Below are positions 1 through 64,000 of a stretch of 64,000 bases of DNA, piece by piece (positions within the stretch are counted from its first letter, which is position 1; each line of letters begins with the position of its first letter). The translations under genes and the position numbers were made by a program. Source of the stretch: a virus; the IMG/VR virus record IMGVR_UViG_3300046454_000807, positions 1 through 64,000 of that record; one strand, given 5' to 3'. The notes beneath the pieces were generated by a model. That model saw only the letters and a program-made list of their open reading frames with translations, searched no databases and had not been told where the DNA came from.

Positions 1-156
1 GCGCCGGCGCCGACCCCCGGTAATGCACCCGAAGGCAAAGGGGGCGAAGTCTGCGTGCGGAACCCGGCGCTGCCCGCCTGCGTCCATGCAGGCTCGAACG
101 GGGTCGGGGCGGAAGTCGGCGGCGTTGGCGTCGAAGTCGGAACGTCCGGCGAATAG
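1..156 (+). CDS. 3' end of a gene cut by the window edge
   Basis: Frame 1 is open from the first base to a TAG at 154-156, giving 51 residues without a start. The visible C-terminus has two cysteines (CVRNPALPAC) and then a Gly/Val-rich low-complexity tail (GVGAEVGGVGVEVGTSGE). Function is not recognisable. It is read in the same direction as the packaging genes that follow, so it could be the end of a lysis or structural gene, but nothing visible decides this. Confidence 0.5.
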   Translation, partial: APAPTPGNAPEGKGGEVCVRNPALPACVHAGSNGVGAEVGGVGVEVGTSGE

Positions 157-183
157 CCCCTTGCGCTGGTCCCCCAGGTGCGA

Positions 184-189
184 TATACC
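184..189 (+). promoter_or_regulatory. possible -10 element (TATACC)
   Basis: The hexamer TATACC lies 18 bases before the ATG at 208. A similar TATACCT sequence precedes the gene at 32248. No -35 element is visible. Weak evidence. Confidence 0.25.
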
Positions 190-207
190 TGGTGGCGGCT
201 AGTAGCG

Positions 208-552
208 ATGGCAGTAAGAACTGACTGGCATGAGGACGCAACTGTCGGCCCCCCAGGGCTCGATCCGTTCGAGCTGGCATCATCCGGTGCCATGAGCGTT
301 GATCTCCCTATCGGACTCGACACCAGCGCCGAGGAGCTGACCAGGCGTCTGTCGTCGCTGATACGTCGCGAGGCCCGACTGTTCAACATGGGCACCACCT
401 GCCCAATCAAGGACAGCTCGGAAACCTCCTGTCTTGCGTGCCCGCTTTCCCAGGTCGGTCAGGACTGTGTGAAAGCTGGCCTCTGCGAGACCGGCTGCGA
501 GCAGGAGCGGGTTCAGACGCTGCTGCTGGCCAAGCAACACAGTGGGCGCTGA
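208..552 (+). CDS. small cysteine-rich protein
   Basis: A 114-residue protein; a GTG at 178 would add ten residues but lies upstream of the possible -10 element. The second half carries six cysteines (CPIK, SCLACP, DCVK, LCETGC) within about 35 residues, suggesting a metal-binding or disulfide fold. The middle (DTSAEELTRRLSSLIRREAR) looks helical. The stop overlaps the GTG start of the next gene by 11 bases. I do not recognise the family. Position just upstream of HNH and terminase genes suggests a packaging-region accessory. Confidence 0.6.
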   Translation: MAVRTDWHEDATVGPPGLDPFELASSGAMSVDLPIGLDTSAEELTRRLSSLIRREARLFNMGTTCPIKDSSETSCLACPLSQVGQDCVKAGLCETGCEQERVQTLLLAKQHSGR

Positions 553-994
553 GGGCGCCGGCCCTCGACCCTGGCGCCAGCGTAGGGCCAGGACGATCTT
601 CCTCCGGGTGCCCTACTCTGACTGGGGGCTCGTCAGATCAGGGCGCAAGATGGAGTTCCGGTCCTCCCCAAGGGCTTGTCCGCAGCTCTGGGATGTCGAG
701 CCCCCTCTTCCCGTCGTCGCCTACGCGATCTTCCGCAACGGCGACTACAAGCACGAGCTGATGGTCCTGGAGGAGACCTGGCGCGAGCCGCTGGGCTCGA
801 TCTCGGCCGAGTCGCTCGCGGCGGAGGGTCAGCGCGACATGGCCCACTTCCGCCGCTACTGGATGAAGCGCGAGAGCCGAGCCTTCGAGCCGATGCGGAT
901 CGTTAGCGTCTTCAGGGTGCGGCCGTGGGTGTCGGCGGATGATCGAGCGATGGCCGACCGGCTGCTCGATCGCCTCTACGGGGAGTTCACGTGA
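542..994 (+). CDS. ASCH-like small protein
   Basis: A 150-residue protein starting at GTG 542. The segment around residues 19-36 (FLRVPYSDWGLVRSGRKMEF) resembles the start of ASCH/PUA-like domains, where a strand is followed by W..(I/V)..G.K..EfR. The rest is mixed alpha/beta and ends in a helix (ADRLLDRLYGEF). ASCH domains are thought to bind RNA or modified nucleotides. It overlaps the HNH gene by 4 bases (GTGA), so translation is probably coupled. The domain call rests on one motif and is tentative. Confidence 0.5.
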   Translation: MGAEGAGPRPWRQRRARTIFLRVPYSDWGLVRSGRKMEFRSSPRACPQLWDVEPPLPVVAYAIFRNGDYKHELMVLEETWREPLGSISAESLAAEGQRDMAHFRRYWMKRESRAFEPMRIVSVFRVRPWVSADDRAMADRLLDRLYGEFT

Positions 995-1377
995 GCGGCC
1001 CGGTCTCCACCTTCGAGCCCGAAGAATCCGGCATGACCGCGGAGCGCCGAGCCTTCCACTACGCCGCCCAGAAGCAGCGCATCTGCCGAGGATGCAGGGC
1101 GAAGTGGCCCTGGCATCCACACCACGTCGTCTACGAGCAGGAAGTGAAACGTCTTGGCGGCGATGTCAATGACGTGAGGAACGCGCTGCGCCTCTGCCCG
1201 GACTGCCACGCGAACCACCACGGCCGATCGCGGCCGATCAAGCTCACCCAGCTAACCGACGCAAATTACGAGTTCGCGTTCGAGCTGATGGGCGAGCGCG
1301 CCGCTGACTACCTGCGACAGAAGTACGATGGCGACGATCCCCGACTAGAGGAGTGGGTGCAGCGTGTTCGAGACTGA
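991..1377 (+). CDS. HNH endonuclease
   Basis: A 128-residue HNH nuclease: a CxxC pair (CRGC, about residues 33-36), the HH of the first strand (HPHHVVYEQ), and the second zinc pair with the HNH helix (NALRLCPDCHANHH). HNH proteins beside terminase genes are known in many HK97-type phages to support cos cleavage or packaging by the large terminase. Here it lies directly before the terminase candidates with 4-base and 14-base overlaps to its neighbours. It could instead be a mobile homing nuclease, but its small size and tight packing favour a packaging role. Confidence 0.85.
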   Translation: MSGPVSTFEPEESGMTAERRAFHYAAQKQRICRGCRAKWPWHPHHVVYEQEVKRLGGDVNDVRNALRLCPDCHANHHGRSRPIKLTQLTDANYEFAFELMGERAADYLRQKYDGDDPRLEEWVQRVRD

Positions 1378-2002
1378 AGCGCCGGGCGGCGGCCAGCTCG
1401 TCCTTCGCAGCCAGGAGGAGGTTGACCTTTACGACGAGATGTCGAGTGCCTACCAGCGCGACTACAGGCTGGTGCGGCAGAGCGAGAAAATCCTGCTCGG
1501 CTCGATCCTCGGCCAGGCGCTGATCCTCTTCCGTGCCCAGCAGGAAATGGCCGGTATGGTCGAGAAGACCGACGCCGGCGGCGTGCCAACTGGCGAGTAC
1601 GAGGAAAAGGAACTGAAGCCAGCCGAGCGTGTCGCAATTCAGAAGACGATTACCGAAGCGACCAAAGAGATCAGGGAGATCGAGAAAGCGCTTGGGATAG
1701 ATAAGAAGTCCCGCGACTCAGGTGGACAGGAATCAGTCGCGCTCTACATCTTGAATCTGAAGAAAGCAGCTAACCGGATGGGGATACACATCTTCCGTCG
1801 GGTGAAACTGTACGAAGAATTCGTCATGCAGATGAGCTGGCGGCTGCGGCTCCTGCGCAATGGTGACGACGAGGACAAGCAGTACCATGACATCAGCCCG
1901 GAGAAAATCTGCGAGTGGGCTGAGTCACAGATCGCCATGCTGGCGGAGTTCGACCAGATGTTCGCGAAAGACCAAGCTCGACTGTTCGGAGGCAAGCTGT
2001 GA
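1364..2002 (+). CDS. terminase small subunit (candidate)
   Basis: A 212-residue, mostly helical, charged protein with a GTG start at 1364 inside the end of the HNH gene. Features include a helix-rich N-terminus (QEEVDLYDEMSSAYQRDYR), a long central helix (KTITEATKEIREIEKALGI) and helical C-terminal pairs. Terminase small subunits are DNA-binding helical oligomers encoded just before TerL, and this is the best positioned gene. No clear helix-turn-helix signature is visible, so the call is mainly positional. It overlaps the next gene by 4 bases (GTGA). Confidence 0.5.
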   Translation: MFETEAPGGGQLVLRSQEEVDLYDEMSSAYQRDYRLVRQSEKILLGSILGQALILFRAQQEMAGMVEKTDAGGVPTGEYEEKELKPAERVAIQKTITEATKEIREIEKALGIDKKSRDSGGQESVALYILNLKKAANRMGIHIFRRVKLYEEFVMQMSWRLRLLRNGDDEDKQYHDISPEKICEWAESQIAMLAEFDQMFAKDQARLFGGKL

Positions 2003-2229
2003 CGACGGAGGAGAGGCTGCAAGAAGCCGCGGCACTTGGAGACAAGATGCTGGAGCTGCTCGATGAGGTAACCGACCACGGCGCCGGTGCCGGCGGCAGC
2101 CAGTTCATCGGCCTCACTCAGCGTTGGGGCACGCTGATGGGGGACTGCCAGCGAGCCGGTCTGGTGGACGCGCCCGAGCACCCCGAGGACCCGATGGAGG
2201 AGTGGGGCTCTCACGGGGGGTCGGATTGA
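1999..2229 (+). CDS. small hypothetical protein
   Basis: A 76-residue protein starting at GTG 1999 (GTGA overlap with the previous stop). The N-terminal half is a helix (ERLQEAAALGDKMLELLDEV), the middle is Gly-rich (GAGAGGSQF) and the C-terminus is acidic. Its stop overlaps the TTG start of the next gene by 4 bases. Family and function unknown; part of the packaging operon. Confidence 0.6.
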   Translation: MTTEERLQEAAALGDKMLELLDEVTDHGAGAGGSQFIGLTQRWGTLMGDCQRAGLVDAPEHPEDPMEEWGSHGGSD

Positions 2230-2774
2230 AGCGCCGTCGGTTCCTTCGCCGCGTCCTCGAACGTCTCTGGGTGACGGAGGTCATCGGGCAGGACGAGTGC
2301 CCGCTGATGCTGCGCTGGACGATCGTAAAGCTGCCCTTCGGCAAGCTGATGATCCACCATTTCCCACCGAACGTCACCGACCGCGATCCACACGACCACC
2401 CTTCACCCTTCATCTCGCTGATCCTCAAGGGTGGTTACTTCAACATTGAGTGGATCAAGGTTGATCTACCGGGTCAGGAGCACATGGCAGAGGTCGAGTG
2501 GCTCGGCCGCGGGCGGCTCGTTCTCCGCCGCGCCAAGCACATGCACATCACCGAGACGAGCGATCAAGGCGCCTGGACCCTGGTGCTCATGGGACCAAAG
2601 ACTCGACGCGAGTGGGGGTTCCTGCGGCTCGCCGACGACAAGTGGTGGGAGTGGAAAGCCTACGTCGAGCGCTGGGGCGGCGTCGTTCGCTGTGACACCG
2701 GCGAGCTAGACGAAGAGCAGCCCGGCGAGTACGCACCGTATCGCCTCTACAAGGGCACCCACCCGGCGCAGTGA
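2226..2774 (+). CDS. cupin-like protein
   Basis: A TTG start at 2226 (TTGA overlap with the previous stop) gives 182 residues; upstream in-frame starts add a low-complexity Gly/Arg stretch that looks non-coding. The core has strands and histidines in cupin order: HHFPPN, then DPHDHPSPF (HxH plus the conserved strand LILKGGYF), and later KHMHITE. Cupins are beta-barrels that bind a metal through these histidines. Similar small cupin-like proteins occur in phage genomes, but their role is not established. It lies two bases before TerL. Confidence 0.6.
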   Translation: MKRRRFLRRVLERLWVTEVIGQDECPLMLRWTIVKLPFGKLMIHHFPPNVTDRDPHDHPSPFISLILKGGYFNIEWIKVDLPGQEHMAEVEWLGRGRLVLRRAKHMHITETSDQGAWTLVLMGPKTRREWGFLRLADDKWWEWKAYVERWGGVVRCDTGELDEEQPGEYAPYRLYKGTHPAQ

Positions 2775-2775
2775 G

Positions 2776-4548
2776 ATGGACCTGACGCTCAAGCAGCTCC
2801 CGGCGTTCCTCGAACAAGACGAGTACACATTTCCCGTTCGCGATCCGAAGGTGGGCCTGATCGAGGGGATGAACGGCCAGTTCGTCAACGAAGGCGACTT
2901 CGACTTCGACATGGACGACCTGCTGCTGATGGCGATCTTGAAAGACTCGCTGTTCGCGGCTGAGTTGCTCTGGGAAGACCCAGCGAACCATGCGTATGGC
3001 GGTCTCTACAGAGTTATCGACTACCAGTACCCCCTCTGGCGTAACGAAGACCCTTACGCTGGCTTCGCCTGCGCTCGCGCGGTGGGTAAGACCGAGAGCA
3101 TCAAGGGGGACTCGTTCTCTCACACGTTCAAACGACTGCGCGACAACATGCTCGTCACCGCGCCCGAGCTAATCCACCTTCACCCGCTGACCGATGCCAT
3201 CGAGGAACGTATTCGCGACACGCGGCTGACCCGAGAATTCCTTGACATCCGCGGGGGTAAGACTGGCTTCACGCACAAACCCTTCGGCGTTGACTTCCTT
3301 GACGGGACGAAGATCGTCGGACGCATCCCGCGGCTGACCGGCACCGGCGTCAAGGGCCAGCATCAGCCCGACCTCCGCGTAGAGGAGGCTCAGGACTACC
3401 CCGAGCGCGGCTGGACGGAGGTCCACGAGACCGTCAACAAGGACCATGTGGACCGGGAGGGTAAACCCGACTTCACCTACTGGTTCTACGGCGTGCATTC
3501 CGGGGCGCGCGAGTCAGGGTTCTACAAACGCATCAACAAAGGTGCGTTCAAACTCATCACCATCACCAAGCTGATGACGAAAACCTGGAACAAGGCCGAG
3601 AAGGATGCGGCGATCGCCGCCTATGGTGGAACCAACTCTCCCGATTACCGACGCAACATCCTTGGTGAGGCTGGGGCGCCGGCCAGCCCGTTCTTCGTGA
3701 TGTCCCGACTGATGGCCGCTATCGACCAGAACCGCGAGAGTGACTACAACCAGAACTCCTACGTCAAGCAGAGAATTCACGCTGAGGACATCGAGGAGCT
3801 GGACATGACGATGCAGGACATCCTCGACCTGCCGGCTGACTTCGGGTCGATCCACGCGGGGATGGACGTGGGCCTGACGATCGCGCCAACGGTGATAGTG
3901 CTGTTCTCAAAGGAGAAGATAGAAGGGCGCGAACGGTTGAAGCTGCTGCGGCTTTACGAACTCTGGCGCCTGCGCCCGAAGCAGATCAGGGCAGCCCTCT
4001 ACGCACTCGCCTTTCACTTTGGTCCCAAGATGCTGAGCTTCGGGATGGACGTGACCGGGCTCGGCTTCCCGATGTTCCAGGAGATGGAGGACGACGAGGC
4101 GGCTCCGTCGCGGCTCCTGGAGGTCTCGCGGGGGTACTTCTTCAATGCCTCCGTGCCGGTTGGCGTTCACAAGGACTTCATCATTGAGGACACCAAGGGT
4201 CAGATGCGCGACCAGTACGGATCGGCGGTGAAGGAGGAAATGGACCCGCTGACCGGAGAGAAACGCTTTGTCACCACGATGCCGATGATCGAGGCCAGCA
4301 CTCGCTACACCAGGGATTGGATCGACACCGGGCGGATGCTGCTCCCCTTCGACCCCGAGGTCGTCGGCGACATGCAGGGCGAGACGCACCAGCGGGTGAA
4401 AGCTGTAGGTGAACGCCGAGGGAAGAAGCCGAATGCCTTCCACATCCTCGATGCGATCCGTGCCGCCGCGATGGCAGAGCGCGCCGAGGAAATCGAGGAG
4501 TCGATGGCGCACGGCGAGCAGGAAGACGTACTGGACATGGTGGGATGA
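2776..4548 (+). CDS. terL: terminase large subunit
   Basis: A 590-residue packaging motor of usual length. The ATPase half has a Walker A-like P-loop at about 99-108 (CARAVGKTES) and a Walker B region at about 199-206 (DLRVEEAQ) with the catalytic glutamate. The C-terminal RNase H-like nuclease half has acidic metal ligands in GMDVG (D364) and GMDVTGLG (D425), and a late HILDAIRAA helix carrying another aspartate. It translocates DNA into the prohead through the portal and cuts the concatemer. It overlaps the next gene by ATGA. Confidence 0.92.
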   Translation: MDLTLKQLPAFLEQDEYTFPVRDPKVGLIEGMNGQFVNEGDFDFDMDDLLLMAILKDSLFAAELLWEDPANHAYGGLYRVIDYQYPLWRNEDPYAGFACARAVGKTESIKGDSFSHTFKRLRDNMLVTAPELIHLHPLTDAIEERIRDTRLTREFLDIRGGKTGFTHKPFGVDFLDGTKIVGRIPRLTGTGVKGQHQPDLRVEEAQDYPERGWTEVHETVNKDHVDREGKPDFTYWFYGVHSGARESGFYKRINKGAFKLITITKLMTKTWNKAEKDAAIAAYGGTNSPDYRRNILGEAGAPASPFFVMSRLMAAIDQNRESDYNQNSYVKQRIHAEDIEELDMTMQDILDLPADFGSIHAGMDVGLTIAPTVIVLFSKEKIEGRERLKLLRLYELWRLRPKQIRAALYALAFHFGPKMLSFGMDVTGLGFPMFQEMEDDEAAPSRLLEVSRGYFFNASVPVGVHKDFIIEDTKGQMRDQYGSAVKEEMDPLTGEKRFVTTMPMIEASTRYTRDWIDTGRMLLPFDPEVVGDMQGETHQRVKAVGERRGKKPNAFHILDAIRAAAMAERAEEIEESMAHGEQEDVLDMVG

Positions 4549-4970
4549 CCGTCCGCGCCGAGGTCCAGACGCTCGACGAGATCAAGGCGACGATTCAGGA
4601 AGTCGCGGCGCTGCGGATGCCGGACTTCGAGGCGGTCGAGGCCCACGACAAGATCGAGATGCTGGAGGACTACCTGCTCGAAACAGCGCGGGCGCGGCAT
4701 GTGCTCGAACAGGCTCGGCTGATCCTGGAGGACGCCTACGAGGAGATCGACGATAAGTGGCGCGCGGTCGAGGGCTTCGAGGTCTACCTGCGCGGGCGCC
4801 CGAAGACGACGCAGGAGATCGACGAAGCCAAGCGCCAGGTCAACCCAGACCTCTTCTACAGCCGGCGGCGGTGCATCAAGCTCCTGCGCCAGCTCGGCAA
4901 CCAGAACCGCCGCATGGAGCGCGACGACGCCGCGTGCAGCCGCGCCTACACAATGCTCACGGGCAGTTAG
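4545..4970 (+). CDS. coiled-coil hypothetical protein
   Basis: A 141-residue helical protein coupled to terL by an ATGA overlap. Long heptad-like stretches (KIEMLEDYLLETARARHVLE, ILEDAYEEIDDKWRAVE) predict coiled coil, with a basic C-terminal part (YSRRRCIKLLRQLGNQNRR). No enzymatic motif is visible. Position between terL and portal suggests a packaging or head-assembly accessory. The 181 bases that follow hold no gene, only the promoter motif before 5152. Confidence 0.65.
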   Translation: MTVRAEVQTLDEIKATIQEVAALRMPDFEAVEAHDKIEMLEDYLLETARARHVLEQARLILEDAYEEIDDKWRAVEGFEVYLRGRPKTTQEIDEAKRQVNPDLFYSRRRCIKLLRQLGNQNRRMERDDAACSRAYTMLTGS

Positions 4971-5134
4971 TAAGATCGTCAGCGGGCTGGCTTCGGTCAG
5001 TCGAGCCCGAGTCCCAGGGCACCGGCATCGCCTCTGTCGGTTGCGTTGACGGTCAGCGGGCGAGGCACCGGGCAACGGTCGTCGGCCTCCTTGACGTTTA
5101 GCGACGCCCAGGGAGACCCGGCGGCCGCCGGCTG

Positions 5135-5151
5135 CTCGTAAATTAGGCCAC
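5135..5151 (+). promoter_or_regulatory. TCGTAnATTA promoter motif, leaderless
   Basis: CTCGTAAATTAGGCCAC lies immediately before the ATG at 5152. The -10-like hexamer TAAATT (5139-5144) is 7 bases from the start codon, so a transcript would begin at or next to the ATG. The same core recurs at 6522, 8645, 9230 and 14774. No conserved -35 is visible. Confidence 0.6.
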
Positions 5152-5511
5152 ATGGACCGAGATGTGGCCGCAGGTCTCGTGCGCTCCGCGAACCGTTCCG
5201 GCGCGACGCCCAAGCAGAGCGAGAACCCCTACCGCGGCTTGATCCCCGAGCCCGAGGAGCTGGCGATCGGCACGCCCGAGCAGTCCGCGACGGAAGCCGC
5301 CGATCTCAAGCAGGCCGAACGGATGAAGCTGGCCAAAGAAGGCAAGGCTCTCCCCGACGGCAGCTTCCCGATCCGCAACGTCGCAGACCTGAAAAAGGCC
5401 CGCGTCCGCGCGCATCAGGCCGACAACCCCGGAGCCGCCAAGCGCCACATCAAGAAGCGCGAACGCGCTCTCGGCGTCAGCCTCGGGCCTATGGGCGCCT
5501 ACGAAGAATAG
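5152..5511 (+). CDS. DUF6582-like small virion-region protein
   Basis: A 119-residue protein whose start is fixed by the promoter motif ending at 5151. The C-terminal half (KALPDGSFPIRN, then DLKKARVRAH, then AAKRHIKKRERALG) matches a short basic module often attached to phage head proteins or found alone: LPDgsfPI, a helix, then a KrHI..Ra.alG helix. This is recalled family knowledge and the exact family name is uncertain. The N-terminal half is probably disordered. First gene of a transcription unit ahead of the portal. Confidence 0.6.
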   Translation: MDRDVAAGLVRSANRSGATPKQSENPYRGLIPEPEELAIGTPEQSATEAADLKQAERMKLAKEGKALPDGSFPIRNVADLKKARVRAHQADNPGAAKRHIKKRERALGVSLGPMGAYEE

Positions 5512-5513
5512 GC

Positions 5514-6092
5514 ATGTACGAGGCCGTCGAGTGCTTCTGGGTCGAGCCCGATGGGAAGGCGCTGCACACCCTTCGACGCTACCGCCGCGGCGATAGCCAC
5601 GACTGCCCCGAGGGCGACTACCACTACTCGATCGTCGAGGTCGGTGAGCACGACGTGCGCTGGGCCGACGGCGACGACGGCGGCCACTACATCGCGGCGA
5701 TCGACGTGGCCGAGTACGCCGGGGACCCGCGCTGGCCGACGCACTGCGCCTGCGGTTACGAGTTCACCGAGGACGACCACTGGCAGGTCAACCAGGAGCC
5801 GATCTACGTCGCCGAGGACGGCCGTCGAGCCTGGACGAGCCATGCCTACCACCGCAAACCCACGCCGGGCGCGATGTTCGACACCTTCTGGCGCCCTGAG
5901 CTGCGCAAAGAGGATGGCCTGGCGATCTCCGTCGTCTGCCCCGACGGCGCCGTGTGGTGCATCGACGACGAGGCCACCAGCGGCGGTCACTGGACGCGCA
6001 CCGGCACCGCGCCGAAGCTGACCGTCCAGCCCTCGATTCAGACGCCCGACTACCACGGGCACCTGACCGACGGCGTGCTAACCGCCGGATAG
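5514..6092 (+). CDS. hypothetical protein with CxC motif
   Basis: A 192-residue acidic protein starting 2 bases after the previous stop. It is rich in Trp, Tyr, His and Asp, with a HCACGYEF segment near residue 80 that could be half of a zinc site, and conserved-looking strands (IYVAEDGRRAW, AISVVCPDGAVWCIDD). Similar proteins are common near the portal genes of actinobacteriophages. Function is not known. Confidence 0.65.
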   Translation: MYEAVECFWVEPDGKALHTLRRYRRGDSHDCPEGDYHYSIVEVGEHDVRWADGDDGGHYIAAIDVAEYAGDPRWPTHCACGYEFTEDDHWQVNQEPIYVAEDGRRAWTSHAYHRKPTPGAMFDTFWRPELRKEDGLAISVVCPDGAVWCIDDEATSGGHWTRTGTAPKLTVQPSIQTPDYHGHLTDGVLTAG

Positions 6093-6297
6093 CGCGAGCC
6101 GACCCCAGCCCCCGCAGAAGAGAGGTCCGACCCCGGCTGGGTGGGTTGCCGAACTTCTATCTTGGCCGGCGCGCTCCGGCGCCCCCGGCTCAGGTCCTCG
6201 ACCCTCGCCGGCCCAAACGCCGGCGGCCGTGGCGTCTTCGCCGGCTCGCAGGGCGAGTATACGCCGGTCGGGCTCCTCCCACCCTTCCGGCGCAGCT

Positions 6298-6453
6298 CTA
6301 CAGGACGGCGCCGGTCTCCCGGTCGCGGTCGCCGTAGAACTCGGCGTGGCCGTCCACTCTGACGAACATGATCCACGAGCGATCAGCGGGCTCGATCCAC
6401 CCGTCATACCCGTGGCTGTTGTCGGCGTAGCGGCCGATGGTGATATTGGTCAT
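6298..6453 (-). CDS. small antisense-oriented protein in the virion operon
   Basis: Leftward reading from ATG at 6453 to TAG at 6298 gives 51 residues: MTNITIGRYADNSHGYDGW, then IEPADRSWIMFVRVDGHAEF and a short charged tail. It looks like a compact beta-rich coding sequence. A minus-strand TAGGCT hexamer (6460-6465) sits 6 bases before the ATG, the leaderless spacing seen elsewhere in this genome, which supports the start. Function unknown. It is the only leftward gene inside the virion operon. The roughly 200 bases to its left hold GC-rich inverted repeats and no gene. Confidence 0.6.
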   Translation of the reverse strand: MTNITIGRYADNSHGYDGWIEPADRSWIMFVRVDGHAEFYGDRDRETGAVL

Positions 6454-6465
6454 GGCCGCAGCCTA
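6454..6465 (-). promoter_or_regulatory. leaderless promoter (TAGGCT) for the 6453 gene
   Basis: On the minus strand, TAGGCT is followed by GCGGCC and then ATG. The same arrangement (TAAGGT, 6 bases, ATG) is seen at 29816-29827. No -35 element recognised. Confidence 0.4.
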
Positions 6466-6521
6466 GCGCCTCGACCCGACCTCTTAGTGCCGTCGGTTCG
6501 CCGCTAAGCCGACCGGCGCCG

Positions 6522-6538
6522 CTCGTAGATTAGGCCCG
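6522..6538 (+). promoter_or_regulatory. TCGTAnATTA promoter motif, leaderless
   Basis: CTCGTAGATTAGGCCCG directly precedes the portal ATG at 6539. The hexamer TAGATT (6526-6531) is 7 bases from the ATG, the same spacing as at 5152. Confidence 0.6.
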
Positions 6539-8650
6539 ATGGACGTTTACAGCTCGGAGGAGGAGCGTCTGATCCTTCCGCCCGGCGTCAACGCCGGCAA
6601 CCTGGTCGGCGACGACGCGATGGACGGTGTGGTCGTCGATAACCAGACGGGGCTCCCCGACACCATGATCCGCGACGGCGTAGGAACCTTCCTCGCCGAG
6701 AACTCGGCCTACAGCCTGCGGCCCGAATTCCCGATCGAGATGTACACCGACGGATGGGGCTCGATGATGACCCGCACCGAATTCAAGTCGCCGGCGAGCA
6801 TCCCCGACGAGATCAGGCTGGCGCGGCACCTGGCCGAACGCGACGACGACGTGGCGGCGGTCCTCGGCGAGATGGTGGCTCTGGCCTTCTCCGACGGCGT
6901 GCAGGTGATGCACGGCGACGAGCGCACGCAGGCGCTGTTCTGCGCGATCAACGAGGAAATGGACATCGAGGGTGTGTTGGCCAACATGTACCGGGAGTGG
7001 TTGATCGCCTCCGCGGTGACGATCACGCATCTCTACACCCGCCAGAACCTCCAATACTGCCTCGGCTCCGGGGATCGCCAGCTCGAAGCCTCTCTGGCGA
7101 CGCCGCGGGTCGGCGTGCTGCCGGCGGAGAACATCCGCGTCATCGGCAACGACACCTTCGGCACCGCGCAGCTCGCCTTCGAACCCGAAAACGAGAAACA
7201 GCGCCGCTGGCTCCGCGAGTATTTCGACCCTGGCACGTCGCCGGCGCGCAAAGCGGAACTCGGGCGCCTCGATCGCGCGGCCGCCAACATGTTCGTCGGC
7301 CGGATCGCCGCCGACCCCTACGAAGTCAATCAGGCGGTCGTCACTGGAGGGCCGCTCTACCTGCTCAACCCCCGTGTCGTGCAGCGGATCACGATGCCAA
7401 AGGGGACCTGGAAATACCCGCGGCCGATGATGACCCGCGACTTCCCCCTACTGGAGGCCAAGAGGCTGCTGAACGTGATGGACTACGCGCTGCTCCAGGG
7501 CGGCTCGAACTTCATCGTCGTGGCGAAGAAGGGCTCCGACCAGCGGCCGGCGACGAAGAACGAGGTCGCCAACCTGCGCGAAGTGGTCCGGCGAGCCTCA
7601 AAGGTCGGCGTCATGGTCGGCGACCACCGGCTCAGCTTCGAGATCATCACGCCCAAACTCGACGAGCTGCTGAACTCCTCGAAGCGGCGCCTGGTCGGCC
7701 GCAAGCTGGCGATGGCGATCATGCGCGTCGCCGAGCACTCGACCGAGAGCGCCGACGCCAAGGGCATGGAGGCCGAGCTGGAAATCTTCAGCCGCGTAGT
7801 GAGCTGGGACCGGCGCCGGCTCAGCAAGTTCCTCAGACAAACCGTCTACACGGAGACCGCCCGCCGCAACCCGAGATACCTGAAATCGCCAGCCAACCTC
7901 TGGTTCATGCGGCTCGTGCTCCAGGGGCTCTCGGCCTTCACCGAACAGGTGCTCAAGCTGCGCGACCGCGGCGACATCTCCCGGCGCACGGCGGTCGAGG
8001 CGGCCGGGTTCGACTACGACGCCGAGCTTCAGGAGCGCGGCCGCGAGCTTGCCGAAGGCCACGACGAAACGCTGGTGCCAGGCACGGTGCCGCATACGTC
8101 GCCGGATCAGCCTGGCCAGCAGCCGCAGATCAACGACAACGGCGGCGGCCGCCCCCCCGGTGCAAAAACGGGCAAAGGCCCGGAAGACGGTCCCTACAAA
8201 AAACGGACGCTGCTGAAAGTCGCCGGCGAGACGATCAAAGCCTGGTTCGACGAGGACGCGGAGGTCGATCAGGTCGTGAGGATGGGCGAGACCACGATGG
8301 CCGTGCTCGAAGACCACCCCGACCGCGAGATCGGCCGGATGACCGGCAACGAGCGCGAGGCGCTGAGCCTCACCGAGCCCGATCGGATCGGCTCGACGAT
8401 CTACATCCCGGTCAACCCGGCCCACGAGACCGCGGAGGTCCGGGCGGTTCGCCTGACCGACGGCCTGTCGATGCTGATCGGCACGATGTCCGGCTCCGGC
8501 GCCCTGGTCGCTAAGGCGCTCTGCTTCCGCGAGCCGACCTTCGACGTGCGGGCCGCGGAGGAGATCGCGCTGCGGTGGGGCTTCATCACTCGCGAGCTGC
8601 CGGAGCTGCCGGCGCCGAAACCCGACCCAGAGCCAGAGCCGGCGTCGTAA
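6539..8650 (+). CDS. portal protein with C-terminal extension
   Basis: A 703-residue protein between terL and the protease-scaffold, where a portal is expected. Residues 1 to about 500 have portal-like organisation: mixed N-terminal region, a wing with repeated Arg/Trp strands (TWKYPRPMMTRDFPLLEAK) and a long helical stem (LLNSSKRRLVGRKLAMAIMR). A Pro/Gly-rich linker (about 510-560) leads to a further alpha/beta domain of about 150 residues (TIYIPVNPAHETAEVRAVR) and a Pro-Glu tail. Portals form the dodecameric DNA channel at one vertex. The extension is longer than in usual portals. The stop codon lies inside the next promoter motif. Confidence 0.8.
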   Translation: MDVYSSEEERLILPPGVNAGNLVGDDAMDGVVVDNQTGLPDTMIRDGVGTFLAENSAYSLRPEFPIEMYTDGWGSMMTRTEFKSPASIPDEIRLARHLAERDDDVAAVLGEMVALAFSDGVQVMHGDERTQALFCAINEEMDIEGVLANMYREWLIASAVTITHLYTRQNLQYCLGSGDRQLEASLATPRVGVLPAENIRVIGNDTFGTAQLAFEPENEKQRRWLREYFDPGTSPARKAELGRLDRAAANMFVGRIAADPYEVNQAVVTGGPLYLLNPRVVQRITMPKGTWKYPRPMMTRDFPLLEAKRLLNVMDYALLQGGSNFIVVAKKGSDQRPATKNEVANLREVVRRASKVGVMVGDHRLSFEIITPKLDELLNSSKRRLVGRKLAMAIMRVAEHSTESADAKGMEAELEIFSRVVSWDRRRLSKFLRQTVYTETARRNPRYLKSPANLWFMRLVLQGLSAFTEQVLKLRDRGDISRRTAVEAAGFDYDAELQERGRELAEGHDETLVPGTVPHTSPDQPGQQPQINDNGGGRPPGAKTGKGPEDGPYKKRTLLKVAGETIKAWFDEDAEVDQVVRMGETTMAVLEDHPDREIGRMTGNEREALSLTEPDRIGSTIYIPVNPAHETAEVRAVRLTDGLSMLIGTMSGSGALVAKALCFREPTFDVRAAEEIALRWGFITRELPELPAPKPDPEPEPAS

Positions 8651-8661
8651 ATTAGGCAAGG
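8645..8661 (+). promoter_or_regulatory. TCGTAnATTA promoter motif, leaderless
   Basis: TCGTAAATTAGGCAAGG precedes the ATG at 8662. The hexamer TAAATT (8648-8653) overlaps the portal stop codon TAA and is 8 bases from the ATG. Confidence 0.6.
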
Positions 8662-10071
8662 ATGCCCGCGACGGCCGTGAAACCTACTGTCTTCGAGCGT
8701 GGCGATCACCTGTACATCGTCTCGCCGGTCGCGACCTTCTCGCCAGGCGACGAGGAAATCGAGGAGTTCGCCTTCGCCGACGACCTGCGCAAGCAGGCTC
8801 CCAGCACCGCGATCAAGTGGCTCCAGGGACAGTACGTCGAGGCCGACCATCCGAATCTGAACGGTCAGGTCTGGACCTCGGGCGAGCTGGCGATCAAGTC
8901 GCTGACCCCGATGTTCATGCCGGTGACGGTGATGCACGACAAGCGCTCCGCCGTCGGCCTGATCGCCGACACTCGGCTGTTGGTACCTGAGAAAGATGGC
9001 GTCCCGCGCTCCCGGATCGACAACACTCTGGCGATCTGGGCACACCGTTTCCCCGAGGTCGCCGAAGAGATCGACGCCAACTACGAGCAGGGAACGCTGA
9101 TGCAGTCGATGGAGGCCGTGTCGCCTTTCTACGACTGCGCGACCTGCGGTAAGACCTTCCACAAGTTGCCCGACGGCGCGGAGCGTGCGAACTGGTGTGA
9201 CCACCTGATCGAGGGTGCCGGATTGGGCGCTCGTATATTACGCAACGTCGTCTTCACGGGAACCGGATTGATATTCGGGACTCGGGGCAAAGAGGGTGCA
9301 AACCCCAACGCCCATCTCGACGTTTTTCAAGATGAGGTAGCCGAGTTTCACGAAAGAGCACACCGCGACGCGGGCCGCTCAACCGGAACCACAAGAAGCG
9401 ACAAACCAAAGCGGAGGAGCAAGAAGCGAATGTCCGAGATCGAGATCAACGCTGAGGAGTACGCAGAGCTGAAGGCGCGACCCACGAAGGCGGACTTCGA
9501 GACCGCCGAGAAGCGGGCCAAGACCGCCGAGGACGAGCTTGCGGAGTCCAAGCGGAAGGTCGAGAGCGCCGAGGCCGCCCAGAAGAAGGCGGAGGAAGAG
9601 CGCGACGAGAAGGACAAAGAGCTGAAGAAGGCCGAGGAGGCCCAGGCGCAGGCGACGCTGCGCGACGAGCGGATCGGCAAGCTGGGTGATGGCTTCATGG
9701 CCAAGCTCGGCGAGACCACGCGGTCGAACCTCAAAGAGGACGCCGGCAGCATGGAGGACGAGGCGTGGGAGAAGCGTCTGTCCGAAGTCGAGGAGCTTTC
9801 TTCCACCAAGCGGGACGCCAAACTCGACCCGAAAAAGGGCGGGGGCGGCAAACCAGAGCCGTCGAAGAACGGCAACGGTGGTGGCGATGGTGGTAGTACC
9901 GAGGCCGCTTCGACCGAGGAGGACGAGTTCTCGGTCGAGGAGCTGGCGGAGTCGATCGCTGGCGGCGGTAGCGACGGGAGTGGCGACGGAGGCGGTATGC
10001 CCTCGTCCCACCAGCGTCGATCTCTCGCGAGGGGGCTGGTCGGTTCCGGCTCCAAGCCCAAGGACGAGTAA
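8662..10071 (+). CDS. capsid maturation protease fused to scaffold
   Basis: A 469-residue two-part protein. The N-terminal ~230 residues resemble phage prohead proteases: a candidate catalytic His in EADHPNLNG (H63), the VMHD strand, and a candidate Ser in LMQSMEAVSP (S149). A CATC...WCDH cluster (C159, C162, C179, H181) looks like a zinc-binding insertion. The C-terminal half is a charged coiled coil (KAKTAEDELAESK, then EEERDEKDKELKKAEE) with Gly-rich linkers, typical of scaffolds. Such proteins guide capsid assembly and are then digested. A separate internal start at 9430 is described in its own entry. Confidence 0.8.
   Translation: MPATAVKPTVFERGDHLYIVSPVATFSPGDEEIEEFAFADDLRKQAPSTAIKWLQGQYVEADHPNLNGQVWTSGELAIKSLTPMFMPVTVMHDKRSAVGLIADTRLLVPEKDGVPRSRIDNTLAIWAHRFPEVAEEIDANYEQGTLMQSMEAVSPFYDCATCGKTFHKLPDGAERANWCDHLIEGAGLGARILRNVVFTGTGLIFGTRGKEGANPNAHLDVFQDEVAEFHERAHRDAGRSTGTTRSDKPKRRSKKRMSEIEINAEEYAELKARPTKADFETAEKRAKTAEDELAESKRKVESAEAAQKKAEEERDEKDKELKKAEEAQAQATLRDERIGKLGDGFMAKLGETTRSNLKEDAGSMEDEAWEKRLSEVEELSSTKRDAKLDPKKGGGGKPEPSKNGNGGGDGGSTEAASTEEDEFSVEELAESIAGGGSDGSGDGGGMPSSHQRRSLARGLVGSGSKPKDE
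9230..9246 (+). promoter_or_regulatory. internal copy of the TCGTAnATTA motif
   Basis: CTCGTATATTACGCAACG (9230-9247) lies inside the protease-scaffold gene, about 190 bases before the internal ATG 9430. It matches the copy at 14774 in all but one base over 18. It also encodes part of the protein (ARILRN), so coincidence is possible. Confidence 0.4.
9430..10071 (+). CDS. nested scaffold product (internal in-frame start)
   Basis: An in-frame ATG at codon 257 of the protease-scaffold gene begins MSEIEINAEEYAELK, exactly where the coiled-coil scaffold starts. GGAGGA at 9414-9419 is a strong ribosome binding site 10 bases upstream, which is unusual inside a gene. The product would be a 213-residue free scaffold, as known for lambda Nu3 inside gene C. 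A promoter-like motif at 9230 lies upstream. Whether it is made is an inference. Confidence 0.5.
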   Translation: MSEIEINAEEYAELKARPTKADFETAEKRAKTAEDELAESKRKVESAEAAQKKAEEERDEKDKELKKAEEAQAQATLRDERIGKLGDGFMAKLGETTRSNLKEDAGSMEDEAWEKRLSEVEELSSTKRDAKLDPKKGGGGKPEPSKNGNGGGDGGSTEAASTEEDEFSVEELAESIAGGGSDGSGDGGGMPSSHQRRSLARGLVGSGSKPKDE

Positions 10072-10090
10072 GCAAGGAGAACCCTGAAAC

Positions 10091-10666
10091 ATGTCTTTCT
10101 TCGACGATCCCGCTGGGCCTTTCGAGCTTACCTCGGTCAAAGACCTTCCCAACGCTCAGGTCGCCTACCCCGGCGAGCGCTGGTCCAACCGCAAGGCTTC
10201 CGGCGCGATCACGCCGGGTGAACCCGTCGTGCCGCTCGCCTCCGGGTCGAGCCCGACCGGGACCCTCGTGATGCGCCCCGTGAAAAACGGGGACGCCGCC
10301 ACCCAACTCGCTCTGGCCACTCGGGTCATCGACATCCCGGACCCCAACCAGGGTCCGACCTCGCTGAGCCCGAACGCGGTGCGCAATCAGGATATTCCGA
10401 ACAAAGAATACCTGCTCGCGCACTACAGCGGCGTCTTCATCATGACGCTGGTCGCGCCGGACACCTACGCGCCCGGCGAACTGATCGGGTGGGACCTCAA
10501 TGGCGCCCGGCCGGTGGGCAAGGCCACTACCCACGAAGGGTCGTGGACCAAGAACGCCAATGCCGACATCAAATCGGTCTTCGAAGTGATGGACTGGCAG
10601 GAGGTCAATTCGTCAACCCACGAGGGCATCCTGACCGTCAGGTTCGCCGGCAGGAACCAGTTCTAA
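10091..10666 (+). CDS. capsid decoration or head-stabilising protein
   Basis: A 191-residue beta-rich protein directly before the major capsid gene, with AAGGAGAA upstream of its ATG. The segment GERWSNRKASGAITPGEPVV recalls small phage head proteins of the DUF2190/decoration type, in which Gly-Pro turns define a beta-barrel. Decoration proteins bind the capsid surface and stabilise it against DNA pressure. The role is inferred from position and fold impression. Confidence 0.6.
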   Translation: MSFFDDPAGPFELTSVKDLPNAQVAYPGERWSNRKASGAITPGEPVVPLASGSSPTGTLVMRPVKNGDAATQLALATRVIDIPDPNQGPTSLSPNAVRNQDIPNKEYLLAHYSGVFIMTLVAPDTYAPGELIGWDLNGARPVGKATTHEGSWTKNANADIKSVFEVMDWQEVNSSTHEGILTVRFAGRNQF

Positions 10667-10693
10667 CCCGAGAGACCAGGAGACCGAAAACAC

Positions 10694-11632
10694 ATGGACC
10701 GTCGAATTTTCAATCTGCTGGACCGGGTACAGCGCGAGGAGGATGCTGCACGTCAGGAGGAGCTGAAAGAGCAGACCAACGAGCTGCTCGGCCAGCACTT
10801 CAAACGGCATCCCGACGAGCTGGAGGAGTTCGCCTACGACATCGTGGCGCTCATCTGGGCCGACACGATGGCCGAGGACCTCGTTCCGCAGATCATCGAC
10901 GTGAAGACCATTGGTCTCGCCGAAGTGGACTACATCGAAGAGGACCTGCGCGGCGGCCGTGCCTACTGGCAGGGCAAGGGCGGCCAGATTCTCAGCTCGA
11001 TCATCCGCTCGGAGCGAACCTTCATGCCCCGCGAGGAGATGGCGACCGCCCTGGACATGCACCAGGACGAGATCGAGACCAACTTCTGGGGCAGCTTCGA
11101 CAAGTTCGTCTCCCAGCTCCAGGAGAAGCTCCAGCAGCTCCCGACGACGCGCCTGATCGAACTGGTCCAGGCCGCGATCTCGGGCGGTAGCTTCTTCGGC
11201 AAATTCGCCGTCAGCTCGCTGACCGCCGCCCAGGTGGACGCGATTATCGAACCCGTCGCGATCCGGTCCAAGGGCCAGGTCTCGATCCTCGGGACGAAGA
11301 CCGCGGTGCGCCTCCTGGCCAACGTCGGGATGGAATTCTCGAACGAAGTCAAGACGCGCATCTTCGACACCGGCCAGATCGGCGTCTACAAGGGCTACCC
11401 GGTGGTCCAGGTGCAGAACTTCGAAAACTTCGAGGGCCGGTTTGTGCTGCCGAACGACGAGCTGTGGTTCGTCGGTCGCAACGCCGGGCGTCTCACCTAC
11501 TACGGTGCGGACCCCAAGGTGCAGCAGCGCCGGCTGGCCAGCTTCTACACCCGGTGGGAAACCGCTCGGGACGCCGGGATGTTCTTGGCGCCGCTCTCGC
11601 GGGGTCGCATCGGGCGCATCGTCCTCACGTAG
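10694..11632 (+). CDS. major capsid protein
   Basis: A 312-residue protein after the scaffold and decoration genes, with AGGAG before the ATG. It has a helical N-terminal arm (LDRVQREEDAARQEELKEQ), an E-loop-like region (YIEEDLRGGRAYWQGKGGQI), a long spine-like helix pair and a C-terminal beta part (WFVGRNAGRLTYYGADPK). Size and order fit an HK97-fold capsid subunit without a fused protease. No competing candidate exists in the window. Confidence 0.85.
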   Translation: MDRRIFNLLDRVQREEDAARQEELKEQTNELLGQHFKRHPDELEEFAYDIVALIWADTMAEDLVPQIIDVKTIGLAEVDYIEEDLRGGRAYWQGKGGQILSSIIRSERTFMPREEMATALDMHQDEIETNFWGSFDKFVSQLQEKLQQLPTTRLIELVQAAISGGSFFGKFAVSSLTAAQVDAIIEPVAIRSKGQVSILGTKTAVRLLANVGMEFSNEVKTRIFDTGQIGVYKGYPVVQVQNFENFEGRFVLPNDELWFVGRNAGRLTYYGADPKVQQRRLASFYTRWETARDAGMFLAPLSRGRIGRIVLT

Positions 11633-11671
11633 CCGGCGGTCGTCGGCTCAGGCACAGCGAAGGAGACAGGC

Positions 11672-12142
11672 ATGGCGGAGGTCAAGAGCAAGTTCCAGAA
11701 CACGTCCGGGGGAGTCGTCGGCGCGGTCGTACTCGACCACGAGGACAAACCCAAGGGCGCGGCCATCGGGCCGAAGGGCACGATCTGGCTCTCCGAGAAG
11801 GAGCAGGTGCTTACCGCCAATGCCCCCCGCAACGACAAGGACAATCCCTTCGCCAACGGCGACCTCAGCCTGTTGGTGCGTTCCTCGGAGATGGCCGCGG
11901 CCCGGCCGATCGGCGATCTCCAGGAGCCGCAGGACGCCGCTCCCGAGGAGGAGCCGGTCGCTCCCGAGTCCGACTCCGAGGACGAGGAGCAGGTCGAAGA
12001 GGAGGCGCCTCCGACGCCTCAGCCGCCCCCTCCCAGCGAAGAGATCGGTGAGCCCGACACACCGCCGGATGGCTTCCGTGAGACCGAGCGCTCGCCGCAG
12101 CCGCCGCCCGAGCCACCGCTGCCCAGTCCTCCCGCCGACTAG
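11672..12142 (+). CDS. head-associated protein with acidic Pro-rich tail
   Basis: A 156-residue protein with GAAGGAGA before its ATG. The first ~75 residues form a compact beta domain (GGVVGAVVLDHEDKPKGAAI, then GTIWLSEKEQVL), followed by a disordered acidic and proline-rich tail (EEEPVAPESDSEDEEQVEEE, PQPPPPSEE). Small beta-domain proteins with acidic tails between capsid and connector genes are common in actinophages. Its exact role is not known; surface decoration is possible. Confidence 0.6.
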   Translation: MAEVKSKFQNTSGGVVGAVVLDHEDKPKGAAIGPKGTIWLSEKEQVLTANAPRNDKDNPFANGDLSLLVRSSEMAAARPIGDLQEPQDAAPEEEPVAPESDSEDEEQVEEEAPPTPQPPPPSEEIGEPDTPPDGFRETERSPQPPPEPPLPSPPAD

Positions 12143-12143
12143 C

Positions 12144-12160
12144 CTCGTAGGATCGGTGGC
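12144..12160 (+). promoter_or_regulatory. leaderless promoter candidate (TAGGAT)
   Basis: CTCGTAGGATCGGTGGC precedes the ATG at 12161. The hexamer TAGGAT (12148-12153) is 7 bases from the ATG, the same spacing as the TCGTAnATTA copies, and CTCGTA is shared, but the ATTA part is not kept. Confidence 0.4.
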
Positions 12161-12745
12161 ATGAGCAACGTCACCGACCAGCGCGACACTCGGACCCTGA
12201 TACCTCGGCTCCGCCGCGCGATCGAAGGACCGACCGGCACCGGCTCGTCGCTGAGCGATGACCAGATCAACGCGATTGGCGCCGACGCGATCGGGGCGAT
12301 CATCCTCTACTCCAACTCGCTCTTCGGCTCTGAACTCCAGGTCTCCGAACGCGATCCGAAATACATGGCGCCGGTGGCCTGGCTCACCGATCCGGCACTC
12401 AGCGAGCCGCAGGCGACGGCGATCGTCTCCCAAGCCGCGCTCGACTACTGGTTCATGCAGCTTTCCTCGGTGGACGGCGGCGGCAAAGTCCTTGAGACCA
12501 TCGCCGACGAGTCCACCAACTGGAGCTGGGAGATCAGCCCTCAGAGCCTGGTCGAGCGGCTGCGTCAGCTCCGTGCCGACCGCGACGCTGCACTCGAAGC
12601 GCTCCAGCGCGACGGCGAGGCGCTCGACGCGAGCTACACGTCCTACATTGGCGTCCGCGACAACTGGACCTCCCGTCTGATCGAGCCCTGGGTTGAACAC
12701 GGCGGAGTCGCCCAAGGCGGCCTCAACCCGCTCGAATTCGTCTAG
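12161..12745 (+). CDS. head-tail connector (adaptor) protein
   Basis: A 194-residue mainly helical protein after the head genes, in the place of the adaptor that docks under the portal. It has predicted helices in DDQINAIGADAIGAIILYSN and QATAIVSQAALDYWFMQ and a long helix around SLVERLRQLRADRDAALEAL. Adaptors form a dodecameric ring linking portal and tail. No direct motif proves this; gene order and helical content support it. Confidence 0.6.
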   Translation: MSNVTDQRDTRTLIPRLRRAIEGPTGTGSSLSDDQINAIGADAIGAIILYSNSLFGSELQVSERDPKYMAPVAWLTDPALSEPQATAIVSQAALDYWFMQLSSVDGGGKVLETIADESTNWSWEISPQSLVERLRQLRADRDAALEALQRDGEALDASYTSYIGVRDNWTSRLIEPWVEHGGVAQGGLNPLEFV

Positions 12746-12750
12746 TGGGC

Positions 12751-12849
12751 ATGGTCAAGGTCCCCTGCTTCGACTGCGACCAGGCTGGCTGCGAAAAGTG
12801 CGGCGGCTCCGGCTACCTACTGAAGAAGGTGCCCGATGCCAAGTCCTGA
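12751..12849 (+). CDS. tiny zinc-ribbon protein
   Basis: A 32-residue open frame from ATG 12751 to TGA 12847-12849: MVKVPCFDCDQAGCEKCGGS then GYLLKKVPDAKS. It contains CxxC-x4-CxxCGGSGY, the classic DnaJ-type zinc-binding repeat, occupying nearly the whole protein. It fits between the adaptor and the next connector gene, overlapping the latter by 14 bases. Coding is supported by the motif rather than length. Function unknown; such microribbons occur in actinophage head-tail regions. Confidence 0.55.
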   Translation: MVKVPCFDCDQAGCEKCGGSGYLLKKVPDAKS

Positions 12850-13273
12850 CCTGGAAGGCTACAAGAACGCGCAGGCGCGGCTGCGGGCGCAGTTCGGCCA
12901 GGACGTGCCCTTCTTCACGCCGACGCCGACCACGTGGCCAGGAGGCATCCCTACGGACGAAGCTGGCGTGCCCCTGGACCCCGAAGTGCAGCCGCTCGCC
13001 TCGGGGTTCGCCAGCGGCGTGCTGCGCTGCAACGTCGTCTCGAAGCCGATCCTGCGCACCCTGGAGGTCCCGGCGACCGATGCCCCGATGGGCCTCAAGG
13101 ACCGGAGCAAGCTGGTCCTGCTGGCCGGCTACGACGAGTTCGTGGCCGCCGGCGTCTCGGGGGCGACCTTCGTGGAAGTCTACGGCGCGAAGTATAAGAT
13201 CGAGGCGATGCTGAACGATCAAGTCGGCAACGGACCTACCCAACGCAAGCTGATCTTCCTGGAGAAAATGTAA
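12836..13273 (+). CDS. head-tail connector / stopper-like protein
   Basis: A 145-residue protein with an N-terminal helix (GYKNAQARLRAQFGQ), a Pro/Thr-rich loop and a beta-rich core (RCNVVSKPILRT, SKLVLLAGYDEFV, TFVEVYGAKYKIEAML), fitting the small beta-barrel stopper/head-closure proteins (gp16-like) that follow adaptors. The TAATG junction couples it to the next gene. The role is inferred from order. Confidence 0.6.
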   Translation: MPSPDLEGYKNAQARLRAQFGQDVPFFTPTPTTWPGGIPTDEAGVPLDPEVQPLASGFASGVLRCNVVSKPILRTLEVPATDAPMGLKDRSKLVLLAGYDEFVAAGVSGATFVEVYGAKYKIEAMLNDQVGNGPTQRKLIFLEKM

Positions 13274-13764
13274 TGGCTCTCACGCGCGAGGATTTCGTCA
13301 CACAGTCCGTTGACAGGTACCTGCGGGAAGTGCTGTTTGAACGGCACTCCTACGACCCGGCGATGATCGAGCTGCTGGCGGCCTTCCCACACGACCGCTT
13401 CGACGGGCCGATCGACAAGAACTACGTCGCCGTCGGCTTCAACTTCGACGACGGCGGCCACCAGGGAGAGATGGGCTCAAACCTCAAACATCGGCTCTAC
13501 ACCATCGAGTTCTTCATTATCGGGAAAAGCAACACCTGGGCGAAAAACCTCGCGCACGCTGTGAAGTTTGCGCTGGAGAGTGACGGAACCATTCCCTTGG
13601 TAGATGTCACGCAGCCGTCGAAGCCTGTGATCGACGCACTGGTTGTGGCGTCGGTCTCGGCGGAGCACCAGCCGATCAGCCAGCCCGAGCCGTGGCAGGA
13701 GAACATCTGGACCTGTCACCTGCGCGTCGAAGACACCTACGACGCCGGCGCCGCAATCAGCTAG
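13273..13764 (+). CDS. tail terminator-like protein
   Basis: A 163-residue alpha/beta protein starting at the TAATG junction. It has an N-terminal helix (VDRYLREVLFERHSY), strands around KHRLYTIEFFIIGKSNTWAK and a helix (LAHAVKFALES), then paired strands at the end (ENIWTCHLRVEDTYD). This fits tail terminator / tail completion proteins that cap the tail tube. Assignment by order and fold impression. The 288 bases after it contain no convincing gene; they carry an isolated TAGGTT hexamer at 13942. Confidence 0.6.
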   Translation: MALTREDFVTQSVDRYLREVLFERHSYDPAMIELLAAFPHDRFDGPIDKNYVAVGFNFDDGGHQGEMGSNLKHRLYTIEFFIIGKSNTWAKNLAHAVKFALESDGTIPLVDVTQPSKPVIDALVVASVSAEHQPISQPEPWQENIWTCHLRVEDTYDAGAAIS

Positions 13765-14040
13765 GCTCGCCCCGTCCCAGCGCGGCCGGACCCGCTTGTC
13801 ACCGCACTTCCGTCGCCCATCCGGCTCCCAGGCTAAGTGGAGTACCCGCCCGGCTGCCATCCGGGGACCTTCGTCTTCCGACGACGCTCTTCTCGGCCGA
13901 TCTAGGCGGCCAGGGCATCTGAGCTACGGGCACACGAGGGCTAGGTTGCTGGTCCTGGCTCGATCGGGTTGAGCCCGCCAGATGACGCTTCGAGTCGAGT
14001 ATCCCGGCTCTTGCCCAGCTACACCATCGCCCGCGGCGGA

Positions 14041-14052
14041 TACTATCGCTTC
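14041..14052 (+). promoter_or_regulatory. leaderless promoter candidate (TACTAT)
   Basis: TACTAT (14041-14046) lies 6 bases before the ATG at 14053. It helps choose this start over upstream in-frame TTG codons. Confidence 0.4.
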
Positions 14053-14742
14053 ATGGCCGAACTCGGCTCGGGCTACGAGGACCGCGAGCAGGCATCCTTC
14101 TTCTCCCTGCTCCCGACCCCGCCGGCGTTGCTCGGCGGCCTGGAGCTGCTCAGCGAGGCGTCGGTGCTGGCGGCGCGGCTTGGCGACGACGCGCAGGCTA
14201 TCGCGATCGACGGCATAATCGGCTCTGTAGAGCGGAATGTGGGCGAGATCGGCGTCGAGACGGTGAAAGTCGCCGACCGCGCGATCATCGACCGCATTCG
14301 CATTACGCGCGTCCGCCCCGATGCTGGCTCGCTCGGTGCAGTGCGGCCGAAGCGGCTAGAGGAAGGCATCCACAGCGAGGTCCTCGGGCTCGGCGCCGTC
14401 GGGATCGCCTCGATCGACGAACTGGAAACGGTCGTCGGCACCGACGGGCGCCCATTCTGGCGGGCACAGGAGTACGGCTCGACCCACAACGTCGGCCGGG
14501 TGGTAATCGGCATCTTCCAGCCCGGTGGTGCGATGCCGGACCAGCAGGACTTCCGCAAGCACCCGATCTTCCAAGTGGGCGGTGAGGGCGCCGGCGCGAT
14601 GCACATCCAGCGCCCGATCCCGGCCCGTCACTTCCTACGCGACGGCGCTGCGATGGGCGCGCTCTATCGCGAGCGTGCCTTCCGGGATGCCGAAATCGGT
14701 GCCATCACCGACATCAAAGCCGTCCGCGCCTCCCTGGTCTAG
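14053..14742 (+). CDS. gp10-like head-tail / minor tail protein
   Basis: A 229-residue protein; the ATG at 14053 is chosen because it follows a -10-like hexamer, while upstream extension reads as low-complexity. It has helices in the first half (LGGLELLSEASVLAARLGD) and a segment RAQEYGSTHNVGRVVIG followed by FQVGG, which resembles the conserved YG...... HPaf motif of HK97 gp10-type proteins. It ends in a helix (MGALYRERAFRDAEIGAI). Those proteins act in head-tail joining or tail completion. Probably a virion protein. Confidence 0.6.
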   Translation: MAELGSGYEDREQASFFSLLPTPPALLGGLELLSEASVLAARLGDDAQAIAIDGIIGSVERNVGEIGVETVKVADRAIIDRIRITRVRPDAGSLGAVRPKRLEEGIHSEVLGLGAVGIASIDELETVVGTDGRPFWRAQEYGSTHNVGRVVIGIFQPGGAMPDQQDFRKHPIFQVGGEGAGAMHIQRPIPARHFLRDGAAMGALYRERAFRDAEIGAITDIKAVRASLV

Positions 14743-14773
14743 AGCCGAAAACCAGGGGCGTTCCGTCCGGCCG

Positions 14774-14790
14774 CTCGTATATTAAGCAAC
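14774..14790 (+). promoter_or_regulatory. TCGTAnATTA promoter motif
   Basis: CTCGTATATTAAGCAAC with TATATT at 14778-14783, the best -10 match of the set. It lies before the small gene at 14855 and the tail tube gene. Unlike the other copies it is not directly at an ATG; an in-frame TTG at 14795 is 11 bases downstream. Confidence 0.6.
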
Positions 14791-14854
14791 GGCTTTGGCG
14801 GAGACAGGCAACGGCAGCCGTACTGCGTATATCCATAAGCGCAAGGGTCGATAC

Positions 14855-15067
14855 ATGGCTCAGACGCTGGAGTGGTTCGAGGAACACATCGAGCCGCTGG
14901 TTCCCAGCGAGGAGGCCAAGGAGTTCAAGGCTCTTGTCCGGCGAAAGATGAATGCCTTGGCGACTGACGCAGCGGAGCTACTGGAGTTAGGCAATGACAT
15001 GGTGAAGAACGAGCTGGCCCAGGACATAGATGACCGTCTATTCCCTGACGGACGGCGAAAGGGGTAG
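14855..15067 (+). CDS. small helical protein before the tail tube gene
   Basis: A 70-residue acidic helical protein starting at ATG 14855, with AAGGG 7 bases upstream; an in-frame TTG at 14795 would add 20 residues. The sequence (LEWFEEHIEPLVPSEEAKEF, MNALATDAAELLELG) is amphipathic. No family recognised. It is the first gene after the 14774 promoter and ends 3 bases before the tail tube start. Confidence 0.6.
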   Translation: MAQTLEWFEEHIEPLVPSEEAKEFKALVRRKMNALATDAAELLELGNDMVKNELAQDIDDRLFPDGRRKG

Positions 15068-15070
15068 ACG

Positions 15071-16303
15071 ATGAGCATCCTCGCGGGAGACATCCTTCAC
15101 GTCGGCGGCCAGAACGTCATCGACCGAATCCAGCAGGCAGGACTGGGTAACGTCAACCTCCCCGTCGAAACGATCCGCGAGTGCGGGAACCGCGAAGTCG
15201 TAGACAAGATTCCGCAGGAGCCCGACTTCACCTTCACCCTCCAGAGCTTCAACGTCGGCACCGAACTCATGGCCTTCCTCACCGGGAAATCCGGCGCCCA
15301 GGCGTCGGGTTCCTTCCCCGGTTCGAGCGATCCCGAAGGCACCGAGTACAACTGGCTCGACTGCGGGTTCGTCAACATCGCCTCGCCGTGGAAGAACGGC
15401 GCGACGGGCTCCGCCGGCGTCGTCGAGGCCGGGTTCCTGATCCCCGGCTTCTACCCGACGCGCTACACCCTCAACTTCGGAGTCACCGACAACGCTCAGC
15501 AGCAGGTCGAGCTGTCCGGTGGCTCCTACTACTTCGCCGAAGCCGCGCCGCGGGAGGAGAAGTTCGAAGGCAACGGCGCCACCAAAGGCTTCGAAACGAC
15601 CGACGTGACGGTCCACTACCGCAAGGGCGGCGCCGAAGGCACCACCTTCCGCGACGTATTCGGCGTGCTGGTCAACGGCCAGCTCCAGGTCGAAGGGACC
15701 GACTTCACGGTCACCGGCGGCAACGGCACCAAAGCGAAAGTCGAATTCACGGAAGCGCCGGCGAACAAAGCCGACATCCGCGTCGCCTACTTCACGTCGG
15801 CCGCCAAAAGCTACCCGCAGAACGTCCACGCCTCGACGCAGGTCCTGCCGGGCGCTGTCCGCGGTCGCAACATCGTCATCGAAATCAACGAAAAACGAGT
15901 CGGTGGCGGTCAGACCTTCACGCTGGAGGCTACGGTCGAAGGCGAAGTCGAGCGCGAGATGGGCACCGAAGACATCGTGGCCTACATCGTCAAAGGCACC
16001 GATGTCAACGGCACCTTCACGGTGCGGCCCAAGAACCGCGCGGAGTTCTTCAACATCCTTCACGAAATCACCGGGGTCAGCAAATCCGAGGTCTTCGGCT
16101 GGTTCAACGAACACACGGTTCAGCTCGACGTGCTGATCCAGAACCCGAAGAACCCGGCCAAAATCCTGAAGACGGTGAGGGTGAAAGACGCGAAGTTCCA
16201 GCCTCCGGGTCAGCAGGCCCAGGTCAACTCGGCGACGGACTTCGCGATCAACTACAGCTCCATCAACGGGACCTTCTCGGAGTTCAAGGGAGAAGCGCCC
16301 TAA
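15071..16303 (+). CDS. major tail tube protein
   Basis: A 410-residue beta-rich protein in the position of the tail tube gene, before the chaperones and tape measure. The outer parts have tail-tube-like strands (FTFTLQSFNVGTELMAFLTG near residue 60; ATDFAINYSSINGTFSEF at the end). The middle (about 160-270) has a repeat-like insertion of extra strands (FRDVFGVLVNGQLQVEG), perhaps a surface domain displayed along the tail. Tail tube proteins polymerise around the tape measure. Longer than minimal tube proteins, consistent with an added domain. Confidence 0.75.
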   Translation: MSILAGDILHVGGQNVIDRIQQAGLGNVNLPVETIRECGNREVVDKIPQEPDFTFTLQSFNVGTELMAFLTGKSGAQASGSFPGSSDPEGTEYNWLDCGFVNIASPWKNGATGSAGVVEAGFLIPGFYPTRYTLNFGVTDNAQQQVELSGGSYYFAEAAPREEKFEGNGATKGFETTDVTVHYRKGGAEGTTFRDVFGVLVNGQLQVEGTDFTVTGGNGTKAKVEFTEAPANKADIRVAYFTSAAKSYPQNVHASTQVLPGAVRGRNIVIEINEKRVGGGQTFTLEATVEGEVEREMGTEDIVAYIVKGTDVNGTFTVRPKNRAEFFNILHEITGVSKSEVFGWFNEHTVQLDVLIQNPKNPAKILKTVRVKDAKFQPPGQQAQVNSATDFAINYSSINGTFSEFKGEAP

Positions 16304-16392
16304 GACATCCGCGGCCTAGCCGCACACATACGGACTCGGCGCCCGAAAGGGCTGGCACAGGCAAAGCGGGCTCACGCCCCCAAGGAAAGGAA

Positions 16393-17241
16393 ATGATGAC
16401 CGAGACCACTGACGCACCCACCGCAGAGACGAGCCCTGCCGAGGGCGCGACGACCAAGAAGCTCCACACCTACTCCGCCTACCTGCACGTGGGACCCGGC
16501 GCCGAGGAGTGCGAGCACGCCACCGATGGCGCCTGCAAGGACCTTGACCACTTCCACGCCTGGTGTCGGCTCCCGAACCAGTTCGAGCGCAGCTCGCTGG
16601 CGGAGAAGGCAAATGCCGCGGCCGCGCGCCGCGTCCGGCTCCTGCGGGACCCGCAGTCGGACACTCGGGTCATCCTCGACGGCGAACTCGAAGCGATGCG
16701 CGTCGGCGACGAGCGCGAGGAGCTAACCGAGGAGATCGTCAACAAGGACTTCCTCACCGACCATCTCCAGGCGCTGAAAGAGGTTGCCGAGGAGGACGAG
16801 CAGTACGAGACGATCGACGAGGACCGCGAGCGCCTGCGGGCGCTGGAAGCCAAGCCGGCCGAGGAGCGCCCGGCCGAGGAATACCAGCACCTGCAAGACC
16901 ATCTGGAGGAGCACACCCGGAAGGTCAACGAGCGCCGCGACCAAATCCAGGCTCCGCGTCGCGAGGCCGTGAAGGACAAGCCGATCGACGACCTGGTGGA
17001 GATCGTCCGCGAGCGGCGGATCGAAAACATCGAGCAGGGCACCCGTCGCGAAGAGTACGCGAAGTGGCAGTGGTACATCTGCACCTTCAAACCGAAGAAC
17101 CCCGACAAGCCGGGCTTCCCGAGTGACAGGGTGTTCAGCTCGATCGACGCCTTCACGGCTTCGGCTCCAGAGCAGATCGAAGCAATCGCCGAGTTGGTTA
17201 CCAAGCTCGACCGTGAATCGAGCGAATCCCTAAAAGGCTAG
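16393..17241 (+). CDS. tail assembly chaperone (G-like)
   Basis: A 282-residue charged helical protein with a strong AAGGAAAGG site at two adjacent ATGs (16393, 16396). It lies between the tube and tape measure genes, where G/T-type chaperones are encoded. An N-terminal CEHATDGACKDLDHFHAWC segment could bind metal. The centre is strongly helical (EVAEEDEQYETIDEDRERL). Chaperones coat the tape measure during tail assembly. Its last codons contain a possible -1 slippage site leading into the 17286 gene. Confidence 0.7.
   Translation: MMTETTDAPTAETSPAEGATTKKLHTYSAYLHVGPGAEECEHATDGACKDLDHFHAWCRLPNQFERSSLAEKANAAAARRVRLLRDPQSDTRVILDGELEAMRVGDEREELTEEIVNKDFLTDHLQALKEVAEEDEQYETIDEDRERLRALEAKPAEERPAEEYQHLQDHLEEHTRKVNERRDQIQAPRREAVKDKPIDDLVEIVRERRIENIEQGTRREEYAKWQWYICTFKPKNPDKPGFPSDRVFSSIDAFTASAPEQIEAIAELVTKLDRESSESLKG
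17229..17238 (+). other. candidate -1 ribosomal frameshift site
   Basis: CCCTAAAAGG lies three codons before the stop of the G-like gene. The -1 frame is open only from the TGA at 17214-17216 onward and continues without a stop into the T-like gene, so a slip must occur in this ~20-base window. The A-site codon AAA re-pairs perfectly after -1 movement, but the P-site CTA to CCT does not, so the site is non-canonical. Confidence 0.35.
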
Positions 17242-17285
17242 TCCTCGATGACTCATGGCTAGATACGGTTCGCATATGTCGGGAC

Positions 17286-17567
17286 ATGGGAACAGCACAC
17301 CTGCTGTTCCCTCCTGGCTGCGACGACATTCGCGAACTGCCGGCACCACTGTTCGAAGCGATCAAGGTGTCACTGATCTACCTGGGCTTCGAGGAGATGC
17401 CGCTAGAGGACCAGCCGCCTAAGAAAATCTGGCAAGACAACGACGCACTGAAACAACACTTCGAGATGCTCAAGCAGAAGCGCAAACAGGAAGCCAGCAC
17501 CACCGTTGAGGGTCCGATCGAGGACCCGGTGCAAAACGAGCTGGCGAAAGACATGATCGTGCAGTAA
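17286..17567 (+). CDS. tail assembly chaperone (T-like), possibly made by frameshift
   Basis: A 93-residue protein. The segment LIYLGFEEMPLEDQPPKKIW, followed by a helix (NDALKQHFEMLKQKRKQEA), resembles the T part of siphovirus tail chaperones, which usually carry PP..iW and then a charged helix. No good ribosome binding site precedes ATG 17286, while the same frame is open upstream into the end of the G-like gene. In lambda and many actinophages T is made only as a G-T fusion by frameshift. The annotated ATG may therefore not be the true start. Confidence 0.65.
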   Translation: MGTAHLLFPPGCDDIRELPAPLFEAIKVSLIYLGFEEMPLEDQPPKKIWQDNDALKQHFEMLKQKRKQEASTTVEGPIEDPVQNELAKDMIVQ

Positions 17568-20500
17568 TGGCCCTTGAGTTCGGACAGTTCGAGAAGGAAG
17601 CGGGCGCGCTCCTTGCGCAGATGCGGCGCAGTGCCGACTCGCTGGCCGCGATCGAGCAGGAGGCCAAGGCCGGTCGCGTCTCCACATCCCAGGTCGAGAG
17701 TCAGGTCACCAGGCCAGCGGCCGCAGAGGGCACGGCCACGCAGGCAGAGATCAGGAGCCGTGGGCTTGCCACCGACCAGCTCGTGGCCCGCCAGCGGGCG
17801 CTCACCGCCGCAGAGCAGGAGTCGGCGAGGGCAGAGTCGCTCTTCGCCCAGAACATGGCCCAGAGCAGCGCCGGCATCCGCACCACCGGCGCCCTGACCA
17901 ACGAGTTCGTCGAAGAGGCGAAACGCGGGGCGGTGACGATCAGGGAGATCGGCGCCGAGGTCACCGGGACGATCGCCAAGTTCGGAGGGTGGATCGTCGC
18001 CGGTGGAGCGGTCTACTTCGCCTTCGACGCGCTGACCAAGTTGAAGACCGGCGCGGTGGACGCGACCTCGGGCGTCGAGCAGATGAGCAGGGTCATCACC
18101 AACCTCGATGTGCATTCGGCCACCGAAGAAGTGAAAGAACTGGCCAAAGAGTTCAACCTACCGATCGGGACTGTCACCGAAACGGCCTTCGGGATCGGCA
18201 AGGCATACCACGACCAGGCCCAGGCTCTCCTCGCCACCAAATCCGCCCTCTATGCGGTGAAGGTCGGCGAGCTGGATGCCGGCACCGCGACTCGATACCT
18301 GATCTCGATCATCAACGGCTTCCACCTGCCGGCGAGCGACATGGCACAGCTCTTCGATCAGTTGCTCACTGCCCAGAAGCGCTACGCGATCGACCTGCCG
18401 AGCCTGATGGCCGGTGTCGGCCGCGCGGCGGGGTCCTTCCGGGCTGCCGGCGGCGACGTTCACACCCTCATCGCTCTCATCACCACCCTCCAGCACGTCT
18501 CCGGTCAGACCGGCAACGTGATCGGCACTGCGATCCAGCGATCCCCGCACTTCATCGCGATGCCACAGAACCAGTCGATCCTGGAGCAGTTCGGCATCAA
18601 CCCGAAAGGGAGCATCGAAGAAATCTACAGCGAAGCGATCAATGCCGCGCAGGGTAAATCGGGTCAGGTGCAGCGGCAGATCGCCGAAGGGCTGTTCGGT
18701 CCACAGTACGGATCGCGCGTCGGCATCTTCCTCCTCCAGAACAAGAAACTCTTCGAGGAAGTGTTCAAAGAAACGTCGCCGAAGCACGCACACGGTGCTG
18801 CCGAAGAACAGCTTCAGATCACCCTGCGCAAGACCAGTGAGCAAATCTCCAAGATCGGGCACCAGCTCGAACAGATCGGGCTCGGGCTGGCCCAGGGCCA
18901 CCTGCTCGACTCACTCGGGCTCGCGCTGAACCTCGTCAACGGCATCCTCGAACTGACCAACAGCCTGATCGGCAACTTCGACCGACTACCCAACGGCGCC
19001 CAGCAGCTCCTGGCCTACCTGATCCAGGTCTCGCTGGTGGTCAAGACGCTGCGCCGGCTCAACCTCGGCGAGTCGATCGCCGGCGGTCCTGTCGGGCCGG
19101 TCGGTGGCGGCCGCGGCGCCGCGGCTCGCTTCTTCGGCTACGAAAGCCCGCAGGCGTTCGCCAAGGAAACGCGCGAGGGCTTCCTGAACGAGCAGCGGGC
19201 GCTGGAGAAAGAACTGTCCCGGCTCAGCACCCAGCAGTACCGGGCTGGCCGTCGCGAGACGATCGCCTACGGCACCGCAGGGGCTGCCCAGCGCGATCTC
19301 CAGGGCGCCGTGGGTCGCTACGGGGCGTCGTCGCCAGAGGTCACCGCGGCGCAGCAGCGCGCCGACGCCGCCGCAGGTGACGCGAAAAACGCCAGCGCCC
19401 GCAGCCTCGCGCTCGCTAACGACCAGGAGGCCGCCGCACAGCGCCTGGCGCAGGTGCAGACCTCGATCGTGGCTACCCGCCGCAAGATCGTCGGTGGGCT
19501 CGACGTGGAGCGCACGCTGGCTGAGGCCGAACGGCTCGGCTACCCGGTGCCGGCTGGCTTCACGAAGGGCGCTGTGGGGTCCAGGACGCTCAGGATGGCG
19601 CCTACGCAGTCGCAGCTCGCCGAGCTGGAGACGGTGCGCGCGCTTCAGGCCCGCGGCCTGATCCCTCCCGAGGCCGAGAGTCAGGCAGCCGCGGCCGCCA
19701 CGGGGGTCAGCGGTGCCGCGCAGAAGGTCACCGCCTTCGGGACCAAAATCGGCGGCGTCCGCGGCGCCCTGGGCTCGCTCGGAAGCGCCTTTAGCGGGCT
19801 CCTGGGCAAGGCCGGCACCCTGGCCATCGCCGCCTTCACGATCGGCTTCCTCTCCGAAGAGCTGACGAGCCTGGCCGAGAGTGTCGGTCACGAGTTCGAA
19901 TCGGTCACCGCGATCAGCAACAGCTCACAGGCCCGGCTGCAACATCTCCAGGACCTGAAGAAGGGCAGCGAAGGCGGGGAATCGTTCAAAGAGCGCCTCT
20001 TCAACCTGACCGAAGTCACTCATGTCGGGCCAGTTCCCGTCCCTACCTTCGGGCTCGGGCCGGAAAAGGGCATCGGCGAAGAACGCGCTGAAGTCGAAAA
20101 GGCCGAAGCCAAAAACATCGAAAACATCCTCAAGCTCCAGAAACGTGCGGGTAAGGAAGGTAAGCCCATCCCGTTCCGTTACGGGAGTGAAATTCAGAAA
20201 GACATCGAAGGGCTGAAAAAGTCTCACGAGTCGCGCAAGCAGGTCGAAGAAGGACTCGAAAAATACGAAGAGGAGCTGGAACACTCCGCGCCGTCGCCAC
20301 ACCAGTCCAAGGAACTCGCAGCAGCGCGAGCCGCGCTGGACGAAGCCAAGGTCGAACATGCCAAGGGCAAGGACCTGGTGCAGGCATTGCAGGCGCTGAA
20401 GAGTTCGCAGATCGGTGAACGGCTCCAGGCGAACCTCACTCTCCTCGGCGGCTCTGAAGGTGTGCAGTATGACCCAGCCGAGGCGAAAAAGCTCGGGCTC

Positions 20501-21988
20501 ATCTACCAGGCGCTGTCGCAGAAAATCGGTACCTCGACCGACCCGAAGTCGGTCCAGGAACTCGACCAGGCCCGGCAGGAGTATTTCTCCGGTGTCCAGC
20601 AGGCGATCGCTAGCGAACTCCAGTACCAGCTCGATTTGTCGAAAACGCCGCAGGACCGCACTCAGGCATATGCACAGGCGATCTCTCGCTACCGCCAGTT
20701 CAGTGGTTCCTCGGAGGGCGAACTGAAACGTCAGCAGCACAGTGTCGCCAAACTCCAGAAAGAACGGCAAAAGCTCCAGGCCGCGCAGGAAAAGGAACTC
20801 GAAACCGTACAGGGTCCCGAAATCAAGACCCAGAACCTGCCGACCAGCAAAGCGCTCCAGAAACTCGATCAGCGGCTCGGCACCGAAAAGGACAAGCTCA
20901 AAGAGCTGGCCGACCAGCAGTCACAGAAGCAGCGGTTCATCCGAGACATCATCCAGAAGCTGCGCGAGGAAGAGTTCCAAGCCAACAGTGCGCTACGGCA
21001 AGCGGAGGAGAGCGCCAAGGAAGCACTGACGGCGAACCCAATCCAGCAGACCGAAGAGAAGATCAGGTTCCTGGGCAAAGAAGTGGCCCAGGCGATCAAG
21101 GTCTACGGGCGCGACTCCCAGCAGGTCTTCCAGCTCATCACCGAACAGCGACAGGCCCGACAGCAGCTCGTGCAGGACCAGCTCGGGCTCCTTCAGGCCC
21201 GCGGCCAGCTCGCCTCGGCCGGGATCATCCAGCAGGTCCCGAAGGAGAAAGCGACTCTCTACGGACCCGGTGGCCTGATCGCCCAGCTCCGCTTCGAGGA
21301 AGCGCACCATAACGCCTTCGACCCCAAGCAATTCATCGAACTGGAGGCCCAGGTCAAGGCGGCCGAAGCGCAGCTCGCCTACGACATCCAGCAGGAAGCG
21401 AACCAGATTGCCGACGCGCAGTTCGGTATCCGGGAAGCGCGGGCCAACCGGGCATCGAATCCTGTGCTCGCAGCGAAAGTCGCCGTCGAGAAAGCGAAGT
21501 ACGACGTGGAGCACGCCCAGACTCCACTCGAAAAGCTCAGCGCGCAGCAGAACCTGATCCAGGCTTTGGCGGCCAAGCGTGACGCCGTTGCGCAGGCCCG
21601 GCTCGAAACGATCAACTACGAAGCCGACATCCAAAAGATCAGCACGCAGCAGGAGATCGAACAGCTCGAAAATCTTCTGCACACCTACAAACTCAGCCTC
21701 TCGGCCCGGCGCCAGGTCAGGGAGCAGATTCACTCCCTGAAGAACCAGCTCTCTCAGGAAGGTCAGGCGTTCAACCTGAACGTTGGCGACTTCAGCTTGC
21801 CGACGGCCTACGACATTCGGCGTGCAGTGCTCAGCTCGGGGCGCGGGGCTGCCGGCGCCACGGTGAACCAACAGAACAGCTTCAACATCCAGAACTACTC
21901 CAGCGATCCGAACGTGGTGGGGCGCGCGATCAGCAACGTCCTCGGGGGCGCCGCGGAGTCGGCAGCGCGATCGGCAGGTGTCGCATGA
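17567..21988 (+). CDS. tape measure protein
   Basis: At 1473 residues this is the longest gene in the window, starting at a TAATG junction. It has long helical coiled-coil regions, especially residues ~800-1400 rich in Gln, Lys and Glu (KLQKERQKLQAAQEKELETV). Central hydrophobic segments (FGGWIVAGGAVYFAFDALTK near residue 145; SLGSAFSGLLGKAGTLAIAA near 740) could insert in the host membrane. Tape measures set tail length; at about 1.5 angstroms per residue this implies a tail of roughly 220 nm. Confident from length, composition and order. Confidence 0.92.
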   Translation: MALEFGQFEKEAGALLAQMRRSADSLAAIEQEAKAGRVSTSQVESQVTRPAAAEGTATQAEIRSRGLATDQLVARQRALTAAEQESARAESLFAQNMAQSSAGIRTTGALTNEFVEEAKRGAVTIREIGAEVTGTIAKFGGWIVAGGAVYFAFDALTKLKTGAVDATSGVEQMSRVITNLDVHSATEEVKELAKEFNLPIGTVTETAFGIGKAYHDQAQALLATKSALYAVKVGELDAGTATRYLISIINGFHLPASDMAQLFDQLLTAQKRYAIDLPSLMAGVGRAAGSFRAAGGDVHTLIALITTLQHVSGQTGNVIGTAIQRSPHFIAMPQNQSILEQFGINPKGSIEEIYSEAINAAQGKSGQVQRQIAEGLFGPQYGSRVGIFLLQNKKLFEEVFKETSPKHAHGAAEEQLQITLRKTSEQISKIGHQLEQIGLGLAQGHLLDSLGLALNLVNGILELTNSLIGNFDRLPNGAQQLLAYLIQVSLVVKTLRRLNLGESIAGGPVGPVGGGRGAAARFFGYESPQAFAKETREGFLNEQRALEKELSRLSTQQYRAGRRETIAYGTAGAAQRDLQGAVGRYGASSPEVTAAQQRADAAAGDAKNASARSLALANDQEAAAQRLAQVQTSIVATRRKIVGGLDVERTLAEAERLGYPVPAGFTKGAVGSRTLRMAPTQSQLAELETVRALQARGLIPPEAESQAAAAATGVSGAAQKVTAFGTKIGGVRGALGSLGSAFSGLLGKAGTLAIAAFTIGFLSEELTSLAESVGHEFESVTAISNSSQARLQHLQDLKKGSEGGESFKERLFNLTEVTHVGPVPVPTFGLGPEKGIGEERAEVEKAEAKNIENILKLQKRAGKEGKPIPFRYGSEIQKDIEGLKKSHESRKQVEEGLEKYEEELEHSAPSPHQSKELAAARAALDEAKVEHAKGKDLVQALQALKSSQIGERLQANLTLLGGSEGVQYDPAEAKKLGLIYQALSQKIGTSTDPKSVQELDQARQEYFSGVQQAIASELQYQLDLSKTPQDRTQAYAQAISRYRQFSGSSEGELKRQQHSVAKLQKERQKLQAAQEKELETVQGPEIKTQNLPTSKALQKLDQRLGTEKDKLKELADQQSQKQRFIRDIIQKLREEEFQANSALRQAEESAKEALTANPIQQTEEKIRFLGKEVAQAIKVYGRDSQQVFQLITEQRQARQQLVQDQLGLLQARGQLASAGIIQQVPKEKATLYGPGGLIAQLRFEEAHHNAFDPKQFIELEAQVKAAEAQLAYDIQQEANQIADAQFGIREARANRASNPVLAAKVAVEKAKYDVEHAQTPLEKLSAQQNLIQALAAKRDAVAQARLETINYEADIQKISTQQEIEQLENLLHTYKLSLSARRQVREQIHSLKNQLSQEGQAFNLNVGDFSLPTAYDIRRAVLSSGRGAAGATVNQQNSFNIQNYSSDPNVVGRAISNVLGGAAESAARSAGVA

Positions 21989-22413
21989 GAGACAAGTTCG
22001 TCAACCCACTGAACAGCGAATCCTACGAATGGGACATTAGCCACAGCGACGAGGAGCCGATGGGCAAGACCCGTCAGATTACCGAGTCGGCCAACACTGC
22101 GAACACGGGGCTCGTCAAGCAGCAGGGTGACGTACAGCCGCTGGTGATGAAGTACAACGGCACGATCCTCAAGCGTTCGCAGTTCAAAGAATTCTGGCGC
22201 TGGTTTGAGCTGTGTGAGACGCAGACGATCTATTTCACTGACTTCGATGGTCAGGAATACGAGGTCATCATCACTGACTTCGCGCCGAAGCGGCAGCGGA
22301 CGGTGCGTAACCCCCGCGACGCAGCCAACACGCCATTGCACTACTGGAACTACTCGATCACGATGGAGGTCATCCGGGTCATCAAAGGCGACCTCGAAGG
22401 GCTCACCGCCTGA
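21985..22413 (+). CDS. minor tail protein after tape measure
   Basis: A 142-residue protein overlapping the tape measure stop by ATGA. The core (EFWRWFELCETQTIYFTDFD, then EYEVIITDFAPKRQRTVRN) is beta-rich, and it ends in YSITMEVIRVI, like small tail-tip or distal tail proteins. Such proteins join the tube end to the baseplate hub. Assigned by place and fold impression. Confidence 0.6.
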   Translation: MRDKFVNPLNSESYEWDISHSDEEPMGKTRQITESANTANTGLVKQQGDVQPLVMKYNGTILKRSQFKEFWRWFELCETQTIYFTDFDGQEYEVIITDFAPKRQRTVRNPRDAANTPLHYWNYSITMEVIRVIKGDLEGLTA

Positions 22414-24545
22414 TGCCCACCGCCGAAGAAATCGCCCTTCACCGCCACCGCTGGCTCTCGATGAAGCACGTTGGGGACTCGCGGCCGACCGTGCGCGTCT
22501 TCGTGCGCAAGGGGCACCTGGAGCGTCACTACAAACAACTTCCGAACGAGGATGTCTTCTGCTTCATCCCCGGCCTGCTGAACCCCAACATGGTTTGGTA
22601 CGGCCAGTGGGTTGCCGACTCCGATTACGTCGAGGTCCCCAACGTCAAGGAAGTGAAGGGGGAACAGGACTACGAACAGAACGGCGTCGAGTCACTCACC
22701 ATTCAATTCGACAATATCGCGATGGTCGAAAAACACGGGAACCTCGGCGCGCTCTTCCACATGATCGACCGCGGCTACTACAGCCCGCAGCGCGGCCAGC
22801 GCAGCCTCCGCGGTGAGCAGGCCGGCGAAAAAAACGACTGGTTCGACACCTGGAAGGACAAGTCCACGCAGATCGTCGTGCTCGGAGGCTACGGCGATGC
22901 GATCTTCCCGCTGCACGTAGGCATGATCGACAAGGTGTCGCTGACCTCTCGGCCGGACACGGTGACCGTGAACGCCCGCAGTATGGGGCAGTTCCTCACC
23001 GACCAGCGCATCTTCATGGACGCGAAGAACCTTTGGCTCCGCGATCCCATCACCTTCGCCGATCGAGTGCAGGTGCAGGAGGGACCGAACGTCGCCAACC
23101 AGGCGAATGCGAAGTCCGAAAAGCCGGGCGCCATAGCCAACAACGCGGTGGACGGCTCGACGAAAAGCGCCTGGGTCTCGGAAGGTCACAGCGACGCCGG
23201 GCAGCTTGAGTGGATCGAGTTCCCACTGGCCGCGGGGCACTTCATCAAGCTCGAACTCTACCCGGCCTTCCAGAACATGGAAATGTACGTCTCCGTCTTC
23301 GCCAGTAACGAAAACGTGCCCGGTGGTGGTGAAGCCCGACTTGGCAGCGGGACCAAACTCGGCGCTGGCTGGGTGAACCGCGGAGCTGGTCAGGTGCCGG
23401 GGACCACCATTCCATTCGTCAACTACGTGCCAGGCATCCGGGGCTCGCTGACGACCTACCCGATCACCACGGACGGGCAGAAGATCATCTCCGGGGACGG
23501 GACGAAGGTCAGGGTCTGGTTCCGCAATCTGCACTCCTCACCGAGCGACAACGGCAAGACCACAACGCTCCGTGCTGGTGTGCGCGAGTGCCGCATCCGC
23601 GACGCCTCGGTGCCGGAAACGGTTCGGAAGGGCCACTGGATTCTGATCGACGACGTGTCGGACATGGTGAAGGTGATCCTCCAGTGGGCTGGCTTCCACG
23701 ACTGGGAAATCGAAACGACTGGTGTGCGCCTCTCCGACAAGGTGGTGTTCGATCGCCAGAAGTTCTTGATCGACCCCATCAACTACATCAAGGAACAGGT
23801 CGGCTTCGTCTTCTATATCAGGCCACCGGACGACTTTGACGTGAACGATCTCTCACCCAGCAACGAGACCAACCTGAATATGGGTACGGCCGTCTTCCGA
23901 CAGGCGTCGAGCATGAAGCAGGAATCGCCCGACTCGGTGGAGTCGGTGCGCGACGACAACCTGCTCACCGCCGTCAACGCCGAGTTCGACGCCAACCAGC
24001 TCCCCGATTCGATCCGGGTGAGGGGCAAGGCGGTCTCCGACAAGATCGCGCTCAACGACCCGATGCACATCCACGCGCTCGGCGCCGATCGCACCAAGCG
24101 GTTCCAGGCGAGCTATCGGCCGGTGTGGGCTCGGGACAACTCCGACGGCGCCGCGCACCTGCGCCGGCCGGAGGTCCACTACGACTACCTGCTCGACGAA
24201 ACCTACCTCTGCGAAGTGGCCTGCCTGATGATCGCCTTCCAGGCCGCCCTAGTGGCAGCCAAGGGCGAGATCGAGATACCGATGTGGCCGCTGATCCACC
24301 TGGACCACCAAACGCTGCTCTTCGACCGCGGGACCGGGATGTCAACGCGCATCTGGGTCGTGCAACGGACCTGGAGCTACGTGAGCGGCGCGGAGGTCGG
24401 ATTCAAGATGAACCTCGGTGGCTCCTTCATCGACACCAACGACGTGAGCGAAACCCGCGTCGAGCTAGAGGCGCTGCTGAACGAACGAGGGCGAATGCCG
24501 GCGCCGATCGCCCGCGCACCCTGGACGGAATCACACACCTTCTGA
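22413..24545 (+). CDS. tail hub/baseplate protein with discoidin-like insertion
   Basis: A 710-residue protein that starts inside the previous stop. The N-terminal (RVFVRKGHLERHYKQL) and C-terminal parts (LMIAFQAALVAAKGEIEIPM, STRIWVVQRTWSYVSG) look like the tail-hub fold common to siphovirus tail-associated proteins. Between about residues 230 and 400 lies a domain with AIANNAVDGSTKSAWVSEG and LEWIEFPLAAGHFIKLELY, the pattern of F5/8 type C (discoidin, CBM32-like) carbohydrate-binding domains. The protein may thus help bind surface glycans before DNA injection. Confidence 0.7.
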   Translation: MPTAEEIALHRHRWLSMKHVGDSRPTVRVFVRKGHLERHYKQLPNEDVFCFIPGLLNPNMVWYGQWVADSDYVEVPNVKEVKGEQDYEQNGVESLTIQFDNIAMVEKHGNLGALFHMIDRGYYSPQRGQRSLRGEQAGEKNDWFDTWKDKSTQIVVLGGYGDAIFPLHVGMIDKVSLTSRPDTVTVNARSMGQFLTDQRIFMDAKNLWLRDPITFADRVQVQEGPNVANQANAKSEKPGAIANNAVDGSTKSAWVSEGHSDAGQLEWIEFPLAAGHFIKLELYPAFQNMEMYVSVFASNENVPGGGEARLGSGTKLGAGWVNRGAGQVPGTTIPFVNYVPGIRGSLTTYPITTDGQKIISGDGTKVRVWFRNLHSSPSDNGKTTTLRAGVRECRIRDASVPETVRKGHWILIDDVSDMVKVILQWAGFHDWEIETTGVRLSDKVVFDRQKFLIDPINYIKEQVGFVFYIRPPDDFDVNDLSPSNETNLNMGTAVFRQASSMKQESPDSVESVRDDNLLTAVNAEFDANQLPDSIRVRGKAVSDKIALNDPMHIHALGADRTKRFQASYRPVWARDNSDGAAHLRRPEVHYDYLLDETYLCEVACLMIAFQAALVAAKGEIEIPMWPLIHLDHQTLLFDRGTGMSTRIWVVQRTWSYVSGAEVGFKMNLGGSFIDTNDVSETRVELEALLNERGRMPAPIARAPWTESHTF

Positions 24546-25015
24546 TGCCCGAACCCGGCCTACAGCAACTGGAGCGCTCCCTGAAGAAACTGCGTCTCGG
24601 CGCGGTCAGGGACATGGATCGCATTCGCAGGAGGGCGGCCGAAGATGGGCTGATCGAGCGCGACGAACAGTTCCAGATCAGGGTCGCTGGCGTCGCGGAG
24701 GAGTTCTTCGAATGGCAGGAAGTCGCTCTGACCTTCTCGACAGCCTTCGTCGATGCGACTGCGCAGCGAGACGCGCCGTTCTCGCGGCCGCATATCTCCG
24801 TCGGGTCGGAACTGTATACCCCAACACCAGTGTCGATCACCGCGGTCGTGATGGCCTGGAAGACCAACGACCGCAACGAAACGCTGGGAGCCACCGTGGC
24901 GATCGGCGTGGCCAGCACGGACAGGGCAACGAAGTTCAAGGGCGCGGTCCACATCACCTTCGAGGGATACGGGCAGCCGGTGAACACGTTCAACGATGAG
25001 GAACTCATCACGTGA
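24545..25015 (+). CDS. minor tail protein
   Basis: A 156-residue protein at a TGATG junction with the hub gene. It has an N-terminal helical region (LQQLERSLKKLRLGAVRDMD) and a beta-rich C-terminal domain (HISVGSELYTPTPVSITAVV, TKFKGAVHITFEGYGQP) that resembles H-type lectin-like or capsid-tail jelly-roll strands. The reading is cautious. It probably belongs to the tail tip or receptor-binding set. Confidence 0.6.
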   Translation: MPEPGLQQLERSLKKLRLGAVRDMDRIRRRAAEDGLIERDEQFQIRVAGVAEEFFEWQEVALTFSTAFVDATAQRDAPFSRPHISVGSELYTPTPVSITAVVMAWKTNDRNETLGATVAIGVASTDRATKFKGAVHITFEGYGQPVNTFNDEELIT

Positions 25016-25029
25016 GGAGGATGATTTAG

Positions 25030-26529
25030 GTGGAGCGCACGCAATTCGCTGGCCTGCTGGTCCTGGAGCCGGGTGAGTCGATCAACGAAGGCAGTGGCGC
25101 CTTCATTGGCACCGACCGCAAGACGATCGACCATTTCCTCCAGATCGGTGCCAAGACGCACCGACACACCGGGCTCAACGGCCTGACGAACCCGGCCGCG
25201 GCGCCGGGCGCGAGCATCATCGCCTCCGGCGGCACGATCTCCGCTGACCTCGCGATCTCCCTCGGCTATACGCTCGAAGACGAAAACAGCGGCGAGACCA
25301 TGCTGTCCCCGGTCGCCGTCGTCAGCACGCAGCCGCCGCTCTCCTCGCCGGTGGCCGCGCCGAGCGCTGTGGCGAACTACGCCGGCGGCTCGCTGCTCGT
25401 CAACACCTACTACTACGCCCTGACATGGGGCGATGGCGAAGGCGGCGAGACGCCGCTAGGAGCCTCCGTCAACGTCGAGCGAGCCCCAGGCTTCGCCTCC
25501 GGGCGAGTGCAGCTCAGCAACCTGAACTACGGCATGGTCGCGGCTGGCGCCAAAGAATGGCGGCTCTACCGCGCGACTGGCGGCGGCTCCTACTATCTGC
25601 TCACGACGGGCGGTACCGGGGCGAGCACGTTCACGGACGACGGGAGCCATTCGCTGGACTGCTCCACGACTCCACCTGCCGGCGAAGAAAACACCACCGT
25701 CGGAATCAACACGCTGCTGGTGACGCTTCCCTCTGGCGTGCAAGCTGGCACGACTTTCATCAACCTCTACGCGAGCGTGACGAGCGACTTCAGCGGCGGC
25801 TCGCTGATCGGCCGCTACCCGGTCGCGAGCGCCGGCCATGTCGCTGCCTTCAGCTCGCTCTCGTTCGGGGAAACGTCGCCACCACCCGTGAACCTCTCGA
25901 TCGGCGGGGCGCATCAGATCGACCCCGACACAGAGCTGCTCGAATGGCACTGGAAGCGGCCAGTGACGGCTTCTGGCCTACTGGGCTCCGGCACGATGGG
26001 CGACGTGAAGCTCTCCGAGCAGGATGGCCTCCTCTTCGCAGTGCTCTCGGCGTCGGCGGCCAACCCATCGCAATGGGTACGGATCGCCAGTGGCGGTGGG
26101 GGCGGCGCGATCACGGCCAGCGGCACCGGCGGCACGATCAACCCGGCCGAGAAGCTGACCTTCGTCGGCTCTGGCGGCTTGCTGGTCAACTTGGCCGAAG
26201 GCGCGAAAAAAGAGGCCATCATCACTATCACCGCGGGCGCTCCGCGCCTGACGATGATCGCCAGTGGGGTGTCAGTGCCCGAACTCGAAGTCGAGGAAGT
26301 TACCGCATCGGGAGGGGTGAACGTTCAGCACACCAATCCTGGCCCTCACCAGTCGAAACTCAAGTTCGAAGGCGACCGGCAGTTCCTCGGTCAAGAGGGG
26401 ATGGGGGTAATCATCCACGGCTCCAACGCTGCGGTCGCAAGGGGGACCAAGTTTAGGCAATACACCTGGATAGGTACGGTCAAACCTACCAACATACAGG
26501 TCCACGACATATGGATCGAATCATCCTAG
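25030..26529 (+). CDS. tail fibre / baseplate protein
   Basis: A 499-residue protein starting at GTG 25030, with GAGGAGG 8 bases upstream. The N-terminus contains HFLQIGAKTHRHTGLNG, then Gly/Ser/Thr/Ala-rich stretches. A FnIII-like segment occurs around residues 110-200 (NYAGGSLLVNTYYYALTWGD, EWRLYRATGGGSYYLLT), the fold of surface-binding virion appendages. The C-terminus is beta-rich. Probably a receptor-facing fibre component. Confidence 0.65.
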   Translation: MERTQFAGLLVLEPGESINEGSGAFIGTDRKTIDHFLQIGAKTHRHTGLNGLTNPAAAPGASIIASGGTISADLAISLGYTLEDENSGETMLSPVAVVSTQPPLSSPVAAPSAVANYAGGSLLVNTYYYALTWGDGEGGETPLGASVNVERAPGFASGRVQLSNLNYGMVAAGAKEWRLYRATGGGSYYLLTTGGTGASTFTDDGSHSLDCSTTPPAGEENTTVGINTLLVTLPSGVQAGTTFINLYASVTSDFSGGSLIGRYPVASAGHVAAFSSLSFGETSPPPVNLSIGGAHQIDPDTELLEWHWKRPVTASGLLGSGTMGDVKLSEQDGLLFAVLSASAANPSQWVRIASGGGGGAITASGTGGTINPAEKLTFVGSGGLLVNLAEGAKKEAIITITAGAPRLTMIASGVSVPELEVEEVTASGGVNVQHTNPGPHQSKLKFEGDRQFLGQEGMGVIIHGSNAAVARGTKFRQYTWIGTVKPTNIQVHDIWIESS

Positions 26530-27882
26530 ATGGCAACGATCCCCGAACAGCTCACTACGCTTTCGCTTCTTGATTCGCTGAAACATTCAGGGGCACCAGA
26601 AAACATGACCGTCATGCCCTGGTCGGTCTCAAACGGCACCTTCAGCGAAACCACCGGCTGGTCTCCGCCGGGGTTCTTCGAAGGACTAGGGGGCCTCCGA
26701 GGCGGATACTTCGACAACAGGAATCGAGTCTCGGGAAGCTATGCCGTCGGCGTGAAGAAGACCACCGGCTCGCTTCAGGGTCTTCGCCAGTTTGACCTCT
26801 GGCTCTTTCACCAGGGCGGCTCGAAAGCCAGTGGCTACCACGTTGCGGTTCTCGCAGAAGCCTCGGGAAAGGTGCAGTACATACTTCGTAAGTGGACGGG
26901 TGCCTCGGAACCGACCATTATTTTTGAATCGGCCAAAGAATTGACGTTCAGCGAAAACGACTCCTTTTTCTTGGCGTATGTGGACGGTATGGTGGAAATC
27001 TACCATCAGGCAGGCGCAGGTACGCCCGAACTAATCGGCCAGGTAGAAGACTCCACCTACAGTGAGGGGTACATTGGCTTTGGTGGCAACGGTTCCAACC
27101 CGAAGCTCATCAACCTTGCCTGTGGCACACTTGTCCTCCCCCCTGAAGTCGTTCGGAAATGGACCAATTCTCCGGCTTCGCAGATTGTCGCAGCCCTCGG
27201 GCAGGTCCCTCTTGCCTCGCCCGTCACGGTTGCTGCTCTTATCAAGTATGAAAAAGATGGGAGCATCCTGGTCATCGAAAATGAAGCCGGGGAAACCCTT
27301 GAAGGACAACTCTTTGGGATCAATGTTGGAACCCTGATTTTGCTCGGCAAAGAAGCTGGAGTTAAACCGCCTAAAGAAGGGTGGGTGTTGGTGGCGGGCA
27401 CTAAGGCCGCTGGAGAAGCCAAAGTGCGACTCCACATGTATGTGTTCTCGACGAGGAAATGGGAACATAAAGAAGGCTCCGAAAACGTAGTTGGAAACCT
27501 GAAAGGCAACAAAGCTAGGCTTGGAGGCAAACTGAATGCAGTCGGTCCCTTCGGGGGGTCGATGGCCGCTGTGGGGGTCTGGAACTCAGTCCTGACCGAC
27601 GCTCAGGTGGAAGCCCTCGTTGAAGCCGGCTCTCTCGAAAACTGGCGCACTGCCGGAGGGTCCAAGCCGGTGGCGCTCTGGCTCTTCAACCAGCCGCTAG
27701 TGAGCGTCGCAGTCAAAGACATCATCGGCAGCTCCAACGAGATAAGCCACACCGAAACCACGGTAGTCACCGAAAGCCCACCAATCCCCTACAAGACGAA
27801 ACTCATCAAGGTCCTGTCGAGTGGGGGCGTGCAGGAACTCAGGCGGTGGATTTTCGGAGCCGAAGGCATGATCCGCGCCTGA
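26530..27882 (+). CDS. LamG-like receptor-binding tail protein
   Basis: A 450-residue protein starting immediately after the previous stop. It has two jelly-roll halves: residues ~60-200 (FDLWLFHQGGSKASGYHVAV, then GMVEIYHQAGAGTPELIGQV) and ~210-400, ending with AAVGVWNSVLTDAQVEALVE and VALWLFNQP, the hallmark of laminin G / concanavalin A-like domains. These bind sugars. The coding sequence is AT-richer than its neighbours, with 28 of 60 bases G or C in 26941-27000. This fits a recently exchanged host-range module. Confidence 0.7.
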   Translation: MATIPEQLTTLSLLDSLKHSGAPENMTVMPWSVSNGTFSETTGWSPPGFFEGLGGLRGGYFDNRNRVSGSYAVGVKKTTGSLQGLRQFDLWLFHQGGSKASGYHVAVLAEASGKVQYILRKWTGASEPTIIFESAKELTFSENDSFFLAYVDGMVEIYHQAGAGTPELIGQVEDSTYSEGYIGFGGNGSNPKLINLACGTLVLPPEVVRKWTNSPASQIVAALGQVPLASPVTVAALIKYEKDGSILVIENEAGETLEGQLFGINVGTLILLGKEAGVKPPKEGWVLVAGTKAAGEAKVRLHMYVFSTRKWEHKEGSENVVGNLKGNKARLGGKLNAVGPFGGSMAAVGVWNSVLTDAQVEALVEAGSLENWRTAGGSKPVALWLFNQPLVSVAVKDIIGSSNEISHTETTVVTESPPIPYKTKLIKVLSSGGVQELRRWIFGAEGMIRA

Positions 27883-29297
27883 TGAAATACGAATTCGCAA
27901 ATGGCAATACGACGCAGAAAGGCATGTGGGAAGAGGCTATCTCTCACCTGCTCCACCTGCCCCAGGATGCTCTGCCGCTCACGATCAACGTCTCCTTCGT
28001 GGACCCGAGCACCCTGGTCGGCGGCGGCCATCTCATCGACCTCGCAGTCACCACCTGGACCTACGGTTCGACCGAGGCCGAAACAAAAGTCCGCAACGAT
28101 TCGCCGGGGTTCGGTGAAGCACGTCAGAGCCTAGAAGCCGAAGCAGCCGGGCTCGGGCTCGTCTTTAACCCCGAGCGCTTCTACCTGGAGACCGCGATCC
28201 ACGAGCTAGGGCACGCTGCGTTCGCCTCGCTGCCGGAATCGAAGCGCATCGCGATCGCGCAGATGTTTGGCGCCCAGAGTGATGATCTGGGCGAACTCGA
28301 CCCCAGCGGTGCCGGGTGGCAAGACAAGATCATCGAGGGAATCGCTGAGACCTTCAAGGAGGCATTCCTGCCGCGGCGGTTCAGGGTCTTTCCAAATCGC
28401 ACCAAACGCAAAATCCCTTACCACGAATACCCCCGCTTTCGCGAACTATTTCGACAGGCCGTGCCCGAAATTGGCAGTGAAGAAGAAGGTGTTCCCGGCT
28501 ACAACTTCAACATTTTCCGGCGTGGCGGCTATGGGATGTCGGTCCTCTGGCCGGACGAACGAGGAGGGCTCTACACCGGCAAGACCGGGGGCGGTTCGAA
28601 TTTTGAATCCATATCGACCATGCAGGTCGGCGGTGACCCGGTGCAGGTTCAGGGCAAACACAAATTCACAATGGCTTGGACTATCCCTCGCTCAGTCCTG
28701 GAACAAATAATCATCGAAAAGTTTCTCACCGAGGCCGACCTTCGTATCACTCTCGAAGCGCTCGTCGGGGAAGATGTACTTGCTCGTTGGTCGATCCTGT
28801 TGTCTTGTGGCTGGGTCGGGGAATTTGAACGTGCCGAACTCGAAAAACATCCCGATTTCCAGGGCATCACACAATCTCGACCACCTGGCCCAGAAGGTGG
28901 GGAAACCGAATACCTGATGTGGTTCGGGAGCGTCGGGACAACCACAAATGGTCCGCAGGTGAACGCTCCAACGATCACTGGGGGCACGGGTCTCGGTGGC
29001 CTACTCCCGGCCCTGACAATCCACTCTGAATTTGAAAGCGACTGGCTGAAAGAAGAACTCCAGTTGCTCGAAATCATCGGCACCCTCAAACTGACGTTCG
29101 CCGGCACGATCAAAGAATCGGAAGTCTTTATCGCCTCCCTCCGGGAAACGATTCCTGATTTCCACTTTCACCAAGGCGGCGTCACCCCCGGCGAAGGAGG
29201 AGTGATCGAACTGCCCTCGGCCCTACTGGTGCCCGAAGGTTCAGTGGCCGGCTCGAAGCCCCACCGGCGCCACGTGGCCGGGAGCTACGGCCGGTAG
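27882..29297 (+). CDS. tail-region protein with lethal-factor-like zincin domain
   Basis: A 471-residue protein starting at TGATG. Residues ~90-170 carry FYLETAIHELGHAAFASLPE (zinc motif HELGH at 107-111) and, downstream, IIEGIAETFKEAF, whose glutamate (E156) sits where anthrax-lethal-factor-type zincins have their third ligand. The rest (residues 170-471) is beta-rich and Gly-rich, probably a structural or binding part. In a virion such an enzyme could cut host surface proteins during entry. It could also be a structural remnant, but all three ligands are present. It ends at the bidirectional terminator. Confidence 0.65.
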   Translation: MKYEFANGNTTQKGMWEEAISHLLHLPQDALPLTINVSFVDPSTLVGGGHLIDLAVTTWTYGSTEAETKVRNDSPGFGEARQSLEAEAAGLGLVFNPERFYLETAIHELGHAAFASLPESKRIAIAQMFGAQSDDLGELDPSGAGWQDKIIEGIAETFKEAFLPRRFRVFPNRTKRKIPYHEYPRFRELFRQAVPEIGSEEEGVPGYNFNIFRRGGYGMSVLWPDERGGLYTGKTGGGSNFESISTMQVGGDPVQVQGKHKFTMAWTIPRSVLEQIIIEKFLTEADLRITLEALVGEDVLARWSILLSCGWVGEFERAELEKHPDFQGITQSRPPGPEGGETEYLMWFGSVGTTTNGPQVNAPTITGGTGLGGLLPALTIHSEFESDWLKEELQLLEIIGTLKLTFAGTIKESEVFIASLRETIPDFHFHQGGVTPGEGGVIELPSALLVPEGSVAGSKPHRRHVAGSYGR

Positions 29298-29322
29298 GCG
29301 GCCCTCCCGAAGGAGGACCGCC
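29297..29322. terminator. bidirectional terminator hairpin between convergent genes
   Basis: Arms 29297-29307 (GGCGGCCCTCC) and 29312-29322 (GGAGGACCGCC) pair over 11 positions with one mismatch around a CGAA tetraloop. It lies directly at the stop of the tail operon and 11 bases from the stop of the leftward gene at 29333. No long T-run follows on either side. Confidence 0.55.
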
Positions 29323-29332
29323 GTTCCAGCTC

Positions 29333-29815
29333 TTACGCGGGCTCCCCCGCAGGCGGCTCCGCGCCACCTTCCGGCGCCGGCGCCGGCTCTCCGCCTTCGG
29401 CGGGGGGCGGCTCGACCGGAGGCTCGCCGCCTCCTTCGGGCGCGGGCGGCTGAGGCTCGGCCTTCGCCGCTTCAGTCGCCTGGGTGAGTGCGTCGGCGAC
29501 GCCGGTCACCTTGCTGGTGATCGAGTCGATCTGCTCCTGTGAGATGCTGCCCACCTGGAGCTGTGCTACCTCGTCCTTGAGGGCAACCAGCTCTTCGGCG
29601 GCGGCACCCTCGACGGCCACGAGGCCATCCACGGCCGTCTGGAGCGCTGACAGGTCTGCCATCAGCTTGTCCACCTTTCTGTGTAGGGCGACCACCGACA
29701 GCAGGGTGAGCTTGCCGATGAAGCTGGACTCGATCTCCAGCTCCGCCAACTCCTCCAGCTCGAACTCGATGCCGAGCCCCAAGCCCTCGATGATGCGCCG
29801 TTCGTTCTCTTTCAT
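29333..29815 (-). CDS. coiled-coil protein with Pro/Glu-rich tail
   Basis: A 160-residue leftward protein starting at ATG 29815. The N-terminal half has helical heptads (ELEELAELEIESS, KVDKLMADLSALQTAVDGL, then ELVALKDEVAQLQVG). The last ~45 residues are Pro, Glu and Gly (PPAPEGGGEPPVEPPPAEGG). No signal peptide or membrane span. It is convergent with the tail genes and divergent from 29922. Function unknown; a trimerising fibre-like or regulatory coiled coil is possible. Confidence 0.65.
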   Translation of the reverse strand: MKENERRIIEGLGLGIEFELEELAELEIESSFIGKLTLLSVVALHRKVDKLMADLSALQTAVDGLVAVEGAAAEELVALKDEVAQLQVGSISQEQIDSITSKVTGVADALTQATEAAKAEPQPPAPEGGGEPPVEPPPAEGGEPAPAPEGGAEPPAGEPA

Positions 29816-29827
29816 CGCCGCACCTTA
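29816..29827 (-). promoter_or_regulatory. leaderless promoter candidate (TAAGGT), leftward
   Basis: On the minus strand TAAGGT (complement of 29822-29827) is followed by GCGGCG and the ATG of the coiled-coil gene. It faces away from the rightward promoter at 29907, forming a 106-base divergent regulatory region. Confidence 0.45.
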
Positions 29828-29906
29828 ACTGCTGGACCGGCGAGCGCGTTGCCACCTGGTTACGGAATTTGCGGGATCAACCCTCGATGCAGTCCTGCGG
29901 GCGCGC

Positions 29907-29921
29907 TAGGTTGTCGCTCCG
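29907..29921 (+). promoter_or_regulatory. leaderless promoter candidate (TAGGTT)
   Basis: CTAGGTT is followed by 9 bases and the ATG at 29922. The same TAGGTT hexamer occurs before the 58147 gene. It would drive the recombination/replication operon. Confidence 0.45.
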
Positions 29922-30923
29922 ATGGCCGAACGAGCCGAGAAGCGCTATGGCCGTGAGGGCAACCGCTGGGTCAACCAGACGCCCCCCGGCACCGAGATCG
30001 CGATCTGGTTCAAGGAGAACGTTGCCATCGCCGAGGGGCTGGAGCACGAGCACTACGTCGGCGGCGTGACGCTGATCCCGAACACCGAAAAATCGAAGAC
30101 GGTTGTCGGCTGGGAGGGCACTGCCCCCGTGATCGGCGATGTCACCGACCTCGTGCTCACGCCCTACATGCGCGTCGAGACTCGGGTCAAGTATTTCCAC
30201 GACCTCTGCGAATTGAAGGGCTGGATCGGCTTCATCGACCCGCAGCCGCCGGTAAAGCCGAATCCACAGCTCCCGGGCGGGCACGGGCTCTTCTCGACTG
30301 CGGTCGTCACCGCCGACAAAAAGGAGTCTCGCTTCGTCGGCTGCTCGATGCGCGTGCAGGTCTGGAAGAAGAGCGGCTTCAAGGAGGAGCCCTACGTCGT
30401 CGATAAGCGCACGGGCGAGATCGGCTTCCGCCGCTCGGGCACTCTCGTCCTCGAAGGGCCGCCGGCGACGAAGGTCGTGCCGACCCTCGGCCGCTTCGGC
30501 GCCGACGTGAACGCGCTGATGAAGGCCGAGACCGGCGCCGTCGGCCGCGCCCTCGGCATGGCCGGGATGCTCGTAATCCCCGGCACCGGCATCGCCACGG
30601 CCGAGGACCTCCAGGAAGGCCAGGGCTCCGAGCAGGTCCCCAGCGACGCGGCCGAGCTGCCGCCGGACTTCACGCCGGCGAACGAGTTGGACGCCGACGA
30701 GCAGCTCCGGGCCGACATCACTCAGTGGCTGGAGGTCATGGAGAGCAGCTACCCCAAGGCCGCGCAGGAGTTCAAGGCATGGGCCAAAGAGCGCGGCTTC
30801 GGCCTGCTCTCCGAAGTGACTTCCCCTGCACTTCGCGCCATTCACCGCAAGGCGAAAGGAATGCTTGACGCCGCGGTCGAGGCAGAGGAGAAACCTACCG
30901 TTGCGGAGCCGCCCAAAGAGTAG
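29922..30923 (+). CDS. recombination protein, single-strand annealing type (candidate)
   Basis: A 333-residue protein at the head of the replication region. Near residues 195-225 it has MKAETGAVGRALGMAGMLVI then GTGIATAEDLQE, a motif (T.A.GRALG.aG....giAsaEd) that I associate with ERF/Sak-like annealing or phage recombination proteins. The C-terminus has a helical tail. The next gene is a Cas4-like exonuclease, and annealing protein plus exonuclease is a known phage recombination pair. Assigned from motif and neighbour; the family name is uncertain. Confidence 0.6.
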   Translation: MAERAEKRYGREGNRWVNQTPPGTEIAIWFKENVAIAEGLEHEHYVGGVTLIPNTEKSKTVVGWEGTAPVIGDVTDLVLTPYMRVETRVKYFHDLCELKGWIGFIDPQPPVKPNPQLPGGHGLFSTAVVTADKKESRFVGCSMRVQVWKKSGFKEEPYVVDKRTGEIGFRRSGTLVLEGPPATKVVPTLGRFGADVNALMKAETGAVGRALGMAGMLVIPGTGIATAEDLQEGQGSEQVPSDAAELPPDFTPANELDADEQLRADITQWLEVMESSYPKAAQEFKAWAKERGFGLLSEVTSPALRAIHRKAKGMLDAAVEAEEKPTVAEPPKE

Positions 30924-30959
30924 TACCATGCTCCGCCTTCCATCCAGTCGAAGGGTACT

Positions 30960-32105
30960 GTGGAGCTTCCAGGCAACGCGATCGGCATCAGTGACATCCT
31001 CCAGTTCAGGGAGTGCCGTCGTCGGTGGGAGTTCGACATGCAACGGTGGTCGGAGCTAGGTGAAGCGCCCGAGGCAGAGAATCCAAATAACGTCTACGGG
31101 TCCGCAATTCACCTAGCGATCGCAACTGTCGAGGAGACGGGTAGCGATGACGAGGCGATCGACGCGGCCGTGCAGCGCTACGGACGTTGGCTCGAACCCG
31201 AAGACATCGACCAGCTTCAGGAAGACCTTGAGACCTACCATGCGCGCGATTACTCCGGGGTTGAAACTGTCGCATCGGAGGAGAACCTTCGCGTCCCGCT
31301 GATGGAGTTCGAGGGCGAGACGATCTACTACCGCTTCACATTGGACCGTCTCTACCGCCAGGTTGGCAACTCGTCGTCCTTCATCCACCTGGACTACAAG
31401 TCCTCGAAGCACCGGAAGACTGACGAAGAGGTCCACAAAGACCCGCAGCTCTGGTCATACAACTGGGCCATCTACGAGTATTGGCCCGAGGTTGAGGACC
31501 TCACGCAGATTTACGATCAGCTTCGCTTCGGAGCGGTGCCCACCCGAAAGAACGCGCAGCAGCGAGAGAGGATCAAACACTGGTTGGTGCGACAGGTCAC
31601 CGCGATTCTTGAAGCGGACCACACTAATCCCAAGTTCAATCAGTGGTGTCCGTGGTGTCCAATCATGGAGAGCTGCTCGGAGCCATTGCGCACTGCCCAG
31701 TTTGCGAGAGATCGTATCGCCGCACTCGCCCCAGAAGGCTCCGATGTCGCTAACCTGGCAGCGCAGGACATCGACACCTACGTCGAGGACCTGCATGAAG
31801 TCGAAACGGTACGGAAGTGTCTGGAGAGATTCGAGAAATCGGTGAAGGAGGTCATCCGCGAGCTGCCGCAGGAGCGCCGGCAGCAGCTCGGGTTCGGCCT
31901 CTTCCCCAGCTCGCGAGATGTCTGGAGCGCGCAGGGACTGCGCTTGGCGCACGCCGAGGTCGGTGACGATTTCTATCTCCTCGTAAAGATGACGAAGACC
32001 AACATAGATCGCTTCTTCGGAAGAGACAAAGCAGCCGCGGAGCGCGTGCTGCAATTCGCCGAGAAGGAGAAGGCTAGCCCGAGATTGAGCCGATTGAAGA
32101 ACTGA
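30960..32105 (+). CDS. Cas4-like PD-(D/E)XK exonuclease
   Basis: A 381-residue protein with GTG start 30960 and GAAGG upstream. The nuclease core is visible: GSAIH (H51), TLDRLYR (D129), FIHLDYKSSK (D145, K147) and DPQLWSYNWAIYEY (QxxxY helix). Four cysteines, C19 (FRECRRRW) and C230, C233, C239 (WCPWCPIMESC), match the iron-sulfur cluster of Cas4/AddB-type nucleases. It would resect DNA ends for recombination with the protein before it. No CRISPR array or other cas genes are present. Confidence 0.82.
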   Translation: MELPGNAIGISDILQFRECRRRWEFDMQRWSELGEAPEAENPNNVYGSAIHLAIATVEETGSDDEAIDAAVQRYGRWLEPEDIDQLQEDLETYHARDYSGVETVASEENLRVPLMEFEGETIYYRFTLDRLYRQVGNSSSFIHLDYKSSKHRKTDEEVHKDPQLWSYNWAIYEYWPEVEDLTQIYDQLRFGAVPTRKNAQQRERIKHWLVRQVTAILEADHTNPKFNQWCPWCPIMESCSEPLRTAQFARDRIAALAPEGSDVANLAAQDIDTYVEDLHEVETVRKCLERFEKSVKEVIRELPQERRQQLGFGLFPSSRDVWSAQGLRLAHAEVGDDFYLLVKMTKTNIDRFFGRDKAAAERVLQFAEKEKASPRLSRLKN

Positions 32106-32114
32106 AAAGCGAAA

Positions 32115-32147
32115 CGCCCCCGGAAACTTTGGCTAGTAGCGGGGGCG
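32115..32147 (+). terminator. hairpin after the exonuclease gene
   Basis: CGCCCCCG (32115-32122) and CGGGGGCG (32140-32147) form a perfect 8-bp stem with a 17-base loop, ten bases after the stop codon. No adjacent T-run, so termination strength is uncertain. Confidence 0.45.
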
Positions 32148-32226
32148 CTTCACCGGACGCAAAGCATTTTCTCCGACCACCTTTCCACCAAAGCGGAGGA
32201 GGCAGAGGCTGCTTTACGTCGTGAAC

Positions 32227-32238
32227 TATACCTAGGAG
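32227..32238 (+). promoter_or_regulatory. possible promoter and ribosome binding site for 32248
   Basis: TATACC (32227-32232) may be a -10 element; AGGAG (32234-32238) is 9 bases before the ATG at 32248. If both work, the transcript start would lie within or after the SD, so they may not be used together. Confidence 0.3.
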
Positions 32239-32247
32239 TCACGACAG

Positions 32248-33195
32248 ATGCAAGATGGAAGTGAGCCGCGTCCCGCGCGGCGCCCGAAGAACCCCACCGA
32301 AGCAGCATTCTTCGACCTGGCTGTCGCAGCCGGCTGGACCCCGTTGAAACGTGGCTGGCCGACGTTCATGTTGCAGCGCGGCGACGACATTCTCGCGGTC
32401 CATGTGAGACCTCCAGGGCGTGCGCAGCTTGCGCCAGAACAGGCCCGTTTGCAGGGGATTCTGGTCAGGGCCGGAGTGCCTTGCGCCGTGTGGACGCCGG
32501 ACGGCGGCGTCGCGGGGGGGGTAGGGGGTTTGGGGGTGGGGGAGGAGTTGAGTTCAGATACTGCAACAGCCCTACTACAAGCGTCTTCCTCTCTCCAAAC
32601 GCTGGTAGAGGAGGGGGAGTCTGAGGGGGAACCGGATTCAGCCGACGGCGCCGGCACCACCGCTGCCCTACCTAGCCGATCTGAGACCTCCCAGATGATC
32701 GACGACGTGTGGGCCGCCTACGTCCGCGTGATGAGCCCGAGGCGCAAGGAGGCAGGTGACGACGATCGTCTCGTGATCCGCAACGCGCTGAAGGTCGCGA
32801 GTCCGCAGGAGTTGATCGTCTGCATCGAAGCCTGCAACGCCTCCGACTACCACATGAAGCGCGGCAGGCACGTGGAACGCGCCGGCGGCAAGTACAACGC
32901 GCTGTCCAAGATTCTGAAGCCGCGCCCTCGACGCGAGGAGACGCAGCGATCGCGCATCGACTGGTGGCTTGACCGTGCAAATGCTGCGGGCGTTGCGGGG
33001 TTTCCGTCCGCCGACGATGCAATTGTGGGCCAGCGTCAGGTAGAAGTCCAGCGCGGTCACCAGTCCGGGGACCCGGAGATGGTGAGAAAGGCTCAAGAAG
33101 CTGAGGCATGGCTAGGCGAACATGGCATCGAAACGGTACGGCGCGAGGACGGATACCCCACTTTCCGAAGGACTGGGAAAGGTGACACTACGTGA
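32248..33195 (+). CDS. two-part protein: degenerate VRR-NUC-like domain plus DnaD-like domain (helicase loader candidate)
   Basis: 315 residues. The N-terminus (FFDLAVAAGWTPLKRGWPTF, then DDILAVHVRPPGRAQLAPEQ, then GVPCAVWTPD) follows the layout of VRR-NUC nucleases, but the catalytic (D/E)xK is replaced by VHVRP, so it is probably inactive. After a Gly/Ser/Glu linker (~95-150), residues ~150-240 (WAAYVRVMSPRRKE, RLVIRNALKVASPQELIVCI, ACNASDYHMKRGRHVERAGG) resemble a helical domain of phage replication initiators/loaders. It directly precedes DnaB with a GTGA overlap, fitting a loader. Confidence 0.55.
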   Translation: MQDGSEPRPARRPKNPTEAAFFDLAVAAGWTPLKRGWPTFMLQRGDDILAVHVRPPGRAQLAPEQARLQGILVRAGVPCAVWTPDGGVAGGVGGLGVGEELSSDTATALLQASSSLQTLVEEGESEGEPDSADGAGTTAALPSRSETSQMIDDVWAAYVRVMSPRRKEAGDDDRLVIRNALKVASPQELIVCIEACNASDYHMKRGRHVERAGGKYNALSKILKPRPRREETQRSRIDWWLDRANAAGVAGFPSADDAIVGQRQVEVQRGHQSGDPEMVRKAQEAEAWLGEHGIETVRREDGYPTFRRTGKGDTT

Positions 33196-34553
33196 AGCCA
33201 CCTCACTCCCAGGAGGCGGAACGCAGCGTTCTGTCGCAAATGCTCCGCGGCGGGGCGAAAGTGTGCTCGGTCGTCGTCGGTACGTTGCTGGAGCCGAAGC
33301 ACTTCTACGCGCCAGCGCACAAGCTCATCTACGGGCAGCTCTACGAGCACTACTACGGCGACTTGCCTCTCGATGCAGTGTCGGTGGGCACCGCGGCCTC
33401 GAAGAAGCTCGCCAAGCTCTGGTCGATCGAGGAGGGCGAGGCAGCGGAGCGGGTGAGGGAACTCAGCACCGAGCGCTTCGAGGGGCAGGTGCTGGACCAC
33501 GCGATCATCGTCAAGCGCAAGGCGGACTACCGCGAACTGCTCGACGTGATGAGCACGGTGGAAGGCGAGATCGAGCGCGAGGAGAAGCTGCCCGAGGAGA
33601 TCGCGAGCTTGGCGTCGCAGACCGCGATGAAGATCGCGACCAACACTCTGCTGACCCACGAGATCATCAGCTTCGGCAATATGGGGCGCCGGTACTACAA
33701 CCAGGCGCTGGAAGCGAAGTCGGCCTACGACAAGGGCATCGAGCGCTGGGTCAAGTTCGGGATGCCCTTCATCGACGACTACACCCGCGGGCTCCGCGGG
33801 ACGGAGCTGTGGCTGGCAGCCGGCGAGCCCGGCGTCGGCAAGAGCGCCGTCTTCGCCAAGGCCGCGATCCTCTTCGCCCAACGGCAGATGGCGCGCGGCG
33901 ACGACAAGCGGGTCGCCACGCTGATCCTCAGCCTGGAGATGGGGGAAGAACCGACCAACCAGCGGCTGGCCTCGGCGGTCTCGCAGATCGACGGCGGCAA
34001 GCTCCGCGAAGGTCGCATCACCGACGGGGAGCTAGGGAAGATTCTCCACGAATGGGGGCGCCGCAAGGAGATTCCCCTGTTCTTCAACTTCGCCTCGAAC
34101 GCCCGCGCTTCGCAGCTCCGCGCGCTGGTCGTCGAGGCCATCCGCAGGGAGAACGTCGGCCTGGTCATCATCGACCACTTCCGACATTTCGGCATGGATC
34201 GGTACTACGAGAGCCAGTTGCGCGAGGACGAGGACAAGGTGAAGTTCCTCAAGGAGTCGATCGCCGGCGATCTCGGGACCGCGGTGATCTGCATCTGCCA
34301 CACCACCAAGGGGATCGCAGAATCGCGCAACGCCAGGCCAAACCTGACCCACATGCGCGGCAGCTATCAGGTCGCCGCAGCAGCGGACTTCGTGAGCTTC
34401 ATCCACCAGCCGTACATGTACGCGACGGATGAGGATCGTGAAACTGGAGAGGTAACAGAGGACCAGATGGAGATGATCTGGGAGAAGAACCGACACGGAT
34501 ACAAGGGCATCGCACAGTTCCACATGCAGGCTGCGACGATGACCATTCGATAG
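33192..34553 (+). CDS. dnaB: replicative DNA helicase, DnaB-like
   Basis: A 453-residue hexameric-type helicase with GTG start 33192. A helical N-terminal domain ([13 protein letters not shown]) is followed by the RecA-like core: Walker [10 protein letters not shown] (211-219), [10 protein letters not shown] (motif 1a/H2), Walker [11 protein letters not shown] (324-333), ICICHTTKG (H3) and [14 protein letters not shown] (H4). It unwinds the fork and may recruit the host primase; no primase gene is visible nearby. Followed after 11 bases by the Pro-Glu repeat gene. Confidence 0.92.
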
Positions 34554-34564
34554 GAGGAAACGAC

Positions 34565-35279
<715 letters not shown>

Positions 35280-35296
<17 letters not shown>

Positions 35297-35471
35297 CGAC
35301 GAGCTAGACGGGATCAAATGCGAGTGGTGTGACAAGCCCGCACGGTTAAAGCTGCCCATGATGAGACGAATCAAGGGAAGTCGTGGTGGCATGACGCCTT
35401 CTGGAATGCACATCTTCGCCTGTTATCAGCACGAGGAAATCGCGAAGGGATTGGCGAGCCGTGGCAGCTAG
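35280..35471 (+). CDS. small zinc-finger-like protein
   Basis: GTG at 35280 gives 63 residues, with AGGA 11 bases upstream; a GTG at 35259 is an alternative. It contains [15 protein letters not shown] near the N-terminus and [13 protein letters not shown] near the C-terminus, giving a CxxC...CxxH set that could bind zinc. It overlaps the preceding gene by 17 bases and the next by 11. Unknown function; lies among replication genes. Confidence 0.55.
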
Positions 35472-35877
35472 TGGAAAAAGGAAGCTGACTATCACCGGCC
35501 AGAAAGAGCTGGCCCGGTGGACGCCCGAGGGCAAGGACGAGGAGACCGTGATCTACGAGGTCGCCGCCGTCAACGAGCAGGGTGAGGTCCTCGATCTTCC
35601 CCTTCGCACCTTCCACCCCGACCTTGAGCAAGGCACGCTGACCGAGTTCAACGTCGAGGTCTATGACCACGAGAAGTATGGACGCACTTACACCCTGAAG
35701 CTGCCCGGCAAGGGGCGCGCGTCGAAGAAGGACATCAGCGATATGCGCCAGCAGTTGACCTCCCTCGCAAACCGTGTCGGTTCACTGGAGGAAGAGGTAG
35801 CTGAGCTGCGTAGGAAGGTCAACCGAGAAGAGAAGCTGGACGAGAAGTTCGGCGGAGAAGACGACATCCCATTCTGA
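35461..35877 (+). CDS. SSB-like single-stranded DNA binding protein
   Basis: A 138-residue protein with a GTG start. The N-terminal ~80 residues are beta-rich (KLTITGQKELARW, TVIYEVAAVNEQGEVLDLPL, TLTEFNVEVYDHEKYGRTYT), consistent with an OB fold. A coiled coil follows (QQLTSLANRVGSLEEEVAEL), and the last residues EDDIPF are the acidic tip typical of bacterial SSB, which recruits partner enzymes. Position between DnaB and RNase HI supports an SSB role. Confidence 0.7.
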   Translation: MAASGKRKLTITGQKELARWTPEGKDEETVIYEVAAVNEQGEVLDLPLRTFHPDLEQGTLTEFNVEVYDHEKYGRTYTLKLPGKGRASKKDISDMRQQLTSLANRVGSLEEEVAELRRKVNREEKLDEKFGGEDDIPF

Positions 35878-36332
35878 TGATCCAAGTGTGGACTGACGGC
35901 TGCTGCTTGAAGAACCCCGGTGGTCCCGGAGGGTGGGCGTTCATCGTCGTCGATGAGCAGCAACAAGTTGTCTGCAAAGAGTCGGGTGGTGAGCCCTGCT
36001 CGACCAACAACCGAATGGAGATGGCTGCGGTGATCGAGGGGATCAAGGTTGCTCTCGACCTCTTCCCCACGGATGACATCGAGATCGTCTCCGACAGCCT
36101 CTATGTGGTCAAGGGCTCGACGGTGTGGCTGGCCGGCTGGAAGAAGCGCGGGTGGCGCCGCTCAGCCGGGAGGGGTCGCACCAAGCCGGTAAAGAACGAG
36201 GAGCTGTGGAGGCAGATCGACGCTTTGCTGCGCCCGCAAGTGACGCTGCTCTGGGTCAAGGGGCACAACGGCGCCAGGTTCAACGAGCTGGCTGACTTCA
36301 TGGCGAAGGAGGCGGCGTCCGAACATGCCTAA
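35877..36332 (+). CDS. rnhA: ribonuclease HI
   Basis: A 151-residue protein, the normal length for RNase HI. The four acidic catalytic residues are visible: D7 (WTDGCCLKNPGGPGGW), E48 (NNRMEMAAV), D73 (VSDSLYVVKG) and D140 (NELADFMA), plus the late histidine in VKGHNG (H130). It cleaves RNA in RNA-DNA hybrids, for example removing primers. It starts in a TGATG junction and overlaps the first glycosyltransferase by 8 bases, linking replication and glycan cassette transcriptionally. Confidence 0.9.
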   Translation: MIQVWTDGCCLKNPGGPGGWAFIVVDEQQQVVCKESGGEPCSTNNRMEMAAVIEGIKVALDLFPTDDIEIVSDSLYVVKGSTVWLAGWKKRGWRRSAGRGRTKPVKNEELWRQIDALLRPQVTLLWVKGHNGARFNELADFMAKEAASEHA

Positions 36333-37116
36333 ACCGCTCGTCGTTATCCCCACCTTCCTCACCCAGCCCGGCGACGTTGAAGTGACGATGGACTGTGTGC
36401 GCAGCATTCGGCATACGGTCAGCGACTCGGTTGACATCCTCTGCGTGGACGATCATTCACCCGATCGGCTGCTGGTCCAGGAGATCGCGCCCGGACTCGA
36501 TCGCTACCACGCCGAGTTGTACCGCAAGACCTCGAACTCCGGCTTCTCGAAGACGGTGAACATCGGGCTCAGACGTGCGCTCGACGAGGGCCGCGACGCC
36601 GTGTTGATGAACGCGGACATGGAGATGACCACGCCGGGCTGGGTGACGACCTGCCAGAAGACCAAGGACGGCCAGAATCGTCCGGCCGCGGTGGTCGGTG
36701 GGCTGCTGCTCTACCCGACCGGCCTGATCCAGCACGCCGGCATCTACTTCTCCCTGCTCACCCGCACCTTCGACCATCTCTACAAGTACGGGCCGGGGAA
36801 CCTGCCGGAGGCGCTCAAAATGCGGGTAGCGCCGGTCACTGGAGCGTTCCAATATATCCGCAACGAGACCCTGCAACTGATCGGCCTGTACGACGAGAAG
36901 TTTCACATGGCGCACGAGGATGTTGACTACTGCATTCGAGTTTTCCTGGCCGGGTTGCAGTGCGTCTACAACCCAAACGTGCGCGCTTACCACTTCGAGG
37001 CGATGTTCCGAGGCAGGCCGTCCCCGAAGTTGGAGCAGTGGCAGGCGTTGTCATGGATGTACTTCGCTGAAAAGTATGCAACCCAGAGCTTCTCGGGGCT
37101 CGTCCCATTTATCTAA
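36325..37116 (+). CDS. glycosyltransferase family 2 (GT-A)
   Basis: A 263-residue enzyme: LVVIPTFLTQPGD then VDILCVDDHSPDR (first nucleotide-binding aspartates), RKTSNSGFSKTVNIGLRRAL, the metal-binding ALMNADMEM region (N-A-D in place of DxD), and a late AHEDVDYCIRVFLAG with the catalytic-type ED. Typical of family 2 enzymes that transfer a sugar from a nucleotide donor. First gene of the glycan cassette. The acceptor is unknown. Confidence 0.8.
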   Translation: MPKPLVVIPTFLTQPGDVEVTMDCVRSIRHTVSDSVDILCVDDHSPDRLLVQEIAPGLDRYHAELYRKTSNSGFSKTVNIGLRRALDEGRDAVLMNADMEMTTPGWVTTCQKTKDGQNRPAAVVGGLLLYPTGLIQHAGIYFSLLTRTFDHLYKYGPGNLPEALKMRVAPVTGAFQYIRNETLQLIGLYDEKFHMAHEDVDYCIRVFLAGLQCVYNPNVRAYHFEAMFRGRPSPKLEQWQALSWMYFAEKYATQSFSGLVPFI

Positions 37117-37125
37117 GGAGGAATT

Positions 37126-37944
37126 ATGTGGTGGCACTACGACCAGCTTGAGAGTGGACATCCCTACGACTGGACCCCCGCTGGCCGCGGCGAGTCCGAA
37201 TGGGACAACATCGACTTCCACGTAGACCTCGGGTGTGGCACGCTGCGGAAAGGGCGACTCGGCATCGACCGTTACTACACGCCCAACGTGGACCTGCTCA
37301 TCAACTTCGACAGACTGGCGCCGGCGCAGCCGGCCAACGAGTTTGGCGAGCAGGGCGAGATGGACGAGGCGTTCGCCAAAACGCTCGACCTCTTCAACGC
37401 CCGCATCCGCGAGGAAAACGAGAAAGTGGGCCTCCCGTTCCCCACCAACTCGATCGAGTCGATCATCAGCCACCACTGCTTCGAGCACCTGGGGATCGGC
37501 TTCATCCCGCTGATGGACGAGTGCCACCGTGTGCTCAAGCCTGGTGGCATCCTGCGCGTCATCACTCCGCTCTTCCCGTCGCGCACCGCGGTCGAGGACC
37601 CGGATCACAAGCGCTGGATCATGGAGGGGACCTTCGAGGCGTTCTGCGGCACCAAAGAGGGCGAGAGCTGGCTGTCCGGCTTCTCGGTCCCCTACACGAG
37701 CTGCCGCTTCGAGATGGTGGACAAGGACATCACCAAACGCCTGGAGGACCCACAGGAATGGTGGGGCGTCGATGACGCGCGAGAGATTCGGGTCGCACTT
37801 AGAAAGCACGAGCTGGTCGAGGAGGCCGAAGATGTGGGTGAGCGTGAGATTCCTGCTCGGGAGCGAAGTGGCTCACGAGACGAAGATGAGGTACTCGGAG
37901 CTGCCGAGGTTGGGGGAGACGGTCGAGTTGCCCTCGTCGCGTAA
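37126..37944 (+). CDS. SAM-dependent methyltransferase (class I)
   Basis: A 272-residue protein with AGGAGGAAT before ATG 37126. Motif I is VDLGCGTLRKGRLGIDRYYT; IISHHCFEHLGIGF and HRVLKPGGILRVITP correspond to the acceptor-region and post-motif strands of Methyltransf_11-like enzymes acting on small molecules or glycans. The C-terminal ~37 residues overlap the next gene out of frame and look non-native (ERSGSRDEDEVLGA). In context it may methylate a sugar. Confidence 0.75.
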   Translation: MWWHYDQLESGHPYDWTPAGRGESEWDNIDFHVDLGCGTLRKGRLGIDRYYTPNVDLLINFDRLAPAQPANEFGEQGEMDEAFAKTLDLFNARIREENEKVGLPFPTNSIESIISHHCFEHLGIGFIPLMDECHRVLKPGGILRVITPLFPSRTAVEDPDHKRWIMEGTFEAFCGTKEGESWLSGFSVPYTSCRFEMVDKDITKRLEDPQEWWGVDDAREIRVALRKHELVEEAEDVGEREIPARERSGSRDEDEVLGAAEVGGDGRVALVA

Positions 37945-38038
37945 AAAGTACGAAGTCTTCTCGATTCATCGGCGTGTGACTACTCATCCACGCCGACGAA
38001 TCGACATAGGGCTTCGCAAACCAGAAAGGAAATCCTGA
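37832..38038 (+). CDS. small hypothetical protein overlapping the methyltransferase
   Basis: A 68-residue protein starting at ATG 37832 with GAGGAGG 8 bases upstream. It overlaps the methyltransferase by 113 bases in another frame. It contains MRYSELPRLGETVELPSSRK and a basic beta-rich end (YEVFSIHRRVTTHPRRR), which read more like a real protein than the overlapped methyltransferase tail. Its stop forms a TGATG junction with the next gene. Function unknown. Confidence 0.6.
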   Translation: MWVSVRFLLGSEVAHETKMRYSELPRLGETVELPSSRKKYEVFSIHRRVTTHPRRRIDIGLRKPERKS

Positions 38039-38835
38039 TGTTTGCCACGGTGTGTGTGCTCTCTTACGAACGATTGGCGTTCCTCAAAGACTGCATCGGC
38101 TCCATGCTGGCCAGGGCCGACGCCGACTTCGAGCTGGTCGTTCACGACGACGGCTCGCGGGACCCCGAGCTTCGCCGCTGGCTGTTGCAGATGAGCGAGG
38201 AGGGTGTGATCTCCACCTTGCTGATGAACTCGCCGGGCTGGAACGAGGGACAAGGGATCGCCTTCAACCGCATGGCGGCCGTGGCGAAGGGCGATCCGAT
38301 CATCAAGTGCGACCAGGACCTGATCTTCGATTCCGGCTGGCTGCGCAAGGTGCAGGCGGTGCTGGAGGAAAACCAAGCCGAAGGCTTCGAGGGCTGTGTC
38401 CACACCGGCGGCTGTCCTCACCCGGAGGAGTGCGATCCGACACATCCCGTCTGCGAAGACCGCGCCCCGCTGATCGGTGCGCTGGGCATCTTCCGCTACC
38501 CGGTCGAGCCGGTGAAATACGAGGAGATGTTGATCGCCGAGCACGGCGGTTGGCAGGAGCACCGTGACTTCGTGGGTTCCTTCATCGCCATCCCTCGCAC
38601 CGCCTGGGAGCTGTTCGGGCCGTGGAGTGAGCGCAGTGCCGCCTTCGCCGAGGACAACGAGTTCAAGTTGAAGATCGCGGCCACGGAGGGCTGGTGCTGC
38701 GCGCTGACGACGGAGGAGCTGGCGATGAACCAGGGCTTCGGCGTCGGGCCTTCCACTCTCGTCCTCGGCTACGAGCCGGGCGAAGTGAAGGAGATCAAGC
38801 CCGGACCCAAGGTCTACGAGCCCCAGGGGGTGTGA
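38038..38835 (+). CDS. glycosyltransferase family 2 (GT-A)
   Basis: A 265-residue enzyme: VCVLSYERLAFLKDCIGSML, then FELVVHDDGSRDPELRRWLL (donor aspartates), AFNRMAAVAKGDPIIKCDQD (metal-binding DQD), and AFAEDNEFKLKIAATEGWCC with a catalytic-type ED. A Cys-rich stretch (GCVHTGGCPHPEECDPTHPV) sits mid-protein and could hold a metal. Coupled to the previous gene by TGATG. Confidence 0.78.
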   Translation: MFATVCVLSYERLAFLKDCIGSMLARADADFELVVHDDGSRDPELRRWLLQMSEEGVISTLLMNSPGWNEGQGIAFNRMAAVAKGDPIIKCDQDLIFDSGWLRKVQAVLEENQAEGFEGCVHTGGCPHPEECDPTHPVCEDRAPLIGALGIFRYPVEPVKYEEMLIAEHGGWQEHRDFVGSFIAIPRTAWELFGPWSERSAAFAEDNEFKLKIAATEGWCCALTTEELAMNQGFGVGPSTLVLGYEPGEVKEIKPGPKVYEPQGV

Positions 38836-38836
38836 C

Positions 38837-39106
38837 GTGGAGGACGAGCTGAAGCAGAAGGCACCGCCGGAGGTCGAGGAGTCGCCCGAGGAGATCGCTG
38901 AAGAGATCAAGGCCGTCATGGAGGAGGTCGAGCAGGAGGCGAAGGCTGCGGCCGAGCGCCGGCGCCCGCGATGGATGCGCGAGCGTCGCGAGCTGCACCG
39001 CCTCACCATCGTCGAGCGCAAGCAGCGCCGTGGACGGAACCAGGAGCGCCGGCGGCGACGGCTGGCCCGCGGTGGCCGGAGGCACGGAAGGCCGGTGGGG
39101 CGATGA
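38837..39106 (+). CDS. bipolar charged small protein
   Basis: An 89-residue protein starting at GTG 38837. The N-terminal half is an acidic helix (EVEESPEEIAEEIKAVMEEV). The C-terminal half is extremely Arg-rich (RRRPRWMRERRELHRL, then RGRNQERRRRRLARGG). It has no enzymatic motif; the tail could bind nucleic acid or acidic protein. Coupled to the next glycosyltransferase by ATGA. Confidence 0.5.
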   Translation: MEDELKQKAPPEVEESPEEIAEEIKAVMEEVEQEAKAAAERRRPRWMRERRELHRLTIVERKQRRGRNQERRRRRLARGGRRHGRPVGR

Positions 39107-39951
39107 AGACGGCTGTGGTGATGCCCGTCGGCCCTGGCCGCGGCGACAACGTGCGTCAGAGCATCGAATCGCTGGCCGCCATGACGACCCATCCTCACCT
39201 GCTGCTGGTCGTCTGCGACGGCGAGGTCGATCTTCCCACCGAGCTGGACGATATGCCCTTCCCCGCCGTTGCCCTACGCGCCCCGAAGCACGAGCCGGGG
39301 ATGGAGCAGCCACGCAACATCGGTGTGCGGAGACTGGAGGACACGGACATCGACACCGCCTGGTTCCTCGACTCCGACATCATCGTCGCGCCCGAGGCGC
39401 TGGAGCGCTTCGAAGAGGCGATGGACGGTCGCCCACGCATCCTGGTTGGACCCTACGACTGGTTGCCGCCGGGCACGCGCGAGCCGATGTCCGAGCTGAA
39501 AAACGACCCGCGCTGGGCATCCTTCGAGGAGCATGGCTGGAACGAGGTCATGGTCGAGAACCTCAGTGCTGGGCTCGCCTGCTTCTCCGGCAACCTGGTG
39601 TGGCCGATCGACGAGTTCGCCCGCATCGGCGGCTTCTGGAATGAGCTGCACCACGGCCGCTGCGAGGACGGCGAGCTGGGACTTCGAGCTGTCGCCTGCG
39701 GTGTTCCCATCTCGATGGTCGCCGGCGCCCGCGGCTGGCATCTGGCCCACGCCGTGGATTTCGAGTTGACACTGCAACGCAACGAACGCGACGTGCCGAT
39801 GTTGAACGAGCGTCACCCTTGGGTTGAGGGTGAGGGTTTGTTCGTGGTGGAGGAGGACGGCAAGCGCTTCAACGTCCGCTGCAAGTGCGGCTGGGAGGGC
39901 AACACGGCCGAGATATGGGCTCATCAACACGAGTGCGAGGAGGCGGTATGA
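39103..39951 (+). CDS. glycosyltransferase (GT-A) with C-terminal zinc-ribbon-like end
   Basis: A 282-residue protein starting at ATG 39103; upstream in-frame sequence is low-complexity. It has a GT-A core: KTAVVMPVGPGRGDNVRQSI, RNIGVRRLEDTDIDTAWFLD, then SDIIV giving a DxD (LDSD), and RCEDGELGLRAVACG with the ED. The C-terminal ~45 residues have RCKCGWEGNTAEIWAHQHEC, a CxC...HxHxxxC cluster. It probably transfers a sugar in the same pathway as its neighbours. Confidence 0.75.
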   Translation: MKTAVVMPVGPGRGDNVRQSIESLAAMTTHPHLLLVVCDGEVDLPTELDDMPFPAVALRAPKHEPGMEQPRNIGVRRLEDTDIDTAWFLDSDIIVAPEALERFEEAMDGRPRILVGPYDWLPPGTREPMSELKNDPRWASFEEHGWNEVMVENLSAGLACFSGNLVWPIDEFARIGGFWNELHHGRCEDGELGLRAVACGVPISMVAGARGWHLAHAVDFELTLQRNERDVPMLNERHPWVEGEGLFVVEEDGKRFNVRCKCGWEGNTAEIWAHQHECEEAV

Positions 39952-40991
39952 AGAAGGCAATCGTCACCGGATGCAATGGGCTGGTCGGCGCCGAGGCCGT
40001 AGCGCTGCTGTGTGAAAACGACTACGTGGTCTACGGCTTCGACAATGACATGCGTCGTTACTTCTTTGGCGCGGAGGCTTCTACTTTCTCCCGCGGGCTC
40101 GAATTGACCGAACGCTTCAAGACGTTCCTTGACTATGGAGTGGACGTTCGCAAGATCGAGGAGGTTATGAGCGTCTTCGAGCGGATCGACGGGCCGGTCG
40201 ATTTGATCGTCCACACCGCGGCCCAGCCTTCACACGACTGGGCCGCCAAGGAGCCGCGCACCGACTTCGATGTCAACGCGATCGGCACGCTCAACATGCT
40301 GGAGGTCATGCGCGCCCACTTCCCGGAGGCGACCTTTGCTCACATCTCCACGAGCAAGGTCTACGGTGACAATCCGAACCGGCTGGCGTTCAGCGACCGC
40401 GGCAAACGCATTGACGTGGGCGTCGAACATCCCTTCTACGAGGGCATCGACACGTCGATGTCGGTCGAGGGCTGTCTGCACAGCCTCTTCGGGGTGTCGA
40501 AGCTGGCTGGCGACCTCCTGGTGCAGGAGTATGGCCGCTACTTTGGGATGAACACTGTCTGCTTCCGGCCGGGCTGCGTGACGGGTCCCGGTCACGCTGG
40601 CGCCGAGCTTCACGGCTTCTTGTCCTACTTGGTCAAATGCGTCGTCAAGGGACTTCCGTACACCATCTTCGGCTACGAGGGCAAGCAGGTCCGCTGCAAC
40701 ATCTACGGTCGTGACCTCGCTGCTGCCTGCTTGGAGTTCCACTCGAACCCCAAGCCCGGCGCCGTCTACAACATCGGCGGTGGCCGGGAGAACGCGATCT
40801 CGATGATAGAGGCGATCGAGCTGGCGGAAAAGATCACCGGCAAGACCCTGACCACTCACTATGAGCCGAAAGCGCGGATCGGCGATCACATGTGGTGGAT
40901 CAGCTCGAACCGCGACTTTGAACGTGACTTCCCGCGGTGGGAGCAGTCGCGCACGGTGGACCAGATGATCGAGGAGATCGCGGCCACATGA
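39948..40991 (+). CDS. NAD-dependent sugar epimerase (CDP-paratose 2-epimerase-like)
   Basis: A 347-residue extended SDR enzyme. The Rossmann glycine motif is TGCNGLVGAEA near the N-terminus; HTAAQPSHDWAAKEP and ISTSKVYGDNPNRLAF follow. The catalytic YxxxK is FGVSK here (LHSLFGVSKLAGDLLVQEYG). Then comes CFRPGCVTGPGHAGAELHGF and GYEGKQVRCNIYGRDLAAAC. These stretches resemble epimerases acting on CDP- or other nucleotide sugars, some of which, as I recall, also carry Phe at that place. It would make the donor sugar for the glycosyltransferases around it. Confidence 0.8.
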   Translation: MKKAIVTGCNGLVGAEAVALLCENDYVVYGFDNDMRRYFFGAEASTFSRGLELTERFKTFLDYGVDVRKIEEVMSVFERIDGPVDLIVHTAAQPSHDWAAKEPRTDFDVNAIGTLNMLEVMRAHFPEATFAHISTSKVYGDNPNRLAFSDRGKRIDVGVEHPFYEGIDTSMSVEGCLHSLFGVSKLAGDLLVQEYGRYFGMNTVCFRPGCVTGPGHAGAELHGFLSYLVKCVVKGLPYTIFGYEGKQVRCNIYGRDLAAACLEFHSNPKPGAVYNIGGGRENAISMIEAIELAEKITGKTLTTHYEPKARIGDHMWWISSNRDFERDFPRWEQSRTVDQMIEEIAAT

Positions 40992-41770
40992 GGCTTCTCG
41001 TCTGCATACCAACGATCACCGGGCGCGAGGAGTTCCTGAAACGTGCTGTCTGGGCGTACCAGAAACGCACGCCTGGCGTTGAAGTCCACATCGAGGTCGT
41101 CTACAACGAGCCGACCTGTGGGCTGGGTTGGCAGAAGGCGGTCGAGCGAGGGCTATCGCGGCTCCAGCCGCCGCCGGAGTACATCCACTTCGGCAACGAC
41201 GACATCATGGTCGCCGAGGGCTGGTTCTTCCCGCTGGCGGAGGCCGCGTCGCAGGGTTACCTGCCGGGCTCGCGGATGGAGCCTGCCGGCTATCACCTTG
41301 GCGAAGAGCCAGCCGAAGCGATCTCGCCGTGGTGGGTGAAGCCGTCGGAGCGCAGCTACTTCTACGCTGACCTGCCCGAGAACCAGCCGAAGCATGACTG
41401 GGCACCCCTCGACCACAGTGCGCTGCCGTTCTGTTCGGTGGGGCAATGGCTCAAGATCGGCCGCTTCATCCCGATCCATTTCGGCACCGACAAGTGGTTC
41501 TACCACCGCGCTCGTGAGTGTGGCATGGAAGCCGTCGCCCGAATGGACTCGGTGATCTTCAACTATGCGACTCAGATCGGGCGCCAGAAGGGCGAGTGGA
41601 CTGAGACCGACATTATCGACTTCGACCTCAATCTTGCCTACCCGCAGTACCTCGCCGGTGGTCTGAATCCGGTCGAGCAGCATCCACTCCGGCTGACGCC
41701 CAGAGGGCTCGAACTGGCCCGGCAGTGGCGCAAGAACAACCTGCCACCGCCGTACCACTGGGAGGAATAG
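40988..41770 (+). CDS. glycosyltransferase (GT-A-like)
   Basis: A 260-residue protein from the ATGA junction. RLLVCIPTITGREEFLKRAV is the first strand; EYIHFGNDDIMVAEGWFFPL carries the metal-binding NDD; HFGTDKWFYHRARECGMEAV follows in the acceptor half. The family 2-like order is kept but sequence is more divergent than in its neighbours. It probably acts in the same glycan pathway. Confidence 0.68.
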   Translation: MRLLVCIPTITGREEFLKRAVWAYQKRTPGVEVHIEVVYNEPTCGLGWQKAVERGLSRLQPPPEYIHFGNDDIMVAEGWFFPLAEAASQGYLPGSRMEPAGYHLGEEPAEAISPWWVKPSERSYFYADLPENQPKHDWAPLDHSALPFCSVGQWLKIGRFIPIHFGTDKWFYHRARECGMEAVARMDSVIFNYATQIGRQKGEWTETDIIDFDLNLAYPQYLAGGLNPVEQHPLRLTPRGLELARQWRKNNLPPPYHWEE

Positions 41771-42549
41771 TGGACATCACCCTTTTGATCTCGACGTTCA
41801 ATCGCGCCGAGCTACTGGCCCACTCGCTGAAGCGGCTGACCGAACTGACGCCGCCCGCCGAGCTGATCGTCGTGGACGACGGAGGCACCGACAACACCGA
41901 GGAGGTCTGCCAGGCGTTCAGCTCCCTGCCGATCCGCTACATCTACAACCACAACCCCGAGTGGTCGATCTGCTCGATGGCCCGCAACATCGGGGTGAAA
42001 GAGGCGTCGAACGACTGGATCGTCACCGCCGAGCCCGAGCTGTTCTTCGTGACCGATGTGCTGGCCCAGTTCGCCGCCCTGGAGCCCCAGCATCCCAACG
42101 AGGTTATCTCCGCCGGCACGATCTACTTCCAGCCCGAGGGCGGCCCGCCGCCGAGCACGAACGTCGAGGGACTTGAGACGGCGGGCGACTATGTGCCACC
42201 GACGGGCACTGAGGAAGCGATCGGCTGGGTCGCTCCCTTCACTGCCCTCTACTCCCGGCCAGCCCTGCTTGATGTGGGCGGTTGGGATGAGGAGTTCCCT
42301 GGGGCATGGGGCTGGGACGACATCGACCTGCTCACGCGACTTCGGATCAAAGGTGTGAATCAACACATCGCCCTCGACGTGAAGGTCCTTCATCAGTGGC
42401 ATGGACCCAAGCACCGAGGCGACGTGGATTTCGTCAACGAGGGGTACTTCCGCGCCAAGAGCTTCGTCGCCGGCGGCGTGGAGTCACCCGACCTACCAGA
42501 CATCATCGCGAATAGGGGGCACGAGTGGGGCAAGATCAGAAGCCGATAG
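41770..42549 (+). CDS. glycosyltransferase family 2 (GT-A)
   Basis: A 259-residue protein starting at GTG 41770 with GGAGGAA upstream; the stop of the previous gene overlaps by one base. It has ITLLISTFNRAELLAHSLKR, ELIVVDDGGTDNTEEVCQAF (donor DD), MARNIGVKEASNDWIVTAEP and GGWDEEFPGAWGWDDIDLLT (acceptor region with W-D-D), all in GT2 order. Ends 25 bases inside the following methyltransferase gene. Confidence 0.78.
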   Translation: MDITLLISTFNRAELLAHSLKRLTELTPPAELIVVDDGGTDNTEEVCQAFSSLPIRYIYNHNPEWSICSMARNIGVKEASNDWIVTAEPELFFVTDVLAQFAALEPQHPNEVISAGTIYFQPEGGPPPSTNVEGLETAGDYVPPTGTEEAIGWVAPFTALYSRPALLDVGGWDEEFPGAWGWDDIDLLTRLRIKGVNQHIALDVKVLHQWHGPKHRGDVDFVNEGYFRAKSFVAGGVESPDLPDIIANRGHEWGKIRSR

Positions 42550-43184
42550 ACAGGATTGCGGAGGAGGCTAAGACCTGGTGCATCCCGGACGACGCTCGGC
42601 GCGAGGAGAAGGCGCAGCGCGAGCGCATCCGGCACCCGAAGCTCATCAAGGACCTCCTACTCGACCAGCTCGCCACGCACACGATGGACGTACTGGAGAT
42701 CGGTGGCGGCCCGATGCCGGTGACGGACCTGCTGCCGTTCTCGTCGCGGATCGTGGTCGATCCCTGCACTGACCAGTACCGCGACTACTTCCCCTGCAAC
42801 GACCACATCGCCGACACGATCGAGCACTTCTACACCGACGACCTGGAGGAGTGCTTCGACCTGGTGGTCTGCACCAATGCCCTCGACCACGTTCAGGAAG
42901 ACATGGTGCCGGCGGTCTTCGACGTGATCCGGCGAGTGCTGCGACCGGGTGGCTTCGCGGCGATTATGTGCGCTGAGAACAACGCTCTGACCAACCCCCA
43001 TCCCTGCCATGCGGTCAACCTCGACGCGGCGCGGGTCCACCGAGCCCTTGACCCCGAGTTCGAGACGGTATGGGAGCTGACCTACGCCCGCGACGGCTAC
43101 CGCTACGGCTGGGCCGAATACGAGGGCAAGATCGGCCAGCCAGCCTTCGCAATCCTCCTCCGCAAGGCGGTTGGGTATGCATAA
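42525..43184 (+). CDS. SAM-dependent methyltransferase (class I)
   Basis: A 219-residue protein from GTG 42525. Motif I is MDVLEIGGGPMPVTDLLPFS; YTDDLEECFDLVVCTNALDH and FDVIRRVLRPGGFAAIMCAE match the Methyltransf_11 core. Like the 37126 enzyme it probably methylates a sugar or small molecule. It could also be an O-methyltransferase for glycan capping; context supports but does not prove this. Confidence 0.72.
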   Translation: MGQDQKPIDRIAEEAKTWCIPDDARREEKAQRERIRHPKLIKDLLLDQLATHTMDVLEIGGGPMPVTDLLPFSSRIVVDPCTDQYRDYFPCNDHIADTIEHFYTDDLEECFDLVVCTNALDHVQEDMVPAVFDVIRRVLRPGGFAAIMCAENNALTNPHPCHAVNLDAARVHRALDPEFETVWELTYARDGYRYGWAEYEGKIGQPAFAILLRKAVGYA

Positions 43185-43899
43185 ACCCAGAATCCTCGAC
43201 CTGTTCTGTGGTGCTGGTGGAATCGCCAAGGGCTACCAACGTGCGGGCTTCCATGTGGTCGGAGTGGACATCGAACTGCAACCGAACTATTGCGGAGATG
43301 AGTTCTACCACGCTGATGCCCTGGCTATGACGCAGGACATACTGCGCAGTTGCTGGCATGAGAGTTCACAGAGGACCTCACTCAAAGGAATGCTTGACCG
43401 CTGTCTCGGGCACTTCCAGGCCATTCACGCTTCCCCTCCGTGTCAGGCGCACAGTGACCTCCAGAAACAGAACAAGCGAACTTATCCAGAGTTGATCGAG
43501 CCGACCAGGGAGCTACTTATCGCTTCCGAACTGCCCTATGTGATCGAGAACGTCGAGGGGGCGCCGCTGCTCGACCCGATCATGCTCTGCGGCACGATGT
43601 TCCCCGGTCTGCGGGTGCTGCGCCATCGACTCTTCGAGACCAACTTCCCGATCACAGCACCACAGCACCACAGCACCCAGCACCCGCTCGTTTTTACCCA
43701 CGACAAGCGGAAGGCTCATTACGGCAAGCTCGACCAGAACACATCCTTCGTTCAGGTCACTGGCGGTGGAAACTGCACGATCGCCAACGCTCGGGACGCA
43801 ATGGGGATCGACTGGATGAACAAGCCGGAGATCAACGAGGCCGTCCCCCCAGCCTATGGAGAATACGTCGGGCGGGCTCTACGGGCGCATCTTGGCTGA
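43177..43899 (+). CDS. DNA (cytosine-5) methyltransferase
   Basis: A 240-residue enzyme, short compared with bacterial ones but usual for phages. Motif I RILDLFCGAGGIAKGYQRAG; motif IV IHASPPCQAHSDLQKQNKRT with the catalytic Cys; motif VI LPYVIENVEGAPLLDP; motif VIII-like LRHRLFETNFPI; and a final AVPPAYGEYVGRAL. It methylates cytosine in DNA, protecting phage DNA from restriction. The target recognition domain is small. It lies within the glycan cassette and overlaps the GT-B gene by 44 bases. Confidence 0.88.
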   Translation: MHKPRILDLFCGAGGIAKGYQRAGFHVVGVDIELQPNYCGDEFYHADALAMTQDILRSCWHESSQRTSLKGMLDRCLGHFQAIHASPPCQAHSDLQKQNKRTYPELIEPTRELLIASELPYVIENVEGAPLLDPIMLCGTMFPGLRVLRHRLFETNFPITAPQHHSTQHPLVFTHDKRKAHYGKLDQNTSFVQVTGGGNCTIANARDAMGIDWMNKPEINEAVPPAYGEYVGRALRAHLG

Positions 43900-44941
43900 C
43901 CTCGATATCAAGAAAGACGTGTGCATGGTCGGCCTCGGCACGTCGGCACCGTGTTACTACCGCGTCATGCTGCCGGCGATGGAGCTGGGCTGCGATTGGA
44001 CCGGCGTTGCTGGTTACCCGCCGCGGTTCCACTGGCTCACCGGCAGCGTGCGCGGCGAGTCACAGCTTCCCGACCTGATCGACAACTACAAAATCGTCGT
44101 CCTCCAACAGCCACACGGTGAGAGCTGGGAGAAGATGATCGAGACGATGCAAGAACATGGCAAGAAGGTCGTCTTCGAGGTAGACGATTACTTGCACGGA
44201 ATCCAGAAGCGTGGTGACCATCAGTTCGCCGAGCACTACGACGATCGCGCGCTGCTGCTGTTCGAGATGTGCATGAGGAAGTGCGATGCAATGATCGTCT
44301 CCACGCAGTACCTCTTCGACAAGTACAAAAAGTTCAACCCGAACATCTACCTCTGTCGCAACGGGATCGACCTTAACCGCTACAAGCTCACCCGGCCGAA
44401 GCGCAACACGGTCAACATCGGCTGGGCCGGCGCTACCGGGCACGCCCAGGCGATGCTGCCGTGGCTGCATCAGGTGCAGGCTGTCATGAACGAGAAGCCG
44501 GAGACCTGCTTCATCTCGATCGGACTGCCCTTCGCGAAGTCGATCGCACCCTACGTCGGGGAAGATCGCTGCATCTCGATTCCCTGGACCTCGATCGAGA
44601 CCTATCCGTCGGCGATGTCCATGTTCGACATCGCGCTGGCGCCTAGTGGTGGTGGTGGCTGGTACCGCGGCAAGTCGGACCTGCGCTGGCTGGAGGCATC
44701 GGCCTTGGGGATCGCGACGATCGCGCGGCCGAGCACTTACCCCGAAATCGAGCACGGTGTGACCGGCTTCCACGCGACGAGCCCGCAGGACATGGTGGTC
44801 GCGCTGATGGAGCTGATCGGAGACAAAGGGTTGCGAGAGGAGGTCGGGCGCGCAGCCAAAGCCTTCGTCACCGATCACCGCTCGATGCCGATCATGGCAC
44901 AGAGCTGGCAGGCCGCGCTCGAAACTATCCATGCCCAATAA
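43856..44941 (+). CDS. glycosyltransferase GT-B fold (family 4-like)
   Basis: A 361-residue protein; ATG 43856 is taken, but TTG 43892 would remove most of the 44-base overlap. The C-terminal half has NTVNIGWAGATGHAQAMLPW, then SMFDIALAPSGGGGWYRGKS, then LRWLEASALGIATIARPSTY and YPEIEHGVTGFHATSPQDM, the typical donor-binding half of GT4 enzymes with the E...G...G(T/F) end. N-terminal Rossmann-like part (HGKKVVFEVDDYLHGIQ) binds the acceptor. The last visible enzyme of the cassette. Confidence 0.78.
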   Translation: MENTSGGLYGRILADLDIKKDVCMVGLGTSAPCYYRVMLPAMELGCDWTGVAGYPPRFHWLTGSVRGESQLPDLIDNYKIVVLQQPHGESWEKMIETMQEHGKKVVFEVDDYLHGIQKRGDHQFAEHYDDRALLLFEMCMRKCDAMIVSTQYLFDKYKKFNPNIYLCRNGIDLNRYKLTRPKRNTVNIGWAGATGHAQAMLPWLHQVQAVMNEKPETCFISIGLPFAKSIAPYVGEDRCISIPWTSIETYPSAMSMFDIALAPSGGGGWYRGKSDLRWLEASALGIATIARPSTYPEIEHGVTGFHATSPQDMVVALMELIGDKGLREEVGRAAKAFVTDHRSMPIMAQSWQAALETIHAQ

Positions 44942-45305
44942 GCCCACACCAGCAGAGATCACGGGCGAGGTCGCCCGCATCCTGCGCCTCTACAGGTTCA
45001 CCTATACCACGGAGGATGATCTTCAGCGTGGGATCGCCGAGGCGCTGACCGAAGCCGAAGCGCCGTTCACGCGCGAGTTCCAAATGGACAGTGGTCGGAT
45101 CGACTTCATGGTTCACGCCGCCTGTGAGGTTGGGATCGAGGTCAAGGTCGGGGGCTCGCCTAGCGCCGTCGGGCGCCAGCTCATGCGCTACCTGAAAGAC
45201 GACGGCCTCCGCGGTCTGGTGTTGGTAACGAGCCGGCGCGGTCATCGCAAGCTGTGGGCGCCCGGCAAGCCCTTCGAGGTCGTGTGGCTCGGCGATGTCG
45301 TCTAA
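44931..45305 (+). CDS. PD-(D/E)XK nuclease-like protein
   Basis: A 124-residue protein. TTEDDLQRGIAEALTEAEAP (leading helix), FTREFQMDSGRIDFMVHAAC (D of the motif), then GIEVKVGGSPSAVGRQLMRY with ExK, and a final strand (LRGLVLVTSRRGHRKLW) complete the minimal nuclease fold as in small phage and RecB/VRR-type nucleases. Next to the helicase it may act on branched or damaged DNA. It overlaps both neighbours by about 11 bases. Confidence 0.7.
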   Translation: MPNKPTPAEITGEVARILRLYRFTYTTEDDLQRGIAEALTEAEAPFTREFQMDSGRIDFMVHAACEVGIEVKVGGSPSAVGRQLMRYLKDDGLRGLVLVTSRRGHRKLWAPGKPFEVVWLGDVV

Positions 45306-46983
45306 GACCTACGGCAAGCTCAAACGCTACGGCCGGTACTGGGGGGTCGAGACCGACCCTGCCGTGATGATAATCCTCAAGCGCTGGTTCCCGCGAGTGA
45401 ACCCGAACCGCGACGGCGTGCTGATGGTCAGCGCCACGGCCGAGGTCTCCCGCAACCTGGCGTGGTTCCAAATGCGCTACCCGATGGAGATGCGCGGGGA
45501 CCACCGCCAGCTCCTGGAGACGGAGGCCGAGGCGGACAAGAGCCTGGAGTTTGAAGCCGCCGACATCCTCGCCGGCGGCCAGCTCAAGCGGGAGCTGAAG
45601 TGGGAAATCGAATCACCGCCGGCACCGGGTGAGCCCCGCGACTACCAGCTCATCGGCGCCAACCTCGCCCTTCGCACGGGCCACCTGCTGATCGCCGACG
45701 ACGTGGGGCTCGGGAAGACCGTGACCTCGCTGCTGATCCTCCGCGATGCCGGTCTGCTGCCAGCGCTGATCGTCTGTCAAACCCATCTGCCGCAGCAGTG
45801 GCTAGAAGAAATCGAAGACTTCCTCCCGTGGTTGACGGGTCACATCGCACGAAAAGGTACCCCATACAAACTCGCGAAATACCACAAAGGAAAAGCGCCC
45901 AACGTTCTGATCCTCAACTACGCCAAGCTCGCAGGGTGGGCGCCGAAGTTGAAGGGTGCGATCAAGGCCGTGATCCTCGACGAGGGCCAGGAACTGCGAC
46001 GCGAGGGGACGCAGAAGTACGACGCAGCGGGACTTGTCGCGGACGCAGCGGAGTGTGTGGCAATGACGACCGCGACACCGATCTACAACTACGGCGACGA
46101 GATTTACAACGTGATGGACATCGTGAAGCGCGGCTGCCTCGGGGAGCGCGAAGAGTTCGTTCGGGAGTGGGGCAAGCCGATGGGCAACCACATGGGGGTG
46201 AAGGACCCGAGGGCGCTCCGACAGCATCTCATCAACCAGAACCTGATGATCCAACGGACTCGCAAAGAGGTCGGCCGCGAGTTGCCCGAGACCCTCAAAG
46301 TCCGGCACGCGATCGAGTCCGACGACGCGGCCTTCGAGAAGCTCATGGAGGGAGCCGAGCGCACCGCCGACATCCTCGTCACCCGCGAAGCGAGCCGCGA
46401 GGAACTCTTCCAGCTCAGCGGCGACTTCGAGTGGCAAATGCGCCGCGCGACCGGGATCGCCAAGGCACCGTTCGTCGCCGAGTTCGCCAAGTCGCTGCTG
46501 GAATCGGGCGAGCAGCTCGTGATGTTCGGCTGGCACCATGCCGTCTACGACATCTGGCGCGACGCACTCAAAGACTTCAACCCGGCCTTCTACACGGGCC
46601 AGGAGACGCCGGCCAAGAAGCTGATCGCCAAGCAACAATTCATCTCCGGCGAGTCGAAGGTGCTCTGCATGTCGCTTCGCTCTGGCGCCGGGCTCGACGG
46701 GCTCCAGGAGGTCAGTCACATCGCTCTGTTCGGCGAGCTAGACTGGTCGCCGACGATGCACGAGCAGTGCATTGGCCGGCTCCGGCGCGACGGGATGGAC
46801 GAGACGGTAGTCGCCTACTTCTTGGTATCGGAGAACGGCAGCGACCCGATGATCGCCGACGTGCTCAACCTGAAGCGGACGCAGAGCGAGCCCTTCATGG
46901 ACCCGGAGTCGAAGCTGCTCTCGGTGACGGAGCAGAAAGGCAGCCGGGCCAAGGAGATGGCCGAACACTTCCTCGCCAAATAA
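45295..46983 (+). CDS. SNF2-type DNA helicase/translocase
   Basis: A 562-residue superfamily 2 enzyme. Motif I LLIADDVGLGKTVTSLLILR; Ia ALIVCQTHLPQQWLEEI; II VILDEGQEL (DEGQ instead of DEAH); III MTTATPIYN; the second domain has LVMFGWHHAVYDIWRDALKD, KVLCMSLRSGAGLDGLQEV and motif VI HEQCIGRLRRDGMDETVVAY. The N-terminal ~115 residues resemble the HARP-like or SNF2 N-domain of phage homologues. Phage SNF2 enzymes are thought to act in recombination or replication restart. It partners the small nuclease upstream. Confidence 0.85.
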   Translation: MSSKTYGKLKRYGRYWGVETDPAVMIILKRWFPRVNPNRDGVLMVSATAEVSRNLAWFQMRYPMEMRGDHRQLLETEAEADKSLEFEAADILAGGQLKRELKWEIESPPAPGEPRDYQLIGANLALRTGHLLIADDVGLGKTVTSLLILRDAGLLPALIVCQTHLPQQWLEEIEDFLPWLTGHIARKGTPYKLAKYHKGKAPNVLILNYAKLAGWAPKLKGAIKAVILDEGQELRREGTQKYDAAGLVADAAECVAMTTATPIYNYGDEIYNVMDIVKRGCLGEREEFVREWGKPMGNHMGVKDPRALRQHLINQNLMIQRTRKEVGRELPETLKVRHAIESDDAAFEKLMEGAERTADILVTREASREELFQLSGDFEWQMRRATGIAKAPFVAEFAKSLLESGEQLVMFGWHHAVYDIWRDALKDFNPAFYTGQETPAKKLIAKQQFISGESKVLCMSLRSGAGLDGLQEVSHIALFGELDWSPTMHEQCIGRLRRDGMDETVVAYFLVSENGSDPMIADVLNLKRTQSEPFMDPESKLLSVTEQKGSRAKEMAEHFLAK

Positions 46984-46994
46984 GTCGTCCGCCC

Positions 46995-47010
46995 GTCGTG
47001 TATATTGCGG
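46995..47010 (+). promoter_or_regulatory. promoter motif of the sigma factor gene (variant TCGTGTATATTG)
   Basis: GTCGTGTATATTGCGG has TATATT at 47001-47006 after GTCGTG, a two-base-longer variant of the TCGTAnATTA motif. A transcript would start near 47013 and have a ~76-base leader with a long hairpin. Confidence 0.45.
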
Positions 47011-47020
47011 CTAGCTGAGT

Positions 47021-47080
47021 AACGGGCTTCGCCCCTACGCCGGTTCCGTGACCGCCGGCGAAAGGGGGGCGGAGCCCGTT
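47021..47080 (+). promoter_or_regulatory. long hairpin in the leader of the sigma factor gene
   Basis: Arms 47021-47035 (AACGGGCTTCGCCCC) and 47066-47080 (GGGGCGGAGCCCGTT) pair in 14 of 15 positions plus one G-U. Inside, GCCGG and CCGGC form a further stem. The purine-rich GGGGGG/GGAG segment that could act as ribosome binding site lies in the closing arm, 8-20 bases before the ATG. Could be an attenuator or a translation control. Confidence 0.5.
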
Positions 47081-47088
47081 CTGCATTT

Positions 47089-47709
47089 ATGGACGCAAAG
47101 ACGGCTGAAGACCCGAAGCTACTTGCCCACTACGAGGGGTTGGTTCGCAAGACCGCCGCGCGGGTCGCGCCGAAGGTGGAGGAAGACTACGACGACATCT
47201 GTCAATTCCTCCGCTACAAGGTGTGGAAAGCGTTGCAGGCGTTCACTGCGAAACGGGTTAAGCCCACTGCGAACATGACGCTTACAGAAAAGCGTGACAG
47301 ATTCGTCTTCGCGTGCCTCACTAACGCCGTCAAGGATGTGTTGAAGAAGAAGCGACACTATCTTCTGTTCATAGAGGACCTGACCGCAGACACCGGCTAC
47401 AGCGATTCGGCTCACGAGGGCTGGGGGTCGAACCTAGCTGCCAAGCAGAAGTTCGAAGGTCGCTACCTCTCCGAGGATGCCGACTTCGAGAAGCTGTTCG
47501 AGGAAGACACCGTTCTCATCCCCAGCACCCTCGACTCCGTAGAGCGCCGCGTGGCGCTCTTGCTCTATATGGACTTCACGCCGACCGACATCGGCAGGCA
47601 GATCAAATGCCAGCGCAAAGACGTGGAAGAGATCGTCGGCTCGATCCAGGAGAAGATGGCCGACTGGCAGCCGAGCGCCGCGGACGAGCGCGTTCCCCTC
47701 GCCGCCTAG
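47089..47709 (+). CDS. phage-encoded RNA polymerase sigma factor
   Basis: A 206-residue protein, ECF size. Residues ~10-95 have a sigma region 2 layout: LAHYEGLVRKTAARVAPKVE, then DYDDICQFLRYKVWKALQAF and VFACLTNAVKDVLKKKRH (the DNA-melting helix with basic end). Residues ~145-190 have a region 4 helix-turn-helix: STLDSVERRVALLLYMDFTP, then TDIGRQIKCQRKDVEEIVGS. It would direct RNA polymerase to phage promoters, by inference the TCGTAnATTA set. The gene ends head-to-head with the leftward operon (overlapping stops). Confidence 0.72.
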   Translation: MDAKTAEDPKLLAHYEGLVRKTAARVAPKVEEDYDDICQFLRYKVWKALQAFTAKRVKPTANMTLTEKRDRFVFACLTNAVKDVLKKKRHYLLFIEDLTADTGYSDSAHEGWGSNLAAKQKFEGRYLSEDADFEKLFEEDTVLIPSTLDSVERRVALLLYMDFTPTDIGRQIKCQRKDVEEIVGSIQEKMADWQPSAADERVPLAA

Positions 47710-48308
47710 TCTTTCTCATCGCCAGGCAGGTACAGGCCCGCCGGGTTGCGGTCGGTCAGCATCCCGATGATGTCGATCGGCACCAGCGGCCCGATCGTGT
47801 CGTTGATCGCGGGCATGATCTCCGCCGCTGGCCAGCCCTCTACAGGCGCGTTGGCGAGTCGCGCCCAACCCTGCCGGTCGAGCGGCCCGAGCAGCTCCAG
47901 GAAGCGCAGGGCTTGTTCTGAGAAGGGCTCTCGCGGCTCCAGCTTCATGATCTCCTCGCCGCCGCTGACGGGCCTTCCCCACTCCCAGATCGAGCCGGCG
48001 CCGTGGGGCACATGCGACGACTTTCCCATCCGGCGCCCGACCCAGATGCCCTGCACGGCGTCGTCGTAGCTCCAGAGCGTCGGGTCCACGATCGTCAGCT
48101 TGGGGTCGTAGCAGTCATCGCCGAGCACCACCCACGAGTGCTGGCCGGTGACGCCCTCCGTGAAACCTCGTGCGACTCGTGCGACCGGGAAGATTTCGGC
48201 GTTGACGATCGCGATGCTGGCGCCGTGGCAGCGCCGCGCCCACTGAGACAGTGGCTCCAGCTCGTCCATGACGGCGGCGCGCTGGGCGGAGCTGAGTTCG
48301 GGCTTCAT
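47706..48308 (-). CDS. hypothetical protein, conserved phage type
   Basis: A 200-residue leftward protein, last gene of the leftward operon; its stop overlaps the stop of the sigma gene. It begins with a helix (SSAQRAAVMDELEPLSQWAR) and contains CHGASIAIVNAEIFP, HSWVVLGDDCYDPKLTIVDP and TLWSYDDAVQGIWVG, with a Cys-His-Asp order (C28, H57, D73-type) that recalls papain/NlpC-fold proteins. That reading is speculative. I do not recognise a family with certainty. Confidence 0.6.
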   Translation of the reverse strand: MKPELSSAQRAAVMDELEPLSQWARRCHGASIAIVNAEIFPVARVARGFTEGVTGQHSWVVLGDDCYDPKLTIVDPTLWSYDDAVQGIWVGRRMGKSSHVPHGAGSIWEWGRPVSGGEEIMKLEPREPFSEQALRFLELLGPLDRQGWARLANAPVEGWPAAEIMPAINDTIGPLVPIDIIGMLTDRNPAGLYLPGDEKD

Positions 48309-48529
48309 AGCAGTGTCTCCTGGTCGTGGAGGAGGTCATAGCGCTGACGCAGGCCGGCCGGGGTGATCCAGTCCTTACGGGCGCGCTGGTCGTCGGGGTA
48401 AAAGCGTTGAATGCGAACCATTCCTTCTCGGTTGATCGAGACGATGTTGATCTGGCCGGTGCTCTTAAGGCGATTGGCGTGCTTCGAGAGCCACACCTGC
48501 CCCTCTCGGATTTCGGGGATCACGTTCAT
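48305..48529 (-). CDS. small hypothetical protein
   Basis: Leftward from ATG 48529, 74 residues, overlapping the next gene by 4 bases. It has IPEIREGQVWLSKHANRLKS, then VSINREGMVRIQRFY and TPAGLRQRYDLLHDQE; this IREGQVW ... TP..LR.RY..L pattern is shared by small proteins of many actinophages. Function unknown. Confidence 0.65.
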   Translation of the reverse strand: MNVIPEIREGQVWLSKHANRLKSTGQINIVSINREGMVRIQRFYPDDQRARKDWITPAGLRQRYDLLHDQETLL

Positions 48530-48554
48530 AAGTAGTACCGCCCCAGGGGGACGT

Positions 48555-48818
48555 TCATCCGCTGTTGACGCGCCGACGATTGGCGGCACGTAGATCACTG
48601 TCGTCCTCGAAGGGGTCCTCGGGCAGATCAAACAGCGACAGTTCCTCTCGCTTGCGAACCCAGAACTCGCGGAACTGTCGCTTCGCCTCGGTGATTTCCA
48701 GCTCGTCGAAGCCGCGTTGGGAAGCGCTGTTGATCGACAGCCGGGCGTAGCGCATCGCCGTTACCGCACTGTTCCGGTCGAGCACAGGGAATAAGCCGGA
48801 TTTGATCGGTTCGCTCAT
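48555..48818 (-). CDS. small hypothetical protein
   Basis: An 87-residue leftward protein, ATG at 48818 inside the integrase stop (TGATG-type junction). Mainly helical and charged (SAVTAMRYARLSINSASQRG, EAKRQFREFWVRKREELSL) with an acidic end. No family recognised. As the gene immediately downstream of the integrase it might be an accessory of excision, but no DNA-binding motif is evident. Confidence 0.55.
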   Translation of the reverse strand: MSEPIKSGLFPVLDRNSAVTAMRYARLSINSASQRGFDELEITEAKRQFREFWVRKREELSLFDLPEDPFEDDSDLRAANRRRVNSG

Positions 48819-49798
48819 CCGATGTCCTCCCCGAACTCCTCCTCATGGCGCTCCACCTGCTTCTGCACGTCGCGCCGCACCAGCTCAACGTAGCCCATCG
48901 TCTCCTGGATGTTCGCGTGCCCGAGCAGCTTCGAGAGGACCTCGATGTCCATGCCGGCGCGGAGCCACGTCGTCGCGCACGTGTGACGCAGGCGGTGCCA
49001 CTGCCAGTCGCCTACGTCGAGCAGGTAGACCTCGAAGCGGGGGAAGCGCATCGGCTTCAGCAGCGCGCCCCCACTGGTAGTGAGCGCGAGCCACGGTCGA
49101 TCGTGACCAGGGCTCAGTTCGGTGCGGAACTCAATCCACGCCTTCACGGCCTCGCGGGCGCGCTTGGTGTAGGGCACTTCGCGGAACTTGCCACCCTTAC
49201 CTTCGCGCACGACGATGTAGGCGTTGTCGTAGTGCATATCCTCCAGGTCGAGGTCGAAAATCTCTTGGCGCCGCAGCCCACATTCGACTGCGATCCTCGT
49301 CATCGCGGTGATCTGAAGGTGGTTCGCGTGTGCTTCGATCCGGGTGAATCGAGACGTGCCGCGGAAGTAGCGTTTGCGCCACTTTCCACCCGAATCGAGT
49401 GGAAAATGCTTGGCGATCGCCGGCCAGAGCCTCTTGATTTCCTTTGGTTTGTAGGGACGTGGGAGGCGCCGCGGCGTCGCGGGGAAGTCGGCTCGCCGAA
49501 TCGCCATCAGGTCCTCGCCGGTGTAGAGCCCGGCATCGAATGCCCAGCCGAAGAACGCGCGGACCTGCATCCCCTTCTTCTTGACGGTGCTACCCGACAA
49601 GCCGTCGGTCAGATGAAGAAGCCATGCTCGGTATTGCTCGGGCGTGCATTCGATCGCATCATCGACGCCGGCGTGTGCTGCCAGCTCCTCCACTGCCTGC
49701 CGCTGTTCACGACCGCGGCGCTCGGTGATGCCTCGGTAGTTCTGGTACTCAACCCAGAAGCGGCCGAGCGTCGTCGGGCTTTCCTCCACTACCGTCAT
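48815..49798 (-). CDS. int: tyrosine recombinase (integrase)
   Basis: A 327-residue leftward enzyme from ATG 49798, which overlaps the previous stop by ATGA (an in-frame ATG 18 bases upstream is less likely). Catalytic set: R176 (CGLRRQEIFDL), K201/K204 (GKGGK), H268-x-x-R271 (QWHRLRHTCATTWL), H294 (LLGHANIQETMGY) and the nucleophile Y303. It has an N-terminal SAM-like core-binding domain. It recombines attP with attB. It implies a temperate or recently temperate life style. No attP was identified nearby. Confidence 0.9.
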   Translation of the reverse strand: MTVVEESPTTLGRFWVEYQNYRGITERRGREQRQAVEELAAHAGVDDAIECTPEQYRAWLLHLTDGLSGSTVKKKGMQVRAFFGWAFDAGLYTGEDLMAIRRADFPATPRRLPRPYKPKEIKRLWPAIAKHFPLDSGGKWRKRYFRGTSRFTRIEAHANHLQITAMTRIAVECGLRRQEIFDLDLEDMHYDNAYIVVREGKGGKFREVPYTKRAREAVKAWIEFRTELSPGHDRPWLALTTSGGALLKPMRFPRFEVYLLDVGDWQWHRLRHTCATTWLRAGMDIEVLSKLLGHANIQETMGYVELVRRDVQKQVERHEEEFGEDIG

Positions 49799-49980
49799 AG
49801 CTTTTCGATCTCCCACTCATAAACCGTGGTGCATTCATAGTCATCCATGAACACGAGGTAGATCGGGCCGTCCACCGGATCGTCGATTGCGACCTCGACC
49901 TGGCCCGTCTTACAGGGCCAGCCGTTGACAGGGTAGGCGTCCTCTCGAACAACGAAGTCATCTCCAGCCTTGAGCTTCAT
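49795..49980 (-). CDS. small hypothetical protein
   Basis: A 61-residue leftward protein from ATG 49980, overlapping the integrase start. It reads as a compact beta protein (FVVREDAYPVNGWPCKTGQV, then IYLVFMDDYECTTVYEWEIE) with two cysteines. No family recognised. Confidence 0.6.
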   Translation of the reverse strand: MKLKAGDDFVVREDAYPVNGWPCKTGQVEVAIDDPVDGPIYLVFMDDYECTTVYEWEIEKL

Positions 49981-50309
49981 AGGTGGACTTCTTCCAACTC
50001 GGAGTAGGACGCGATCAGCTCGGGCCAGTCCTCACCCGGTTCCATTGACTCTCGCGGGATCGAGCCCTGGGCCAGATGGATGCGGACGCCGAGATGGTAG
50101 TACCCAACACTGGCGAGCCAGCCAGCGCAGGGCATCGTCTCGTCCTCGGTGCTCTTGTGGCAGGCGAACATCGGGGCTCCAAGTGGAGCCTCGGCACCGG
50201 GCGTGCCGGTCGTATTGCGAAGTGAGATGTAGCGCTCGGGCGGGAACTGACCGGGCGGCGTGTCGCGTCGCCACGGGCACTCCTCACAGGGTCGCTTGCG
50301 GCAGTTCAC
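49977..50309 (-). CDS. DUF6283-like cysteine-rich protein
   Basis: A 110-residue leftward protein starting at GTG 50309. CRKRPCEECPWRRDTPPGQF near the N-terminus, then FACHKSTEDETMPCAGWLAS: CxxCPWR followed by CH..........PCaGWL is the signature of a phage/actinobacterial family (DUF6283 as I recall). Four cysteines and a His may bind metal. Function not established. Packed by 4-base overlaps with both neighbours. Confidence 0.75.
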   Translation of the reverse strand: MNCRKRPCEECPWRRDTPPGQFPPERYISLRNTTGTPGAEAPLGAPMFACHKSTEDETMPCAGWLASVGYYHLGVRIHLAQGSIPRESMEPGEDWPELIASYSELEEVHL

Positions 50310-50704
50310 TCGTCATCCTGCGCTCTCACCCATTCGGCCACCTTCTCCTCGGAGAGCGTCCAGCCAGCAGAGGGGAGACCAGCGATGACCTGGAACTTGA
50401 AGTCCTGGTAGCCGACGGGCAGCTTAAAGCCGTCGCCGCCACACTCCCAACAGGAAGTCATGTGACCGGGTTCGTCTTCGAGTTGGCCGCTGCGTTCGCA
50501 TTCAGGGCAGTCGGCCTCCTGGCCAAAGAAGTCGATCAGTAGGGAGCGTGCGAGGTCCGAAGGCCCGGACCCACCATAGCCCCAGTTGAAGCCATCCGGT
50601 GAGTGACGCACATGATGGGGTAGCGGTCGAGTGGCGCCGTCCTCTTCGACGAGAACCGTAGGACCGCCGAGACCGGAGCGGCCGATATAGGTCTTCACGA
50701 CCAT
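50306..50704 (-). CDS. DUF6166-like protein with zinc-ribbon insertion
   Basis: A 132-residue leftward protein. The ends match the DUF6166 pattern: KTYIGRSGLGGPTVLVEEDG, HHVRHSPDGFNWGYGGSGPS, DLARSLLIDFFG, and later QDFKFQVIAGLPSAGWTLSE. Between them (about residues 65-95) is an insertion with CPECERSGQLE and SCWECGGDG, two CxxC pairs of DnaJ-ribbon type. The core family has unknown function and no such ribbon in its usual form as I recall, so the insertion is notable. Confidence 0.7.
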   Translation of the reverse strand: MVVKTYIGRSGLGGPTVLVEEDGATRPLPHHVRHSPDGFNWGYGGSGPSDLARSLLIDFFGQEADCPECERSGQLEDEPGHMTSCWECGGDGFKLPVGYQDFKFQVIAGLPSAGWTLSEEKVAEWVRAQDDE

Positions 50705-50898
50705 GCCTGACCGTGGAAGGTTTCGCGACAGAGCACACGGCCCTCGTCGTCCACGCTGTAGACGATCAGGTTCCGATGCTCCGGTCCACTGGAAAGCTCG
50801 AAGTCGAAGTTCCCGGCCTCCTCATCCTTGGGAACTTCCTCGTCGATCCAGTCGGCGAGTCGCTGAGCCTCATCGGGGTCTAGGCGTGCGAGTTTCAT
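50695..50898 (-). CDS. small hypothetical protein
   Basis: A 67-residue leftward acidic protein (DEAQRLADWIDEEVPKDEEA, then RNLIVYSVDDEGRVLCRETF) with helix-strand layout. It overlaps the DUF6166-like gene by 10 bases. No family recognised. Confidence 0.58.
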   Translation of the reverse strand: MKLARLDPDEAQRLADWIDEEVPKDEEAGNFDFELSSGPEHRNLIVYSVDDEGRVLCRETFHGQAWS

Positions 50899-51158
50899 AG
50901 GTGAGTGTTTTCCTGGCCGAACCGGCGCAGCGCATCCCTGACATCGGACTCGTCGGGAATCCCGACCTCCAGCTCCTCCGACTCCACGTCGTAGACTCGG
51001 CCGACTCGCTCTCGCATCGCTGTCTCGGCCGCGAGGAATATGTCATCGTCGTTGCCGGTCATGGCTCCGGCGAAAGCCTCGGCCTGCTCGGCGCGAATCT
51101 CGACCTCCACGTTGAAGATGATGCTGCCGCGCCTGGTCTTGGAGATGAACTGTCCCAT
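50895..51158 (-). CDS. small hypothetical protein
   Basis: An 87-residue leftward protein from ATG 51158, five bases after the stop of the upstream gene; longer in-frame extension overlaps that gene and is not needed. It has a beta N-terminus (SIIFNVEVEIRAEQAEAFAG) and an acidic helical C-terminus (DVESEELEVGIPDESDVRDA). Unknown function. Confidence 0.6.
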   Translation of the reverse strand: MGQFISKTRRGSIIFNVEVEIRAEQAEAFAGAMTGNDDDIFLAAETAMRERVGRVYDVESEELEVGIPDESDVRDALRRFGQENTHL

Positions 51159-51163
51159 ATGTG

Positions 51164-51379
51164 TTACACCGTGGGAGGGGGACACCCGGCGAGTTTGGCT
51201 GCCTTACTACACCGCTCGCAGGTCTGGAAGATGCAGCGGCTCGGGGGGTAGGACACGGCGCGACCTCTGAGCCCGCATAGCGTCGGCGAGATCATTCCCG
51301 CAGGTGTCTTGTAGTCGCCCAGGTCAGCGCGTAGATGGGCTCGGCGCCCGGTCTCGGTCACTATGAGCTGTCGAATCAT
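51164..51379 (-). CDS. small hypothetical protein with cysteine pair
   Basis: A 71-residue leftward protein. Basic N-terminus (RQLIVTETGRRAHLRADLGD), a CGLRG segment, then CIFQTCERCSKAAKLAGC, a set of four Cys that may form a metal site near the C-terminus. It overlaps the RuvB-like stop by 4 bases (ATGA). Unknown function. Confidence 0.58.
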   Translation of the reverse strand: MIRQLIVTETGRRAHLRADLGDYKTPAGMISPTLCGLRGRAVSYPPSRCIFQTCERCSKAAKLAGCPPPTV

Positions 51380-52485
51380 GCGCTCACCAACTCCTTTGCT
51401 CGCTCGATCCCGGCGTCGGTGAGAATCCGACCCTGGCCGATCTGGATGTAGCCCTGCTCGATCAAGTAGGGCTCGACGCGAAGTGAGATCGCCTTGCTGT
51501 CACGGCTCTTGCCGATGGCGGTGGCGATGGTGTTGACCGAAGCTCGATAAACAGTGCCTTTGCTCGTCTCGTGGGCGCCGCGCTGGTAGAGGAAGGTGAG
51601 CATCCGCTGCATATCGCGGGTCAAGCCATCCTCAGTGACGCCGTTGAGGTCGAATAGCACTTCCCGCGCGACCTCGCCGTCTATAACGTCATCGGCGAGC
51701 ATCGCTGCGTTCTTGACGTAGTTGTTCACCGTCCTCGGGACGCCGCGAGAGGCGGCCGCGAATAGCTCGGCTGCGGTCGGCACGACGACGACGCCCAGTC
51801 GCTCTCCGTTCCACTTCGCCATCTGTTCGAGCGCAGCCTTCGAGTAGGGCTCAAGCCGCGGTCGGATCGGGAAGCGTGCGAGGAACGGGTCGGGCAGCAT
51901 CCCCTCATCCGTGGTGGTGCCGACGATGGTGATCTCGGGGAAGTCGAGCAGGCCGGCGCCGGCAGGCATCACCCGGTCCTCCATGATCGCGTAGAGAACC
52001 TCGGGCTGGGTAGCTGCTGACTTGCCGCGTCGCTCCATAATCGCCTGCTGGTGAATCTCCTCGATGCGAAGGATGTCTCGATCCCGCATCGTCAGTCGGA
52101 GTTCTAGCAGGGTGTCGCGCGAGACAGGCGCCTCGACCTCAAACACGTCGGCGTCGAGTTCGTGCGCGATGACGTGGCTGAACGTGCTCTTGCCGGTGCC
52201 GGCGCCGCCAACGAGCAGGATGTGATCGAGCGGCACGTCGCGCCGCTTGCAGCTCGCCACGACGCGCTCCATCATCGCCACGGCGTGCTCCTGGCCGATG
52301 ACCTCGGCGAAGGTCTCCGGGCGCAGCGCGTTCTTCGAGCGGTCGCCGGTGGACACCGGACGGGGTGGCGCCTCGCTCAGATCGCCGGCCGGTCGCTCGG
52401 TCGCTTTGAGGTCGGCGAGCGCGCGCAGCATCGCCGATCGGTTCTGCGAGATCGGCGCCGCTTCCACATGTGGTTCGGTTCTCAC
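51376..52485 (-). CDS. RuvB-like AAA+ ATPase
   Basis: A 369-residue leftward protein, GTG 52485 (GTGA overlap) chosen because further upstream sequence is Arg-rich shadow. It follows RuvB through its length: ALRPETFAEVIGQEHAVAMM, Walker A LVGGAGTGKSTFSHVI (94-101), Walker B-like ILRIEEIHQQA, sensor-like ITIVGTTTDEGM, arginine-finger region DPFLARFPIRPRLEPYS, and a winged-helix end (VEPYLIEQGYIQIGQGR). RuvB drives branch migration with RuvA. Walker B has Glu where RuvB has Asp. No ruvA or ruvC is in the window, so a loader or other role is possible. Confidence 0.78.
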   Translation of the reverse strand: MRTEPHVEAAPISQNRSAMLRALADLKATERPAGDLSEAPPRPVSTGDRSKNALRPETFAEVIGQEHAVAMMERVVASCKRRDVPLDHILLVGGAGTGKSTFSHVIAHELDADVFEVEAPVSRDTLLELRLTMRDRDILRIEEIHQQAIMERRGKSAATQPEVLYAIMEDRVMPAGAGLLDFPEITIVGTTTDEGMLPDPFLARFPIRPRLEPYSKAALEQMAKWNGERLGVVVVPTAAELFAAASRGVPRTVNNYVKNAAMLADDVIDGEVAREVLFDLNGVTEDGLTRDMQRMLTFLYQRGAHETSKGTVYRASVNTIATAIGKSRDSKAISLRVEPYLIEQGYIQIGQGRILTDAGIERAKELVSA

Positions 52486-52931
52486 TGGTAGCGCGCCCGA
52501 AATAGTCGAGGGTGGTTCATCGTCCACAGCATCGCCGCGTCGCATTCGCTCGGGATGAACGTCACCGCGGGGTACATGATGTTGTGAGGATCGGAACTGT
52601 GACCGTAACCCTCCAAGTGTCCGACCTCGTGACGCATGGCGGCACAGGCGCGCTCGAACATGTTCGGCGTCGAGAGTTCGGCAACGATGTAAACGTGGCA
52701 AGACAGCACTTCACCCGGCGCCGGGATAGTGGCTTCGCCGATCCATTCGCCGCCGTTGAGTTCGGTGTCGCCGACGATCCGCTTCTCGATGGACGAGCAG
52801 CCGGGCGGCGTCGTGCCCCAGTGCCGAAGCGCGAGTGCGTAGGCGTAGTTAAGCGAAGGTGTGAATGGCGCCGCGTGGGCTACCGGCGCCGCGAGCAGCA
52901 TTACCACTGCGATCAATCCGAGACGCTTCAC
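52482..52931 (-). CDS. secreted metzincin-like zinc metalloprotease
   Basis: A 149-residue leftward protein from GTG 52931. A clear signal peptide (KRLGLIAVVMLLAAPVAHA, cleavage after about residue 20) precedes a small domain with MRHEVGHLEGYGH, the HExxHxxGxxH zinc site (101-111), and SDPHNIMYP with the Met-turn methionine M119. This combination defines metzincins such as matrixin/M10 or archaemetzincin-like proteases. Cysteines at 45, 78, 96 and 130 could form disulfides. It would be exported from the infected cell or lysogen and cut extracellular protein. Confidence 0.8.
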   Translation of the reverse strand: MKRLGLIAVVMLLAAPVAHAAPFTPSLNYAYALALRHWGTTPPGCSSIEKRIVGDTELNGGEWIGEATIPAPGEVLSCHVYIVAELSTPNMFERACAAMRHEVGHLEGYGHSSDPHNIMYPAVTFIPSECDAAMLWTMNHPRLFRARYQ

Positions 52932-53344
52932 TCGATCCCCAGCTCAAGCTCGACGTACCAAGGGCTCAGCTCCTCGCGGTCGCCCATGCCGTGCTTCTCC
53001 TTGCGCCAGCGCTTCGCCTCGGCGGTGTTGCGCAGGAAGTCAGTGACTCCGTTGTACTCGCCGATGATCGCGCGAGGGTCGATCTTGAACATCCCCGCGA
53101 TCCAGTCACCCCACTCGACCCACGTTGCGGCCCGGTCGTAGTTGCCAGCGCCGCCATACTGGCCGCTGTTGCGGGCGAAGCTACGTTTGTTGCCGTGCTT
53201 GTCGCTGCCGTGCTCGGCCGATAGACCGACCTCGAATGCGTGGTCTCGCTTTCGCGAGCCATGAGCCGTCACTTCGGCAAGCGTGCCGTTCGGCGCCAGC
53301 TTGCGCAGGTCGGCGGCGGTAAGTTTGTCGGTATGGATTCGCAT
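52928..53344 (-). CDS. hypothetical protein, conserved phage type
   Basis: A 138-residue leftward protein from ATG 53344 with a strong AGGAGG site 5 bases before it. HTDKLTAADLRKLAPNGTLA and HGSRKRDHAFEVGLSAEHGS, then RAATWVEWGDWIAGMFKIDP and RNTAEAKRWRKEKHG recur in actinophage genomes as I recall. It is basic in the middle and could bind nucleic acid. Function unknown. Confidence 0.65.
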   Translation of the reverse strand: MRIHTDKLTAADLRKLAPNGTLAEVTAHGSRKRDHAFEVGLSAEHGSDKHGNKRSFARNSGQYGGAGNYDRAATWVEWGDWIAGMFKIDPRAIIGEYNGVTDFLRNTAEAKRWRKEKHGMGDREELSPWYVELELGIE

Positions 53345-53360
53345 AGAGCCTCCTAAGTGA

Positions 53361-53582
53361 CTATTCGTGTGCCTCTAGGTATTCGCTTAGTTCATCTAGT
53401 GACTGACTATCGTCATAACTCATTGCGTAAGTAGATGCTTCCCTCGCGAGCTTGCCGACGCTCTCCTGAATTGTTCCTGTGATACCAAACAGAACCACAT
53501 CGTCCCAGTCCGGGTCATTAGGCCACTTAAGCCTCTTGGGGACCTCAACCGCGATCTCTCGTGCTGCGCTTTCGGTAAGCAT
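53361..53582 (-). CDS. small hypothetical protein
   Basis: A 73-residue leftward protein from ATG 53582. Helical and acidic (LTESAAREIAVEVPKRLKWP, IQESVGKLAREASTYAMSYD). It overlaps the start of the preceding gene by one base (TGATG-type). No family recognised. Confidence 0.58.
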   Translation of the reverse strand: MLTESAAREIAVEVPKRLKWPNDPDWDDVVLFGITGTIQESVGKLAREASTYAMSYDDSQSLDELSEYLEAHE

Positions 53583-54355
53583 CAGACGCCCTCGTAGGGC
53601 CGGTCGATAGGCTCGATGACGCTGCCGGCACAAGCGCCGAAGATCGCACCCATGACGTTTATGGGTTCGCGCGCCCACTCCGCTTTGTCCCAGTAGCCGA
53701 TCTCGCCGCCGTCGGGTGCGACGACTCGAATATAGTCGCCGCCGAAGGTCGGGCAGCCAACTGGGCCGGCGTTCGTGCGAAGCGTAATGCCGGTGTGAAA
53801 GGTCAAGACTGCCTCCTCGCCGTACTCGTCATCCTCGATAATTCTGGCGCCGTGGGAAAGATCGCGCGTCTGTTCATTTGCTGCGCTAAGGATGGACTGG
53901 CAAAGCTCGGCGCGGAAGCGGTCGATCTCGCCGACAACCTCGAACGCGAAGCCGAGAAAGCGGTCTCGCAGCTCCGCATCTTCTTCGTCGGGCTCGATCA
54001 GTCCACTGACGGAAAGACGCTGCGTTCCGTCTACGGCCAGCCAACCCCCGCTGCGACCTGCCTGGTAGACGTGGAAACCGTGTGGCGCGGATGCCAGCGT
54101 TGCCCATCGCCAGTAAGAATCACGCGCGACCTCGTAAAGCTCGCCCACGCGCGTCTCTCCGATCTTGTCGGCGGCCGCGTTTACGTCGGTTGGCCAGTTG
54201 TGACGAATGGTGCCATCCTTCACGTCCACGGACAGCATTCCGTCCCTTTCGTTCACCCGCACCGAACCGCCGTTGCCGTGACGAGTGATGATGAGATCGC
54301 GGCCGAGAAAGTAGCTGTTCGTGTTCGTGCTGAAAATGTAGCTTTGCATGGTCAT
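53582..54355 (-). CDS. hypothetical protein
   Basis: A 257-residue leftward protein from ATG 54355, which overlaps the previous stop (TGATG). It is beta-rich at the N-terminus (SYIFSTNTNSYFLGRDLIIT) with a central helix (EEDAELRDRFLGFAFEVVGE) and a beta C-terminal domain (AVLTFHTGITLRTNAGPVGC). No family recognised. Confidence 0.6.
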   Translation of the reverse strand: MTMQSYIFSTNTNSYFLGRDLIITRHGNGGSVRVNERDGMLSVDVKDGTIRHNWPTDVNAAADKIGETRVGELYEVARDSYWRWATLASAPHGFHVYQAGRSGGWLAVDGTQRLSVSGLIEPDEEDAELRDRFLGFAFEVVGEIDRFRAELCQSILSAANEQTRDLSHGARIIEDDEYGEEAVLTFHTGITLRTNAGPVGCPTFGGDYIRVVAPDGGEIGYWDKAEWAREPINVMGAIFGACAGSVIEPIDRPYEGV

Positions 54356-54585
54356 CACTGCATTCCTGCTGCCATTTGAAGGCTCTCGGCGTGAGCTGCA
54401 AGGGTTTCGTCGTCGCGGCCTTCGGATGCGCGTGGCCATTCGATGACTGCGGTCGTAACGCGCGAGAAGAATGCGCCGGGACCGTACTCCTGGTCTAGCG
54501 TCGCGCCGAGTTGGAGCGCCTTGGTGTGGGCCTCCTCCTCACTGCCGGCATCGACAAGAATCATCGCTGGGATTTCGTAGCGCAT
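54355..54585 (-). CDS. small hypothetical protein, first gene of the leftward operon
   Basis: A 76-residue leftward protein from ATG 54585 with GGAGGA 8 bases upstream. It has MRYEIPAMILVDAGSEEEAH, an alpha/beta small fold resembling the N-terminus of ferredoxin-like regulators, and a helical end (ETLAAHAESLQMAAG). First gene of the leftward operon running to 47706. Function unknown. Confidence 0.6.
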   Translation of the reverse strand: MRYEIPAMILVDAGSEEEAHTKALQLGATLDQEYGPGAFFSRVTTAVIEWPRASEGRDDETLAAHAESLQMAAGMQ

Positions 54586-54883
54586 TGGGGCAATCCTCCG
54601 ATCCTGTTCGGCTCTATCAAGCCAAGTGTTGCATGTTCCGATAGAAGTGACTAAGGCTCCGGCTCCGAGACGGCGAGACCGCAACCCCGGCGCGCGTGGT
54701 CCTGCCGACGAGAAATCCTCTCGCCGTCGCAGACAACGCGGCCGGGGGAGATGTTGCGGCTCGCATCGAACACGGATAGGAGTTAGGAACGCGGAGCGGA
54801 AATGCCTGTATGTCGTGCGCCGCGTCCATTTGTGGATTCGCAGGGTGAACCGTGGGGGGGGGACGGGAAGTGTCGAGCAATAC
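54586..54883. other. divergent intergenic region (left part)
   Basis: About 300 bases between the leftward operon start and the first early promoter hold no convincing gene. The leftward side has a strong GGAGGA ribosome binding site but no promoter I can name. A run of nine G residues at 54854-54862 and the arm GGGAAGTGTC (54865-54874) precede the rightward promoter. Confidence 0.4.
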
Positions 54884-54916
54884 TCATACATATGTCCAAA
54901 TCGCTTGACACTTCCC
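54865..54916. repeat. 10-bp inverted repeat flanking the early promoter element
   Basis: GGGAAGTGTC (54865-54874) and GACACTTCCC (54907-54916) are exact inverted repeats, 32 bases apart. The right arm overlaps the TTGACA -35 box, and the 14-base shared element lies between the arms. Good candidate for a repressor operator. Confidence 0.5.
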
Positions 54917-54933
54917 AAACAATAGACGATCAT
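54884..54933 (+). promoter_or_regulatory. early promoter 1 (TCATACATATGTCC - TTGACA - GATCAT)
   Basis: TCATACATATGTCC (54884-54897), 7 bases, TTGACA (54905-54910), 17-base spacer, GATCAT (54928-54933). The -35 is a perfect sigma70 consensus at optimal spacing. The same layout occurs at 57235. The ATG at 54932 lies in the -10, so the first possible start in the transcript is 54974. Confidence 0.65.
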
Positions 54934-54973
54934 GCTGGAAGCAGTGACAGTGAAACACGGAAAGGGACACGAA

Positions 54974-55663
54974 ATGCCAGCACTACGTAAGTCAGCCGTC
55001 AAGGATGATGCCGCGCAGGCAGCGCAGGATGCGGCGAGTCACGGCTACAACGGCCGCGATGGCGCCGGCGCGAACCTCCTAAGAGAGTGTGCGCGTGCTG
55101 TGAGGATCGGGGCGCGCAACGTCGAGCGCACCTACAGTGTGCCGATGCTCGGAGCTGACGAGCGAGCCGAATACGCTTCCGAACTGGCGGCATGGCTGAT
55201 CGGCCAGAATGGCGGCACGGTGCCCGGCGCCGACGATCTGACCACCAGCTACATAGTGCGGCGCGCGGTCGGGCTCATCCTCAACGATCGGCAGCGGCGC
55301 GGCTTCGACCTTACCCAGCCGGCAGAGCACGAGACGGGCGCAGACGCTCGACTCGATGGCCTGCTGAGCGTGCCGGCGGAGATCGCCGCCGCCGCGTCGG
55401 CGCTCGCTGCGACTGAGACGGGCCGGCGCGCATTCATCGCTGCGCTCGTGCCGGCTTCGCGTGAGGAATGGGCAGACTTCTACGGCTACGCGAGTCCGAG
55501 TGTGTGGCACCGAACCGCAAAGCGTGGACGTGCGGAGCTGCGCAGCATCGGAGAGGACGCACTGTGCCAAGCGTTGCGACGTGCGGAGACAGATGCGACG
55601 GATCATCTCGATATGGAAGCGTCTCGCGTGCGCGAGATCGTGGACGGAATGGAGGAATCATGA
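54974..55663 (+). CDS. sigma-like or DNA-binding protein (early gene)
   Basis: A 229-residue protein; ATG 54974 is used because it is downstream of the promoter and has AAAGGG upstream. It has helical stretches LLRECARAVRIGARNVERTY, RAEYASELAAWLIGQ and VRRAVGLILNDRQRRG, recalling sigma region 2, then REEWADFYGYASPSVWHRTA with KRGRAELR as a helix-turn-helix like region 4. The similarity is structural and weak. As first gene behind a strong promoter it may be a regulator of early or middle transcription. Confidence 0.5.
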   Translation: MPALRKSAVKDDAAQAAQDAASHGYNGRDGAGANLLRECARAVRIGARNVERTYSVPMLGADERAEYASELAAWLIGQNGGTVPGADDLTTSYIVRRAVGLILNDRQRRGFDLTQPAEHETGADARLDGLLSVPAEIAAAASALAATETGRRAFIAALVPASREEWADFYGYASPSVWHRTAKRGRAELRSIGEDALCQALRRAETDATDHLDMEASRVREIVDGMEES

Positions 55664-56289
55664 CCGATGCACGTTGGGTCTTTTACGAGTCGATAGACGA
55701 GATGGTCGAGGACGGCGCAACTAGCCACGGAATGCCGTATGTCGTGGTGGACCACGAGAAGGATGCACGAGCTGCATTCTGGATACGCGGCGACGCGCAG
55801 CGCTACTGCCGGGATCGCACTGCTGAGATCGGCAGTCGCGGCGAGTTGGCAGATGCACGCGAGACCGAGCCCGCCGAGTACGTCGGCGAGGCTGCGCGCG
55901 GCGATGTCGCCGACCTTCGCGACCTAATCGGTTGCATCGAAGCCGAGTCGCAATACGACCTAGAGTCACTATCGCAGCTCGGAGTCGAGACCGACCCAGC
56001 CGACGACCCAGAGACGGCGCGCGAGGAAGCTGAGGAACGGCTGTATGAGCTGCCGCTGTGCGTGGATCGGACGGTCTGCTTTGAAATCGTGCTCGGCACT
56101 GGCGGCCCGGATCGGCGCCTAGTAATCGAATGCGACGCCGATAGCGACGCGGGCCGGTCCAGTTACGAAATTCGCCGCGTCCTCTACCGCTATTCGTGGT
56201 CGGGCTCGGCAGAGATCGCACTAAGCGGCGATGATCGCAAGGTCGCGGAAGACTTCGCGCGCCGCGTGGTCTCGGAGCTGGCAGAGTAA
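55660..56289 (+). CDS. hypothetical early protein
   Basis: A 209-residue acidic protein from ATG 55660 (ATGA overlap; GGAGGAATC before it). It has WVFYESIDEMVEDGATSHGM, VVVDHEKDARAAFWIRGDAQ and late beta strands (TVCFEIVLGTGGPDRRLVIE). It could be two subdomains joined by a Glu-rich linker (DPETAREEAEERLYELP). No family recognised. Confidence 0.6.
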   Translation: MTDARWVFYESIDEMVEDGATSHGMPYVVVDHEKDARAAFWIRGDAQRYCRDRTAEIGSRGELADARETEPAEYVGEAARGDVADLRDLIGCIEAESQYDLESLSQLGVETDPADDPETAREEAEERLYELPLCVDRTVCFEIVLGTGGPDRRLVIECDADSDAGRSSYEIRRVLYRYSWSGSAEIALSGDDRKVAEDFARRVVSELAE

Positions 56290-56317
56290 CTGCAACACGG
56301 ATTGGAGACACGAGACA

Positions 56318-57070
56318 ATGAATATCGACACTTACATACAGGAAGCCGCAGAACGCGGCAAAGATGCGGCTATCGCGGCAGCATCATGGGTCACGGATGG
56401 CAACAGCGACACTGCCGAGCGGCGCCGCGTGTTGGAGATGATGCGCGTTGGCGACGATGTGGCGGGGTACCTGCCGCGCCAGCCCGATCTAAGCGGCGAA
56501 TGGGCAGACGCGCCGACGCCTACTAGCCTCGGGTGTGAACTAGTCGAGAATTGGGACGATCTCCCAGACGAGGAAGCAGGAGAGATCGCCGATGCGCTAG
56601 CGAACGCATTTGAGGATGCGGTCTCGGAGACGTTTGAATCCGCGTGTGAACGTCAGCTCCTAGATGCGACCGTTGACGTGGACCGGCAGCATTTCCTGCG
56701 CGGCTATATCGAGTGTGCCCTGTGGTCGAGCGTTGACGATGGCGCGCCGCTAGACCAGGACCACGATGCAACGGACATCGCGGCTGACGCTCGCGAGAAG
56801 ATGGCTGCTGACTGCCGCTCATTCGTCGATGGCCAGTACGCCGAGATCGAACAGCTCGAAGCGTTGACCGGCCGTGACTCGGCGGCGATGGGTTACGACC
56901 TATGGCTAACGCGCAACGGCCACGGCGCCGGCTATTGGGATCGGTACATGGAGGCTGACGAGGACGACCGCCACGAGGCGGAGCTAGTCGGCCGCCGGCT
57001 GAGCGAGACGGCGCGCGAGATGGGCGAATCAGCGCTATATGTCGGCGACGATGGCAGCCTCTACGTATAA
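56318..57070 (+). CDS. hypothetical early protein with WLTRNGHGAG motif
   Basis: A 250-residue acidic protein from ATG 56318. Near residue 205 it has MGYDLWLTRNGHGAGYWDRY, a motif (G.DfWLTRnGHGaGFWDR) shared by a family of phage and plasmid proteins of unknown function. The preceding helices (EEAGEIADALANAFEDAVSE, AREKMAADCRSFVDGQYAEI) belong to the same family. Function not established. Followed by about 220 bases with hairpins and the second early promoter. Confidence 0.65.
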   Translation: MNIDTYIQEAAERGKDAAIAAASWVTDGNSDTAERRRVLEMMRVGDDVAGYLPRQPDLSGEWADAPTPTSLGCELVENWDDLPDEEAGEIADALANAFEDAVSETFESACERQLLDATVDVDRQHFLRGYIECALWSSVDDGAPLDQDHDATDIAADAREKMAADCRSFVDGQYAEIEQLEALTGRDSAAMGYDLWLTRNGHGAGYWDRYMEADEDDRHEAELVGRRLSETAREMGESALYVGDDGSLYV

Positions 57071-57234
57071 GCGTCCACCAGGCTAAAGCTCGGAGCTGTC
57101 GCGCCGATAGATGGGCATGAGAGCCCACCCATACAGAGGCCCGGACCCTCGCAGTGCGGCCGCTGTCGCTGGCCTACGTCGCCGGCTCCAACGCGCCGGC
57201 AGAATCCCTACCAGCGTGACGTATCACAGTCCAT

Positions 57235-57290
57235 TCATACATATGTCCGCATTGATTGACAAATCACAGGCAATAGTCGATACTTCACCT
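57235..57290 (+). promoter_or_regulatory. early promoter 2 (TCATACATATGTCC - TTGACA - GATACT), leaderless
   Basis: TCATACATATGTCC (57235-57248), 7 bases, TTGACA (57256-57261), 17-base spacer, GATACT (57279-57284), then 6 bases to ATG 57291. Element and spacings equal those at 54884. A direct repeat GACGTATCACAG / GACAAATCACAG (57218, 57258) flanks the element at 40-base distance. Confidence 0.65.
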
Positions 57291-57515
57291 ATGGACGCAA
57301 AGCAAGCGCAAAGCCTAATCGACAACACTCTCCTAGAGACGGCGATTGAGGATTGCCAACGCGCACGCGCAGAGCTAGGCGTCGTCGTCAGCGGCACGCC
57401 ACAGTACCAGCGTGCACAGGCACTAGCCAAGCAAGAGGCTTTCCTACGGCGCACGGTCAGTCGGTCAGCTCGACGCGGCGCCCAGCCCTACGCCGGCCAC
57501 TGCGTAACGCGGTAG
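57291..57515 (+). CDS. small early protein
   Basis: A 74-residue protein; the start is fixed by the promoter ending 6 bases upstream, implying a leaderless message. It begins MDAKQAQSLIDNTLLETAIE, a helical region, followed by AQALAKQEAFLRRTV and a basic end (SRSARRGAQPYAGH). Size and promoter suggest a small DNA-binding or host-interaction protein. No family recognised. Confidence 0.6.
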   Translation: MDAKQAQSLIDNTLLETAIEDCQRARAELGVVVSGTPQYQRAQALAKQEAFLRRTVSRSARRGAQPYAGHCVTR

Positions 57516-58146
57516 CCGACCAATTTCCCGGCCAGCGGCGGCGCGCGGAAGTCGTCACTTCCACCCACACCAGCCCTAACAGCGGCAGCGTCCTCTAACG
57601 AGGACGTGAGGAACAGGGAAGACGACCGCTAACGCGGTAGGCAGGCGTGGCTTGACCTTGAATACGGCCATCGGGCTCGCAGCTCGACGGTCTCTCGGGC
57701 TTGAGATTTCGTCTCTCTCGGGTTGATATTCGGAACCGCGAGATCGCCGCGCCGGTCCTAGCCGTGCGTAGGGTCCAAAGTAGCCGACTGCGTGGCGTAG
57801 GAGTCTCTAGGGGACTCCACCGTCTCCCCCCCGGTTTCGAGAGGCGAAATCTGGCGGTCGCGAAATACCACATCGGAACCACACGCACGCTACACCCCCA
57901 GTTCTAGAGCCAAAAAAGCCGGTTCGGGGATTCTTCCCCACCTGCTGCCGTTCGTCTAGACCCCCCGTGAACCCTCCGTCATCCTCTGGAAACGCAACAA
58001 ATTAAAGGAAATTTCCCCCGAATTTTGCCCTGACCCCCTCCCCTCCGCCGGGATGAAAAAAGGTGCGCGCCGCGGAAAGGTCGCCTATCCTGCAAACTGC
58101 GGCAGGGAGGAAAAAGTGCTTCACCGACAGGTGATAGGTTGCAGGG
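57516..58146. other. 630-base non-coding region with hairpins and repeats
   Basis: No convincing gene in any frame. Features: two hairpins with identical TAAC loops (57589-57606, stem CGTCCTC/GAGGACG; 57625-57638, stem ACCGC/GCGGT); direct repeat TAACGCGGTAG at 57505-57515 and 57630-57640; direct repeat TCTCTCGGG(C)TTGA at 57691 and 57714; hairpin 57800-57818 (GGAGTC/GACTCC); hairpin 57926-57939 (GGGGA/TCCCC); and an A+T-rich patch with GGAAATTTCC at 58007-58016. It could be a replication origin, a structured RNA or a packaging site. Confidence 0.45.
58135..58146 (+). promoter_or_regulatory. leaderless promoter candidate (TAGGTT)
   Basis: TAGGTT (58135-58140), then GCAGGG and ATG 58147. Same hexamer as at 29907. 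It would drive the right-arm small-gene run; no -35 seen. Confidence 0.4.
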
Positions 58147-58341
58147 ATGGACAATGTTGAGCGCTGGGCGAACGCGATCACGCTGCGCCGCGACCTGGAG
58201 GAGCTGATGACCAGGGCGGCCAGGGCGCCGCTGTTCCACGGGATGGCGAAGGCCGCGGCGGCTGCCTTGGTTAGCGTCGAAGGGGAGGAGCGGGTGATTC
58301 GGGAGAAGGTGACGGAAGAAGTCCTTCGCGGGGAGCTGTGA
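58147..58341 (+). CDS. small helical protein
   Basis: A 64-residue helical protein (NVERWANAITLRRDLEELMT, RAARAPLFHGMAKAAAAALV, EERVIREKVTEEVLRGEL). First gene of the right-arm run, with a leaderless-type promoter and GTGA coupling to the next. No family recognised. Confidence 0.55.
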   Translation: MDNVERWANAITLRRDLEELMTRAARAPLFHGMAKAAAAALVSVEGEERVIREKVTEEVLRGEL

Positions 58342-58778
58342 CGCGCGTCTATCCCCAGTTGCCGCCGAAGCCGAGCCTGCGGGCCTGGCGACCGCTGCCG
58401 ATCGTCGATGCGGTCGGGCGCCCCTTGGACCCCTGCTCGACGGTGCGGTTCCGGCGCACCAGGCAGGTGAAGCAGCGACCGGACGAGCCGCGGCCGCTGG
58501 TCCATCTCTTCGATTTCGCGGACACGGCGCCGCCGGAGATCGAGGTCTACGGCGATGTCGGCATCGTCACGGTGGCCTCGGCGCTGGTCGGAAACTGCTG
58601 GAAGTTCGAGTCCCTGCTGGTGGCCGTCGAGTATCGCTACTACCTCGGGGTGAAGGTCGAGCCGCTGGGTCGCAGCTTCTTCAGGGAGATGGCCGGACCC
58701 TGGCGCTGGGCTCGCTGGCCCGATGGCCGCCGCTTCCTGCACTGGGAAGAGCAGCTCCGACAGGAGCGCTGGGCGTAG
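58338..58778 (+). CDS. hypothetical protein
   Basis: A 146-residue protein from GTG 58338. It is Arg/Pro-rich at the N-terminus and contains a hydrophobic beta section (VYGDVGIVTVASALVGNCWK, LLVAVEYRYYLGVKVEPLG) and a Trp-rich end (GPWRWARWPDGRRFLHWEEQ). Stop overlaps the next GTG by one base. No family recognised. Confidence 0.55.
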   Translation: MTRVYPQLPPKPSLRAWRPLPIVDAVGRPLDPCSTVRFRRTRQVKQRPDEPRPLVHLFDFADTAPPEIEVYGDVGIVTVASALVGNCWKFESLLVAVEYRYYLGVKVEPLGRSFFREMAGPWRWARWPDGRRFLHWEEQLRQERWA

Positions 58779-58891
58779 TGTTCGGCCTGCGGATCATCAA
58801 GGTGCTCTGGAACGACGGGACCTGGACCTGGGAGTTTCAGCAGAAGCGCGGCGTCCACATGGCCCGGCGGGTGCGATCGTGGCCGGCGTGA
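58778..58891 (+). CDS. tiny hypothetical protein
   Basis: GTG 58778 to TGA 58889-58891 gives 37 residues: MFGLRIIKVLWNDGTWTWEF then QQKRGVHMARRVRSWPA. It fits exactly between its neighbours with one- and four-base overlaps, which supports coding. Basic C-terminus; function unknown. Confidence 0.45.
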   Translation: MFGLRIIKVLWNDGTWTWEFQQKRGVHMARRVRSWPA

Positions 58892-59124
58892 GCCTGGGCG
58901 GCATCATCTACCCCGAGATCAACGATGAGCAGGTCGCGGCCCTCTTTGGCTACGAGCTGCGGCGCTCCTGGGTGGTGGCGGAGGATGAGATCGTGCGGAC
59001 GCCGGGGGTCGTCTGGGTCGGGCCGCTGACCCACTTCAAGCTCACTCACGACGGGCGCCTGCCCTTCGAGACCCGCTACTGCCGGGGTGTGTTGGAGCTG
59101 GAGCGCGATCGGCGCCGGCGATAG
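58888..59124 (+). CDS. small hypothetical protein
   Basis: A 78-residue protein from GTG 58888 (GTGA overlap). It contains IIYPEINDEQVAALFGYELR, a helix, and a WVGPLTHFKLTHDGRLPFET beta part with a basic end. No family recognised. Confidence 0.55.
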   Translation: MSLGGIIYPEINDEQVAALFGYELRRSWVVAEDEIVRTPGVVWVGPLTHFKLTHDGRLPFETRYCRGVLELERDRRRR

Positions 59125-59176
59125 GTCGCAAACTAGGAGGAAATTCAGACCCCGGATGGCACCTGTCCCCGTCTCA

Positions 59177-59191
59177 TGGTATATCTCCCGA
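59177..59191 (+). promoter_or_regulatory. extended -10 promoter candidate (TGGTATATC)
   Basis: TGG followed by TATATC (59180-59185) lies 6 bases before ATG 59192, matching an extended -10 (TGn) and the leaderless spacing. An AGGAGGAAA at 59136-59144 is too far upstream to serve this start. Confidence 0.35.
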
Positions 59192-59725
59192 ATGGCCGAG
59201 ACCCGCGACCTACCTGCACCGAAACCGCCTTGGGGTCTGGTGTGGGCGCTGGCCGCCTTCTTGCTGCTCAACCTCGTGACGAGCGTCCTGGCCCTCACAT
59301 CTCCTTGGTGGTCGGTCATCGCTGCGGTGGTCCTGATCGCGACCGGGACCAGCTTCAGCTACCGGCGCCAGGTCTGGTTCCGCGAATACACGGCCGCCGT
59401 GGAGAGGGAGATCGAGGCGATGAGGGCGGTCCAGGCGATCTCACTGGGAATCAGCGAACAGGACTTCCTGCGGGTGATGGACGAGCATCTCGACCTCGTG
59501 GAGGGCATCGGCGACACCGTGGAGGAGTGGGCGCGAGCGCGCGACATCTCCCTGCGCGGCCTGTTCATATCCGGCGACACCATCGCCAACGCCTGGATTA
59601 CGAAGCTCGGCCTCGATCTCCCAGGGGAGAGTCTCGAAGGCTTCCGGGCGAGCTATGGCCAGGCGATCGTCGTCGGGATCGAAGCCGAACGGGACCGCCG
59701 CGACCGCGCGGAGCTACCGCGATGA
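59192..59725 (+). CDS. membrane protein with two N-terminal spans
   Basis: A 177-residue protein. Two hydrophobic spans (LVWALAAFLLLNLVTSVLAL and WWSVIAAVVLIATGTSF) separated by a short loop are followed by a long cytoplasmic-type helical domain (YTAAVEREIEAMRAVQAISL, DFLRVMDEHLDLVEGIGDTV). Start chosen from the -10-like element; an upstream extension is Arg-rich. Could be a superinfection or membrane-stress function, or a holin-like protein; nothing decides. Confidence 0.6.
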   Translation: MAETRDLPAPKPPWGLVWALAAFLLLNLVTSVLALTSPWWSVIAAVVLIATGTSFSYRRQVWFREYTAAVEREIEAMRAVQAISLGISEQDFLRVMDEHLDLVEGIGDTVEEWARARDISLRGLFISGDTIANAWITKLGLDLPGESLEGFRASYGQAIVVGIEAERDRRDRAELPR

Positions 59726-59907
59726 CCGCGCTCGCCGAGGAAATCAGGTACCACGCCAAGGAAGGGCGCCGCTGGGCGGAGGCCGCCGAGGATTTCAACC
59801 GCGGTCGCATCTACGCGGAGGTCTCGCAGGCTCATTCCTTCGCCGCCCTGGCGACTGCGCTCGCTGAGGGTTCGTTGACGATCGACGGGACGGTGATGCA
59901 CCCGTGA
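59722..59907 (+). CDS. small helical protein
   Basis: A 61-residue protein from ATG 59722 (ATGA overlap). Fully helical (LAEEIRYHAKEGRRWAEAAE, AHSFAALATALAEGSLTIDG). No family recognised. Confidence 0.55.
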   Translation: MTALAEEIRYHAKEGRRWAEAAEDFNRGRIYAEVSQAHSFAALATALAEGSLTIDGTVMHP

Positions 59908-60155
59908 AGCTCGACCAACTCCTGGAGGCGATCGAGACCTACCTGCGCGAGCAGTGGAAGGATGAGGAATGGATGCTCAGCTTCCTCCTCGACCCGATGA
60001 GCCCCTGGGTCTCGGTGGATGCGCGCCGGCGCCACTACTTCGTTGGCGACGGCATCCCCGCCAGGGTGAGCTTCGCGATGTGGAAGCGGACCGGCGCCGT
60101 TCACAGTGTGCATGGTGGCGCGGTCGTGGACCCCCCACTTTTCGAGGTCGCATGA
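59904..60155 (+). CDS. small hypothetical protein
   Basis: An 83-residue protein from GTG 59904 (GTGA overlap). It has KLDQLLEAIETYLREQWKDE as a helix and a later beta part with VSVDARRRHYFVGDGIPARV. No family recognised. Confidence 0.55.
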   Translation: MKLDQLLEAIETYLREQWKDEEWMLSFLLDPMSPWVSVDARRRHYFVGDGIPARVSFAMWKRTGAVHSVHGGAVVDPPLFEVA

Positions 60156-60625
60156 GGGCGCCGTTCACCGTCATCAGGATCGAACGGCCGCCGTCGCTGG
60201 CGGGGCTCGACCTCTCTCGTCTCTCCGATATGGGACTGCTCTCGCTCGACCTGCATCCGTCGGCCGCCGGCCCGGAGATCGAGCTGACCTTCGGCACGGC
60301 CGAGGGTGCGGCGCCGGTGACCGAGGAGTTCCTGTGCGAGAAGCTCGAAGCGGCGACGGGACTTTCGGTCCTGGCCTCCCGTCGTCACGAGCTGCACGGC
60401 GCGACGGTACTGCTGACGACCGGCCACTCGGTCGAGACCAACTTCGCCGCCGGCGCGATCGCAGAAGCCGTCGCTAACCGAATCGGGGCTGCTGACGAGG
60501 AGATCATCACCTGGGCGGAGTGGGTGGCCGTCACCGACAAGCATGGCCAGGGTCCGATCTTCCTCAACCCCCTGGAGGTTGCCGGCATCGTCCCTGCGCA
60601 CATCATCGTGGGGGCAGAGGGATGA
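60152..60625 (+). CDS. hypothetical protein
   Basis: A 157-residue protein from ATG 60152 (ATGA overlap). Alpha/beta (FTVIRIERPPSLAGLDLSRL, EIELTFGTAEGAAPVTEEFL, TNFAAGAIAEAVANRIGAAD, IITWAEWVAVTD). No family recognised. Confidence 0.55.
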   Translation: MRAPFTVIRIERPPSLAGLDLSRLSDMGLLSLDLHPSAAGPEIELTFGTAEGAAPVTEEFLCEKLEAATGLSVLASRRHELHGATVLLTTGHSVETNFAAGAIAEAVANRIGAADEEIITWAEWVAVTDKHGQGPIFLNPLEVAGIVPAHIIVGAEG

Positions 60626-61038
60626 CCCGTCGAGAGGCTGGGCTTAGCGCCGCAGCGGTTGGCTTTGCTTTGGTAACCGGGCTCGCGTCTTCATGGCCCG
60701 TGTTCCTCCTTGGCTTTGGCGGACTACTGACCTGCCTCTGGGTGTTGTTCCCGAGCGCCGGCCGTCGTCACCCTGAGTCCGGGACCGCCAAGGAAGTAGC
60801 GCTCCTACAACAAAAGATCAGGGAGTTGCTTTTCGACGAGCAGGCTGCGCGCCGGATTGGTGCTAGCGCTGAGCAGGACCGCCTTCTGGGGGTAGTCGAA
60901 GAGTTGAGTCGGTTCGGGTTGCGCGAAGATGAGGATCACCCCGGCTTCTCTGAGATAGGAATGGTGCCAAACGGAGCATTTCTGAATCGAGAGCAGGTAA
61001 TAGATGCCATTGCGCTCATCCCAAGGGGGCGTCTGTGA
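60622..61038 (+). CDS. small membrane protein
   Basis: A 138-residue protein from ATG 60622. A hydrophobic hairpin (GLSAAAVGFALVTGLASSWP, then VFLLGFGGLLTCLWVLFP) near the N-terminus suggests two short spans; the rest is a helical soluble part (EVALLQQKIRELLFDEQAAR). The two-span layout with a charged tail resembles small holin-like proteins, but no lysis gene is adjacent. Confidence 0.55.
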   Translation: MTRREAGLSAAAVGFALVTGLASSWPVFLLGFGGLLTCLWVLFPSAGRRHPESGTAKEVALLQQKIRELLFDEQAARRIGASAEQDRLLGVVEELSRFGLREDEDHPGFSEIGMVPNGAFLNREQVIDAIALIPRGRL

Positions 61039-61184
61039 AATTCCGCTGCACCCAGTACGGGACCGGCGATGCCGCCGGGCGCGCAATCAAGGTCCTCGAC
61101 ATCGAGGCGGGGAGCTACGCCGGTGCCCTGCGCAAGGCCCAGCGAGAGCTTAGCCATCCGATTGGGGTGAAGGTGAAGTGCTGA
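61035..61184 (+). CDS. small basic protein
   Basis: GTG 61035 (GTGA overlap) to TGA 61182-61184 gives 49 residues (MKFRCTQYGTGDAAGRAIKV, then LDIEAGSYAGALRKAQRELS). It is packed between neighbours with short overlaps. Function unknown. Confidence 0.45.
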   Translation: MKFRCTQYGTGDAAGRAIKVLDIEAGSYAGALRKAQRELSHPIGVKVKC

Positions 61185-61405
61185 CCCACGACCTTGGCGA
61201 TCTTCACTTCGCCTGGGCGGAACAGTCCGCCCAGATCGAGGTCTACGAGCGTGGCGAGAGTGGTCCGTCGCGCCGGATCGGTTTCCTGACCAACAAGGGT
61301 GAGCATGACTTCCTTGTTCCCTTCGAGCAAGGGCCGTTCGAGAAGCACTGTGAGTGGTTTGCTGAGATGGCGTCGGATGCGGAGGGCGTGACCGAAGATG
61401 AGTAA
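61178..61405 (+). CDS. small hypothetical protein
   Basis: A 75-residue acidic protein from GTG 61178. Beta-rich first half (GDLHFAWAEQSAQIEVYERG) and a helical end (KHCEWFAEMASDAEGVTEDE). No family recognised. Confidence 0.5.
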   Translation: MLTHDLGDLHFAWAEQSAQIEVYERGESGPSRRIGFLTNKGEHDFLVPFEQGPFEKHCEWFAEMASDAEGVTEDE

Positions 61406-61781
61406 GGACATCCTCAACGAACGGGAGGGCCGCGCGATCATGAAGGCGGTTGCCATCGGCCAGGGCGACAAAGGATTCTCCCAGGCCGAGCTGGCGAAGG
61501 TCTTCAAAGAGATGCACACCGCAAAGCTCCAGGGCGCGATCTTCGATCTCGTGGTGAGTGGGGAAATGCTGATCGAACTGGGCGATGAGGGAGAGCCCCG
61601 GTATCTCACCAGGCCGAACGCTCCGATCCTTCAGCAGCAGGTGCCCGAGTGCTACTCCTGCGGGGACGAGGACGCCGGGAAGTGCCCCAAGTCCCAGCGG
61701 GCCTGCGGTCACCATTGCAACTGTTCCTGGGTCCACGATCACTGCCACTGGTGCGGGAAGGAGTTCGGTGAGAATGGCTGA
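61398..61781 (+). CDS. winged-helix-like protein with C-terminal zinc cluster
   Basis: A 127-residue protein. The N-terminal part (LNEREGRAIMKAVAIGQGDK, SQAELAKVFKEMHTAKLQGA, IFDLVVSGEMLIELGDEGE) has a winged-helix layout. The C-terminal ~40 residues carry at least six Cys and several His (CYSCGDEDAGKCPK, CGHHCNCSWVHDHCHWCGKE), a zinc cluster. It could bind DNA or RNA polymerase. Confidence 0.6.
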   Translation: MSKDILNEREGRAIMKAVAIGQGDKGFSQAELAKVFKEMHTAKLQGAIFDLVVSGEMLIELGDEGEPRYLTRPNAPILQQQVPECYSCGDEDAGKCPKSQRACGHHCNCSWVHDHCHWCGKEFGENG

Positions 61782-62001
61782 GACCTGCCCGATCGACCAC
61801 TGCGATCAACCCCGGAAATCGAATCAGCTCATGTGCAAGTCGCACTGGTACAAGGTGCCGAAGGAACTTCGGGACAAAATATGGCGCCTCGCTCGCAAGA
61901 TGTGGAACGGCGACGATGACGCCTACCAGGAGTGGAGCGACGCCCGAGACGAGGCAATCCACGCTGTGGAAGCCAAGGAGGACGAACATGCCGCGACCTG
62001 A
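61774..62001 (+). CDS. small zinc-finger protein
   Basis: A 75-residue protein from ATG 61774. CPIDHCDQPRKSNQLMCKSH near the N-terminus has the C-x4-C...C-x2-H arrangement of phage HNH-associated or microzinc proteins, followed by WYKVPKELRDKIWRLARKMW and an acidic helix. Function unknown. Confidence 0.6.
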   Translation: MAETCPIDHCDQPRKSNQLMCKSHWYKVPKELRDKIWRLARKMWNGDDDAYQEWSDARDEAIHAVEAKEDEHAAT

Positions 62002-62407
62002 CATGCAAGATGCCCTGGAGGCGATTGCAGCGTTCTGTCACCGGGAGGACGGGATTTTCTCCCTGGCTCTGAACGCTCGTGCCGACGTAGGCAAATGGTC
62101 GGCTAGCTTGGCTTGGGGGCGCGAGGCGCCGGACTCCCCGATGGTGGCCGCACAGGCGATCGGGATGGGCGACACGCCGGCAGAGGCAATCGCACAGATA
62201 GTGGAGGAAGCGAGGCTTACTGTGGTCGAGCCCGACCGCAAAAGCTGGAGCGTACCGATCTGCACGGGCTGCGGTGGCATCTTCGGGATGGCGCCGGGTC
62301 TGGATGCGGCTTGCACCTGCGACCGCACGGTGACGAAGACGGGTAAGACGATCAAACTCATAGAGGCGCCTGCGCGCCAGGAAGGGAGTGACAGTGTTCA
62401 AGACTGA
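61988..62407 (+). CDS. hypothetical protein with zinc ribbon
   Basis: A 139-residue protein from ATG 61988 (overlaps the previous gene by 14 bases). A first half of unknown fold (ALEAIAAFCHREDGIFSLAL, TPAEAIAQIVEEARLTVVEP) is followed by PICTGCGGIFGMAPGLDAAC and TCDR, a two-knuckle ribbon (CTGC...CTC). No family recognised. Confidence 0.55.
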   Translation: MPRPDMQDALEAIAAFCHREDGIFSLALNARADVGKWSASLAWGREAPDSPMVAAQAIGMGDTPAEAIAQIVEEARLTVVEPDRKSWSVPICTGCGGIFGMAPGLDAACTCDRTVTKTGKTIKLIEAPARQEGSDSVQD

Positions 62408-62837
62408 GACAGGGGATACCCGTTGGGGCATCGTGGGGGTGTGGTGCGCGATCGCGTGCGTGGGGGTGCTCTTGATGAGCTGGGGCATCGGGCTCGGCTG
62501 CGGCGCCTACAACCGCTACCAGGCTCGCCAGGATGCGGTCAACAAGGTTCACATCGCGCACACCGAAATCCAGCAGGCAGAAGAACAGGCCAAGGTGAAC
62601 AACGCGCAGATCAAGGCGACGGAAGCAGAGGCACGAAAGCGGGTCGCCGAATCCATTGGTCTGAAGAGGTCCCAGGTCGAGATCAACAAGACGCTGACCC
62701 CGCTCTACGTGCAGCACGAGTATGTGCAGGCGATCGAGCAGGCTGCGCACTCCAGTTCCAACACAATCGAGTTCATCCCCGTCGGGCAGAACGGGATACC
62801 GATCGTCGGTAGTACGAACATAACTCCTGGCCGATGA
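62388..62837 (+). CDS. prohibitin/SPFH-like membrane protein
   Basis: A 149-residue protein (GTG 62388; GTG 62394 possible) with one N-terminal span (GIVGVWCAIACVGVLLMSWG). A long coiled coil follows (TEIQQAEEQAKVNNAQIKAT, EAEARKRVAESIGLKRSQVE), and an end LTPLYVQHEYVQAIEQAAHS with NTIEFIPVGQNGIPIV. The order coiled coil - L(T/S)P.Y...... - NT(I)..vPvG..GiPI is that of the C-terminal half of SPFH/prohibitin proteins. The SPFH core itself is missing. Host membrane interaction is likely. Confidence 0.6.
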   Translation: MTVFKTETGDTRWGIVGVWCAIACVGVLLMSWGIGLGCGAYNRYQARQDAVNKVHIAHTEIQQAEEQAKVNNAQIKATEAEARKRVAESIGLKRSQVEINKTLTPLYVQHEYVQAIEQAAHSSSNTIEFIPVGQNGIPIVGSTNITPGR

Positions 62838-63112
62838 CCGCTGCGCAGGCCGCCAAGAAGTGTCGCGAGATCGCCGATCGCCTCTGGGAGAGTCGCGATA
62901 GGAAGTCGCCTTCTCGCGATGTTCTGTCGCTGGACTCCGGTGACCTGCACATGGTGGCGGGACTCCTCGAAGGCCGCAAGTGGACGCTCTACGTTTGTCC
63001 TTCGGAGTCTTGCATTTTCGTGTCGATGACACCAGGAAAATGCCGAAGCCATCCTTATCCCTGTCGGGCGATGGGTCCCGAGCTGGAGAAGGTTGAGGTT
63101 CTGGCCATATGA
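62834..63112 (+). CDS. small zinc-finger-like protein
   Basis: A 92-residue protein (ATGA overlap). KKCREIADRLWESRDRKSPS then VCPSESCIFVSMTPGKCRSH with PYPC gives a CxxxxC...CxxH..C set. The middle (LSLDSGDLHMVAGLLEGRKW) is beta/helix. No family recognised. Confidence 0.55.
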   Translation: MTAAQAAKKCREIADRLWESRDRKSPSRDVLSLDSGDLHMVAGLLEGRKWTLYVCPSESCIFVSMTPGKCRSHPYPCRAMGPELEKVEVLAI

Positions 63113-63528
63113 GGGTGAAGTGGCGTCGGCGGCGCAAACCAGCACCGGCGGAGCCGCGGCCGACGGACCTCTCCGAGGCCCGCGAGGGCGCCCGCTACTA
63201 CGCGCTCTGTGGTGACAACATGTGGGGGATGTCGATCACCTGGCAGCACAAGCCCGGTGAGCACCCCGCCGACACCGAAGACACTGGCACCTACGCCTCG
63301 ATCATCGGTTGGCTGCCACAGCCGAGACCTGAGCCCGGCGACGTGATTGTGGCGCCGATGAGGGGGGGCGCTGGCGAATGGATCGTGCAGTCGGTGTCGC
63401 GGATCGCCAACGTCGATGACGGCTTCACCGCTGAGCTGCGCGGCGTGGTCGGCTACCTGGAGCCCGCGCCGCAGTTCAAATCGGCGCTGGAACTCCTGAA
63501 GACCGACCAGCGGAGTGAGTACGTATGA
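63109..63528 (+). CDS. hypothetical protein
   Basis: A 139-residue protein (ATGA overlap). Basic N-terminus (VKWRRRRKPAPAEPRPTD) and a beta-rich core (YYALCGDNMWGMSITWQHKP, DVIVAPMRGGAGEWIVQSVS). No family recognised. Confidence 0.55.
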   Translation: MRVKWRRRRKPAPAEPRPTDLSEAREGARYYALCGDNMWGMSITWQHKPGEHPADTEDTGTYASIIGWLPQPRPEPGDVIVAPMRGGAGEWIVQSVSRIANVDDGFTAELRGVVGYLEPAPQFKSALELLKTDQRSEYV

Positions 63529-63722
63529 CCGCGCCGTCGCCCAAGGTCCTCCAGCTCACCCGCTCGATGGCGCGGTACGACTTCTCGAAAGACCCGCTCG
63601 TCTCGGCCGACATCGTGATCGAAAAGGGTGGCCGCGTGTGTAAGGACCACAACGGAACGGCGGGGCGCGACGCGACCGACGCCGAGCTACGCGAAGCGAA
63701 GAAAGCGAACCCGAACCGATGA
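63525..63722 (+). CDS. small hypothetical protein
   Basis: A 65-residue protein (ATGA overlap): APSPKVLQLTRSMARYDFSK, VSADIVIEKGGRVCKDHNGT and a charged helix. No family recognised. Confidence 0.5.
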   Translation: MTAPSPKVLQLTRSMARYDFSKDPLVSADIVIEKGGRVCKDHNGTAGRDATDAELREAKKANPNR

Positions 63723-63734
63723 ACGAGGCGTAGG

Positions 63735-64000
63735 TTGCGTAAGTTCGTGCCAGGCGATCCCAGGGGTAGGTCTTGGGAGCAGGAGGAAACCGAGCGAGTC
63801 GGCCTCGATGAGGGCCATCGCTACGCCACGCTGAGAGGCGCAGCGATCGGCGCCGCCCCCGACGAGCTACTCGACCTCGCCGACGAGCAGCTTCGGGAGT
63901 TCGACAAGGAACTGCACCGCCTGTTGAAGCACCTGCCCCGCAAGTACGAGGACAGGATCAAGAAACTGCACCACCCCTTTTCCGAGGCCAGGGGTCTGAT
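63735..64000 (+). CDS. 5' part of a gene cut by the window end
   Basis: Open from TTG 63735 (or GTG 63747) to the window end without a stop. The 88 visible residues are charged and helical (GLDEGHRYATLRGAAIGAAP, DELLDLADEQLREFDKELHR, LLKHLPRKYEDRIKKLHH). Continues the right-arm run. No family recognised. Confidence 0.5.
   Translation, partial: MRKFVPGDPRGRSWEQEETERVGLDEGHRYATLRGAAIGAAPDELLDLADEQLREFDKELHRLLKHLPRKYEDRIKKLHHPFSEARGL

Follow-up and report, generated by a model that had tools for sequence, protein, structure and literature searches.

The window, a stretch of 64,000 bases (bases 1-64000 of the 78,574-base record of an uncultured virus), codes for a small protein with an export signal that belongs to a compact four-cysteine metzincin family, which is not listed as a family of its own by Pfam, PHROGs or NCBIfam. 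Members of this family are found both in phages and in the chromosomes of one actinobacterial order. Sequence comparisons and structure prediction together support the protein being an exported version of the metzincin fold, and we tentatively propose that it functions as an accessory protease directed at the envelope of the infected cell.

Sequence and predicted fold of the window protein

The gene (52482..52931, minus strand) has a GTG start and, by the ORF list and its translation, codes for 149 residues. The product begins with a Sec-type signal peptide (residues 1-20; 52872..52931, minus strand) comprising KR, a hydrophobic core and a predicted cleavage site between AHA and APFTP (VKRLGLIAVVMLLAAPVAHA followed by APFTP), an assignment that draws on the sequence and on the hydrophobicity of the viral members; no lipobox is seen in the signal peptide of the window protein. 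The predicted zinc-binding catalytic motif HEVGHLEGYGH (residues 101-111; 52599..52631, minus strand) and the Met-turn IMYP (residues 118-121; 52569..52580, minus strand) lie further downstream, with Met119 positioned 8 residues past His111. The translation thus confirms the signal peptide, HExxHxxGxxH motif and IMYP Met-turn that the first-pass annotation had reported within the 149 residues.

To assess conservation we used an alignment of 46 members, 26 viral and 20 from host chromosomes. The catalytic motif is intact in 25 of the 26 viral and 17 of the 20 host members, the catalytic residues being 96-98% conserved overall, and Met119 is found in 96% of the members, including all those with an intact motif. 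Four cysteines surrounding the motif are equally characteristic, namely Cys45 (52797..52799), Cys78 (52698..52700), Cys96 (52644..52646) and Cys130 (52542..52544), all on the minus strand and present respectively in 100%, 98%, 96% and 93% of the members. Together with the signal peptide they make up the pattern of the family, which the window protein displays in full. The complete set of positions conserved at 93-100% comprises W38, C45, C78, C96, H101, E102, G104, H105, G108, H111, M119 and C130.

An AlphaFold model of the window protein derived with 25 family sequences has a mean pLDDT of 91.7 and a pTM of 0.83. It features helix A (residues 25-38), three strands (45-53, 65-67 and 76-83), helix B (89-106) and helix C (128-139), and thus combines the HExxHxxGxxH/D motif and Met-turn with the order of elements of the metzincin clan, i.e., helix A, sheet, helix B and a C-terminal helix. 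In a fold search against the PDB, the matches listed were all catalytic domains of matrix metalloproteinases (MMPs; best E=2.3e-4, probability 1.0), with modest global TM-scores of 0.4-0.5. Structure prediction and subfamily assignment, which had been put forward as checks on the first-pass annotation, hence support a metzincin fold with MMPs as the nearest solved structures, though not membership in the matrixins proper.

The likeness to the matrixins (MEROPS M10A, PF00413) is centered on the active site, where the HExGHxxGxxHSxDPxxIMYP stretch matches almost letter for letter. Accordingly, the PF00413 profile aligns with residues 99-125 of the window protein only (E=4.9e-5, 23.7 bits against a gathering cut-off of 24) and with the active-site stretch only of 24 of 25 family members at E<=0.01 (best 5.3e-9); the best PDB sequence match, matrilysin, is confined to the same stretch. 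The window protein has no match among the PHROGs profiles. Animal MMPs possess a pro-domain with a cysteine switch, whereas the window protein has neither: its signal peptide would be cleaved about 5 residues before helix A, leaving no room for a pro-peptide. Likewise, there is no conserved histidine outside the catalytic motif among the 46 members and therefore no counterpart of the MMP structural zinc site. Matrixins have a five-stranded twisted sheet, whereas DSSP assigns three strands to the predicted model, and the four family-specific cysteines further set the window family apart. Taking sequence and model together, we file the protein as a probable metzincin-fold family of its own and not as a matrixin.

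Among other metzincins, snapalysin (MEROPS M7) of Streptomyces is one of the smallest secreted representatives, with a C-terminal part consisting of a single helix (PMC3890501). The window protein resembles it in its small size, predicted secretion and connection with actinobacteria, and its modelled C-terminal part is likewise cut down to one helix; however, the third ligand of snapalysin is Asp in place of His111, and no match to the snapalysin Pfam family was obtained in our scans. Archaemetzincins (M54) are of a cytosolic type with extra cysteines for a second zinc. Their profiles show a weak likeness near the active site (PF07998, E=0.2; NF033823, E=0.001), with scores far below the respective cut-offs (12.1 vs 24.4 bits and 19 vs 145 bits). 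The best fold match in BFVD is a peptidase M10 domain protein of 162 residues from an uncultured Caudovirales phage (A0A6J5P205, E=2.8e-4), which shows 17% identity and a low TM-score to the window protein and may belong to a different family; entomopoxvirus metalloproteases are also among the BFVD matches.

Viral and chromosomal members of the family

A single-protein search of IMG/VR and 84,980 genomes returned no match, as the automatically derived peptide patterns were too strict, and tblastn with the window protein found no relative in 50,697 INPHARED records. In contrast, a degenerate pattern for HExGHxxGxxHxxDxxxxMYP succeeded, recovering 52 contigs out of the 2.9 million in IMG/VR, which represent several types of metzincin. 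The earlier statement that secreted metalloproteases are rare in phages is thus correct in part only. The 52 contigs comprise ordinary longer matrixins on the one hand and, on the other, about 20 small exported proteins of a single type that displays, in order, APFTPxLxxAYxxAxxxW, a cysteine, another cysteine, the motif and a further cysteine. An alignment search gave 22 viral loci, and we estimate the family at about 25 IMG/VR viruses; full-length relatives, roughly 30-57% identical to the window protein, occur on more than 20 viral contigs. Since most of the viral set was found through the active-site motif, it is skewed towards intact copies. The unbiased sub-sample consists of 11 relatives detected with the N-terminal half, a search blind to the active site, in all of which HExxHxxGxxH is intact (one of the loci being new), and of a further copy, that of phage G001, found by synteny (see below).

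The family genes are under purifying selection: dN/dS ranges from 0.12 to 0.51 for pairs with unsaturated dS, more distant pairs being saturated at silent sites. A tight connection with the upstream gene is also widespread, with an RTGA overlap in nine of ten other relatives and, in the tenth, an upstream stop 5 bases away. That the window ORF is a chance occurrence or an annotation artefact, as might be suspected from its GTG start and its length of only 149 codons, is refuted by the more than 20 full-length homologues, the selection on them, the syntenic orthologues and the confident fold, and can be set aside.

The idea that the family is confined to viruses proved wrong. Although the first alignment, when run against the 84,980 genomes, yielded only active-site matches to ordinary matrixins, whole-genome profile searches uncovered full-length members in one of 396 genomes sampled across the phylum of Rubrobacter, and in 27 of 232 genomes (E<=1e-9) of the order to which that one genome belongs. 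Hence, the family is enriched in this actinobacterial order, the two counts having been obtained with the same profile and threshold on sets in which each species is represented by a single genome and MAGs are numerous. We considered whether the host copies might be prophages; this was ruled out for the ten contexts that were read, which have ordinary chromosomal neighbors such as genes of the ribosomal protein S2, DXP reductoisomerase and succinyl-CoA ligase type, as well as thioredoxin-reductase-type/pyridine nucleotide-disulphide reductase, pilin-type, AMP-ligase and acyl-CoA enzyme/enoyl-CoA hydratase genes. The motif is damaged in three of the 20 host members, which show HNVGH (L182), REVGH (L199) and the loss of the third His (L202). 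The replacement of the catalytic HE by HN or RE can be seen at L194 10646-11293 and near L199 7901-8621, both on the plus strand.

In a phylogenetic tree the viral and host members interleave, with supported branches forcing at least two changes between them. As phages and the chromosomes of the order share the family, the phages have probably acquired it from their hosts or trade it with them. The family suggests a probable host for the window virus within this metzincin-bearing order. The terminase of the window virus finds its best match, at only 32% identity, in an uncultured mangrove-soil phage and has no match in the genomes of the order; the integrase has one 39% match, in a 1 Mb contig that shares no other genes with the virus.

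Gene neighborhood and sister phages

The metzincin gene overlaps both of its neighbors by 4 bases, as GTGA on the upstream side and GTGA at the start of the downstream gene. The upstream gene (52928..53344, minus strand) codes for a 138-residue protein of PHROG 18547, a group of unknown function, and the downstream gene (51376..52485, minus strand) for a RuvB-like AAA+ ATPase with a RuvB C-terminal domain (RuvB_N, 2e-24; RuvB_C, 9e-6). Six small overlapping genes, including those of DUF6166 and DUF6283 proteins, follow (49795..51379, minus strand) and lead to a tyrosine integrase (48815..49816, minus strand; PF00589, E=9e-26; PHROG 1 integrase), the last recognizable large gene of the chain. 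The minus-strand ORFs are connected by small overlaps without a break from 53344 down to 48815, and given these overlaps the metzincin gene is likely to be co-transcribed down to the integrase. The leftward operon with the integrase described in the first-pass annotation is thereby corroborated by the co-oriented, overlapping ORFs and by the PF00589 match.

Sister phages were reached via the terminase and the RuvB-like protein. In L161 (78.9 kb) the metzincin occupies the syntenic place between a homologue of the 138-residue gene and the RuvB-like gene; it is 57% identical to the window protein and retains an intact HEVGHLTGHVH. G001 (71 kb) has a syntenic homologue (L160 7976-8362, minus strand) with the signal peptide, helix A, the strands and the four cysteines, in which NVFALLNNDWDYHAVSMP takes the place of the stretch from the first His to the Met-turn and contains no set of zinc ligands. 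In three of the alignments the G001 protein bears a one-residue error at the start of the signal peptide (MASKILL where the DNA gives VLRASKILL), which leaves the mature part unaffected. The window, L161 and G001 proteins form one supported group in the tree. The metzincin is missing from L162 (86 kb), in which the RuvB-like gene is present. Thus, with a zinc-dead copy in G001 and none in L162, the metzincin gene is accessory, catalytic function has disappeared on at least one occasion, and the activity is not essential to this group of phages. The G001 protein may be a pseudoprotease or the product of a decaying gene, and as its fold model is poor (pLDDT 67) decay and reuse are indistinguishable. 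Independently of the metzincin, the RuvB-like ATPase is 65-77% identical in the three sister phages, always lies within the integrase operon and possibly serves replication or recombination.

The linkage of metzincin and integrase holds in the window phage and two of its sisters. In the closest other family members that have integrases, the two genes are about 10 kb or more apart, and some distant members adjoin lysis genes instead. Consequently, the expression in lysogens and the lysogenic conversion that the first-pass annotation had derived from the operon do not follow from it. Phage integrases are usually made upon infection. Among close relatives (L055-L063), the metzincin gene ends an early-type run of small genes.

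Four distant viral members, in contrast to the window metzincin and its closest relatives, lie near genes for peptidoglycan hydrolases. Amidase_2 is close to the metzincin in L067 and L068, which are related, so that three lineages show such a neighborhood. L075 has an SLT-M23 gene upstream of the metzincin and a small membrane-type ORF with an NlpC/P60 gene downstream, and in L076 a small membrane-type ORF and a CHAP gene follow it. The order metzincin, small membrane-type (holin-like) ORF and peptidoglycan hydrolase recurs in L075 (9959-10995) and L076 (9704-11106, both plus strand), viruses that are otherwise different.

Possible roles of the exported protein

We tentatively favor, by analogy with Listeria Mtz, an accessory exported protease that would trim proteins in the envelope or on the surface of the infected cell. 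Mtz itself is a phage-derived, secreted metzincin, encoded as an mtz-tim pair that is often downstream of the holin-lysin genes in prophages; along with its lipoprotein partner it alters cell shape and eases lysis, an effect dependent on the catalytic activity of Mtz (PMC8235301). Compared by description, Mtz and the window protein have in common a Sec signal peptide, HExxHxxGxxH/D, a Met-turn and the status of a phage accessory gene; proximity to lysis genes is frequent for Mtz and is seen in some members of the window family. The two differ in that Mtz is always paired with the TIMP-like tim, whereas none is seen beside the window metzincin, both neighbors of which lack a signal peptide (L067 does have an exported ORF next door), and in the host phylum of Mtz, which is Bacillota. 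In the envelope-trimming model, the window gene would give rise to a small, disulfide-stabilized zinc endopeptidase of the metzincin fold with a mature size of about 14 kDa. This would be exported by the Sec machinery of the infected cell, be active on arrival given that it has no pro-peptide, and cleave a single exported or surface protein or a few of them, thereby weakening or remodeling the envelope. Such action might go with lysis in some family members, and in the window phage the protein would be made with an early-type operon. Against this model stand the position of the window copy and its closest relatives away from lysis genes, the zinc-dead copy of G001 and the missing gene of L162, the lack of an exported partner seen next door, and the modest TM-scores to MMPs.

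Lysogenic conversion, in which the phage would carry a host-type secreted protease as cargo to the advantage of the lysogen, for example through nutrition, surface change or competition, and with no part in the phage cycle, is possible but not favored. In host chromosomes the family is found as a secreted gene standing on its own, and a phage copy could therefore simply add to the host function; the tyrosine integrases of the window phage and many of its relatives, and the presence or absence of the metzincin among sister phages, also fit an accessory cargo gene. However, the gene is translationally coupled inside a phage chain with the RuvB-like ATPase and the integrase and apparently does not stand under its own promoter. 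A simple scan of 47500-55200 for E. coli-type promoters found no promoter-like site on the minus strand, and no repressor gene was found adjoining the metzincin gene, both of which are weak evidence in the same direction; in other phages the contexts are of the early type or related to lysis.

It is unlikely that the exported fold is mainly a binding module or decoy, directed for example at a protease, inhibitor or receptor of the host, with catalysis being optional. The G001 protein, which keeps parts of the fold and the four cysteines but has a shorter stretch lacking zinc ligands in place of HEVGHLEGYGHSSDPHNIMYP, and the three host homologues with damaged motifs would agree with such a function, whereas the near-universal integrity of the motif in viral members, extending to every copy found blind to it, speaks against it; moreover, G001 may simply be decaying, as its poor model suggests. 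Somewhat less probable again is superinfection exclusion, whereby the protease would strip off or mask the receptor protein on infected cells or lysogens. Secreted metzincins naturally act on surface proteins, and this role would be in keeping with export of the protein, its small size and an expression alongside early or integration genes; against it, no receptor or host surface target is known, and it is not separable here from the envelope-trimming model.

We also consider, as an improbable scenario, a contest over the secreted minimal metzincin of the hosts, in which active phage versions would cut and zinc-dead copies would act as decoys or inhibitors. If true, this would be a bacterial counterpart of pseudoprotease antagonism, with phages carrying the metzincin of their hosts and, repeatedly, dead versions of it. 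Returning to the envelope-trimming protease, secreted proteases of phages have seldom been described, Mtz being the only worked example that we found in the open literature; a search for work on phages of the actinobacterial order and on matrixins in prophages found nothing specific. A small, pro-peptide-free enzyme common to phages and to the chromosomes of this understudied order thus offers a compact test case for exported phage proteases, and the sister set, active in the window phage and L161 and dead in G001 as judged from the motif, allows the need for catalysis to be tested directly.

Other genes of the virus include a 248-residue ORF with SHELLELLGDP (L002 8213-8959, i.e., record positions 72213-72959, plus strand), a possible second metalloprotease-like protein that has no Pfam or PHROG match. 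The window further contains a series of genes for glycosyltransferases, nucleotide-sugar epimerases and methyltransferases (36325-44941, plus strand), which is uncommon in phages of such a size, and the sole tRNA gene found in the record is a tRNA-Leu (taa) at L002 1310-1392 (plus strand).
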